A DNA stretch of 35,053 bases from Rhodocyclales bacterium (GTDB lineage: Bacteria > Pseudomonadota > Gammaproteobacteria > Burkholderiales > Rhodocyclaceae): positions 1 through 35,053 of the forward strand of contig JACRIY010000094.1 in NCBI GenBank assembly GCA_016235805.1. The letters are read 5' to 3'. The notes beneath the pieces were generated by a model. It was not told the origin of the DNA. It did no database searches and saw nothing but the letters and a program-made list of their open reading frames with translations. Shown one piece after another: positions 1 through 35,053 of this stretch (position 1 is the stretch's first letter; every line of letters begins with the position of its first letter). Position numbers and translations under genes: made by a program.

Positions 1-8
1 ACGGGCGG

Positions 9-136
9 CTTCACGGCCATCGCGGACACCTGAGATACGATGAACCCGGTCACTCGCATGCCCTGCGCACCGTCCGCCATCACCGTGAAACGGTGTCCGC
101 GATCAGCGTGAAACGGGTGTCCGTGATCGCTGAAAT
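9..136. repeat. IS21-like terminal repeat array, left edge
   Basis: Three consecutive copies of a unit of the form TGTCCGCGATCAGCGTGAAAC lie at 71-91, 93-114 and 118-136, and one copy in the opposite orientation lies at 9-30. The reverse complement of 71-136 resembles the right-edge array at 34919-35030 closely, including the flank (GATGGCGGAC, then a GTGACC-type sequence). Multiple short terminal repeats containing TGT..GC are typical of IS21-family elements. I infer that an IS21-like element extends leftward out of the window. No transposase is visible here. The array runs directly into the ParB remnant. Confidence 0.6.
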
Positions 137-526
137 GCGCAAGCGGCCTACGGCATCGACACGGAGGGGCTGGAGGCCTTGCTGAACTACCTCGAAGTCG
201 ATGAGGCGCGGCACTTCACGCTGAACGACGAGTACCTGAACCTGCTGACGGTCAGCGAACTGGAGTCGCTGGCCGAAGAGGTCGGGCTCAAGAAGGCGAT
301 GGGCGAGCGGTACGCGAAGGCGAAGGCCGGCAAGCGGTCGGACTTCATCCTGGCGCTGCTCGCCGTCGAAGGCTTCGCCTACCGAGGCACGGTGCCGAAG
401 GCGATGCGCTATCCGCGCCGCAAATTCAAGTACGCCAGCCGCACGCCGGCCGCAGAAGGAGCCACGCAATCGCTGGGCGAAACGGGCGACGCGCGCCGAG
501 AGCCGGAGGCCGCGCCTGCTGCGTGA
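134..526 (+). pseudogene. C-terminal remnant of PRTRC system ParB family protein
   Basis: The frame is open from about position 134, right at the end of the repeat array, to the stop at 526. It encodes roughly 130 residues including AAYGIDTEGLEALLNYLEVD and the LLTVSELESLAEEVGL stretch. This matches the tail of the PRTRC ParB family protein as I know it. Full-length members are several hundred residues, so the N-terminal ParB nuclease-like and helix-turn-helix parts are missing. A TTG at 179 could start translation, but the reading frame and homology continue upstream to the repeat junction, so I read it as a gene truncated by insertion of the IS21-like end. The C-terminal ~40 residues are Ala/Glu-rich. 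PRTRC E follows after 73 bases. Family assignment is from recognised sequence and gene order. Confidence 0.75.
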
Positions 527-599
527 GCCCTCGACAAGCGAGGGGTGACTCCTACGATGGCTTTGAGGGTCATCCCTCGCGCAACAGGAGATTCAAGCA

Positions 600-1100
600 A
601 TGTTCAAAGAGCTTTTCCCGATGGCAGCCAAGGGCCCGTTCAGCCTGCTGCTGTCGGCGGATGAAGGCAGCGGCCTCATGACGGTGGTGGTCGTGCCCAA
701 GACCTCGGACAGCGGCAAGGACGTGCCGGCGCTGGCCATGCCGCTGAAGCTGACCGCCACGGCGGAGGAACTAGACGCCGGCTTCGTGCAGGCGCTGGCC
801 AGCTACGCGACGCGGCGCACCAGCCTGGACGAGCAGGTGGCGGCGACGAACGAGGTCCTGGACGCGGCTCGGGCTGCATCCGTCAAGAAGGGCGCCGAGG
901 CCGTCACCAAGGCGGGCGCGAAGCCTGCACCCAGGACTTCTGCGCGGCCTGTCGCCGGGGCTGGCGATGCCGAGCACGACGACGACGATGGCGAGGGCAG
1001 CGCGGTCGATGACGCATTGGCGCCGGCGCTGGTCGGCAACGAGCCGAAGGCAGAGACACCAGTGGGCGGTGCGGGTATGCCCGACCTGTTCGGCGCCTAA
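600..1100 (+). CDS. PRTRC system protein E
   Basis: 166 residues, ATG start with AACAGGAG upstream. The N-terminus (MFKELFPMAAKGPFSLLLSA) and the C-terminal GMPDLFGA peptide are typical of the PRTRC E family. Between them lie an N-terminal alpha/beta region (residues 1-85), a helical stretch with Ala and Lys (85-115) and an acidic linker with a run of Asp near 128-133. The molecular function of this family is unknown; it always travels with the ParB/ThiF cassette of plasmids and integrative elements. It sits between the ParB remnant and PRTRC C, with 15 bases to the next gene, so the two are probably cotranscribed. Confidence 0.88.
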   Translation: MFKELFPMAAKGPFSLLLSADEGSGLMTVVVVPKTSDSGKDVPALAMPLKLTATAEELDAGFVQALASYATRRTSLDEQVAATNEVLDAARAASVKKGAEAVTKAGAKPAPRTSARPVAGAGDAEHDDDDGEGSAVDDALAPALVGNEPKAETPVGGAGMPDLFGA

Positions 1101-1115
1101 GGGGAGGAACACATC

Positions 1116-1322
1116 ATGTCCATCGTTGTTGCGGCCCTGTCTCGCTGCTTCAAGTACAACGGACTGACGCTGCCCGACATCCCGGGGCTCACGATCGAAC
1201 AAGTCAAGGAGGTCTACGCGGCGCAGTACCCGGAACTGCTGACCGCCGAGGCGCAGGTCGGGGAGGTGGTCCGTGGCGTCCAGGAAGTCGCGTTCAAGCG
1301 TGCGGTCGGCACCAAGGGCTGA
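1116..1322 (+). CDS. PRTRC system protein C (ubiquitin-like)
   Basis: 68 residues beginning MSIVVAALSRCFKYNGLTLP, the signature of the PRTRC C family, which Pfam groups with prokaryotic ubiquitin-like (beta-grasp) proteins. The LPDIPGLTIEQVKEVYAAQYPEL segment fits the helix that packs on a beta-grasp sheet. The protein ends in Gly (GTKG), compatible with activation of a C-terminal glycine by the E1-like ThiF protein at 4031-4837, although a classical di-glycine is absent. The SD is GGGGAGGA, 9-10 bases before ATG. The partners expected for a conjugation pathway (E2-like B, JAMM protease A, E1-like ThiF) are all downstream in the same operon. The in vivo role of the family is not established. 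Confidence 0.88.
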   Translation: MSIVVAALSRCFKYNGLTLPDIPGLTIEQVKEVYAAQYPELLTAEAQVGEVVRGVQEVAFKRAVGTKG

Positions 1323-1545
1323 TCGGGGCGATCCGGTCGCGCGGTATGCAGCGCGGCTGGACCGCCTTCTCGGTCAATCGGATCAAGGGGAGGCCGGCGC
1401 CCTTGAAGCCGCGATGCTGGACGAGAGACTGGTCCAGGTGAGCAGCGTCGTGCATCGATTCGCCGAAGACGTCTGGGGCCAGCCCCGGGGCGACCGGCAG
1501 GAGCGGATGGTGGTGCGCGGTGTGCTGCTTCCACCCTTGATCTGA
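1273..1545 (+). CDS. Small hypothetical protein between PRTRC C and F
   Basis: A 90-residue frame that fits exactly between PRTRC C and F. GTG at 1273 has the SD GGGGAGG (1260-1266) six bases upstream and overlaps the end of C by 50 bases; GTG at 1300 is an alternative. The stop is two bases before the ATG of F. The region after the overlap reads like a real soluble helical protein (ARYAARLDRLLGQ, then ALEAAMLDERLVQVSSVVHR). I do not recognise a family. The tight packing and absence of competing frames argue that it is a gene; the start is uncertain. Confidence 0.55.
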   Translation: MASRKSRSSVRSAPRADRGDPVARYAARLDRLLGQSDQGEAGALEAAMLDERLVQVSSVVHRFAEDVWGQPRGDRQERMVVRGVLLPPLI

Positions 1546-1547
1546 CC

Positions 1548-2561
1548 ATGCTGACGCTACCTTCACTTGACGCGCGCATCCCGCACAAGCTGGTGCCGCA
1601 GACCTCGCGCCGCCGCGGAGCGGCCTTCGCGAGGACGCTGCTGAGGGCCGGTGTGGTCGATGCCGCACTCCTGCCTGCGCGACCGTCCGCCGACCACCTC
1701 AGGACCTGTCAGTCCGTGCTTGAGGGCTGGGTGCGCCGAGAACTCGGTCACCTGCGGATGCTGAGGCCGTACTTTGCGATGCACCTGCGCGATGGGGATG
1801 CCGACGCGGGGAGCGGTCAACAGCCCTCGTGTGTCGTGCAGTGGGGCGGCGAGTCCTTTGGCGTCCGCATGGTCGGGCCTGCCCTCGAAAGCCTGGAGCG
1901 GCATCGGCCGAGGCTTGGGATGACGGTGCTGCGAGCACTGGAGCGGTGTGCGTGGCGGACGCTCCCGATCTACACACCGGCGGTCGTCATGGAGTGCGCG
2001 AGCGACACCTACTGGTACGGGGAGTTCGACGAGGACGTGGCAATCGAGGAGGCCTGTGGCGACGACGCGGCCGAGCGGGAGTCGATGCGTCAGAGCATGG
2101 TGACGCGGGCCATGTTCAACGCGACGTTTCCGGCGTGGGCGCTCGGTGGGCGCGCCAGGTCGCTCGGTCGGCGGACGCTGCGGCAGTTGGCCGAAGCTGC
2201 AGATGACCACCGCATCCGCGACGTGATCGAGTGCGTGCTTCGACTGCTGGCCGTGGACCTCGCGGACTACGACTGGTCCATGCGGGAGGGCCGGTTCGTC
2301 GGCTTCTCCGGCGTGCTGGCTTGGGGGCCGAAGGACGAACTCACGACTCGGGTGCTGGACGACTACGAACAGATGGTCGGCGAAAGCGGCGACTACTTCG
2401 AGCCATGCGGCGAGGACACGCTTGGCGCAGGCGATCACGAGGCCCTCGCCGGATGGTTCGGCTTCCTGCGGAACTGGTGTGCGGGCGTCAAGGCACTGGA
2501 CGAGTTGACCTTCAGGCTGACCGATGGAGACTGGACCACACAGAAGCGAGGTGGCCGATGA
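1548..2561 (+). CDS. PRTRC system protein F
   Basis: 337 residues. The N-terminus (MLTLPSLDARIPHKLVPQT) and the overall length, together with its position before PRTRC B, identify the PRTRC F family. The protein looks mostly helical, with a Trp- and Asp-rich middle (for example DTYWYGEFDEDVA near residues 150-162) and a C-terminal helical region with FLRNWCAGVKALDE. No catalytic motif is evident, and the family function is unknown. The start ATG lies two bases after the preceding stop, with no strong SD, suggesting translational coupling. Its own stop overlaps the ATG of PRTRC B (ATGA). Confidence 0.85.
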   Translation: MLTLPSLDARIPHKLVPQTSRRRGAAFARTLLRAGVVDAALLPARPSADHLRTCQSVLEGWVRRELGHLRMLRPYFAMHLRDGDADAGSGQQPSCVVQWGGESFGVRMVGPALESLERHRPRLGMTVLRALERCAWRTLPIYTPAVVMECASDTYWYGEFDEDVAIEEACGDDAAERESMRQSMVTRAMFNATFPAWALGGRARSLGRRTLRQLAEAADDHRIRDVIECVLRLLAVDLADYDWSMREGRFVGFSGVLAWGPKDELTTRVLDDYEQMVGESGDYFEPCGEDTLGAGDHEALAGWFGFLRNWCAGVKALDELTFRLTDGDWTTQKRGGR

Positions 2562-3313
2562 GTGCGCAGAAGCCGGGGATCAAGTTCACAGTGACCGAAG
2601 AAGGGCCCACCGAGATGCGACTGCGACGCGCGATCCTGGTGTACGCCGGGAAAGGCGGCGGCAGCTTCGCCACGGTGCACGACATCGCGACGGAGTCCAG
2701 CGGCGCGGCGACGATCCTGCCCGGAAGGCCAATGACCGCGTTCGCGGCCCTGCGGCTGGCACGCCGGCTGATGAAACGTCGCGAGGGCGGCTTCATCCCC
2801 GACCGGCTGGTCTTTCAGGACTCCAGTGCGGTGGCGTGGTGGCTGCCACCTGGGCAGCGCCCCATCTGGTTCCGCTGCGCTGGGGGTGAACTCGGAGCGG
2901 TCGAGCGCTCTGAAGTCGTGAGCCATCCTGGGCTCGTGTTCTGCGTGACCTCCGCGCGCAAGTGGTACGTCTGGGCGGTCAAGGGCGGCGAGCGACCACG
3001 CTCGGACACGAGGCTCTATCGAGCGCCGTACTTCAACGTCTGGGAGAGCGGCCAGATCTGCGTCGGCAACGTGGAGCTGCCCGAGCGAGCGACGGCCGAG
3101 AAGATCGACGCGTGGACTTCCGCGTTCTTCGACAGCTGGTTCACCCACCCGAACGTGCAGAGCGAACTGGTGGCGTACGTGGGCGGCGTCTACCGGTTCT
3201 GGCGCGACATGCTCGACGGCAAGCACCCCGAGTTCCCGGAGCGGGTCCTGGTCGACATCGACCGCACGCTCGGAGACATGCTGCTGTCCCAGGCCGGCAA
3301 GCACGATGACTGA
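2558..3313 (+). CDS. PRTRC system protein B (E2-like)
   Basis: 251 residues. ATG at 2558 overlaps the stop of F as ATGA; a longer upstream frame exists but would run through F. Recognised features are KYxxAPYFNVWESGQICVGN-like sequence: here YRAPYFNVWESGQICVGN at about residues 155-172, with Cys168 in the GQIC motif. This fits the prokaryotic E2 family D that PRTRC B belongs to, where the cysteine would carry a ubiquitin-like protein. The C-terminus is helical (FDSWFTHPNVQSELVAYVGG and following). The neighbouring C, A and ThiF proteins supply the ubiquitin-like protein, JAMM peptidase and E1-like enzyme. Biochemical activity of the family has not been shown to my knowledge. Confidence 0.88.
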   Translation: MSAQKPGIKFTVTEEGPTEMRLRRAILVYAGKGGGSFATVHDIATESSGAATILPGRPMTAFAALRLARRLMKRREGGFIPDRLVFQDSSAVAWWLPPGQRPIWFRCAGGELGAVERSEVVSHPGLVFCVTSARKWYVWAVKGGERPRSDTRLYRAPYFNVWESGQICVGNVELPERATAEKIDAWTSAFFDSWFTHPNVQSELVAYVGGVYRFWRDMLDGKHPEFPERVLVDIDRTLGDMLLSQAGKHDD

Positions 3314-3917
3314 CCCACGCGACGCGGCCGTGCAGGCCACTTGCCCTGTGAAGGCAGTGCCCCGATACGGCGACCTGCCGGTGCATGCCAGCGGGCAGCG
3401 CATGCTGCTGGCCGGCAACGGGCTGTTCGTGCAGATGAAGACCCCATGGCTGGACTGCACCACGCGGGTTGCCGAAGTGGGCATGCGCCTGCCTTTTGGT
3501 CCACTGGCCGAGACGATCGCCTTTGCCTTCGGCGTGATCCCCGTGGGCTTGCTGGAGCGCTTCATCGCGGAGGCCCGCTTGGCCCTGCCCAACGAGACAG
3601 CCGGCGCACTGATCTTCAACGTGCGAACCGGGGGACTTCGGCTGGCGATGCACGAGGCTGTGGCCGCCGGCCCCGGTCATGTGAGCTACCGCATCGAAGA
3701 ACTGCCGGACGATGAACTGCTCGCCGTGGACCTTCACTCGCATGGTCGCCTGCCTGCCTTCTGGTCGGCCGAGGACGATCGAGACGACCAGGGCGTGCGG
3801 GTGTGTGGTGTCTTCGGCAATCTCAATCGAGCGCGGCCCACGGCGCGGTTCCGGCTGGTGCTGAACGGGTTGTTCAAGGACCTCGTGCACCCTTGGCAGG
3901 TGGCCGGCGACGCTTGA
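3306..3917 (+). CDS. PRTRC system protein A (JAMM/MPN metallopeptidase)
   Basis: 203 residues, overlapping PRTRC B by 8 bases. The JAMM zinc-protease motif is complete: LHSHG (residues about 142-146) followed after seven residues by S..D in FWSAEDD, with an upstream Glu-rich strand (residues about 115-137) that could supply the catalytic Glu. JAMM proteins remove ubiquitin-like modifiers or process their C-termini, so this is the predicted deconjugase or processing enzyme for PRTRC C. An 80-base gap separates it from the probable start of the ThiF gene at 3998 or 4031. Length and position match other PRTRC A proteins. Confidence 0.9.
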   Translation: MTDPRDAAVQATCPVKAVPRYGDLPVHASGQRMLLAGNGLFVQMKTPWLDCTTRVAEVGMRLPFGPLAETIAFAFGVIPVGLLERFIAEARLALPNETAGALIFNVRTGGLRLAMHEAVAAGPGHVSYRIEELPDDELLAVDLHSHGRLPAFWSAEDDRDDQGVRVCGVFGNLNRARPTARFRLVLNGLFKDLVHPWQVAGDA

Positions 3918-4030
3918 TGCGGGCGGGTACATGCGCGACGCGCGCCAACCCCCCAAGGTTCCGCCTTCAGCAGCGTGGTTGAAAGCGCAAGGCCCACGTG
4001 GATGATCCTCACGAGAGGATCGACAACGAC

Positions 4031-4837
4031 ATGGAACATTGCATCGCTCGCAGCCTGTTGACCCAGCGCGTCAGGGTCCACCTGGTGGGTGTCGGCGGCA
4101 ACGGCGCTCAGATGGCCAACTGCCTGGCAAGGCTCGACATCGCGATGCGGGCCTTGGGCCATCCCTACGGGTTTCACGTCACCGCCTTCGACGGCGATGT
4201 CGTGAGCGACTCGAACGTGGGCCGCCAGATCTACAGCCCGTCGGATGTCGGCCTGCACAAGGCCGTCGTCACGATCCACCGCCTCAACCAGTACTTCGGG
4301 CTCGACTGGGATGCGGTGCCACAGCACTACGGTCCTGGGGCGGCAGCCGACAGCGGATGCGGTCCGGGCATCGTGATCAGTTGCGTCGACTCGGCGCGCG
4401 CTCGCCGTGACCTGCACCGGCGCCTGTTCAATCGCGGGTCAAGCACCGCCTATTGGCTGGACCTCGGCAACACGGAGAGCGCAGCCCAGGTGGTGCTGGG
4501 CCAGCCCAAGCCGCACCCGTTGCCTGAGCGGCTGGAGTGGGAGCGCCTGCCGTGCGTGACCGAGCTCTTCCCCCAACTCCTGGACGACGTGCAGGAGGAC
4601 GACACGCCGTCCTGCTCGGTGCAAATCTCCCTGCGGTCTCAGGGACTGTTCGTCAACGACGTGGCCGTTCGGTGGGCCTCGCAGTTGCTCTACGAGTTGT
4701 TCCAGGGCCCGATTCGGCACCACGGGGTGCTGGTCAATCTCGCCTCGAAGCGATCCGGGCCCGTCGATGTGAATCCGGCCGTGTGGCGGCGCTTTGGGGT
4801 ACGGCGCCGCAAGCCTCGGGGTCTCCAGGTCGAATAG
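4031..4837 (+). CDS. PRTRC system ThiF family protein (E1-like)
   Basis: 268 residues from ATG 4031; an in-frame GTG at 3998 would add 11. The Rossmann nucleotide-binding loop HLVGVGGNGAQMAN begins near residue 17, followed by the FDGDVVSDSNVGRQIY stretch typical of ThiF/MoeB/E1 enzymes (Asp for ATP or Mg, then N..RQ). Later the ISCVDSARARRDL segment and the WLDLGN motif are also characteristic. No CxxC zinc motif is obvious, though a TPSCSV cysteine lies near residue 199 and could act as the catalytic Cys. It would adenylate the C-terminus of PRTRC C and pass it to B. The SD is GAGAGG, somewhat distant from ATG. Confidence 0.88.
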   Translation: MEHCIARSLLTQRVRVHLVGVGGNGAQMANCLARLDIAMRALGHPYGFHVTAFDGDVVSDSNVGRQIYSPSDVGLHKAVVTIHRLNQYFGLDWDAVPQHYGPGAAADSGCGPGIVISCVDSARARRDLHRRLFNRGSSTAYWLDLGNTESAAQVVLGQPKPHPLPERLEWERLPCVTELFPQLLDDVQEDDTPSCSVQISLRSQGLFVNDVAVRWASQLLYELFQGPIRHHGVLVNLASKRSGPVDVNPAVWRRFGVRRRKPRGLQVE

Positions 4838-4842
4838 CTGCA

Positions 4843-4860
4843 GAGCGCCGACTGGCGCTC
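4843..4860. terminator. Hairpin after PRTRC ThiF gene
   Basis: GAGCGCC-GACT-GGCGCTC is a perfect 7-bp stem with a 4-base loop starting six bases after the ThiF stop. There is no T-tract, so it may attenuate transcription or protect the 3' end rather than act as a strong intrinsic terminator. The remaining bases to 5063 show no convincing gene. Confidence 0.4.
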
Positions 4861-5063
4861 GGTCCTGTCAGGGAACCCGGGGGTGTTCCGTGCCGACTTT
4901 CGGTTGGAGAAATCCGATCGAGAGCGGCAGCATGGGCGAGTTGCCGCACGTTCGGCGGGGCCGCTCAACGGTGGCGGGTCACGAAGACCGGACGCGGTGC
5001 AGCGGCTTGATCCACGCGAGTCGCGTTCAAGAATGAACTCGATTCAACGACAGAGGAAGGCCG

Positions 5064-5342
5064 ATGACCGAGTCACAGCTGGTGGACGGATTGCAGGTGC
5101 TGGGCTGGCTGCTGACGCTGCTCGGGCAAGTCCAGGTGGCGCGCAAGCGGCGGGCCGGCTTCGCCACCTGGATCGTCGCGAACCTGGTGCTGATCGCGTT
5201 GAGCGCGCGCATGGGGCTCTGGTGGTGCATCGGCATGTACCTGACGAACATCGCCGTGTGCGCGTGGTCCTACCGGACCTGGGCCGAAGACGTTGGCGGC
5301 GGGATGCGCACCCTGTTCCTGAACAAGCGCGTCTCCGGGTAG
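5064..5342 (+). CDS. Small membrane protein, PnuC-like fold
   Basis: 92 residues with a good SD (GAGGAAGG) before ATG. Three hydrophobic stretches can be read: residues about 8-24 (LQVLGWLLTLLGQVQVA), 31-48 (GFATWIVANLVLIALSAR) and 50-68 (MGLWWCIGMYLTNIAVCAW), separated by a basic turn ARKRRAG. The pattern (short basic turn, then W.VAN and W....Y) resembles the small three-helix proteins annotated as nicotinamide-riboside transporter PnuC-like or phage membrane proteins. It is much shorter than a true PnuC. The next gene begins 3 bases after its stop, so it is probably coupled to the helicase; the meaning of that pairing is unknown. Confidence 0.7.
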   Translation: MTESQLVDGLQVLGWLLTLLGQVQVARKRRAGFATWIVANLVLIALSARMGLWWCIGMYLTNIAVCAWSYRTWAEDVGGGMRTLFLNKRVSG

Positions 5343-5345
5343 GGC

Positions 5346-6806
5346 GTGGCCGACGCGATGTTGCAACCGACGCAGGAGCAGCAGCGCGTCGTGGAGAGCG
5401 AGGCGCGTGCGCTGGTGGTGGAGGCCGGTGCTGGCGCCGCGAAGACGACGACGCTCGGCCTGTACGCCAGTGCCCGGCCACGGGCGCGGATTCTGTATCT
5501 GGCCTTCAGCAAAGCGATCCAGCTCGAGGCCGCCGGCCGGATGCCGGCCAACGTGAGTTGCCGCACCACGCACTCGATCGCTTGGCGAAAGGCGATCGAA
5601 CTGTTCGGTGACGAGGCGAGCCAGCGAGTCGGCAAGACCTACACCTCGTCGGTCGCGCGCGCGTTCAGGTGCGGACCCTTGCTTGCCGCTGGGGCGCTGC
5701 AGGCCATCCAGAACTGGTGCGGCTCGTTGGACGAGCACATCGGCCCGGCCCACGTTCCGTGCGAGATCGCCGAGCGGCTCGCGGACCCGGGTGGTGTCGT
5801 CGAACTCGCCCGGTCGGTGTGGGCTCGCATGCAGCGGCGGGATGGCGGCGAGCTCAAGCTGCCGCACGACGGCTACCTGAAGCTGTTCCAGATGGACGCA
5901 CCGCGGCTGCGCGGGTGTGACCTCGTGGCGGTTGACGAGGCCCAGGACCTGAACATGTGCACCTACGACATCGTGCGGCGCCAAGGTGGCGGCGTGGTGC
6001 TGGTCGGCGACTCGGCGCAGCAGATCTTCGCGTTCAGGGGATCGGCCAACGCGTTGCGCATCCATCCGGCCGACGAGCGGCTGCAACTCACGCGCAGCTT
6101 CCGGTTCGGCGACGGCATCGCGCAGATGGCGAATGCGCTGCTGGAACACTTCAAGCCGGACTGCGACCTCTGCCTGGAGGGCGGCGGTCTGGTGTCAACG
6201 CGGCTTGCGGTGGATACCCGCCGTGCCTTCGCGGTGCTGGCCCGCACGAATGCCATGGTGTTCGAAGAGGCCATCGCCTTCCTGCCCACGAACCGGCGGT
6301 ACCACTTCGTCGGCGGGACCGAGGGATACCGGATGGAAAAGCTGCTCGATGCCTACTACCTCTGGACCGGCGATGGCGGTCTCATCCGCGACCCGTACCT
6401 GCGCAGCTTCGAGACCTTCGAGAGCCTGCAACAGCTCGCGGAAGATGCCGCCGATGCGGAACTGCGGCACCTTGTGCGGGTGGTCGAGGAATACGGTGCG
6501 CGGGTACCGACGCTGGTAGACCAGATCAAGTCGCGGCATGTTGCGCTCGACAAGAGCGCGTGGCCGGACTTCGACGGCATATTCTTCTCGACGGCCCACA
6601 AGTCCAAGGGACTGGAGTTCGACCAGGTCTGGCTGGCTGACGACTTCATGCGCTTCTTCGAGGAAGGCCGGGAGTTGTCGGTTGACGGCGTCGAGCAGGC
6701 AGACGTCAACCTGTTGTACGTGGCGCTGACCCGAGCGAGGCATGCGGTCAGGCTGTGCCAGTCCTTCGAGGATTGGCTCGTGCATCGGAACCTGCGTCCG
6801 CGCTGA
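5346..6806 (+). CDS. UvrD/Rep-type superfamily 1 DNA helicase
   Basis: 486 residues from GTG 5346 (in-frame ATG at 5358 is an alternative). The SF1 motifs are all visible: Q-motif region LQPTQEQQRVV, Walker A EAGAGAAKTTT (about 26-36), Walker B LVAVDEAQDLN (193-203), motif III VLVGDSAQQIFAFRGS, motif IV LTRSFRFG, motif V STAHKSKGLEFDQVW and motif VI LYVALTRAR (457-465). The Walker A has Ala-Ala before Lys where most UvrD proteins have SGK. At under 500 residues, it is shorter than chromosomal UvrD and closer to the F-box-helicase-1-like proteins of mobile elements. It likely unwinds DNA during replication, recombination or transfer of the element. It directly follows the membrane protein gene. 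Confidence 0.9.
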   Translation: MADAMLQPTQEQQRVVESEARALVVEAGAGAAKTTTLGLYASARPRARILYLAFSKAIQLEAAGRMPANVSCRTTHSIAWRKAIELFGDEASQRVGKTYTSSVARAFRCGPLLAAGALQAIQNWCGSLDEHIGPAHVPCEIAERLADPGGVVELARSVWARMQRRDGGELKLPHDGYLKLFQMDAPRLRGCDLVAVDEAQDLNMCTYDIVRRQGGGVVLVGDSAQQIFAFRGSANALRIHPADERLQLTRSFRFGDGIAQMANALLEHFKPDCDLCLEGGGLVSTRLAVDTRRAFAVLARTNAMVFEEAIAFLPTNRRYHFVGGTEGYRMEKLLDAYYLWTGDGGLIRDPYLRSFETFESLQQLAEDAADAELRHLVRVVEEYGARVPTLVDQIKSRHVALDKSAWPDFDGIFFSTAHKSKGLEFDQVWLADDFMRFFEEGRELSVDGVEQADVNLLYVALTRARHAVRLCQSFEDWLVHRNLRPR

Positions 6807-6865
6807 GCACTTGATGCGAGCCGACTCAGGGGGAACATGGCTTCGAGGACTTGGAAGGACCCTCG

Positions 6866-7333
6866 ATGTCGCAAACCCTGATCCGTCACCTGCGTCTCTA
6901 CTGTGCGAGTCCCAACATCAAGCCGGTTCGGGACCACGACGGCGTGCTGGCCGTGGCTGGTGTGGTCGAGCGTGCAGGGCTCGCGAGGCTGCTGCTGGTC
7001 GACATGGAGCGGTGGGGCCGCAATCAGGGCGCCAGCGTGACCAACGCCGTCGACCAATTGGTGCCCGCCGCCTACCGGCACCTGATCGGCGGGTTCGGGA
7101 TTCCGATCGCCGAAACGCTGATCGTGGAACTGGACGCCTCGGGCGCCTTCGACCTGGTGTGCGATCGCAACGACGGGATGGGCATGCGGCACGAGCCGCT
7201 GCACGCCCCTGGTGGTGCGGCCAGGCCGCGGAGTCGCGAGGCCTTCCTCGCTGCAGCAGGGGGCATGGGTCGCGCGATGCTTCAGCGTGCGGAAGCCATC
7301 GGCTCCGGCGAGTGGGTGGGCGTCGAGGGATGA
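6866..7333 (+). CDS. Hypothetical protein, start of a coupled small-gene run
   Basis: 155 residues from ATG 6866 with SD GGAAGGA (6853-6859). No family is recognised. The sequence is a mixed alpha/beta protein with conserved-looking stretches GGFGIPIAETLIVELDASGAFDLV (residues about 77-100) and NDGMGMRHEPL. It contains an LLLVDMERWGRNQGASVTNAVDQL helix. The gene ends with an ATGA overlap into the next gene, so the genes from here to about 8549 are probably one operon. Confidence 0.7.
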   Translation: MSQTLIRHLRLYCASPNIKPVRDHDGVLAVAGVVERAGLARLLLVDMERWGRNQGASVTNAVDQLVPAAYRHLIGGFGIPIAETLIVELDASGAFDLVCDRNDGMGMRHEPLHAPGGAARPRSREAFLAAAGGMGRAMLQRAEAIGSGEWVGVEG

Positions 7334-7656
7334 GGTATTCGGGACAGTGCGAGACCTGCTTGCGCTGGGTTCGCCGCGGCGGCTGCGTGCTGCCAGCGGT
7401 GGAGGGCTGCGGCTGGATCGCCGGCGCGGACATCGAGGCGCTGCCCAGCGCGGTGACGCTGCTCATGCCGGTGCTCGCCCGTATCGCCGCGCGCGAGGGC
7501 GTCTGTCCGGGCCACCTGGTGCTCGATGAGACCAGCATGCCCGACGCCTATCGCTCCCAGGACCTCGAACCCGTTGTCGGTGGACGGACAGGGGTTGAAG
7601 GTGTTGGGACAGGTGCGATCCTGAGGGCAGCAATCGAGACAGGGACGCCTTCATGA
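7330..7656 (+). CDS. Hypothetical protein with Cys pair
   Basis: 108 residues. ATG 7330 overlaps the previous stop as ATGA. The N-terminus has CETC (residues 7-10), then C19, C27 and C57, enough for a small metal site (CxxC plus later Cys), but I recognise no zinc-ribbon family. A helical stretch (ALPSAVTLLMPVLARIAAREG) follows. The C-terminal 25 residues are low-complexity. It ends with another ATGA-type overlap with a tiny frame at 7653. Confidence 0.55.
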   Translation: MRYSGQCETCLRWVRRGGCVLPAVEGCGWIAGADIEALPSAVTLLMPVLARIAAREGVCPGHLVLDETSMPDAYRSQDLEPVVGGRTGVEGVGTGAILRAAIETGTPS

Positions 7657-7739
7657 TGACCACGAGGACGCAGGACGCAGAACGTAGGACGGCACGCGCC
7701 GCGGCTCCGAACACCGTCGATGCGGGTGACGCATGGTGA
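7653..7739 (+). CDS. Very short coupled ORF (28 codons)
   Basis: ATG 7653 overlaps the stop of the preceding gene (ATGA) and its own stop overlaps the ATG of the next gene (ATGGTGA at 7733-7739). It would encode 28 residues, MMTTRTQDAERRTARAAAPN and eight more. The peptide is polar, basic and without obvious structure. It may be a real mini-gene or simply a way to carry ribosomes from one gene to the next by termination-reinitiation. Confidence 0.35.
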   Translation: MMTTRTQDAERRTARAAAPNTVDAGDAW

Positions 7740-7963
7740 CGAAGTCCCTTCGCCCGGTGAGTCGGGAGACGAGCGCGGTCGTTCGCGACAAGGGGCCGCG
7801 CCCGGTGATCGTGACCGTTGTCGGCGGTGTGATCGAACTGCGTGCCAAGGGCCTGCGGACTACCGAGACGCTGGATGTGGCATGGTGCTACCTGACCGCA
7901 GTGCGGCAGCGGCTTCAGGCGCAGCGGCTCGAGCGTGCGAAGAGTCGACGGCAACGGAAGTAG
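7733..7963 (+). CDS. Small basic hypothetical protein
   Basis: 76 residues beginning MVTKSLRPVSRETSAVV. A beta-rich core (RPVIVTVVGGVIELRAKGL) is followed by an amphipathic basic helix ending in KSRRQRK, a pattern common in small nucleic-acid-binding accessory proteins. No family is recognised. It is the fourth gene of the coupled run and lies 13 bases before the thermonuclease start. Confidence 0.6.
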   Translation: MVTKSLRPVSRETSAVVRDKGPRPVIVTVVGGVIELRAKGLRTTETLDVAWCYLTAVRQRLQAQRLERAKSRRQRK

Positions 7964-7976
7964 GGGAGAGCGGAAA

Positions 7977-8549
7977 GTGGTGGTCTGGCCAAGGTGGTCG
8001 GCGGCACGAGGCGTAGCGCTTGCAGTGGTGTGCGTCATTGCGCCGGCGCTTGCACAGGAACCGCAGGCCGTGTCACACGGCTCGGTACTGCCCACTGCTG
8101 CCAGCGCGACTGCTCGCACGGGCCAAGCAGCCGATGTCGTGGTGACCGGCGTGTCCGACGGGGACACCGTGACAGCCATCATCGACGGTCGGTCGATGCG
8201 GTTGCGACTGTCGAGAATCGACGCGCCCGAGCATCGGCAAGCCTGGGGTCAGCGCGCGGAGCAGTCGCTTCGGGAACTGGTCTGGAAGAAGCCGGTGCAT
8301 ATCGAGTGGCGGGAGGTTGACCGCAATGGCCGGCCCATCGTGACGATGACGGTGGATGGGTTGGACGTCAGCGAGGAGCAGGTGCGCCGAGGCATGGCCT
8401 GGGTGTACCGGGCCTACAGCAAGGATCCTCGTCTGCTCGGTCAGGAGGCGCTGGCACGCGAGAGCCGGCTCGGCTTGTGGACGGACGAGTCACCGATGCC
8501 GCCGTGGGAATGGCGGCGCCTGCAGCGCGAGGGTCAGCAGGCCCCGTGA
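7977..8549 (+). CDS. Exported thermonuclease (staphylococcal nuclease family)
   Basis: 190 residues from GTG 7977, chosen because AGGGGAG lies 8 bases upstream. A signal peptide is clear: WPRWSAAR, hydrophobic core GVALAVVCVIAP, ALA-QE cleavage near residue 26. The nuclease domain spans about 54-170 with VSDGDTV, then Arg77 and Asp82-Ala-Pro-Glu85 (equivalent to SNase Arg35, Asp40, Glu43) and Arg119 in DRNGR (equivalent to Arg87). All catalytic residues are therefore present. It should be a periplasmic or secreted calcium-dependent DNA/RNA nuclease. Such genes are common on conjugative plasmids and ICEs. It is the last convincing gene of the operon started at 6866. Confidence 0.9.
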   Translation: MVVWPRWSAARGVALAVVCVIAPALAQEPQAVSHGSVLPTAASATARTGQAADVVVTGVSDGDTVTAIIDGRSMRLRLSRIDAPEHRQAWGQRAEQSLRELVWKKPVHIEWREVDRNGRPIVTMTVDGLDVSEEQVRRGMAWVYRAYSKDPRLLGQEALARESRLGLWTDESPMPPWEWRRLQREGQQAP

Positions 8550-8586
8550 CATCGGTGGTGCCGCGGCCCTGGTGGGGACAACAGAA

Positions 8587-8793
8587 GTGGACAGGAATCG
8601 GCGGCCACGCGCTGCGGTCTACGCCATGCTTCGCAAGCGGTACTCCATGCAGGCGCTGGCGCTCATGGGGTTCCGGTTCGACCCGGAGATGAGGTTTGTG
8701 AAGCGAGGCGTATGCCGGTCGGTGCTTGCGGAGGCGATTTCCTCGGACGGCGTCACCTGGCGAGTCCGGCCTTACGTGCGCCGGTGGCGCTGA
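8587..8793 (+). CDS. Small hypothetical protein
   Basis: 68 residues from GTG 8587, or 55 from ATG 8626. The segment YAMLRKRYSMQALALMGFRF and the beta-like RRSxx ending (VTWRVRPYVRRW) look protein-like. It starts 37 bases after the thermonuclease stop and ends before a hairpin shared with the converging minus-strand genes. No family is recognised, and the start is uncertain. Confidence 0.4.
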   Translation: MDRNRRPRAAVYAMLRKRYSMQALALMGFRFDPEMRFVKRGVCRSVLAEAISSDGVTWRVRPYVRRWR

Positions 8794-8812
8794 AGTCTGG
8801 CCACAAAAGACG

Positions 8813-8846
8813 ATGCCCCGTCCGATCAGGCGATCGAGCGGGGCAT
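8813..8846. terminator. Hairpin between converging genes
   Basis: ATGCCCCG (8813-8820) pairs perfectly with CGGGGCAT (8839-8846), and the inner CGATC/GATCG bases extend the stem with a small mismatch. An A-run (AAAAGA) precedes it. The position between the plus-strand gene ending at 8793 and the minus-strand gene ending at 8875 suits a bidirectional terminator; the A-run gives U residues when read leftward. Confidence 0.55.
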
Positions 8847-8874
8847 GTGAAGACGCTTTGAACCCCTGCGCGAG

Positions 8875-9075
8875 CTACTTCGGGCTCGGAGGCTGCGGGA
8901 ACCAGCGGTGTGCGGCGGGATGGGGCTGGCCGGCTCGCTCTTGCAGGCGGCTGCGGTAGGCCAGGACCAGGGCGGCTGCGCCCCAGATGTCGAGCGCCAC
9001 CCACGCGAGCGCGTAGGTGGCGAGGACGGGGTCATGGCTGAGTGCGCTTGCCACCGATGCCAGGAGGTCTTGCAT
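8875..9075 (-). CDS. Small membrane protein (second of pair)
   Basis: 66 residues from ATG 9075, with GAGGAG about 7 bases upstream. One long hydrophobic region covers residues about 16-40 (PVLATYALAWVALDIWGAAALVLAYRS split by Asp), which could be one or two membrane passes. A proline-rich cytoplasmic tail follows. The start overlaps the end of the upstream membrane gene by 44 bases, so the two are translationally linked. No family is recognised. Confidence 0.6.
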   Translation of the reverse strand: MQDLLASVASALSHDPVLATYALAWVALDIWGAAALVLAYRSRLQERAGQPHPAAHRWFPQPPSPK

Positions 9076-9349
9076 GCGCCTGCTCCTCTGGCCCTTGCGA
9101 GCCCTGCTCCTCCTCGAGGCTGAGGAGGATGACGGCCAGGGTCTGGGCGACCAACCAGCCGACGATCACGACGGCCAGGTAGGCCATCGATTCCTTGGCG
9201 AAGCCAAGGTACGTGTTGGCTGCAGCGAGCAGCCAGGATGCCTTCTTCAACGCGTCGGCCGCGGACTTGCGGGCTTCCTTGTTGAAGAAGAGGGTGAGCC
9301 TTCGGCGCTGTTCGGCCTTGGGCGGATGCTTCGTCTTGCGAGTTGCCAT
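9032..9349 (-). CDS. Small membrane protein (first of pair)
   Basis: 105 residues from ATG 9349; AAGGGAA lies about 6 bases upstream. A longer frame upstream lacks this SD. The protein has a very basic N-terminus (ATRKTKHPPKAEQRRR), an amphipathic helix (FNKEARKSAADALKKASWLL) and a membrane segment at about 52-75 (MAYLAVVIVGWLVAQTLAVILL), followed by an acidic tail EEEQGSQGPEEQ. It probably sits in the inner membrane with the basic end in the cytoplasm. Together with the gene at 8875-9075 it forms a two-gene minus-strand unit of unknown role. Confidence 0.65.
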   Translation of the reverse strand: MATRKTKHPPKAEQRRRLTLFFNKEARKSAADALKKASWLLAAANTYLGFAKESMAYLAVVIVGWLVAQTLAVILLSLEEEQGSQGPEEQAHARPPGIGGKRTQP

Positions 9350-9553
9350 GCGACGGTTCCCTTCTTGTTGTGCGAGAAGGCGCCGCTGCCCCGACCGGGG
9401 ACAGAGCGCCCCGCTCGGGTTGATGAAAACGCAGGTGCGAGGCACCCGCTCGATGCGCGACCGTTGAAGGTCGCTTCCATGCCGGTCGCAGGAGATTCGC
9501 TGTGACGGACGGTCAGCCGCGCCACGGTGCTCGCTCAGCCGATCTGGCGAGGA

Positions 9554-9820
9554 TCACGCCGCGTCTTTCAGCGACGCGGGGGTGAGTTCCAGCCAGGGAG
9601 CCAGGAATACCTGAGGCAGGCTCTGGTCGACGGTCGGCGCACGCTGGCTGCTGGCCAGGTGCTCCAGCTTGAGCAGCAGCGCGGCGGCGTACTCGGCGAC
9701 GTCAGCTGCGCAGTCGCCGACGCTGTTGCGCACCAGTTCGATGTAGTGGTCGACCATCGGCGCGGGCGCCCGGGCGGCGTCGAGCTCGATGATCTGGAGG
9801 GCTTCGACGTTCATCGTCAT
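9554..9820 (-). CDS. Hypothetical protein
   Basis: 88 residues from ATG 9820 with AAGGA 7 bases upstream. The sequence is helical: YIELVRNSVGDCAADVAEYAAALLLKLEHLA at residues about 26-57, then a proline-containing end. No family is recognised. It is transcribed divergently from the gene at 9910, so 9821-9909 holds two promoters; I could not identify clear boxes. Confidence 0.6.
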   Translation of the reverse strand: MTMNVEALQIIELDAARAPAPMVDHYIELVRNSVGDCAADVAEYAAALLLKLEHLASSQRAPTVDQSLPQVFLAPWLELTPASLKDAA

Positions 9821-9909
9821 GAAGAGTCCTTCGGGGATGTGCCTCCGCGAGACCTTGACGCCAGCACTTTGCGTGCTAGACAGATCGGCAGGTCTTCGAG
9901 AGGTGCGAG

Positions 9910-10125
9910 ATGCTGAGGTTGGGAAAGGCGATCAGGCTGACGCGGGCGGAAGCCGAGCGGCTCGAACGCATCACCGGTTTCCCGGTGGATGGCGTTCGAA
10001 CGCTCGACGGCCTGGCGCTGTATGTCGCGCAGTGCAAGGCCTACTACGCGGAGGACTCGAGGGAGTTCGAGATCCTTGCGTGGCTCATCGACAGAGAGGT
10101 GTCACGCTGCCTGGCCGCCGCGTGA
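9910..10125 (+). CDS. Small hypothetical protein
   Basis: 71 residues, ATG with GAGAGG 7 bases upstream. It has an alpha-helical look: RLTRAEAERLERITGFPV followed by TLDGLALYVAQCKAYYA and EILAWLIDREVSRCLA. The first part resembles a short helix-turn-helix-like segment, but no family is certain. Its last 24 bases overlap tail-to-tail with the minus-strand gene ending at 10102. Confidence 0.6.
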   Translation: MLRLGKAIRLTRAEAERLERITGFPVDGVRTLDGLALYVAQCKAYYAEDSREFEILAWLIDREVSRCLAAA

Positions 10126-10704
10126 GGCGGAGGCCTGGGCGTCGCTCGACGCCTCCGGTGCGACGGGCGCTGATGGCGCGGTCGGCGCGGTCGGCGCGGC
10201 GCTCGGCGCTGACGCGAAACCCGTGATCACCTGCGCGACCTCGGGATGCTTCGCGAGCGCGTCGACGCGCGCCTTGGCCGGCGAGCCGGGCTCCTTGGAC
10301 CGCGAACCGCGAGCCTTGGGCCGTTCGGCCTGGGGGTCGGGCGCGGGCTTGTTGCCGACGATCCGGGGGATGGCGATGACGATGGCCATCACCATCTTCA
10401 CGGTTCGGATGGGCGCGGTCACGAAGATCGCGCGGAACGCGGCCACGGTGCGCTCGCTCTGTTCGTCGGCCAGGACCTTGGCATGCAGGGTCTCGCACGC
10501 GATCAGGTAGAGGGCCTCGTGGCGGCTCCTGGCTTCAGGGTTGCTGTTGAGGTACTTGACCACCTCCGTGGCGCCGGGAGGGTGGCGCACGGCGCGGTAC
10601 AGGTGGACCCAGGCCATCTCCTCGGCCAACTCGTGACGGCTCGGTTGGTCCGGGCCGGCGAGCTGGCCGTGGATCGGGCCGATGCTGGGCAGTTGCTGAT
10701 GCAT
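10102..10704 (-). CDS. Hypothetical protein with Ala/Pro-rich tail
   Basis: 200 residues from ATG 10704 (GGAG 7 bases upstream), rather than the longer upstream frame that crosses a palindrome. Residues 1-90 are a soluble helical domain (AEEMAWVHLYRAVRHPP, EALYLIACETLHAKVLADEQ). A hydrophobic segment lies near 107-127 (VKMVMAIVIAIPRIVG), possibly a single membrane anchor. The last 70 residues are basic then Ala/Pro/Ser-rich with repeated APTAPTAPSAP-like sequence, a disordered tail. No family is recognised. Confidence 0.6.
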   Translation of the reverse strand: MHQQLPSIGPIHGQLAGPDQPSRHELAEEMAWVHLYRAVRHPPGATEVVKYLNSNPEARSRHEALYLIACETLHAKVLADEQSERTVAAFRAIFVTAPIRTVKMVMAIVIAIPRIVGNKPAPDPQAERPKARGSRSKEPGSPAKARVDALAKHPEVAQVITGFASAPSAAPTAPTAPSAPVAPEASSDAQASASRGGQAA

Positions 10705-10745
10705 GGTTCGCTCCGGTGGATGTCCACGGGAACGAGCCGGCCCCA

Positions 10746-10762
10746 GGGGACGAAACGTCCCC
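10746..10762. promoter_or_regulatory. Perfect palindrome GGGGACG-AAA-CGTCCCC
   Basis: A 7-bp inverted repeat with a 3-base centre. It ends immediately before the SD (GAGGGG) of the gene starting at 10776, and lies 42 bases upstream of the divergent gene starting at 10704. It may be an operator for the divergent pair or a leader hairpin that hides the SD. A G-rich inverted repeat with similar arms (GGGGAACG/CGTTCCCC) lies upstream of the gene starting at 11338. Confidence 0.45.
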
Positions 10763-10775
10763 GAGGGGTAGTAGC

Positions 10776-11054
10776 ATGAACGGACCGGCAAGCCGGTGTT
10801 CACGGGAAGCCATCACGATGGATCGTTCAGGCCAGACTCTTGAGGTCATCGACGGCGGGCGCGAAGCGCTCGAGCGGGCCTACCTGTGGGCGATCGTGTT
10901 CGATCATCCCGACAAGCAGGCCCTCGCGAGGCGCCTCGAGCCGTCCGCTAACGACGTGCTTTGCGCCGTTGCTCCAGATGCAGACGGGACACCAGTTCCT
11001 CGTCGATCAGGCGCACGACGCGCAGCACATCGCTGCGAACCGGGCCGCGAGTGA
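10776..11054 (+). CDS. Small hypothetical protein
   Basis: 92 residues from ATG 10776, chosen for the SD GAGGGG 7 bases upstream; ATG 10818 is a weaker alternative giving 78 residues. The convincing part is QTLEVIDGGREALERAYLWA and the following IVFDHPDKQALARRL helix. The C-terminal ~35 codons overlap, tail-to-tail, with the minus-strand gene at 10948-11163, and that part is Arg/Pro-rich and less protein-like, so the true gene end could differ. No family is recognised. Confidence 0.45.
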   Translation: MNGPASRCSREAITMDRSGQTLEVIDGGREALERAYLWAIVFDHPDKQALARRLEPSANDVLCAVAPDADGTPVPRRSGARRAAHRCEPGRE

Positions 11055-11163
11055 TGCGAAGTCGCTCCAGGCTCTGAAGGAGTTCTTCCTTCTTCGCCTG
11101 GAGCTCTTCAGCGCTGCCCTCGTCGACGAGACGTAGCAGGCTGAGCCACAAGTGCTTGTCCAT
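10948..11163 (-). CDS. Small helical hypothetical protein
   Basis: 71 residues from ATG 11163, with GAGGAG close upstream. It is almost entirely charged helix: LWLSLLRLVDEGSAEELQAK, then KEELLQSLERLRITRG and VLRVVRLIDEELVSRLHLEQ. This is typical of a small coiled-coil or helical-bundle regulatory protein. The start lies 7 bases after the stop of the gene at 11171-11338, so they form a two-gene operon. No family is recognised. Confidence 0.6.
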   Translation of the reverse strand: MDKHLWLSLLRLVDEGSAEELQAKKEELLQSLERLRITRGPVRSDVLRVVRLIDEELVSRLHLEQRRKARR

Positions 11164-11170
11164 CTGCTCC

Positions 11171-11338
11171 TCACGCAGCCAGGGGCAGCGCTTGGGGCAG
11201 CAGGACGACCACATCGGCCGACGGGCGGACGAATGCGGTGCACAGAGCCGGGAGCTTCTTGGCCACCACAACGGGGTGTTGCGGCAGGCCACTACCGCCA
11301 CAGAGGCGGCACACGGTGCGAACCGTGGTCTTCGACAT
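11171..11338 (-). CDS. Small protein with CxxC motif
   Basis: 55 residues from ATG 11338 with a strong SD (AAAGGAGAA). The N-terminus MSKTTVRTVCRLCGGSGLPQ holds a CxxCGG motif, like half of a DnaJ-type or treble-clef zinc finger; one further Cys follows near residue 34. The rest is beta-like (ADVVVLLPQALPLA). No family is recognised. A 16-base palindrome lies directly upstream of the SD, so expression may be controlled there. Confidence 0.6.
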   Translation of the reverse strand: MSKTTVRTVCRLCGGSGLPQHPVVVAKKLPALCTAFVRPSADVVVLLPQALPLAA

Positions 11339-11349
11339 GGTCGTTCTCC

Positions 11350-11407
11350 TTTGCACAAGTGCAAAAGGGGAACGACATGTCCCCCGGATGGAGAAGCGAC
11401 GTTCCCC
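11350..11407. promoter_or_regulatory. Two inverted repeats upstream of the 11338 gene
   Basis: TTTGCAC-AA-GTGCAAA (11350-11365) is a perfect 7-bp inverted repeat touching the SD of the minus-strand gene. Just beyond it, GGGGAACG (11367-11374) pairs with CGTTCCCC (11400-11407). Either could be an operator. The first would also form a tight hairpin in the leader RNA next to the SD. Confidence 0.45.
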
Positions 11408-11640
11408 ATTCGGGTTGAAGGCACGCTGGCGCGCGCCCATGGACAGGCAGAAGGACCCACGCCGAGGCGATGGGTCTTCCGCACACTTCGGGACTTGCAT
11501 CCCAGGGATCAAGGACCGGCGCGCAGGGGTGCCGGGTCCGGGTCATGCAGCAGGCTGGATGACCGGTGGACTTCGCGAGGCCACGCGAAGGGATGAAGAC
11601 GCGCGCGGGTGGTGAACCCGCTCGGCTGGCGAAGCCGGCG

Positions 11641-11907
11641 TCAGAGCCGATGTGTCACGTGCACACCGACGAGAGGCGCGTCGACCGAGATCGACGCGAT
11701 CCAGCACGGACTGGATAGCCCGCTTGCGCGGACAGCGATGCGCCGCAGGTGCGGCAGGGCCATCCGGAGATGGTCGATTGAAGTGCGGGTCACGACCGCT
11801 AACGCCAAGGTGCAGGGCACTTTGGACTTCAAGTCCAGCCGGTGACGGCTCTCGTTGAAGGCTGTACCAGCGACGATCGCCAGCAGGAAGCCCAGCAAGT
11901 TTGCCAC
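11641..11907 (-). CDS. Possible small exported protein
   Basis: A frame open to 12129, most credible from GTG 11907, which would give 88 residues beginning MANLLGFLLAIVAGTAF, a possible signal peptide or membrane anchor. The remainder (LALAVVTRTSIDHLRMALPH and following) is plausible but third-position GC is lower than in clear genes nearby, and no good SD is present. I list it because the alternative is a 777-base stretch without a gene. Confidence 0.3.
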   Translation of the reverse strand: MANLLGFLLAIVAGTAFNESRHRLDLKSKVPCTLALAVVTRTSIDHLRMALPHLRRIAVRASGLSSPCWIASISVDAPLVGVHVTHRL

Positions 11908-12115
11908 TCGACGGAAGCCCTGGGTAGGGGTGGCGCGAGGGCTTGCACACGGCGCATGTTCATGCGTCCGGTTCGGGCGCAAGGACACGCGCCGATGGGG
12001 CACGAAGGTGCGTTCGAACCGGGCGCAGCGTTGCGCGGTCAGCTGCGCAGTGCGGTGTCCGTCGCTGCATCGCGGCGCGCCTTGAACACGCGGAGGCGCC
12101 TCGTAGCCTGAACGC
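11908..12115. other. Gene-poor stretch before the PAPS-reductase gene
   Basis: With 11408-11640, this forms the parts of 11339-12115 where I see no convincing gene or RNA on either strand. Frames are short and Arg/Pro-rich. It presumably contains the promoter for the gene starting at 12116; no clear -35/-10 pair was found. Confidence 0.4.
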
Positions 12116-13327
12116 GTGAACATCATCAAGCTCTACCGCGGGGATGAGGCGCTCGAGCCCATCGAGCCGGTGCAACCCGATCTCTTCGGTCTGGCGGCGG
12201 GCGCGGTGCGATTCTCCATCGACGTGCCGAGCGAGGTCACGTCCGCGCTGAGTGCCAGCGCACCGGTGTTCATCGGCGTCAGCGGTGGACGCGACTCCCA
12301 GGCGCTGGCCTACCGTGTCTGCGCCCACCTCGATGACATCGAGCACCCAGGCCCGCGGTTCCTCGTTCATGCGGACTTGGGCCGCGTGGAGTGGCGGAAC
12401 AGCTTGCCGGTCTGCGAGCGGTTGGCGCTGCGGTTGGGGATCGAACTGGTGGTCGTACGCCGCACTGCCGGCGACATGATGGATCGGTGGTTGTCGCGCT
12501 GGAACGGGAACGTCGCGCGGTACGCCAAGCTCGAGTGCGTGAAGCTGATCTTGCCGTGGAGCACGGCGGCCCAGCGCTTCTGCACGGCCGAGTTGAAGAG
12601 CCAGGTCATCGCACGGGAGATGCGCCGGCGCTTTCCCGTGGGCGACGTCGTGTCGGCCGTCGGCATCCGTCGCGAGGAGAGTGCCAAGCGGGCGCGCATG
12701 CCGGCCTGGAAGCAGGACGAGCGCACGACCCGCAAGCGCGGGCTCGGACACACCTGGAATCCGATCCTTGGCTGGAGGCGCGGTGACGTCAACGACTACG
12801 TACGCAGTCGTGGTGATGTCCTCCACGAGGCCTACCGGCTGTACGGCAGCACGCGGGTCTCCTGCGCGTTCTGCGTGCTCGGCTCGGAGCACGACCTTCG
12901 AGCTTCGAGCAACTGCGCGGACAACCACGCGATCTATCGCGAGATGGTGGCGCTGGAGGCCGAGAGCACCTTCTCGTTCCAGGGCCACCGTTGGCTGGGG
13001 GATGTCGCACCCGACCTGCTGGACGCCGGGCTTCGTGCGCGGCTGCAGGAGGCCAAGGAGCGTGCCCAAGCGCGCGTGAGTGCGGAATCACGGCTTCCGG
13101 AACACCTGCTGTTCGTGAAGGGCTGGCCCACGGTCATGCCCACCCCAAGCGAGGCGGCGCTGATCGCCGAAGTCCGTCGGGACGTCGCGGCCGCGGTGGG
13201 GCTGCAGGTGGCCCACACCGATCGCGAATCCGTCTTGCAGCGCTATCGCGACCTGATGGCAACAGCCGCGGCGCAGGCTGGCGCGCAGGCGTCGCCTCCT
13301 CTTACCTCTGAAGGAATTCAAACGTGA
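12116..13327 (+). CDS. PAPS-reductase-family (PP-loop) protein
   Basis: 403 residues from GTG 12116. The PP-loop ATP-pyrophosphatase motif FIGVSGGRDSQALAYR covers residues 52-67. It is followed by FLVHADLGRVEW, a strand-turn typical of PAPS reductases, an RFCTAELKSQV motif near 155 and SCAFCVLGS near 249-256. These two Cys-containing stretches are arranged as in phage- and island-borne PAPS-reductase relatives, not in assimilatory CysH, which ends in a KRECGLH motif that is absent here. It could activate a substrate by adenylation in nucleic-acid modification, possibly together with the DndC-like protein at 14254. The C-terminal 60 residues are helical and Ala-rich. The stop overlaps the next start (GTGA). 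Confidence 0.85.
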   Translation: MNIIKLYRGDEALEPIEPVQPDLFGLAAGAVRFSIDVPSEVTSALSASAPVFIGVSGGRDSQALAYRVCAHLDDIEHPGPRFLVHADLGRVEWRNSLPVCERLALRLGIELVVVRRTAGDMMDRWLSRWNGNVARYAKLECVKLILPWSTAAQRFCTAELKSQVIAREMRRRFPVGDVVSAVGIRREESAKRARMPAWKQDERTTRKRGLGHTWNPILGWRRGDVNDYVRSRGDVLHEAYRLYGSTRVSCAFCVLGSEHDLRASSNCADNHAIYREMVALEAESTFSFQGHRWLGDVAPDLLDAGLRARLQEAKERAQARVSAESRLPEHLLFVKGWPTVMPTPSEAALIAEVRRDVAAAVGLQVAHTDRESVLQRYRDLMATAAAQAGAQASPPLTSEGIQT

Positions 13328-14184
13328 ACCCAACGACGATGGCGCCGAAGCCCGGCGCGATACCCGAACTGCTGGTGGACATCGCGTCAGCCTCGTCGCG
13401 TGTGTTCTGGCTCGTGCACAACGCGATGGCCGGAGGCCGCGCGCGCATCCAGTTGCCAGCGACGGTCTTCACCCGATTCAGCGAGGCCGTGGCGGCGCGA
13501 GGCGGCCTCGATGCCACGCCGCCGCTGGTGGAGCACCCGAGGGGCCTGTGCCGGCTGCATGACACCGTGATCGTCGATGGTGTTGGGCCCGGCCGCGTCA
13601 ACTGGATCCATCCAAGCGGTGACGTGCGGGTCGAGCTCGCGCGCCAACCGGGCGGCGCCGAGTACTACCCGATCGCCGCCATCCGGCGCGCGGTCGCAGC
13701 CAGGCCGCGGTTCGTCCACGAACTGGTGCCAGTGGGCCTGCGTGAGGCGAACCTCGTGGTCGAGCGCTTGCACCGGCGGCTCGGCAGGGTGCAGGGCCAC
13801 AAATTCGCCATCGGTCTGCGGCGCGTCGCGGACCAGGAACTGGACGGTGTCGCGATCGCCGCCCGACCGGTGGCGCGCCACCTGGACGACGGCCTCACGG
13901 CCGAGGTGCGCCGGGTGGCGGTCGATCCGGCCGTGGTCAACGGATGCACCAAGCTGCTGGGGGCCATCGCACGGTCCGCATCGGCGATGGGCTACCGGCG
14001 CCTGGTCACCTACACATCGGACGATGAGGACGGTGCAAGCCTCTACGCGGCGGGCTGGGATCCGATCGGACGCAGTGCCGGAGGGCACTGGGGATCGTCG
14101 AAGCGTCCGCGCGAACCCGGACCGGAGGAAGGGCGCAAGGTCGTGTGGGTCAAGGTGCTGCGTGGTGACCGTCGCGAGCGCTGA
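13324..14184 (+). CDS. XF1762-type protein, possible GNAT-like domain
   Basis: 286 residues from GTG 13324, coupled to the previous gene. An N-terminal region (1-125) of mixed structure precedes a domain whose sequence (KFAIGLRRVADQELDGVAIA, then LTAEVRRVAVDP, NGCTKLLGAIARSASAMGYR and GASLYAAGWDPIGRSAGGHW) matches the XF1762 family I know from phages and islands. The order (beta strand, RVAVD, helix starting near a conserved turn, YTS, GW/GG) is that of a GNAT acetyltransferase fold, though I cannot confirm an acetyl-CoA loop. It lies between two PP-loop enzymes, so it may act on the same substrate. Confidence 0.75.
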   Translation: MNPTTMAPKPGAIPELLVDIASASSRVFWLVHNAMAGGRARIQLPATVFTRFSEAVAARGGLDATPPLVEHPRGLCRLHDTVIVDGVGPGRVNWIHPSGDVRVELARQPGGAEYYPIAAIRRAVAARPRFVHELVPVGLREANLVVERLHRRLGRVQGHKFAIGLRRVADQELDGVAIAARPVARHLDDGLTAEVRRVAVDPAVVNGCTKLLGAIARSASAMGYRRLVTYTSDDEDGASLYAAGWDPIGRSAGGHWGSSKRPREPGPEEGRKVVWVKVLRGDRRER

Positions 14185-14253
14185 ACTGCTGTCGATGGCG
14201 CGGGGTTGAAGGTCCGATCCCGCGCGTGATCCTGGTGTTCACCGGGAGAGCGC

Positions 14254-15924
14254 ATGCAGCAGCTGATCGACCTTCGCAACGAGACGCCCGAGACCATCGC
14301 GCTTCAGGCGATCGGTGCGTTCATGGATGCCGGGCGGCCGGCGATCGTGCTCTTCAGCGGGGGCAAGGACTCCTCGGTGCTGCTCAACCTGGCGTTGACC
14401 GCTGCCATCGAGCAGGTGCGCGGCGGCCGCAGGCCCCTGGTCGTCATTGCCCACAGCGACGTGGGCGTCGAGAACCCCGAGATCCAGCGCCTGGTGGCCG
14501 GCGAGATCGCGAAGGCGAGCCGGTTCGCGCGCGAGCACGGGGTCACGGCGGTGGTCAGGGTCGCGAAGCCAGCGTTCTGGGACTCGTTCCCCGTGCGGGT
14601 GATCGGCGGCCGGGCGCTGCCCACGTTTCCGGACTCGCGGCGGGACTGCCAGACCGACCTGAAGCGGCTGCCGAACGAGCGCGAACTGGCCCTGATCGAG
14701 CGGGAGCTACTGGCCAAGGGCTGGCAGCAGCCGGTGCTCATGACCGGTGTGCGGCGCGACGAATCGGTCGTGCGTGGGGCCGCCGTGAAAGGCCGTGGGG
14801 AGAAGGCCGTCACGCTCTGGACGGACAAGGAGGACCGGCTACGCCTCAGCCCGCTGCTGGAGTGGGCAGTGGACGATGTCTGGCAGTACCTCGGCCTGGC
14901 CAACGCGGGTGTGATCCCGTCGTACAGCCGCTTCGACGAGACGATGCAGACTTACCAGGCCGCCGGCGGCAGCAGTTGCGTGGTGGTGGCCGATGCCGAA
15001 ATGCAGAAGCACTCGAAGCCCTGCTCGAGCCGGTTCGGCTGCTGGGTGTGCACCGCGGTCCGCGAGGACAAGTCGCTGCGGCAGATGATCGAGACGGACC
15101 GCGATCGCTATGGGTATCTGGCGCCGCTGGCGGCCTTGCGCGACTTCATCGCGTACACCCAGTACGACTGGTCGCGCCGGCAGTACGTCGGACGCAGCAT
15201 CGTCGAGGGCTTCATCGAGGTCGGCGCCGACACCTACTCGCCTTCGATGCTGGCCGACCTGCTGCGATACACCTTGAGTGCACAGAAGCTCTCAGGCGTT
15301 CCGGTCATCAGTGCCGCCCAGCTCATCGCGATCGATGCCCGCTGGTCCCAGTACGCCATCGCCGAGCCCTTCGCCGCGCTGCGCATCTGGAAGGAGGTCG
15401 AGGAGGGCGCGATCTGGACGCCACCTGCCATCCGTGCCCATCCCAAGACCGCCGTCCCCAAGCTGGGAAAGATCTTCGTGGGCGACTGGAACGACGACGT
15501 CACCTCCGCGCTGGAGGTCACCGGGCTGCGCAACCCGGCCTGGGAGGACTTCGCGGAGACCTGTGGACCAGGGCTGCGCACGCTGGCCAGCGGCCGGGCC
15601 GTGATCGACGTGGAAGGCGAGAGCGAGATCGACGAGGAAGGCGCCTGGCTGTTCCTCGACTTCGAGCTCGAACGCATGCTGCGTGAGCGGTCCATGACCT
15701 CGGGCTACTGGACCAGCGGCTACGAGACTTACCTGTCCTTCGGACTGGTGCAGCCGGCCCGGGGCCAGTCGGCCAGGGTCGACGAGATCCTGCGCCGGTC
15801 CCAATGGCGGCAGCGGCACGGACTGCACGGCGAGCCGCCGCTGGCCACCTTGCGGGATCGCCTGTCGGTGCGCTATCCGAGCCAGGGTGACCTCTTCGAA
15901 GAACTCCTGGAGTCCGATGCCTGA
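14254..15924 (+). CDS. DndC-like sulfurtransferase / PAPS-reductase family
   Basis: 556 residues, ATG 14254 with GGGAGAG upstream. The PP-loop is VLFSGGKDSSVLLNLAL (residues 32-48). Cys132 (RDCQTDLKRLP), Cys257, Cys263 and Cys266 (CSSRFGCWVC, followed by TAVREDKSL) match the cysteine arrangement of DndC, the iron-sulfur cysteine-dependent enzyme of DNA phosphorothioation. The HSDVGVENPEI stretch and SPLLEWAVDDVWQYL are also DndC-like. Length is close to DndC (about 500-550). No DndB, DndD, DndE or IscS-like DndA is in the window. It might serve an incomplete Dnd system, use a host cysteine desulfurase, or modify another substrate together with the PP-loop protein at 12116. Confidence 0.85.
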   Translation: MQQLIDLRNETPETIALQAIGAFMDAGRPAIVLFSGGKDSSVLLNLALTAAIEQVRGGRRPLVVIAHSDVGVENPEIQRLVAGEIAKASRFAREHGVTAVVRVAKPAFWDSFPVRVIGGRALPTFPDSRRDCQTDLKRLPNERELALIERELLAKGWQQPVLMTGVRRDESVVRGAAVKGRGEKAVTLWTDKEDRLRLSPLLEWAVDDVWQYLGLANAGVIPSYSRFDETMQTYQAAGGSSCVVVADAEMQKHSKPCSSRFGCWVCTAVREDKSLRQMIETDRDRYGYLAPLAALRDFIAYTQYDWSRRQYVGRSIVEGFIEVGADTYSPSMLADLLRYTLSAQKLSGVPVISAAQLIAIDARWSQYAIAEPFAALRIWKEVEEGAIWTPPAIRAHPKTAVPKLGKIFVGDWNDDVTSALEVTGLRNPAWEDFAETCGPGLRTLASGRAVIDVEGESEIDEEGAWLFLDFELERMLRERSMTSGYWTSGYETYLSFGLVQPARGQSARVDEILRRSQWRQRHGLHGEPPLATLRDRLSVRYPSQGDLFEELLESDA

Positions 15925-16124
15925 AGGCGCCAGCCGGCAGGGGCCACCCGGCCAGTTGCCCCCTTTCCTGGGCCTACCTCCAGGGGCAGTCGAACGGGGG
16001 AGCGAAGGGCGCTCGTCCCTGCGGGCTGCAGGGGGCCGACAGGTGGCACCGCAACGGGTGCATTCGCCTGGGCGCTTGAACATCGGCGGCCGCCCGGGAG
16101 ACTTGTCTCAAAGGAGCAACCGCC

Positions 16125-16448
16125 ATGGTCGAAGACAAGCTTCAGCTGGTGAGCCGACACGCCTATACGCACGAGATCCGCGACAACATGGGCGAGTGGA
16201 TCTGGCTCGGCGACGAGGCGAGCATGGCGATGATCTTCTGGAACCTGTCGGGACAGAACTTCGCCGAGCGGCCGGCGACAGCGTACGCCGACTACCTGGC
16301 GTGGATGCGCCACTTCACCGCGCTGTCCTGGCCCGGGCGCCAAGACCCGCTCGCTGCGGGCCAGACAATCGAACTCGCGACGATCAACGGTGAGTCGATC
16401 GCGCGACACACGTTCGGATCGCAGACAGCACCGGGAGGGGCAGGGTGA
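16125..16448 (+). CDS. Hypothetical protein
   Basis: 107 residues, ATG with a strong SD (AAAGGAG). Trp- and acidic-rich N-terminus (residues 15-45: THEIRDNMGEWIWLGDEASM), then YADYLAWMRHFTALSWPG. Looks like a compact alpha/beta domain. No family is recognised. Its stop overlaps the start of the uracil-DNA glycosylase gene (GTGA), so the two are cotranslated. The 200 bases upstream (15925-16124) contain no gene. Confidence 0.65.
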   Translation: MVEDKLQLVSRHAYTHEIRDNMGEWIWLGDEASMAMIFWNLSGQNFAERPATAYADYLAWMRHFTALSWPGRQDPLAAGQTIELATINGESIARHTFGSQTAPGGAG

Positions 16449-17095
16449 ACACGAAGCGGCTCGTGGAAGCGTTGGTCGGCGGCCTTCCGACCGCTGCGCC
16501 GGGCCTGTTCAACCCGTGGGCGGATGTCTGTGCAGAAGACCTCGCGGCGAACGGCCCGGACGCCAAGAGAGCGCGGCTGGCGCGACACCTGGACTGCGAG
16601 GCCGAGTTCATCCTGTGCGGCGAGGCGGCCGGATGGCAGGGCATGCGTCATACCGGCCTGGCCTTCACCAGCGAACGGCAACTGGTGCAGGGGACCGTTC
16701 CTCGGCTCGAGGCTGGTACGGCACGGCTCACGACACGAGACAAGCCGTTCACCGAGCCCTCGGCCACGTTGGTCTGGCGCTCGCTGCACGCGCTCGGCAT
16801 CGCGGATCGTGTGGTGATGTGGAACGCATTGCCGATGCATCCCTTCGTGGCTGGCGTGCCGCGCACGAATCGCACGCCCACCGACAACGAACTGGCGCAC
16901 GGACGGCGTCCTCTGCAGGCACTGCTGGCCGCGTACCCGCGTGCCACGGTCATTGCCGTGGGAAAGAAGGCGGCCGAGCAGTTGACGCGCCTGGGCGTGA
17001 CTCCGGCGGCGGCGATCCGGCATCCGGCCAACGGCGGCGCACTTGCGTTCGCGCAGGGCATGGAGGCGTGCGTGAAGGTGCGTCGCGCAAGATGA
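16445..17095 (+). CDS. Uracil-DNA glycosylase superfamily protein
   Basis: 216 residues from GTG 16445. The active-site motif FILCGEAAGWQGMRHTGLAF (residues 55-74) corresponds to the GEAPG/GQDPYH loop of the UDG superfamily, here with Ala in place of Pro. WNALPMHP near 118-125 and RHPANGG near 195-201 correspond to the second and third conserved motifs (the latter equals HPSP). It should excise uracil or a modified base from DNA. This compact form is often seen in phages and islands. It is coupled on both sides (GTGA upstream, ATGA downstream). Confidence 0.85.
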   Translation: MNTKRLVEALVGGLPTAAPGLFNPWADVCAEDLAANGPDAKRARLARHLDCEAEFILCGEAAGWQGMRHTGLAFTSERQLVQGTVPRLEAGTARLTTRDKPFTEPSATLVWRSLHALGIADRVVMWNALPMHPFVAGVPRTNRTPTDNELAHGRRPLQALLAAYPRATVIAVGKKAAEQLTRLGVTPAAAIRHPANGGALAFAQGMEACVKVRRAR

Positions 17096-17331
17096 GCGCA
17101 GCGGCCAGCTCTCCATCGGCGGAGAGCGACACGGGGTATCAACGGCTCGGTGACTTGCCCAGCGGTCACGCGTTGCGCCGGCAGCCGCTCGGCTCGCTGG
17201 GCGCCCAGTGCAGGAACCGGCAGTCGAAGGAATGGCGTGACGTCGTGCGCTGGCGCATCGCAAGCTGCACTTTCGACGAGCTTGGCGAGTCGTGGACGGC
17301 GACGAGCGAGTTCCGGGTTCGCGCACCCTGA
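17092..17331 (+). CDS. Small hypothetical protein
   Basis: 79 residues, ATGA overlap with the glycosylase stop. Ser/Ala-rich start, then YQRLGDLPSGHALRRQPLGS and a basic region with WRDVVRWRIASCTFDELGE. It resembles a small DNA-associated or regulatory protein, but I recognise no family. Only coupling and open frame support it. Confidence 0.45.
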   Translation: MSAAASSPSAESDTGYQRLGDLPSGHALRRQPLGSLGAQCRNRQSKEWRDVVRWRIASCTFDELGESWTATSEFRVRAP

Positions 17332-17347
17332 GTCAGTCTCTCCCACT

Positions 17348-17361
17348 GCCCGCCGGCGGGC
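17348..17361. terminator. GC palindrome after the glycosylase operon
   Basis: GCCCGCCGGCGGGC is a perfect 14-bp palindrome 16 bases after the stop at 17331. In RNA it could form only a small hairpin and there is no T-run, so a terminator role is tentative. Confidence 0.3.
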
Positions 17362-17425
17362 CTTGAAGACAGCGAGGGCGGCGAGATCCTGAAGGTCCAT
17401 CCACCAGGACCAGCAGGCATCTCGC

Positions 17426-18136
17426 ATGGACGAACTCGACACCGGCACTGTCCTCGGTGCCATCACCGCGCTGCAGGGCCAGGGCTACTGCGTGCGCCGG
17501 ACCCCTGGCCCGCAGCAGCGTGAGCACAGCTTTGCGTTCGTGCTGCACACGCCGGGTATGCAGCGGGCCCTGGTTGGACCGGCGCGGTCGACGGTATTCG
17601 CAGCCTGGGCCAGCGCACAGGAGCACGCAGAACAGGCCGAAGGGACGCCGGCCACCTCCAAGCCGGCGCCGTTCTTCGCGGCGGAACTGCCCGCCGTTGC
17701 ACTCGACGTCTCGGTCATCGCGAGCCGCTTCGGCATCGACATCGCGACGGCCGAGCGCCAGGTGCAGCAGCTGCGGCAGCAGTCCATCTTCCTCAGCGCG
17801 ACGCATCAGGTGAACGTGCAGCTGATCAGGGTGCCCTTTGGGGAAGACCTTGGAGACGTTGCGTGGCTGTCCATCAAGCGCCGCGATCGCGAGGTGATCC
17901 GCGACTGGCGGGAACTGCAGGCGATCAAGAACGCCATCGTCGGGCCGGAGCACGAGGGCTTCGAGCTCTATCCCGCCGAATCCCGGTTGGTCGACACCGC
18001 GAACCAGTTCCATCTGTTCGTCTTCATGGACCGGCGTGTTCGCATGCCGGTCGGGTTCGTCGAGCGCGAGGTGGCCGGCACCGCGGAGGCGAGCGCGGTC
18101 GGTGCGACGCAGCGAGAGCTGCCTTCGAGAACGTGA
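17426..18136 (+). CDS. Hypothetical protein, DUF7694-like C-terminus
   Basis: 236 residues. An N-terminal region (1-75) containing VLGAITALQGQGYCVRRTPG is followed by a helical stretch with FGIDIATAERQVQQLRQQS. The C-terminal domain, about 125-210, reads VNVQLIRVPFGE, VAWLSIKRRDREVIRDWREL, QAIKNAIVGPEHEGFELYP and NQFHLFVF. This order is that of the small phage/island domain I recall as DUF7694, function unknown. It has a weak SD. It ends 210 bases before the RHH gene, so it probably belongs to the upstream unit. Confidence 0.65.
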   Translation: MDELDTGTVLGAITALQGQGYCVRRTPGPQQREHSFAFVLHTPGMQRALVGPARSTVFAAWASAQEHAEQAEGTPATSKPAPFFAAELPAVALDVSVIASRFGIDIATAERQVQQLRQQSIFLSATHQVNVQLIRVPFGEDLGDVAWLSIKRRDREVIRDWRELQAIKNAIVGPEHEGFELYPAESRLVDTANQFHLFVFMDRRVRMPVGFVEREVAGTAEASAVGATQRELPSRT

Positions 18137-18293
18137 GTACGTTGAGCGAGTAAGGCGAACGAATCGGGCCCGCAGCGTTCGTCAAGCCGAAGGGGTAGCG
18201 CTGTCGTGATTGGAGGACTGGCGCGCGCGAGCAAGCCTGAGGATGAAGGGCGGACGTTACCGCTGCCATCTGCTGCTTGTTGGCCCAAAAAGC

Positions 18294-18308
18294 ACTGCAG
18301 ACTGCAGT
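18294..18308. promoter_or_regulatory. Palindromic operator candidate upstream of RHH gene
   Basis: ACTGCAG-A-CTGCAGT is a perfect 15-bp palindrome 38 bases before the start of the RHH gene. Ribbon-helix-helix regulators bind such short palindromes as dimers, often repressing their own operon. The A-rich CAAAAAG just upstream and TACATT (18308-18313) just downstream suggest overlap with the promoter, though no -35 box at proper spacing was found. Confidence 0.55.
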
Positions 18309-18346
18309 ACATTTCAACGACTTAGCCAACGCAGCCCATCGCCAAC

Positions 18347-18535
18347 ATGAGACGCCCGAAGATCAAGACAGCGACGCTTACGGTACGGCTTGACCCAAAG
18401 ATCAAGGCCGCGGCCGAGGCGGCGGCAGAGAAGGATCACCGCAGCCTCACGAGCCTGTTGGAAGTATTGATCGTCAATCACTGCCGGGCGCTTGGGCTGG
18501 GCCTCGAACAATTTTCTAAGGAAGTCCACCAATGA
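18347..18535 (+). CDS. Ribbon-helix-helix (CopG-like) regulator
   Basis: 62 residues. The beginning is basic (RRPKIKTA), then TLTVRLDPKIKAAAEAAAEK gives the RHH beta strand and first helix, and RSLTSLLEVLIVNHCRALGL the second helix. This is the size and layout of an Arc/CopG family DNA-binding protein, typically an antitoxin or autorepressor. Its stop overlaps the NADAR start (ATGA), and a perfect palindrome lies just upstream. It therefore most likely controls the whole downstream block of defence-like genes. Confidence 0.8.
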   Translation: MRRPKIKTATLTVRLDPKIKAAAEAAAEKDHRSLTSLLEVLIVNHCRALGLGLEQFSKEVHQ

Positions 18536-19137
18536 CCAAGACGCCGACGACGGCGCGCAAGCGCGCAGTCACGCAAACCGCTGCCGTCAACGAGATTCGG
18601 TTTTATCGCGCCAATGAAGAGCCGTATGGCGCTTTCAGCAATCTGTACAAGCGTCCGGTGGAATTCGAGGGGACGAGCTACCCTACGTCGGAGCACGCCT
18701 ATCAGGCAGGCAAGGCGCTGAAGCCCGCGGTGCGCGAGTGGATCCTCAGCGCGCCGACGCCGGCCCTGGCCGCGATGGCCGCGCATGGTCTGTACGTGTG
18801 GGACGTGGTGCCCGATTGGGCGCAGATCAAGTTCACCCGGATGCGCGCCGTGCTGCGCGCGAAGTTCGATCAGCACGCCGACTTGCGCGAGCTGCTGCTG
18901 TCCACCGGCGAGGCCAGGCTCGTGGAGGCCGGAACCGTCAACAACGCCGTCAATCGCCTCTGGGGCGAGGTGGACGGCAAGGGCGAGAACATGCTGGGCG
19001 TGATGCTGATGGAGCTTCGAACGGCGTACGCCAAGCAGCGCTCCGCGGGCGCGCGTGCCGCCAAGAAGGCTTCCGCGTCCACGCAGACTTCGGCAAGCCC
19101 GAAGCTCGCCTCCAAGCGGGCAGGCGCGCCCGCATGA
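18532..19137 (+). CDS. NADAR family protein (YbiA-like)
   Basis: 201 residues, coupled to the RHH gene by ATGA. The NADAR fold motifs are clear: FYRANEEPYGAFSNLY (24-39), YPTSEHAYQAGKAL (50-63), WAQIKFTRMRAVLRAKF near 97-113 and LWGEVDGKGENMLGVMLMELR near 143-163. NADAR proteins act on ADP-ribose- or riboflavin-intermediate-type N-glycosides; some reverse ADP-ribosylation of guanine in DNA and serve as antitoxins. The N-terminal 20 and C-terminal 35 residues are basic and low-complexity (Ala, Ser, Lys), suggesting nucleic-acid contact. The partner here is not a DarT-like toxin but a phosphoribosyltransferase/ATPase set. Confidence 0.88.
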   Translation: MTKTPTTARKRAVTQTAAVNEIRFYRANEEPYGAFSNLYKRPVEFEGTSYPTSEHAYQAGKALKPAVREWILSAPTPALAAMAAHGLYVWDVVPDWAQIKFTRMRAVLRAKFDQHADLRELLLSTGEARLVEAGTVNNAVNRLWGEVDGKGENMLGVMLMELRTAYAKQRSAGARAAKKASASTQTSASPKLASKRAGAPA

Positions 19138-21122
19138 CCGCTGCTCCCAGCATGCCGTCAGCGGCCAATCACTACGAGGACGAGCTCGCGCAGTTGGGCA
19201 GCAGCTACTCGGCGGCGTGCGCCGCCGACATCGAGGCGTTGAAGCTCGCGATTGCCAGCACCGCCGAAGCCAGCATGATCGGCGTGGGCTCGGGAGGATC
19301 CTTCACCGTGGCCTCTTTGCTGTGCAGCCTGCACGAGGCCTACACTGGCCGGGTCTCTCGCTCCTCAACACCGCTGGAGATCATCTGCACCCCGGCCCTG
19401 GCCGCGTCGAGTCCGGTCTTTCTGGTGTCGGCCGAAGGCAAGAACCCCGACATCGTCGAGGCCCTCGAGCGGTCGCGACGCTTCAGCTCGCGCACGGTCC
19501 ACGTGCTGACCAACCGGCAAGACAGTCCTCTGATGGCGCACGTCCAGGCGCTGCCGGGCGTGAAGCCCTACGTGTTCGAGCTGGCGAAGAAGGACGGCTA
19601 CCTCGCGACCAACAGCCTGCTGCTCGACGCGGTGCTGGTGGCGCGCGCTTATGGCGAACTCAACGGCCGTCGTCAGCCGATGCCTGCGGATATCACGGCA
19701 TTGCAAGTCGGCGAGCAGAGCGTGCAAGAGTGGCTCGCGGCGGCACAGCCCTTCATCGCCGAGGCCGTGCGGCGTGGCGCGCTGACCGTCGTCTACTCGC
19801 CGTTGCTGCGGGCCATCGCCACCGACCTGGAATCCAAGCTCTCTGAAGGGGCGCTTCTGCACATCCAACTGGCCGATCTGCGTTCGTACGCCCACGGTCG
19901 GCACCTGTGGCTCGCGCAGCGCCCGCAGGACTGCGCCATTCTTGCGCTGGTCGAGCCATCGCTGGGCAAGCTGTGGGATGACATGAGAAGCAAGTTCCCC
20001 TGCGGCATTCCGACGCTGACGATGCCCTTGTCCGGCGCCGATCCGGTCCACCTGATCGCTGGCCTGGTCGCGCAGATGCACTTGGTGGCCGCGGTTGGCC
20101 GCGAGCTCGGCACCGACCCCGGCCGACCCGAAGTGCCGACCTACGGGCGGGAGATCCACTACGCGAACCTGCGAGACGTGATCCCGCTGCCGCTGCTGGC
20201 AGGGCCTGCGGAGGAACAGTCCAAGTACGAGGTGCTCGGTGCCCACTGGCCTTCGCAGCGAGACCACGGCACGATGCGCCGCGCGGCCCGGGCCTTCGCG
20301 GACACGCTGCGCGCGCAACGCTTCAAGGCCGTGGTGTTCGACTACGACGGCACGCTGTGCAGCTCGCAGAGCAAGGACGGCCCGCCGCCGTCCAGCGTGG
20401 TGGAGCATCTCGTCCGGCTGGCCCGCGCAGGCATCGTCGTCGGCATTGCTTCGGGTCGGGGCGGCTCGATCCAGACCTGCCTGCAAGAGGTCCTGCCGCC
20501 CGACGTCCTGCCCAGGATCAGGCTGGGCCTGTACAACGGCGGCTGGATCGCCGGGGCGGATGCTCCGCCGGCGCCGCCGGCGCAGACCAGTGAGTTCCTG
20601 AGCCACGTGACGCGCATCGTGGTGCGCCTGAAGGCCCTCGGCGTGCCCATCCTGGCCCACCGCATCACGCATCCCTACCAAGTCAGTGTCCGGTTCCGCG
20701 AGGGCCTAGCGACCGATGGCATGTGGTTCGTGATCGCCGACGCGCTGCGCCAGGCGGGCCTCGACCTCTCGACCATGGTTCGCAGCAAACACTCGGTCGA
20801 CATCCTCGCGAAGGGCGTGAGCAAGTCGGCGCTCGTGGCGGACATTATCCAAAAGGACAAGGTCGACCCCTACGAGATCCTGACGATGGGCGACCAGGGG
20901 GCTTGGCCAGGCAACGACGCCGCATTGCTGGAGCACCGGTACTCGCTGAGCGTGGACATGCCTTCGCGTCGACTGGACCGTGCCTGGAAGCTCGCGCCCG
21001 CCGAGAAGCGCGACGTCGATGCCACGCTGTGGTACCTGGAGCGGATGGTGATCGAGGACGGCGGCGTGTTTCGGCTGGACCTGCCGGATGCGCGCGACAA
21101 CGGGGAGGCCGACGGTGCGTGA
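19134..21122 (+). CDS. SIS domain-HAD phosphatase fusion
   Basis: 662 residues from ATG 19134 (ATGA with NADAR; the longer frame to 18738 lies inside NADAR). The N-terminal half (about 20-345) is SIS-like: MIGVGSGGSFTVASLL at 48-63 matches the sugar-phosphate-binding Ser/Gly loop, and a second half has VVYSPLLRAIATDLESKLSE. The C-terminal half (about 395-640) is a HAD hydrolase: motif I VVFDYDGTLC (nucleophile Asp near 403), motif II IASGRG, Lys in DILAKGVSKSAL, and motif IV MGDQGAWPGNDAALL (about 585-599), with a Cof-type cap between. It would bind or isomerise a phospho-sugar and remove a phosphate. This fusion is unusual; its place beside a phosphoribosyltransferase suggests action on a ribose-phosphate compound. 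Confidence 0.85.
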   Translation: MTAAPSMPSAANHYEDELAQLGSSYSAACAADIEALKLAIASTAEASMIGVGSGGSFTVASLLCSLHEAYTGRVSRSSTPLEIICTPALAASSPVFLVSAEGKNPDIVEALERSRRFSSRTVHVLTNRQDSPLMAHVQALPGVKPYVFELAKKDGYLATNSLLLDAVLVARAYGELNGRRQPMPADITALQVGEQSVQEWLAAAQPFIAEAVRRGALTVVYSPLLRAIATDLESKLSEGALLHIQLADLRSYAHGRHLWLAQRPQDCAILALVEPSLGKLWDDMRSKFPCGIPTLTMPLSGADPVHLIAGLVAQMHLVAAVGRELGTDPGRPEVPTYGREIHYANLRDVIPLPLLAGPAEEQSKYEVLGAHWPSQRDHGTMRRAARAFADTLRAQRFKAVVFDYDGTLCSSQSKDGPPPSSVVEHLVRLARAGIVVGIASGRGGSIQTCLQEVLPPDVLPRIRLGLYNGGWIAGADAPPAPPAQTSEFLSHVTRIVVRLKALGVPILAHRITHPYQVSVRFREGLATDGMWFVIADALRQAGLDLSTMVRSKHSVDILAKGVSKSALVADIIQKDKVDPYEILTMGDQGAWPGNDAALLEHRYSLSVDMPSRRLDRAWKLAPAEKRDVDATLWYLERMVIEDGGVFRLDLPDARDNGEADGA

Positions 21123-22221
21123 CCAGAACGCCGCCAAGTTGCTGGCCAAGGTGATGGGATGGGAGGACCTGGAGACCGTGCCCCAGGTGCTGCCGACCCT
21201 GCAACTGCTGGCCGACTTCAAGTACGACCACTACCAACGCTTCGGCCCGGGGCGCCGCTTCATCGAGAGCCTGGCGCTGTGGCTCCACCAGTTCGAGCCT
21301 CCGGATCGGCAGGCCGCCTTGGGGTTGGTCCTGGATCGCCTGGTGTTCATCTCCGACGCCGAGTTCTCGCATCTGGTGCGCACCGCCTACCGCGACTGGA
21401 TCGTGCAGGAACGCATGCGACTGGTCTCCGAGGAACACGAGATCCCTTCGTTCAGGGTTCGGGAGATCGCTCGCCACCGGCGCTTCGAGCAACTGCGGCT
21501 GACGTCCTTGTACCTCGGCCTGAGCGATGGCGCGCGCACCAACGAACTGCGGCGGGCCAGCGACGGCGAGATCGGCAACGAGCAGATCTGGCAGGCCTAC
21601 GAACTGGGCGACGAGAAGGCCGAGGACATGCTCGAGGACCTCGGAGCATCGCTGCACGGCGCCGGCTTCGCATCGGAGGACCCGCGCTTCAACCTGATCT
21701 GGCTGCTCGACGACTTCTCCGGCAGCGGCAACACCTACATCCGCTATGACGGCGCCTCGCGCCGATTCAAGGGCAAGCTGCCCAAGATCTACCAGCGGCT
21801 TCACCAGCGCGGCATGGTCGACCCGTCGCACTACGAAGTGTTCCTGATGCTCTACACCGCGACGCGTCAGGCGATCGACCACATCGAGTACTGGTCGGAG
21901 CGGTTCACGACGGACCACGGCTTCAAGCCCTTGCAGGTGCGCGTGCTGTGCCCGATCGAGCCCGAGGTCTCGCTGACTCGCAACGCCAGTCCCGAACTGC
22001 AGGCCCTGCTGGCCAACCCGGCCTACAGCAACAAAGGCGTGGTCGACAAGCACTTCCTCGTCGGTGGGACCGACGATGCAAGCCTCGGCTTTGCCGGATG
22101 CGCGTTGCCGGTGGTGTTGGGCCACAACACGCCGAACAACTCGGTGTTCCTGTTGTGGGGGCCGGAGCAGTTCAAGCCGCACGGACTGTTTCCCCGCGTC
22201 AGCCGTCATCGGGAGTTCTGA
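21115..22221 (+). CDS. Phosphoribosyltransferase-like protein
   Basis: 368 residues from GTG 21115, with GGGGAGG 7 bases upstream, overlapping the SIS-HAD gene by 8 bases. The key motif is FNLIWLLDDFSGSGNTYIRY at about 192-211. Two acidic residues followed by a GSGxT loop form the PRPP-binding signature of type I phosphoribosyltransferases (usually VVDDxxxTGxT). The rest does not match a salvage enzyme; the N-terminal 170 residues are helical. A KGVVDKHFLVGGTDDASLGF segment and VVLGHNTPNNSVFLLWG occur near the end. I recall that conflict-system surveys describe such a PRTase paired with an ORC/CDC6-like ATPase, which is the next gene. Confidence 0.75.
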   Translation: MRDQNAAKLLAKVMGWEDLETVPQVLPTLQLLADFKYDHYQRFGPGRRFIESLALWLHQFEPPDRQAALGLVLDRLVFISDAEFSHLVRTAYRDWIVQERMRLVSEEHEIPSFRVREIARHRRFEQLRLTSLYLGLSDGARTNELRRASDGEIGNEQIWQAYELGDEKAEDMLEDLGASLHGAGFASEDPRFNLIWLLDDFSGSGNTYIRYDGASRRFKGKLPKIYQRLHQRGMVDPSHYEVFLMLYTATRQAIDHIEYWSERFTTDHGFKPLQVRVLCPIEPEVSLTRNASPELQALLANPAYSNKGVVDKHFLVGGTDDASLGFAGCALPVVLGHNTPNNSVFLLWGPEQFKPHGLFPRVSRHREF

Positions 22222-24134
22222 TGGCCTACAACGCCAACCCCTTTCTGGAGCGCATGTCGGAGCGCACGACCTCGGACATGGAGTTCGTCCGACTGTTCTC
22301 GCCGAAGATCCTGGAGAAACTGGCCGAGGACGCCTTCGATGGTGCCGTGCATGTGTTTCGCAGCGCGCCGGGCGCCGGCAAGACGACGCTGCTGCGCGCG
22401 TTCACGCCGCCGGCGCTGCGCGCCTTCTGGCATTCCCGCAACCGCCCCGAGCTGTCCGAGTCGTTCCAGAAGCTGCTCAGCCGCGGGTTGCTGACCGAGG
22501 GCGAGAGCCCGCAACTGCTGGGCGTCTATCTCAGCTGTGCGTCCGGGTATGCCGATCTGCCTTCCAGCGAGGGCTTGCAGCAGGAGGGGCTCTTCCGGGC
22601 GCTGCTGGACTGCCGGATCGTTCTGCGCACGTTGCGCAGTCTGGGCTCGCTGCTCGGCTTCAGCACTCCCGAGCAGTTGGCCGAGGTGTTGCTCGACCAT
22701 TCCGCCCTGCCTGGCCTGCAGGGCATCCCGACGATCACGAACGCGTTGGAGCTGGCGACCTGGGCCGAGGAACATGAGCAACGGGTCTACGCGCAGCTCG
22801 ACACGTTCATGGGGCCCGTCAACGCGGCGCTGCCCGCCCAGTTTCGTTTCGAGGGCGTGTTGTGGCTGCAGTCGATCGCCTTCACCCACGAGGGACGGAG
22901 CGTCGGCGGCAAGCGTCTCCTGATGGTCGACGACATGCACAAGCTGCGCCGCAAGCAGCGGGCACTTCTCGTCGACGAGTTGACGGTTTTGCGCTCCTCC
23001 ATTCCGATCTGGCTGGCCGAGCGTACCGTCGCGCTGGGAACCGAGTTGCTGTCGCAGGGCGCCCGCGAAGGCCGCGACCTGCGCGAATACAACCTCGACC
23101 GCATGTGGAGTGATGCCAAGGGGATGAACCAGTTCGTCTCCTACGCGCAGAACATCCTCGATCGGCGCATGAAGAATCAGGATGCCGTGCCGGTGGGGTC
23201 GTTCACCCAATGCCTGCGCGACGAACTGGTCAGCAGCGAGGTGCGCACCCAGGTTGCCCAGGGCATCGAGCGCTTCCGCAGCGAGGTCGAGCGACACCAG
23301 TCCAAACAGCGCTATGCCCAGTGGCTGGCGCGGGCGGACCAGTACACGTCCGACCAGAACCTGGAGTCGCTGCTGGAGCTCTATGTCACCCGCATCCTGC
23401 TCGTACGGGACGAGTCGAAGCGCCAGTTGTCCCTGGACCTGACCCTGACCGAGGAAGAGCTCGAGGACCGCGACAGCTCCCAGGTCCGCAATGCCGCGGA
23501 GCTCTTCATGCACGAGGAATTGGGCATCCCGTACTACTTCGGGTTCGAGCGCTTGTGCGTGATGGCCACGAGCAACGTCGAGGAACTGCTGGGGCTCGCG
23601 GCTGCGCTCTACGTCGGCCTGCAGGCCAAGCAGGTGCTGCGCAAATCCGAACCCATCCTGTCGCCGCTGGAACAGGACAAGCTGTTGCGCGAGGCCGCCG
23701 CTCGCAAGCGCGACTTCATTCCCAAGTCGCACACCGAAGGTACCCGGGCCCAGTGCCTGCTGGATTCCATCGGTGCGTTTTGCTACGACCAGACGTTTGC
23801 GCCGAATGCGCCCTACGCGCCCGGGGTGACGGGGGTGCGGCTGTCGCGTGCCGAGTTGGCCAAACTGACCTCGCCCGGTGCGTTCGGCCCGCCGGGGCTG
23901 GTCCTGCAACGCGTGCTGGCCGAGTGCGCCGCGGAAAACCTGCTGGTGCAGCGGGAGAGCCAAGCCACCGGGTCGCGCGACAGCGGGACCGTCTTCTACC
24001 TCAACCGATCGCTGTGCGCCCTCTACGGCCTGCCGCTGCAGATGGGGGGATGGCGGGACGTGACCGTGGGCGAGCTGATGAGATGGATGGAGCGCCGCCT
24101 CACGCCCAGCCGCAAGAGCCTGGAGACGAGCTGA
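22221..24134 (+). CDS. AAA+ ATPase, ORC/CDC6-like
   Basis: 637 residues; ATG 22221 shares one base with the preceding stop (TGATG). Walker A is VFRSAPGAGKTTLLRAF (about 43-59), Walker B KRLLMVDDMHKLRRKQ (about 231-246), with a possible sensor region LRSSIPIWLAERTVALG after it. The C-terminal half (about 380-637) is helical and likely winged-helix, as in ORC/CDC6- and STAND-type ATPases. No nuclease, TIR or other effector domain is visible, so it would be a sensor or a switch that activates its partners. The tight coupling to the PRTase on one side and the 24136 gene on the other suggests a complex. Confidence 0.75.
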   Translation: MAYNANPFLERMSERTTSDMEFVRLFSPKILEKLAEDAFDGAVHVFRSAPGAGKTTLLRAFTPPALRAFWHSRNRPELSESFQKLLSRGLLTEGESPQLLGVYLSCASGYADLPSSEGLQQEGLFRALLDCRIVLRTLRSLGSLLGFSTPEQLAEVLLDHSALPGLQGIPTITNALELATWAEEHEQRVYAQLDTFMGPVNAALPAQFRFEGVLWLQSIAFTHEGRSVGGKRLLMVDDMHKLRRKQRALLVDELTVLRSSIPIWLAERTVALGTELLSQGAREGRDLREYNLDRMWSDAKGMNQFVSYAQNILDRRMKNQDAVPVGSFTQCLRDELVSSEVRTQVAQGIERFRSEVERHQSKQRYAQWLARADQYTSDQNLESLLELYVTRILLVRDESKRQLSLDLTLTEEELEDRDSSQVRNAAELFMHEELGIPYYFGFERLCVMATSNVEELLGLAAALYVGLQAKQVLRKSEPILSPLEQDKLLREAAARKRDFIPKSHTEGTRAQCLLDSIGAFCYDQTFAPNAPYAPGVTGVRLSRAELAKLTSPGAFGPPGLVLQRVLAECAAENLLVQRESQATGSRDSGTVFYLNRSLCALYGLPLQMGGWRDVTVGELMRWMERRLTPSRKSLETS

Positions 24135-24135
24135 C

Positions 24136-25308
24136 ATGCTGTGGGATCACTATGTGTTTCGCCGCGGCGACGGCGTCCATGAACTGTGGGACGACTTGCT
24201 GAAGGCCCGGCCGGTCCAACTGCTGTACATCGCCGGCCGCGGCTTCGACGTGCGTGCGCAGTCGGTGATGCGCGAGTTCGTGGCGGGACAGCAGGGCACC
24301 GGAAGGCAGACCGTGAGCGCCAAGCTGCTGCTGCTGAGCTTCCACGGCTACGAGCTGGACGATGACATCGAGGCGCTCACGCAGGAGAACGCCGCGGCGC
24401 TGGAGGCGGTGTTCGCGCCGTTGGGCGAAACGATCACCGTAACCGTCACGCGGCCCGAGGGCGAGGAAGAGGCTAGTGCCAGCGATGCGCTGCGCCAACG
24501 GGTCAAGGCCGTCCTCGACGAGATCGTTGGCAAGACGGACATCATCCTGGACGTCAGTTCGCTGCCGCGCGCGACCTACCTCGCGCTGCTCACGAACATC
24601 CTGCACAGGCTCGTGCCAGACAAGGTCCCGGCGGAGGGCGCCGAACATCCGCTGTATGCCAGCGGCGTCAACTTCCAGGTGCTGGTCGCCGAGGATGCCA
24701 AGCTGGACGGGCAGATCCGGGCCGAAGACCCGAGCAACGACCTCGTGAACATCCCGGGGTTCTTCGCGACCTGGCAGCTCGAAAGCGTGCAGGACTGGCC
24801 CCTGGTGTGGTTTCCGGTGCTCGGCGAAGGGCGGGTGAATCAGCTGCAGAAGATCGGAGGTTCGATTCCGGCGGAGGCCGAGGTCTGCCCGGTGGTGCCG
24901 CATCCGTCGAAGGACCCACGCCGTGCCGACCGGCTGCTGGTCGAGTACCGGGAGCCGCTGTTTGACAGCCGCAAGACGCCGACGTCGAACATTCTGTATG
25001 CCCAGGAGTCCCAGCCGTTCGAAGCTTACCGGCAGATCCTGGGGGCGATGAAGCGATACCAGAACAGCATGACGATTCTGGGCGGATGCCGGCTGGTGAT
25101 GACGCCGCTGGGCAGCAAGCTCATCACCCTGGGCACCGGCCTCGCCTGTTTCGAGATGCGGCCAACGGACTGGAACGCCAAATACGGCGTCGCGATCCCG
25201 CACGCGGAGCCGAGGCGCTATGTCGCGTCGGTCGATGCCCTGCGCCAGTCCAGTCCGGAAGTTTCCGTGCTGCTGCTGACGGGCGAAGCGTATGGAGCAC
25301 CGAAGTGA
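24136..25308 (+). CDS. Unrecognised protein, last gene of the NADAR/PRTase block
   Basis: 390 residues; ATG begins one base after the ATPase stop. Two Rossmann-like strand-turn elements are visible: VQLLYIAGRGFDVRAQSVM at 27-45 and TDIILDVSSLPRATYLALLT near 133-152. The D-V-S-S-x-P-R turn after a hydrophobic strand resembles ligand-sensing sites of CARF-like or phosphorylated-nucleotide-binding Rossmannoid domains, but this is inference. An acidic linker (RPEGEEEASASD) lies near 110-121. The C-terminal half contains ILYAQESQPFEAYRQILGAM and SKLITLGTGLACFEM. It could sense or make the nucleotide signal of the system. Confidence 0.6.
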   Translation: MLWDHYVFRRGDGVHELWDDLLKARPVQLLYIAGRGFDVRAQSVMREFVAGQQGTGRQTVSAKLLLLSFHGYELDDDIEALTQENAAALEAVFAPLGETITVTVTRPEGEEEASASDALRQRVKAVLDEIVGKTDIILDVSSLPRATYLALLTNILHRLVPDKVPAEGAEHPLYASGVNFQVLVAEDAKLDGQIRAEDPSNDLVNIPGFFATWQLESVQDWPLVWFPVLGEGRVNQLQKIGGSIPAEAEVCPVVPHPSKDPRRADRLLVEYREPLFDSRKTPTSNILYAQESQPFEAYRQILGAMKRYQNSMTILGGCRLVMTPLGSKLITLGTGLACFEMRPTDWNAKYGVAIPHAEPRRYVASVDALRQSSPEVSVLLLTGEAYGAPK

Positions 25309-25385
25309 CCGGGGAGCACACGAAGGATCATTCCGTTGGAAGACGCCGCTCGGCGCTCGCGTGGTCCTGAGGACAGGACCAGAGC

Positions 25386-26549
25386 ATGCCGATCACCGCG
25401 TTTTCGAAGCAACAGGGACGGGAGCTTGATGTCGAGCAATGGCTGCGCCTGCATGGGTATGCGGCACAGGGCGACGCTGAACTCGTCGGCGTTCCCAACG
25501 CGTTGAGGGCCTTGGCCTCCGCCGATATCGAGTGCAGCTGCTGTGGCGCAGCAGGCGCCGTTCTGGTGGGGCGTGGTCGCGGACGGGCGACGGGCAGGGC
25601 GGTCACACAGAACCACTTCCGGTTCCGAGGCCCCGATGGCAGCAATCCGCATGATCCGCTGTGCGACTACTTCGACGAGAAGAAGGTCTCCGGTAGCGAG
25701 TACCTGACCAACTTCTCGACAGACCGATCGGCACTGACCCGGGCGATCCGCGAGCTGGTTTGTCGAGCCATCCAAGGCGGTCTCCTCAGCCAGCGCGACA
25801 TGCGTCGCATGCGGCAGTGGTTCCTGGACGTCAAGAGCCAGCACGCGTTCACGATGGACGTGTCGGCCGACTTGCTGCAATGGTGCGTCGATCTGTGGTC
25901 GGCCAAGGCCTATCGGCCTGTTGGCCAGTTCCCCTTCCGTCCGGAACACGGTGCCTTGCCGGGCTTCGACTGGCAGGCCGCGGCGGAGCAGGAATGGGCA
26001 CGCCGCAACGCCGACTTGTTCGACCTGTGCGGGCGGCAGCGCGTCCACTTCCATCGTCGATGGATCGAACGGCCGCTCAAGATCGCCGCGCAGCGCGCGG
26101 GCGAGACGCTGTTCGATCCAACACCGCTCCAGACACAGTACGAAGCCGCCACGACGCTGGCACGTTTTGCCGCAGACTATGTCTTCGACGCCGGGCCCGG
26201 CGCGGCGCCGATCGCGCTGCAAAGGCATGCTTCGGAGTGGGGTCCGACAGGTCACGCCCTGCTCGCGTTCAGCGCTCTGTTGCTGTTCCTCCGCGATTGG
26301 GATCTGGAGGCCGGTGTGGCGCTGTTCGTGCACGTGCGCACGCTGCCTCCGGCCGAGGATGATCTGGCGGGCAATCTGATCGGTCTCAACCCCTTCCACG
26401 ACTTCGAGGCCTGGCAAGTCATCAGAGTCGCGCGTCTGATTGGTGCGCAACGTACGGATCGGCGGCCGGCGCAGGAACAGGTGGCTGATGTGCTGAAAGA
26501 CCTGCGCGTCCAGCATGCACACTGGGAGGCCGCGCGGTCGGCAGCCTAG
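25386..26549 (+). CDS. Unrecognised protein with CoiA-like Cys/His motif
   Basis: 387 residues. Near the N-terminus is C50, C52, C53 (IECSCCGAAGAVLVG), HFRF at 77-80, then H89 and C93 (NPHDPLCDYF), similar in order to the C..C ... HF.H ... C zinc-finger region of CoiA-like proteins. It differs enough that I would not name it. The remainder is helical with SADLLQWCVDLWSAKAY and several Trp. A 77-base gap separates it from the coupled block, so it may be cotranscribed but is not translationally coupled. The next gene is convergent. Function unknown. Confidence 0.6.
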   Translation: MPITAFSKQQGRELDVEQWLRLHGYAAQGDAELVGVPNALRALASADIECSCCGAAGAVLVGRGRGRATGRAVTQNHFRFRGPDGSNPHDPLCDYFDEKKVSGSEYLTNFSTDRSALTRAIRELVCRAIQGGLLSQRDMRRMRQWFLDVKSQHAFTMDVSADLLQWCVDLWSAKAYRPVGQFPFRPEHGALPGFDWQAAAEQEWARRNADLFDLCGRQRVHFHRRWIERPLKIAAQRAGETLFDPTPLQTQYEAATTLARFAADYVFDAGPGAAPIALQRHASEWGPTGHALLAFSALLLFLRDWDLEAGVALFVHVRTLPPAEDDLAGNLIGLNPFHDFEAWQVIRVARLIGAQRTDRRPAQEQVADVLKDLRVQHAHWEAARSAA

Positions 26550-26717
26550 CAGCATCAACGCGACCGACAGTAGCGGGCCGCGGCTGTGCCAGGCCGGTCA
26601 ACGGCACTGCGGGTCTGGCGATGCGCGGCATGGGCCGCGGGTGCGAGACGAACGGGCACCGAGTTGCAGCCGCGGCGGCGGCCAGCAGGCGGTGTACCGC
26701 GCCTCGGTGGACCGACC

Positions 26718-29315
26718 TCAGGGAATTGCAACGAGGTGGTCACGCGCGGGTCGTGCCGCCAGCCAAGCGGCCAGGCCCGGCGCATCCGCGCGGCACTCGC
26801 TGAGCGCCTGGGCCGCCTGGGCCCGCCATGCCAGATCCCCCGGCTCCTGAAAGTCCCGGCGCAAGTCCCGGATGACCACCAGCGCTTCCTCGGCCCAGCG
26901 TCGGAAGTCCCCCAGATCCCAGTGGGCGACCTTCCCCAGATGCGGCATGGCGCCTTCCTTGGCCCTCTTGGCCGGCGTCACAAGCACGGGCTGGATGTCC
27001 GCGCCGACCGACGCGGGGACGTGCTCGCGCAGCCAGTCCGGATGGGATCCTGCCTGACGTGCTTTGGTCGCGTCGATGACCGATGTCTCGCCCTTGGCGT
27101 TGGCATGATCCTCGAAGACCAACGCGATGTTGCCGACGATCCACCAGGGATCGGGCGATGCATCGTCCTCGCGCTTGCCGGCGATGAAGCCCAGGTGCTC
27201 GCCCAACAGGACCTGTGCCTGTTCGAAGGTCTTGGCGTCGCTCAGGCCCTCACGGATCGCGTTCTCTCGCGCCGAGAAGTCCCTGTTGTGCAGCGTGCCC
27301 AGCTTCACCAGGTGCCCTTCGAGCTGCTCGACTTGCAGCAGCAGCGTGCCATGCCCGATCTCCTCGGGCGTCGGGGCGGCGGCCGCGCCGCCGCGCGCGA
27401 GTCCGATGAGCCAGGGAATGCCAGCGGCGGCGTCCTTGGCCTTGCGGTACTGGGTGCGCGCATGCGCGTCGAACCCGACCTCTCCCGACGTGGCTGCTGC
27501 TTCGGCGGCGGTGCCGGCCAGGTAGTGCCACAGCGCGCGATAGCCGCGCAAGGCAGGGTCGCTCAGGCCGCCCAAGACATCCCGGGCCGCGTCGTAGGCC
27601 CTGGAGTAGTCCTCGTTCCACATCGCCGTCTGCCACGCGATTTCGTGGGCCACGACGCCCTCGAGCTGGTCCATGGCCGGAAACTTTGCCTGCGTGGCGG
27701 CTTCCCGCGCATCCAGGATGCCTTGGTTCGCGTCCTCCCAGGCCTCATCGTGGTCCAGAAAGATGCTGAAGTTGTCCAGCAGGTCCTTGCGCTGAACCTT
27801 GGTGGACTGATCGACGCCGAACTCCAGCTCCGCCTGCAGTTCGGGGTGGAAGAAGGCGCGGCGCTTGCGATCCGTCAGGTAGGCCGGCAACTCGTCGCCG
27901 GTGATCACGACCGCGGAGTAGTCGTTCAGGCCGCGTGTGCAGCGTCCGATCGCCTGGAGCACGCGCGTCTGGATGCGCTCGTTGAAGAGCAGGCTCGCAC
28001 CCATGCGGTTGATCAGGAACCGCTCCTGCAGATTCGTGGTCCGGGACAGGCCCTCGACAAACAGCAGCCGGCAGTCGTCGTCCGGGAAGTCGATCCCGTC
28101 GTAGCGGTTGGCGATCACCGCCACGGCCTGGTCGGACTGGACGAACTCGGCCTTGCTGACTTCCAGATCGGTCGCGGTGAACACCGGGAACTTCAATTGT
28201 TCCGTCACATCCTCGATCACCGTCGCGGCATCGGGCTTGCTGGGCGTCAGCACCAGGCTGCGGCCGGCCTTGCGCATCAGGTCCCGGCGCAGCTGCAGCG
28301 TCTCCTCTTCGGTGAGCGACTTCTCGGGGAACAGGAAGAAGCGCCGCCCGATGCCCTGGCGGTCCCATCCTTCGGGGATCGGTAGGCGCTTGATCCGCGG
28401 CCGCCCCGTCAGGCGCTCCAGGTCGCCACCGGCCCCCAGGGTGGCGGACATGAAGATCCGCTGCTTGGCCCCGACGAACGGGCCGTGCGACCAGGTCGGC
28501 GGAATCAGCGGGCGCAACATGATCTCGCTGGAGGACACGTACAGCTGGCAGGCATGCAGGTGGCTGGCCAGCATGCGCCACGGATAGCGGTGGTCCGTGT
28601 CGCCGACGTTGGCGCTGATCGTCGCCCGCAACTCGGCCGCGATATCGTTCAACTGGTGGCTCGGGATCTTGTCGACCCAGCCCACATCGTCGACGCCTTG
28701 CCAGTCACCGGTCAGGCGGGTGTAGTTGTGGGCGGGCAGCACGGCCTTCAGCACCCCCGCCATGGCCTTGAACAGCGCGTCGTCCGCCTCTTCAAAGCGA
28801 CTGACACGCAGCGTCCACTGGCTCGCCATGTAGTTCTCGGCCGCGTGGGCATCGTCGACGATGATGATGTCCGGGCTGTCGAAGAACGGGTTCGTATTGA
28901 AGAGGCTGTTGTACGTGGTCACGGCCACGCGTTCGCTGTCCTGGTAGGCGGTTTTGGCCTCGGGTGTGTAGTGCCTGATCTTGCCGGTGAAGGGCTCGAT
29001 GGTCAGGCCGTACTTCGCCGACGCCTCCTCGGCGACCTGATGGACGAGTTGTCGCGTCGGGCACAGGTAGACGATGCGCTCACGGAACTTGCGCCGCCGC
29101 CACTCGGCGAGCAGCAGGCCCACCAGCGTCTTGCCGCTGCCGGTAGGCAACTGCAGCGCCACGTCCGGCGCGTCCAACGCCTGCCCGACGTAATTGCGCA
29201 GCACCTGGCCCTGGTGATCGAACAGGCTGGCGTGCTTGCGCCGAGGCAGGTCGCGGAACAGGCGGTCCGGGCTTTCCGGGACGGCGGCATGCGTTGTCGG
29301 CTTCTTGAAGACCAT
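26718..29315 (-). CDS. Large DEAD/DEAH-type superfamily 2 helicase
   Basis: 865 residues from ATG 29315; the frame is open much further upstream but overlaps a better gene there. The ATG has no clear SD. Helicase motifs: ALQLPTGSGKTLVGLLLAEW (53-72, motif I), VYLCPTRQLVHQVAEEA (82-98, Ia), DIIIVDDAHAAENY (149-162, motif II with DDAH in place of DEAH), IFMSATLG (287-294, motif III), VLQAIGRCTRG (452-462, motif VI). Motif II and the lack of an RNA-helicase C-domain match XPD/Rad3- and defence-type helicases. The C-terminal 350 residues are an uncharacterised helical region. It converges on the gene ending at 26549. Confidence 0.85.
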   Translation of the reverse strand: MVFKKPTTHAAVPESPDRLFRDLPRRKHASLFDHQGQVLRNYVGQALDAPDVALQLPTGSGKTLVGLLLAEWRRRKFRERIVYLCPTRQLVHQVAEEASAKYGLTIEPFTGKIRHYTPEAKTAYQDSERVAVTTYNSLFNTNPFFDSPDIIIVDDAHAAENYMASQWTLRVSRFEEADDALFKAMAGVLKAVLPAHNYTRLTGDWQGVDDVGWVDKIPSHQLNDIAAELRATISANVGDTDHRYPWRMLASHLHACQLYVSSSEIMLRPLIPPTWSHGPFVGAKQRIFMSATLGAGGDLERLTGRPRIKRLPIPEGWDRQGIGRRFFLFPEKSLTEEETLQLRRDLMRKAGRSLVLTPSKPDAATVIEDVTEQLKFPVFTATDLEVSKAEFVQSDQAVAVIANRYDGIDFPDDDCRLLFVEGLSRTTNLQERFLINRMGASLLFNERIQTRVLQAIGRCTRGLNDYSAVVITGDELPAYLTDRKRRAFFHPELQAELEFGVDQSTKVQRKDLLDNFSIFLDHDEAWEDANQGILDAREAATQAKFPAMDQLEGVVAHEIAWQTAMWNEDYSRAYDAARDVLGGLSDPALRGYRALWHYLAGTAAEAAATSGEVGFDAHARTQYRKAKDAAAGIPWLIGLARGGAAAAPTPEEIGHGTLLLQVEQLEGHLVKLGTLHNRDFSARENAIREGLSDAKTFEQAQVLLGEHLGFIAGKREDDASPDPWWIVGNIALVFEDHANAKGETSVIDATKARQAGSHPDWLREHVPASVGADIQPVLVTPAKRAKEGAMPHLGKVAHWDLGDFRRWAEEALVVIRDLRRDFQEPGDLAWRAQAAQALSECRADAPGLAAWLAARPARDHLVAIP

Positions 29316-29479
29316 GGAGGAGACTGAATGCAGTAGTTGTCGATGGCGTGACGCGGGAGGCGCGACCACGGCATGTTCGTTCTGGCATCCCATCACGGGC
29401 TGCGCGCCGCTCCATTCTGGGGCTATCCGGCAGCGCGGCTGCCGACCCTGTGCGCCAGGAAGCGCAGCGGTCGACCAGC

Positions 29480-30235
29480 TTAGGCGTGCCGGGCGGGATC
29501 CTGGGCGGTGGGAGCAGACGCCCGATGCCGTGAGATGCCGCAGTTCAGGCAGGTTGCCACCACGCCGAGCAGCCATTCGAGACGTTCGGCTCGCGGGCGC
29601 AGGTGCAGGTCGAAGCTGCCGTCCGCTTGCGTCTCGTGGAAGTCGTCCAGGCTCCTGGGCGACGCGTGAGCCCCGGCGATCCCCAGCCCGCGATACACAG
29701 TCGCGTACTCGAACTTGAGGTCTGCAGCGCAGGCGGCTTCCCAATGCGACCACCCGCTCGCTGCGGGGTGCTCCGCCGCAATGGCCTTCAGCTCGGGGAG
29801 CCGCGCCGATGGCACGCGCGTGTCCGCGCCTTCTGTCAGCATCTGCCGCGCCTGTTTGACCCGTTCCTCGTGGTGCCAAGCTTCCATCTTGTCCGCGACC
29901 TCTGGCTTGCACCAAAGTGCGCAGGCGGCGAAGAGGCACTCGAACGCGGTTCGCAGCGTGGCAAGAGACGCTGTAGCCAGTCCGCGCTCTGCCAGCAGCA
30001 CGGTGCCCTGACATGACTCGATGCACCGCAGCCAGAAGGCTGCACCCACCAGATAGGCCGGCGCCGCCATGCCACTGACCGACTGGAGTTCCGCGATGGC
30101 CGTGCCGATGGTCCGCTCGAGGGCCTCGAATTCGGCGGCGAGCCGCGCTCGTTCGCTGCGGCGAAAGTCGTCGATCTCGGACGAGAAGAAGCCGACGGTT
30201 TCAAACGGTGCGCTCACGGCTTGGGCATGCGGCAT
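29480..30235 (-). CDS. DUF5677-like protein
   Basis: 251 residues from ATG 30235. The hydrophobic helical part PAYLVGAAFWLRCIESCQGT and LATASLATLRTAFECLFAAC (residues about 58-105) resembles the DUF5677 family, helical proteins with a possible HEPN-like relationship. An acidic and charged middle (EAWHHEERVKQARQML) follows. It is on the same strand as and upstream of the helicase, separated by 164 bases, so a link is possible. No catalytic motif was identified. Confidence 0.65.
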   Translation of the reverse strand: MPHAQAVSAPFETVGFFSSEIDDFRRSERARLAAEFEALERTIGTAIAELQSVSGMAAPAYLVGAAFWLRCIESCQGTVLLAERGLATASLATLRTAFECLFAACALWCKPEVADKMEAWHHEERVKQARQMLTEGADTRVPSARLPELKAIAAEHPAASGWSHWEAACAADLKFEYATVYRGLGIAGAHASPRSLDDFHETQADGSFDLHLRPRAERLEWLLGVVATCLNCGISRHRASAPTAQDPARHA

Positions 30236-30326
30236 GGAGGTCTGGCGGTGTCAGACGCGTTGCACAGCGGCGAGGCCCCCTCGCCACGGGGTTCTGACCG
30301 GGGCGCAGGGCGCGGCGCCAGCCGCG

Positions 30327-30758
30327 TCAGCCCGCCTTGAGCTTCATGCCGGCGACCTTGCCCGAACGCAGCAGGTCGCGGACGACGCCGGCGGAGGCCT
30401 CGACGGTGGCGACGCCGATGTTGGCGGCCGTGGACACGATGCGGAACTGGCCGTTCGACGCAGCGTTCCGCACCTCCGCGGCGACTTCCTCGCTGAACGT
30501 CCGCTCCCGCGCGCTGCCCGGGCGATTGGTCACGCTGTACCTGCTGAAGCGAGAGCGCCTGGCATCCAGCTTGACCAGGACGGTCAACGGCATCGAATCT
30601 GCCTGCTGGATCGCACGGCGCACGGCAGGATCGATTTGCTTGCCCTGGCTGGTTGCGGCCGGCACGGGCGTGTGCTTGCGCGCGGGCGCACCCGACGCCC
30701 TGGACGGGGCAGCACCAGATTTGGCAGCGGCAATAGCAGATTTCGGCACGGTTGTCAC
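30327..30758 (-). CDS. Small protein, I9/propeptide-like, coupled to subtilase
   Basis: 143 residues from GTG 30758, whose first base is the last base of the subtilase stop (TAGTG). A disordered basic N-terminus (residues 1-60) precedes a beta-alpha-beta-beta-alpha-beta order: SMPLTVLVKLDA, FSEEVAAEVRNAAS, FRIVSTAANIGVATVEAS, AGVVRDLLRSGKVAGMKLK. That is the arrangement of the peptidase inhibitor I9 (subtilisin propeptide) fold. As a separate protein it could act as a chaperone or inhibitor of the neighbouring protease. The longer frame upstream lies within the protease gene and is a shadow. Confidence 0.6.
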   Translation of the reverse strand: MTTVPKSAIAAAKSGAAPSRASGAPARKHTPVPAATSQGKQIDPAVRRAIQQADSMPLTVLVKLDARRSRFSRYSVTNRPGSARERTFSEEVAAEVRNAASNGQFRIVSTAANIGVATVEASAGVVRDLLRSGKVAGMKLKAG

Positions 30759-32086
30759 TATACGGCAGAAAGCAGCGCTCGGCCATCCAGGATTCCGGCC
30801 CCGCCTCGACTTGCTTCCCAGCCCGCCGGCCTGCGTGCAGTGCGCCTGAGCAGGGCCTTGAGCTGCGCAGGGGTCAGATCGGGGGCGCGTTGTCGCAGCA
30901 GGGCCAGCACGCCAGCGACGTGAGGCGCGGCCATCGAGGTGCCCGTGGACAGCGCGAACTCGTCGCCCCTGCCGGCAGACAGCACGTCCAGCCCGGGCGC
31001 GCACAGGTCCGGCCGCGGCGCGCGCCGCACGGTCGCGCTGCCGCTGAACGCGCAGATCCGGTTGCGGCCGTCGATGGCGCCCACGCCGATCACGGAGGCG
31101 TAGTTGCCGGGGCTGCTGGACGTGTCGATCCCTTGGTTGCCGACCGCGGCGACGATGGCGATGTTCTGGTCGATCAGCTCGCCGATGATCCCCAGGTACG
31201 AGTCGTTGTAGCGCGTGTCGCCGAAGCTGAGGTTCAGAACCTGAGGGCGCTCGCCGACGATCCAGTTCAGCGCGTTGACGACGAGCTGATCTTGGTCACC
31301 CTGACTCCCGGGGCCCGGCTGGGGGAAGATCTGCACGCTGACCAGGCGGGCGCCAGGGGCGATGCCCACCTGCAGCCCGTCCACGCTCTCGCCGACCAGC
31401 GTGCCCGCGGTGTGCGTTCCGTGGTGGACGATCGTGCCCACGTCGGTGTCGCGGGCCCGTGCCCGGGGGACGCGCCGGCCGTCGGCCCCGAAGGCCGCGT
31501 AGCGCAGGCGCCGGGCCGCGCGCAGCCCGGCGAATGCCGGGTGCGCGGCGTTGATGCCGGTATCGAAGTGGCCGATCGTGATACCTTGGCCGCGGAGATC
31601 CTGGTCCCACATCGCCGGCACGCCGACTCGATGCAACGACCGCGCAGGTCCCTCGATCAGGTCGGCGGGCGCGGCCGCTCGGTAGCGCAGCGGCACGATC
31701 AGCGGCACGAAGCGCGGCATCGCGATGACCTTGCGCACGCCGGGCACGTCACGCACCTTGTCGAGGTCGGCGGGATCGACCGCCGCCATCACCGCGCCGA
31801 GGTTCTCCAGGACCACGCCGCCGCGCGGCGCGGCGGCGGCGTCCAGGCCCAGGGGAATCAGGGCGCCGGCCGCGGCCGGTGCGCCTGTCCGTGCGCCGGG
31901 GTCGCGCAGCAGGGTCCTGGCCTCGTGGCAAACGTCCTGGGTGCGTTCGCTCAGCGTGCGCAGGTTCGCGTCCAGCGCCAAGGGCATCGGGCCGCGTTGC
32001 GCGGGCCGTTCCACGAGCACCAGTACGCCGACGCGCGAGCCGCGCTGGGCGGCGCGGGCGACGATGGGATCGAGGGGGGCGGTCAT
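30758..32086 (-). CDS. Subtilisin-like serine protease (S8)
   Basis: 442 residues from ATG 32086 (GGAG seven bases upstream); GTG 32089 is also possible. The catalytic triad is complete: Asp175 in TIGHFDTGIN, His222 in HHGTHTAGT, Ser384 in TGTSMAAPHVAG, with oxyanion Asn317 in AVGNQG. Residues 1-130 look like an N-terminal I9-type domain (VVLENLGAVMAAVDPADLDK, VRDVPGVRKVIAM). There is no signal peptide, so it is probably cytoplasmic. It lies between a nuclease gene (one base before) and a small I9-like gene. A cytoplasmic protease beside a nuclease suggests proteolytic control of an effector. Confidence 0.9.
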   Translation of the reverse strand: MTAPLDPIVARAAQRGSRVGVLVLVERPAQRGPMPLALDANLRTLSERTQDVCHEARTLLRDPGARTGAPAAAGALIPLGLDAAAAPRGGVVLENLGAVMAAVDPADLDKVRDVPGVRKVIAMPRFVPLIVPLRYRAAAPADLIEGPARSLHRVGVPAMWDQDLRGQGITIGHFDTGINAAHPAFAGLRAARRLRYAAFGADGRRVPRARARDTDVGTIVHHGTHTAGTLVGESVDGLQVGIAPGARLVSVQIFPQPGPGSQGDQDQLVVNALNWIVGERPQVLNLSFGDTRYNDSYLGIIGELIDQNIAIVAAVGNQGIDTSSSPGNYASVIGVGAIDGRNRICAFSGSATVRRAPRPDLCAPGLDVLSAGRGDEFALSTGTSMAAPHVAGVLALLRQRAPDLTPAQLKALLRRTARRPAGWEASRGGAGILDGRALLSAV

Positions 32087-32090
32087 CACG

Positions 32091-33035
32091 TCACTCCGTG
32101 ATCAGGTCGGAGGGGCGGCGCAGGCGGCGATACGTGTCCACCGCGTCGAAGGCCAGCGGCGCGAGCCGCGTCGCGCGCTTGCGCGCATAGACGTCGACGG
32201 CCTTGTCCGCCAGGACACCGAATGAGAGGCCAGTCTGGCCCTCCAACTCGTTGACCGTGGTCTGGTAGCCCTGGATCGCCGCCGGAACAGCGTCGAGCTC
32301 GACGGCTAGCGGCTGGACTCCCTTGGCCTTGAGCAGCTTGGCCACGGCCTCGTCCTGCTTGACGAAGAAGCCGAGCGAACGCAGCTGCGGCCTGGTCTTG
32401 CCGACAGTCCAGGCCACGACCTTCCAGTAGGCCAGCGGGATTCGCACTGCCTTGTACTTGGGATCGTCCTTCGTGAAGAGACATCCCGAGAACACGCTGA
32501 TCTGCTGGTCGCGGGCGTTGGCGGTGTCCAGCACGTGGTTCTCGACCTTGGCCCACCACTGCTTGTTCAGCGTGGGTACCTGAGGCGTGCAGTTGCTGAA
32601 GTGGAAGGAGTCGGCCTCACCGCGGGCGGCCTCAGTGTCGTCGGCGCCCCATGCAGGATCGAGCCGGCGCACCAAGTGTCCCCGTTCGAAGCCGGAGCGG
32701 GCATAGAAGGCGTTGGTGACCTGGTAGTCCACGTAGGCCTTGTCGTCGCGCTTGTCGGCCCACCAGGTGTCGGCGGCGCGGTTGCCCAGGCGGCGCTCGT
32801 TGGCGCCATCGATGTTGACCGCTGTCCAGTAGGCGAACTTGCGCTCGGGGTTAAGCAGCACTGAGAAGTGCTCGTAGGCGAGCACGGGCACGGTTGCGGT
32901 CTTGCGCAGGGCCTTGTCGAGCTTGGGCGCCGGTACGCGCAACGCCAGGAAGTCCGGGTCGTAGCCGGCGCGGTTGTCGTACTCGGGGTCCAGCGCCGCC
33001 CACGACAGCGGAGCGATGCGACGTGCAGCAGCCAT
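32091..33035 (-). CDS. DNA/RNA non-specific endonuclease (beta-beta-alpha Me)
   Basis: 314 residues from ATG 33035, SD GGGAGG. The NUC/EndoG-type core is visible: YWTAVNIDG at 69-77, FERGHLVRRLDPAW at 116-129 (RGH with catalytic His120; Glu replaces the usual Asp), FSNCTPQ at 146-152 (metal-binding Asn148) and LNKQWWAKVEN at 156-166. The SVFSGCLF segment also fits. There is no signal peptide, unlike secreted nucleases of this family. It is the first gene of the triad and would degrade DNA or RNA non-specifically inside the cell unless controlled. Confidence 0.88.
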   Translation of the reverse strand: MAAARRIAPLSWAALDPEYDNRAGYDPDFLALRVPAPKLDKALRKTATVPVLAYEHFSVLLNPERKFAYWTAVNIDGANERRLGNRAADTWWADKRDDKAYVDYQVTNAFYARSGFERGHLVRRLDPAWGADDTEAARGEADSFHFSNCTPQVPTLNKQWWAKVENHVLDTANARDQQISVFSGCLFTKDDPKYKAVRIPLAYWKVVAWTVGKTRPQLRSLGFFVKQDEAVAKLLKAKGVQPLAVELDAVPAAIQGYQTTVNELEGQTGLSFGVLADKAVDVYARKRATRLAPLAFDAVDTYRRLRRPSDLITE

Positions 33036-33416
33036 CAATGCCTCCCGACCCTCGCAGGGTCATCTTGTTGTTGCCGTGCAGATTATCGGCGGTGCGGCCA
33101 ATCCAAACGCTGTTGAGAGTCGGGCGACCGGCAAGTCCACCGGAGCGTCGGTAAACGAGTCGCACGAACTTTGGCCGGGGAGGTGACGCGCTCACCCGGT
33201 GCAGCCACGGCATGAGCACGGAGACTCAACTCGTCGATGGATCATCGCGTCCAACCGAAACCGCGCCTCCCGCCCCTGCCGAAAAGCCATCGGCGAGGAG
33301 CCGGATTGGTGGGATGTCGTGCTCACCACGAAGTGCGCCGCGGCGGCATGTAGGCCTTGAGGAAGCGGACCCGCTTCGTATCGTGTTGAGGTAGCAAGAA
33401 CCATTCGGAGAAGGCG
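33036..33416. other. 381-base divergent intergenic region
   Basis: Between the minus-strand nuclease gene and the plus-strand RecE-like gene. No convincing gene; short frames are Arg/Pro-rich. It must carry both promoters; a good candidate for the rightward gene is at 33357-33384. The proximal nuclease side includes AT-richer GCAGATTATCGGC near 33080 but no clear box pair. Confidence 0.4.
33357..33384 (+). promoter_or_regulatory. Promoter with operator-like palindrome for RecE-like gene
   Basis: TTGAGG (33357-33362) and TATCGT (33379-33384) are separated by 16 bases, acceptable as -35 and -10. The spacer holds AAGCGG-AC-CCGCTT (33363-33376), a perfect 14-bp inverted repeat, the usual position for a repressor. 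The start codon is 33 bases downstream. Confidence 0.45.
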
Positions 33417-34301
33417 ATGAGCCATGATCTTCACGAGGACGACGCCGAGGTGGCGGACAACTGCGAAATGGCCACCCCGCCCACGCGCGAGATCCTCGAC
33501 ATCCCTTTCGGCATCACCCGCGGCATGGGCAACGAGGACTACCACGGCGACCGCAGCGCGGTGTCCTCGACTCAACTGAAGCACATGCTCATCAGCCCGG
33601 CGCACTTCCTCAGCGGCATCACCGACCCCGAGGAGTCGACCGAAGCACTGCTGTTCGGCTCCGTGCTGCACGGCCGGTTGCTGGAACCGCTCACCTTCGA
33701 GTCGCGCTTCTACGCCATGCCGAAGGTGAACCGCGCGCGCAAGGACGGCAAGCAGCGCTATGCCGAGTACCTGGTGGAGGCGGCCGGCCGCACCGTCTAC
33801 CCCGAGGCGTGGACGGAGCCCATCGAGCGCATCATCGATAACGCGATGGCGCATCGCCGGGCCCGCGAACTCCTGGCCAAGGGCGAGGCCGAGGTCGCGA
33901 TGGTCTGGCTGGACCCCGAAACCGGCGTGAAGTGCAAGATCAAGATCGACTGGTGGCACGACGCCCGCACTCTCGCCGACGTGAAATCGGCCGAGGACGT
34001 GACCTTCGAGGGCTTCCGCAGGGCCTGCGCCCGGCTGGGCTACGCGCTGTCGGCAGCGATGTACTGCGAAGGCGTCTACCAACTCACCGGCGAGGAACCC
34101 GAGTGGGCCTTCATCGCCTGCGAGAAGGCGCGGCCGAACACGGTGGCCGTCTACCGTGCGATGCAGCCGATGCTCGAGCGCGGCCGCAGCGACTTCCGGC
34201 GTGCCCTGCGGCGGCTGGCCGAGTGCCGGGACCGCGGTCACTTTCCGATGATGCAGGCGGACGGCGAGTGGGAGGACATCGACTTGCCGCGGTGGGCATG
34301 A
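33417..34301 (+). CDS. RecE-like PD-(D/E)XK exonuclease
   Basis: 294 residues, ATG with GGAGAAGG upstream. Features of the exonuclease VIII/RecE-type PD-(D/E)XK family: SSTQLKHMLISPAHFL (50-65), ALLFGSVLHGRLLEP (77-91, the conserved G..H..LEP helix), then active-site residues Asp178 in CKIKIDWW and Asp188-Val-Lys190 in LADVKSAED, with YALSAAMYCEGV following. It should resect double-stranded DNA 5' to 3'. A RecT/Beta partner would be expected but is not adjacent; the next gene is the convergent H-NS. It may help recombination or transfer of the element. Confidence 0.85.
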   Translation: MSHDLHEDDAEVADNCEMATPPTREILDIPFGITRGMGNEDYHGDRSAVSSTQLKHMLISPAHFLSGITDPEESTEALLFGSVLHGRLLEPLTFESRFYAMPKVNRARKDGKQRYAEYLVEAAGRTVYPEAWTEPIERIIDNAMAHRRARELLAKGEAEVAMVWLDPETGVKCKIKIDWWHDARTLADVKSAEDVTFEGFRRACARLGYALSAAMYCEGVYQLTGEEPEWAFIACEKARPNTVAVYRAMQPMLERGRSDFRRALRRLAECRDRGHFPMMQADGEWEDIDLPRWA

Positions 34302-34399
34302 CGGGCGGAGCGTGAAGCGCCGCTCCTGGGCGCCCAGCCGCTGGCGGATGGCCTCAGCCTGCTCGGCTGGTGCAACGGGACTGCAGCCCCGCGCCGAAA

Positions 34400-34429
34400 G
34401 AGCCCGCCATCGTCTGGACGTTCGGGCTC
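34400..34429. terminator. Hairpin between convergent recE-like and H-NS genes
   Basis: GAGCCCG (34400-34406) and CGGGCTC (34423-34429) form a perfect 7-bp stem with a 16-base loop between the two converging gene ends. There is no T-run, and the loop is long, so a terminator is only suggested. Confidence 0.3.
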
Positions 34430-34443
34430 GCCGGGTGCGTGGC

Positions 34444-34788
34444 TCAGCTGACGGCGAAGTCCCCGAGTTGCTTGCCCTCGGCCAGGCGTGCGACCAACCA
34501 ACGCGGCTTGTTGCCGCGCCCGGTCCAGGTGTTCTCGCCGTCGCGGTACTTGATGGCCACCGGGCGGCCCTTAGCCGCCGACTTGCGCGCCGGCGCTTTC
34601 TTCGCCGCCGCCCGCGTGGCCTTGGTCCTCTTCGCCTTGCCGAACAGCTGGTCCGGCGTGATGCCATAGTGTTCGATGGCAGTGCGAATGCGGGCAATGA
34701 CGCCGTCTAATTCCTGCGCCTTGATCGCCTCTGCCTCGGCCTGCAGTTTCTGAATCTGGGCCTGAAGCTGGCTGTAGGACTTTGCCAA
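34444..34788 (-). CDS. H-NS family nucleoid-associated protein
   Basis: 114 residues from TTG 34788, chosen because AGGAG lies about 6 bases upstream and the protein then begins AKSYSQLQAQIQKLQAEAE as in other beta-proteobacterial H-NS proteins (the frame continues upstream but without homology). N-terminal coiled-coil oligomerisation region (1-50), Ala/Lys-rich linker with AAAKKAPARKSAAKG (~65-80), and C-terminal DNA-binding domain with YRDGENTWTGRGNKPRWL (~86-103), the AT-hook-like loop of the family. It likely binds and silences foreign DNA, perhaps this island. A promoter candidate lies upstream. Confidence 0.9.
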   Translation of the reverse strand: MAKSYSQLQAQIQKLQAEAEAIKAQELDGVIARIRTAIEHYGITPDQLFGKAKRTKATRAAAKKAPARKSAAKGRPVAIKYRDGENTWTGRGNKPRWLVARLAEGKQLGDFAVS

Positions 34789-34810
34789 TTCAATCTCCTG
34801 TGGACGAGCA

Positions 34811-34838
34811 AGTCTACTTTGGCGAAAGGTAACTTCAA
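34811..34838 (-). promoter_or_regulatory. Candidate promoter for the H-NS gene
   Basis: On the minus strand TTGAAG (34838-34833) and TAGACT (34816-34811) are separated by 16 bases, close to a sigma-70 consensus. The TTG start codon lies 23 bases beyond the -10 box, leaving a short leader with the SD. Confidence 0.45.
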
Positions 34839-34918
34839 CCTGCGCCACAGGCCGCGCTCGAAACCATTGCGATACAGCGGCCAGCGGCGCGGCGAGCAGG
34901 TAGGGCCGCGAAGTGCGT

Positions 34919-35030
34919 ATTTCACGCCATCGCGGACACCCATTTCACGGGATCGCGGACAGCATTTCACGGCAAGGCGGACACCGTTTCACGCTGATCG
35001 CGGACAGCGTTTCAGCGTGATGGCGGACAG
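34919..35030. repeat. IS21-like terminal repeat array, right edge
   Basis: Five copies of a unit like TTTCACGCTGATCGCGGACA at 34919-34941, 34942-34962, 34964-34984, 34986-35007 and 35009-35030, spaced about 22-23 bases. The last is followed by a GCGTGCGGGTGACCTG sequence. I infer that an IS21-like element begins here and runs rightward past the window; its transposase genes are not visible. Orientation is opposite to the left array. Confidence 0.65.
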
Positions 35031-35053
35031 CGGCAGCGCGTGCGGGTGACCTG

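Follow-up and report, generated by a model that had tools for sequence, protein, structure and literature searches.

In retron III-A, the effector is a phosphoribosyltransferase (PRTase), and a PRTase/winged-helix pair makes up the effector set (PMC12548924). NADAR proteins are antitoxins to DarT1 and YarT (PMC11125620), and a nucleotide-derived signal has been proposed for the Ter systems, in which a PRTase and a HAD protein stand beside ligand-binding proteins (PMC7824862). The locus analysed here combines PRTase, NADAR and HAD genes with an ORC-like ATPase and a predicted CARF protein in one operon. Our literature search found no description of this six-gene combination and no publication on its defence role, toxicity or phosphoribosylated target, although parts of it may be covered by the 2020 CARF classification or the Burroughs-Aravind 2020 papers. 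We tentatively read the conserved operon as a defence switch, in which the PRTase would do the harm, as effector, and its product would be undone by the NADAR and SIS-HAD proteins, with the ORC ATPase and the CARF protein as the proposed trigger.

The window, i.e., the whole 35,053-nt stretch that was analysed (Rhodocyclales bacterium, contig JACRIY010000094.1), carries the six genes behind a palindrome (Table 1). Recomputing the coordinates and gene couplings of the preliminary description, and its palindrome, returned the same values, with intergenic gaps of -4, -4, -8, -1, and +1 in order along the genes. The flanking genes at 17426-18136 and 25386-26549 (the latter 77 bases away) were considered as members and rejected, as the other 43 loci of the set contain no relative of either. 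Rfam and tRNA scans of the window found nothing.

Table 1. Features of the operon and of the site ahead of it, in window coordinates.
Feature	Position	Strand	Remarks
Palindrome ACTGCAGACTGCAGT	18294-18308	none	15 nt, upstream of the RHH gene; core of the predicted operator
RHH (ribbon-helix-helix) protein	18347-18535	+	Likely operon autoregulator
NADAR (YbiA-type) N-glycosidase	18532-19137	+	PF08719, TIGR02464; predicted antidote
SIS (phosphosugar-binding)-HAD-IIB phosphatase fusion	19134-21122	+	Predicted antidote
PRTase-CE phosphoribosyltransferase	21115-22221	+	GTG start; PF24390; predicted effector
ORC/CDC6-like AAA+ ATPase	22221-24134	+	PF24389
Predicted tandem CARF protein (CARF6)	24136-25308	+	Stand-alone sensor without effector domain

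The half-site GC[AG]GTACA occurs upstream of the operon in 16/19 RHH-bearing loci (window and near-duplicates counted) and in 0/17 loci without RHH, against a background of 101 in 13,200 random 170-nt stretches from the same loci, which is indicative that the palindrome is most likely a conserved operator. In relatives the operator often takes the form GCACTGC-N5-GCAGTACA. As a hairpin, the palindrome folds no better than shuffled sequence (z -0.19), and it was therefore treated as an operator. RHH relatives were present in 18 of the 37 genome loci; the window's RHH protein matched RHH families of Pfam and NCBIfam at sub-threshold levels only.

The domain names given earlier to four of the proteins hold (PF08719, HAD-IIB, PF24390, and PF24389), and the ribose-phosphate or nucleotide chemistry ascribed to the module is supported. 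The PRTase matches PF24390 (PRTase-CE) with 55.9 bits (cut-off 27) as well as the PADLOC PRTase_III-A (retron) models, and its PRPP motif DDF-x-G/A-S/T-G is intact, the second Asp and the Gly being found in 58/58 rows each (near-duplicates included). Its structure model gave nothing below E 0.001 in Foldseek, and a solved-structure profile search with the CARF and PRTase alignments returned chance-level rows only (e.g., Cullin-2, E 0.014). For the ORC ATPase, PF24389 (ORC-CDC6-like) scores 81.9 bits (cut-off 27), and the alignment has the Walker A Lys in 57/58 and the Walker B Asp in 58/58 rows (near-duplicates included). The NADAR protein scores 91.3 bits with PF08719 (cut-off 35.1), passes the N-glycosidase model TIGR02464 (85 bits, cut-off 73.7), and has E. 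coli YbiA (2b3w) as its closest solved structure by sequence; E54, E132, and W144 are invariant in 40/40 rows (the window protein entered twice), and the alignment with YbiA suggests that E132 is the catalytic Glu. Known NADAR relatives cleave ADP-ribosylated guanine or phosphoribosylamino-pyrimidines at the N-glycosidic bond. In the SIS-HAD fusion, the HAD-SF-IIB model scores 43.2 bits (cut-off 41.8), the HAD Asp, Asp, and Lys are invariant in 59/59 rows (near-duplicates included), and hardly any variation is seen in the SIS motifs GxGGS and SAxGxNxD. Model and solved-structure searches found no close characterised relative of the SIS half, a point against the defence switch; the match of this half to the NagB-II model was far below cut-off and its matches to solved SIS proteins were at chance level (E 0.6). 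Judged from these alignments, the catalytic motifs of the PRTase, HAD, ORC, and NADAR proteins are intact across divergence, which argues for the defence switch.

The sixth protein, previously described as Rossmann-like and of unknown family, is to be corrected to a predicted tandem CARF protein. It matches PADLOC CARF6 over its full length (E 3.2e-126), and its structure model (pLDDT 89.2, pTM 0.91) has two CARF-like halves in one chain. With VIA-align, which re-examines the matches from Foldseek and was applied to the CARF and PRTase models, the first 24 rows for this protein were all CARF, SAVED, or ring-nuclease proteins, and the best structural match was 6sce, a CARF sensor-effector of type III CRISPR. 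KaiC ranked first by E-value in Foldseek, yet its TM was below 0.2 and it was rejected as a relative. In each half, the conserved residues follow strands 1 and 4, which we take to be the ligand-binding place of the fold; the positive residue after the fourth strand is K328 in 55/56 rows (one Arg), and R145 is found in 44/56, some PfkB-type loci having other residues there. Sequence match, CARF/SAVED fold, and conserved positive residue together place the protein in clade CARF6 of the CARF superfamily.

Several of the matched CARF/SAVED structures hold, by their titles, cyclic oligoadenylates or cyclic dinucleotides, which is consistent with an alternative that we consider unlikely, namely a signal system in which the PRTase, SIS-HAD, and NADAR proteins make and break a ribose-phosphate-derived messenger, the CARF protein senses it, and the ORC ATPase or the CARF protein is the output. 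In 28 of the 37 genomes the searches found neither a strong Cas10 hit nor an SMODS cyclase over cut-off, so the CARF ligand could be home-made, and the synthesis of a nucleotide-derived signal by PRTase and HAD proteins has been proposed for the Ter systems (PMC7824862). Strong Cas10 hits (<1e-13) occur in 4/36 genomes and SMODS cyclases over cut-off in 5/37; only these four Cas10 hits were counted because the Cas10 palm model also matches presumed GGDEF proteins (an E. coli control was over cut-off). By the curated cut-off with all hits counted, Cas10 palm is found in 14/36 genomes, and the loosest count of Cas10 or SMODS, including the window genome, reaches 17/37 (drafts). The window genome itself (a draft, 80% complete) showed no SMODS, and its Cas10-palm hits are weak (best 1.1e-5, 27.5 bits, just over cut-off, in the GGDEF range); no cyclase gene is linked to the CARF protein in the operon. 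The signal system is, however, difficult to reconcile with relatives in which HD-CE or metallophosphatase genes replace the PRTase beside ORC-CARF6, since the same ligand could not be made, or with the lack of NADAR in some loci (L035, L037, L040, and L042). As the gene beside ORC-CARF6 is swappable, it more probably encodes an effector than an enzyme that makes one CARF ligand, and we favour enzymes that undo the effector's product over signal making.

The genes are found as a set in bacteria from several phyla as well as on plasmids, with SIS-HAD, PRTase, ORC, and CARF together in 32/37 genome loci and 17/18 plasmid hits. This four-gene core follows the window order on one strand in 30 loci, is split into two divergent blocks in L033 and L036, and is always accompanied by NADAR and/or PfkB; one S. 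meliloti plasmid has a single SIS-HAD-PfkB-NADAR set flanked by two PRTase-ORC-CARF triplets. The neighbourhood check proposed in the preliminary description thus speaks against unrelated single genes and supports a coherent module around the PRTase and the ORC-like ATPase. Conjugative typing was obtained for 9/18 plasmid records, and relatives also reside on contigs of up to 5.4-5.5 Mb (chromosome-sized). No locus was found in 50,697 phage records, and one, with all six genes, was found among viral contigs. Among 100 of the 191 flanking ORFs, taken from loci that remained once seven near-duplicate or short ones had been removed, mobile-element families were present, and the 25 most frequent of 97 Pfam families, counted without control flanks, included no recurrent defence family. 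The suggested conflict-system character is therefore borne out as regards plasmid travel and relatives with CARF6, HD-CE, and DNA methyltransferases, but not as regards a consistent defence-island setting. Conceivably, SIS, HAD-IIB, and PfkB, all phosphosugar enzymes, could form a metabolic or glycation-repair operon (ribose-phosphate salvage) without a defence role. The models for NagB-II, ribose-1-phosphate kinase, and fructoselysine 6-kinase gave weak matches that point that way, each scoring far under its cut-off, and a sugar-transport locus (L125) houses one SIS-HAD relative, so that the origin may be metabolic. Nevertheless, the company of CARF6 and the ORC-like ATPase in 32/37 genome loci and 17/18 plasmid hits, the conjugative plasmids, and the kinship of the PRTase with retron effectors make such an operon very improbable.

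We compared the 15 ORC loci without SIS-HAD, leaving out the weaker over-cut-off hits (genomes G331, G223, G055, and G362) and that of G123, whose locus L116 repeats that of G274. The ORC ATPase is followed by a CARF6 protein in 10 of them. A swapped effector-like gene beside ORC was named in seven, i.e., PRTase-CE (PF24390) in L075 and L108, HD-CE (PF24391) in L076, L078, L103, and L110, and a metallophosphatase in L077; no known effector family was named in the other eight, which counts against the defence switch. Profiles found no SIS-HAD, NADAR, or PfkB in the stretches read, and these relatives usually carry a DNA methyltransferase in place of the enzyme set (11/15 by Pfam or similarity). 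By one method for both groups, a methyltransferase-motif ORF lies near ORC in 9/15 loci without SIS-HAD vs 2/49 SIS-HAD loci, the two positives belonging to one genome; this motif scan finds nine of the eleven and misses the Pfam-named ones in L108 and L109. In the SIS-HAD loci L004 and L005, the similarity scan also matched two ORFs, but these lie more than 7 kb from the operon, at the far edge of the locus. A methyltransferase beside the ORC gene, as in restriction-modification-like ORC-CARF6 systems, is accordingly not a feature of SIS-HAD loci. In the ORC tree, for which the tool warned that long branches meet, a branch with full support (SH-aLRT 100) separates the SIS-HAD loci from the rest, and because they form one clade the methyltransferase contrast represents few independent events.

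This replacement could also mean that host DNA carries a sugar mark which SIS-HAD and NADAR/PfkB supply or edit, with ORC and CARF acting on unmarked DNA, which we regard as decidedly improbable: the PRTase is the only glycosyl-type transferase among the window's three enzymes, and the methyltransferase is still present in the short PRTase-CE loci L075 and L108, so the PRTase does not replace it. NADAR and SIS-HAD are absent from the stretch read in both of these loci, and hence the PRTase need not have this antidote.

In the defence switch that we prefer, the RHH protein is the likely repressor of the operon and would act at the palindrome, where conservation of the site is observed and binding is predicted from it. 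During invasion, foreign DNA is the likely place of assembly for the ORC/CDC6-like ATPase, and a nucleotide-like ligand would be bound by the CARF protein. The released PRTase would transfer 5-phosphoribose from PRPP onto a base, a nucleotide, or an amine, forming an N-glycosidic bond, and this phosphoribosylation may stop growth or the invader. The NADAR protein would remove the product of a leaky PRTase, SIS (or SIS with the PfkB kinase in other loci) would handle the phosphosugar or a rearranged adduct, and the HAD domain would take off the phosphate. A bolder version, which we hold to be somewhat unlikely, is immunity by phosphoribosylation, wherein the PRTase marks a nucleic-acid base or a nucleotide on an ORC-ring and CARF trigger, NADAR/SIS/HAD/(PfkB) erasers replace the methyltransferase as self-protection, and the receptor ligand is unlike cyclic oligoadenylate. 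If true, phosphoribosylation would join the short list of bacterial immunity chemistries, and PRTase effectors, those of retrons too, would gain a testable substrate class. A CARF receptor working without any known cyclase would offer a route to a new messenger, and the loci would amount to an evolutionary experiment, with one ORC-CARF core paired with DNA methylation in some bacteria and with an enzymatic eraser in others.

In comparison with known systems, the modelled CARF protein of the window has two CARF-like halves and conserved ligand-side residues in common with the CARF sensor-effectors of type III CRISPR and the SAVED proteins of CBASS, but it has no nuclease or other effector domain and no linked cyclase gene, and strong hits to the Cas10 or SMODS cyclase that would mark a type III CRISPR or CBASS effector are missing from most of the host genomes. 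The PRTase of retron III-A is homologous to that of the window by the PADLOC PRTase_III-A models, whereas the window adds ORC, CARF, NADAR, and SIS-HAD, and Pfam matched no reverse transcriptase in the six genes or in two neighbouring ones, which sets the locus apart from retron III-A. The DarT1-NADAR and YarT-YbiA pairs (PMC11125620) likewise combine a NADAR N-glycosidase with a neighbouring enzyme that is expected to form N-glycosidic ribosyl bonds; that enzyme is an ADP-ribosyltransferase, a domain absent from the same Pfam matches, while the window has a PRTase with a PRPP motif together with SIS-HAD, ORC, and CARF, and is thus not a DarT-NADAR pair. Ter-type modules (PMC7824862) resemble the window in having a PRTase and a HAD phosphatase beside ligand-binding proteins, but the window has ORC, CARF, and NADAR, and Pfam matched none of its six genes to a Ter family. 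Finally, the ORC-CARF6 loci with PRTase-CE, HD-CE, or a metallophosphatase differ from the window in their methyltransferases and in the lack of SIS-HAD, NADAR, and PfkB in the stretches read, and are like it in having ORC followed by CARF6 with an effector-like gene beside them.

From our analysis of the window, the six genes lie where the preliminary description had placed them and are translationally coupled. The NADAR protein matched its Pfam model at 91.3 bits (cut-off 35.1) and TIGR02464 at 85 bits (cut-off 73.7). By Pfam and NCBIfam models, the third protein is a HAD-IIB phosphatase with a SIS-like half fused upstream (SIS-HAD), and it is followed by PRTase-CE (55.9 bits, cut-off 27) and ORC-CDC6-like (81.9 bits, cut-off 27) proteins. 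Protein 6, previously left in an unknown family, gave no match in a Pfam scan; the PADLOC CARF6 model covers its whole length (E 3.2e-126), so the earlier label has to be withdrawn. Gene 7, 77 bases downstream, was rejected as an operon member because it is without relatives in the other loci.

Among the candidates scored, SIS-HAD and protein 6 had 1073 and 922 relatives, respectively, at E < 0.001. A gene-neighbourhood search for co-occurrence had been proposed in the preliminary description; when run on genome contigs, with genes assigned by local profiles and gene order, it yielded 37 loci (including the near-duplicates L004/L005, L009/L010 and L033/L036), and the four-gene core of SIS-HAD, PRTase, ORC and CARF was complete in 32 of them, as it was in 17 of 18 plasmid matches. 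Thirty of the 37 carry the core in that order on one strand; L033 and L036 have the PRTase-ORC-CARF block in the opposite direction, and the CARF frame of L018 is short, close to a contig end. Four of the five incomplete cores are at contig edges, and the fifth, L027, is a decayed copy missing ORC and CARF. NADAR was found in 34/37 loci, being missing from L028, whose contig begins within a split SIS-HAD frame, and from L035 and L037, where a PfkB kinase stands in its stead. Of the 17 core-bearing plasmid loci, PfkB is present in 16 and NADAR in 8 (one from the record annotation), so that none is without both. The remaining plasmid match, L125, is a SIS-HAD relative that aligns to 40% of the query and sits in a sugar ABC-transporter locus lacking PRTase, ORC and CARF; it may be a metabolic relative, which would hint at the substrate. 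In L124 the operon copies are broken. The 18 plasmid records were typed as conjugative (9), mobilizable (1) or non-mobilizable (8). The sole match in the viral collection, L129 (a 73 kb IMG/VR contig; phage or other mobile element), has all six genes.

The half-site of the palindrome, GC[AG]GTACA, occurs upstream in 16 of 19 RHH-bearing loci, several of which show the extended form GCACTGC-N5-GCAGTACATTT. It was found in 0/17 loci without an RHH gene and in 101 of 13,200 random stretches from the same loci, and because it is thus common with RHH, absent without it and rare at random, the palindrome is most likely the operator to which the RHH protein would bind.

The PRTRC, ThiF, helicase (one UvrD-like), PAPS-reductase-like, subtilase and nuclease genes give the window the look of a mobile island, and PRTRC protein E with the ThiF gene suggests a plasmid-like or integrated mobile element. 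Integrases, resolvases and transposases are present in the flanks of other loci, in which no common neighbour was found. On the rhizobial plasmids L040, L126 and L128, TniB, TniQ or Mu-type transposase genes adjoin the operon.

Features of the window and of homologous loci
Feature	Sequence	Positions	Strand	Remark
PRTRC system protein E and ThiF-family gene	window	600-4837
Two PAPS-reductase-like genes	window	12116-15924		~2.4 kb upstream of operator; one strongly DndC-like (PADLOC E 1e-36)
PDC-S28-type helicase, subtilase, DNA/RNA non-specific endonuclease	window	26718-33038	minus	consecutive, downstream of operon
Nucleoside 2-deoxyribosyltransferase-like gene; weak Mrr-type endonuclease match	L041, Sphingomonas parapaucimobilis plasmid	6212-7620		both just 5' of SIS-HAD
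Two PRTase-ORC-CARF triplets	L043, Sinorhizobium meliloti plasmid pRRI128_5	3857-16034		around single SIS-HAD-PfkB-NADAR set
Multiubiquitin/ThiF gene set	L120	1498-3540		adjoins SIS-HAD operon
Caspase-family gene	L123	11832-13286		adjoins SIS-HAD operon
SIS-HAD relative	L125, Rhizobium ruizarguesonis plasmid pRlX3	7194-8888

We then sampled the ORC-CDC6-like family in partly overlapping groupings around the window, its phylum (14 of 398 genomes above cut-off, at a looser E-value limit) and its class (7/369), and in the phyla of L035 (6/297) and L034 (2/301), every grouping including its centre genome. Leaving out four weaker genomes and one repeat, 15 ORC loci without SIS-HAD were compared. 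A CARF6 protein is present in 10 of the 15, with L113 and L114 outside the CARF test and no CARF match in the single neighbour examined at each of L081, L104 and L105. A nameable enzyme adjoins ORC in seven (PRTase-CE in L075 and L108; HD-CE in L076, L078, L103 and L110; a metallophosphatase in L077), and none was named in the other eight. A DNA methyltransferase accompanies 11 of the 15 (seven by Pfam, four more by similarity); among the 10 that have CARF6 the count is 8. When both sets were scanned for motifs, ORFs resembling methyltransferases turned up close to ORC in 9/15 of these loci and in 2/49 SIS-HAD loci, both from one genome; by similarity, the SIS-HAD loci have only two methyltransferases, at the far edges of L004 and L005. 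The tree built from 56 ORC proteins places every one of the 46 SIS-HAD rows on the same side of a branch (SH-aLRT 100), and on that side the 31 rows of NADAR type make a single group; the order of the deep groups is unsure because long branches were flagged. In L111 and L112 the ORC-like protein is long (829 and 875 aa, respectively) and is encoded between an amino-methyltransferase and a CARF6 protein, the latter also fitting the PADLOC CARF-kinase-AAA model; these loci make up another sub-type of the family.

The CARF and SAVED ligands so far known are products of Cas10 or CD-NTases, with which the titles of the matched structures agree. Strong Cas10 palm matches (< 1e-13) were found in 4 of 36 genomes bearing a SIS-HAD locus; weaker ones, presumably GGDEF proteins, overlap in strength with matches of the same model in the E. 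coli control. SMODS exceeded its cut-off in 5/37 genomes, and as the two sets are disjoint, 28/37 have neither enzyme (20/37 when every match above the curated cut-off is counted). In the genome from which the window comes (80% complete), the Cas10 palm matches are all weak (best 1.1e-5), and SMODS gave none. These absences are approximate, as several genomes are drafts and the search covered the Cas10 palm and SMODS families; such scarcity is indicative that the ligand in general is probably not a Cas10 or CD-NTase product.

ORC and CARF6 stay constant, while the gene next to ORC changes from one nucleotide- or phosphoester-acting enzyme to another; this neighbour is most simply read, from gene content, as the effector. 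The other element that differs between loci, a methyltransferase in some and NADAR/SIS-HAD/PfkB in others, is most simply read as self-protection. A riboflavin-intermediate N-glycosidase, the basis of TIGR02464, reportedly frees ribose 5-phosphate from phosphoribosylamino compounds (work of Frelin and colleagues in 2015); the PRTase would form bonds of this type, which NADAR could cleave. Sugar-amine adducts are removed by FrlB-type SIS proteins with FrlD-type PfkB kinases, and the SIS (and PfkB) step may be such a removal; it is the least certain part of the mechanism because matches to FrlB/FrlD-type models are weak in the SIS-HAD/PfkB loci. The single enzyme set of L043, whose second PRTase is shorter as annotated with its C-terminal part unaligned, fits an antidote shared by two triplets; it fits a shared messenger maker too, if these enzymes instead produce a signal sensed by CARF. 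The component families PF24389, PF24390 and CARF6 are already catalogued, and in the portion of the literature searched, including part of PMC4012209, we found no published account of NADAR, SIS-HAD, PRTase, ORC and CARF combined. According to PMC11125620, guanine ADP-ribosylation is reversed by NADARs, which serve as antitoxins, and for the ORC/CDC6-type ATPases of the Ssp system PMC10853773 gives predicted ring formation and DNA scanning.
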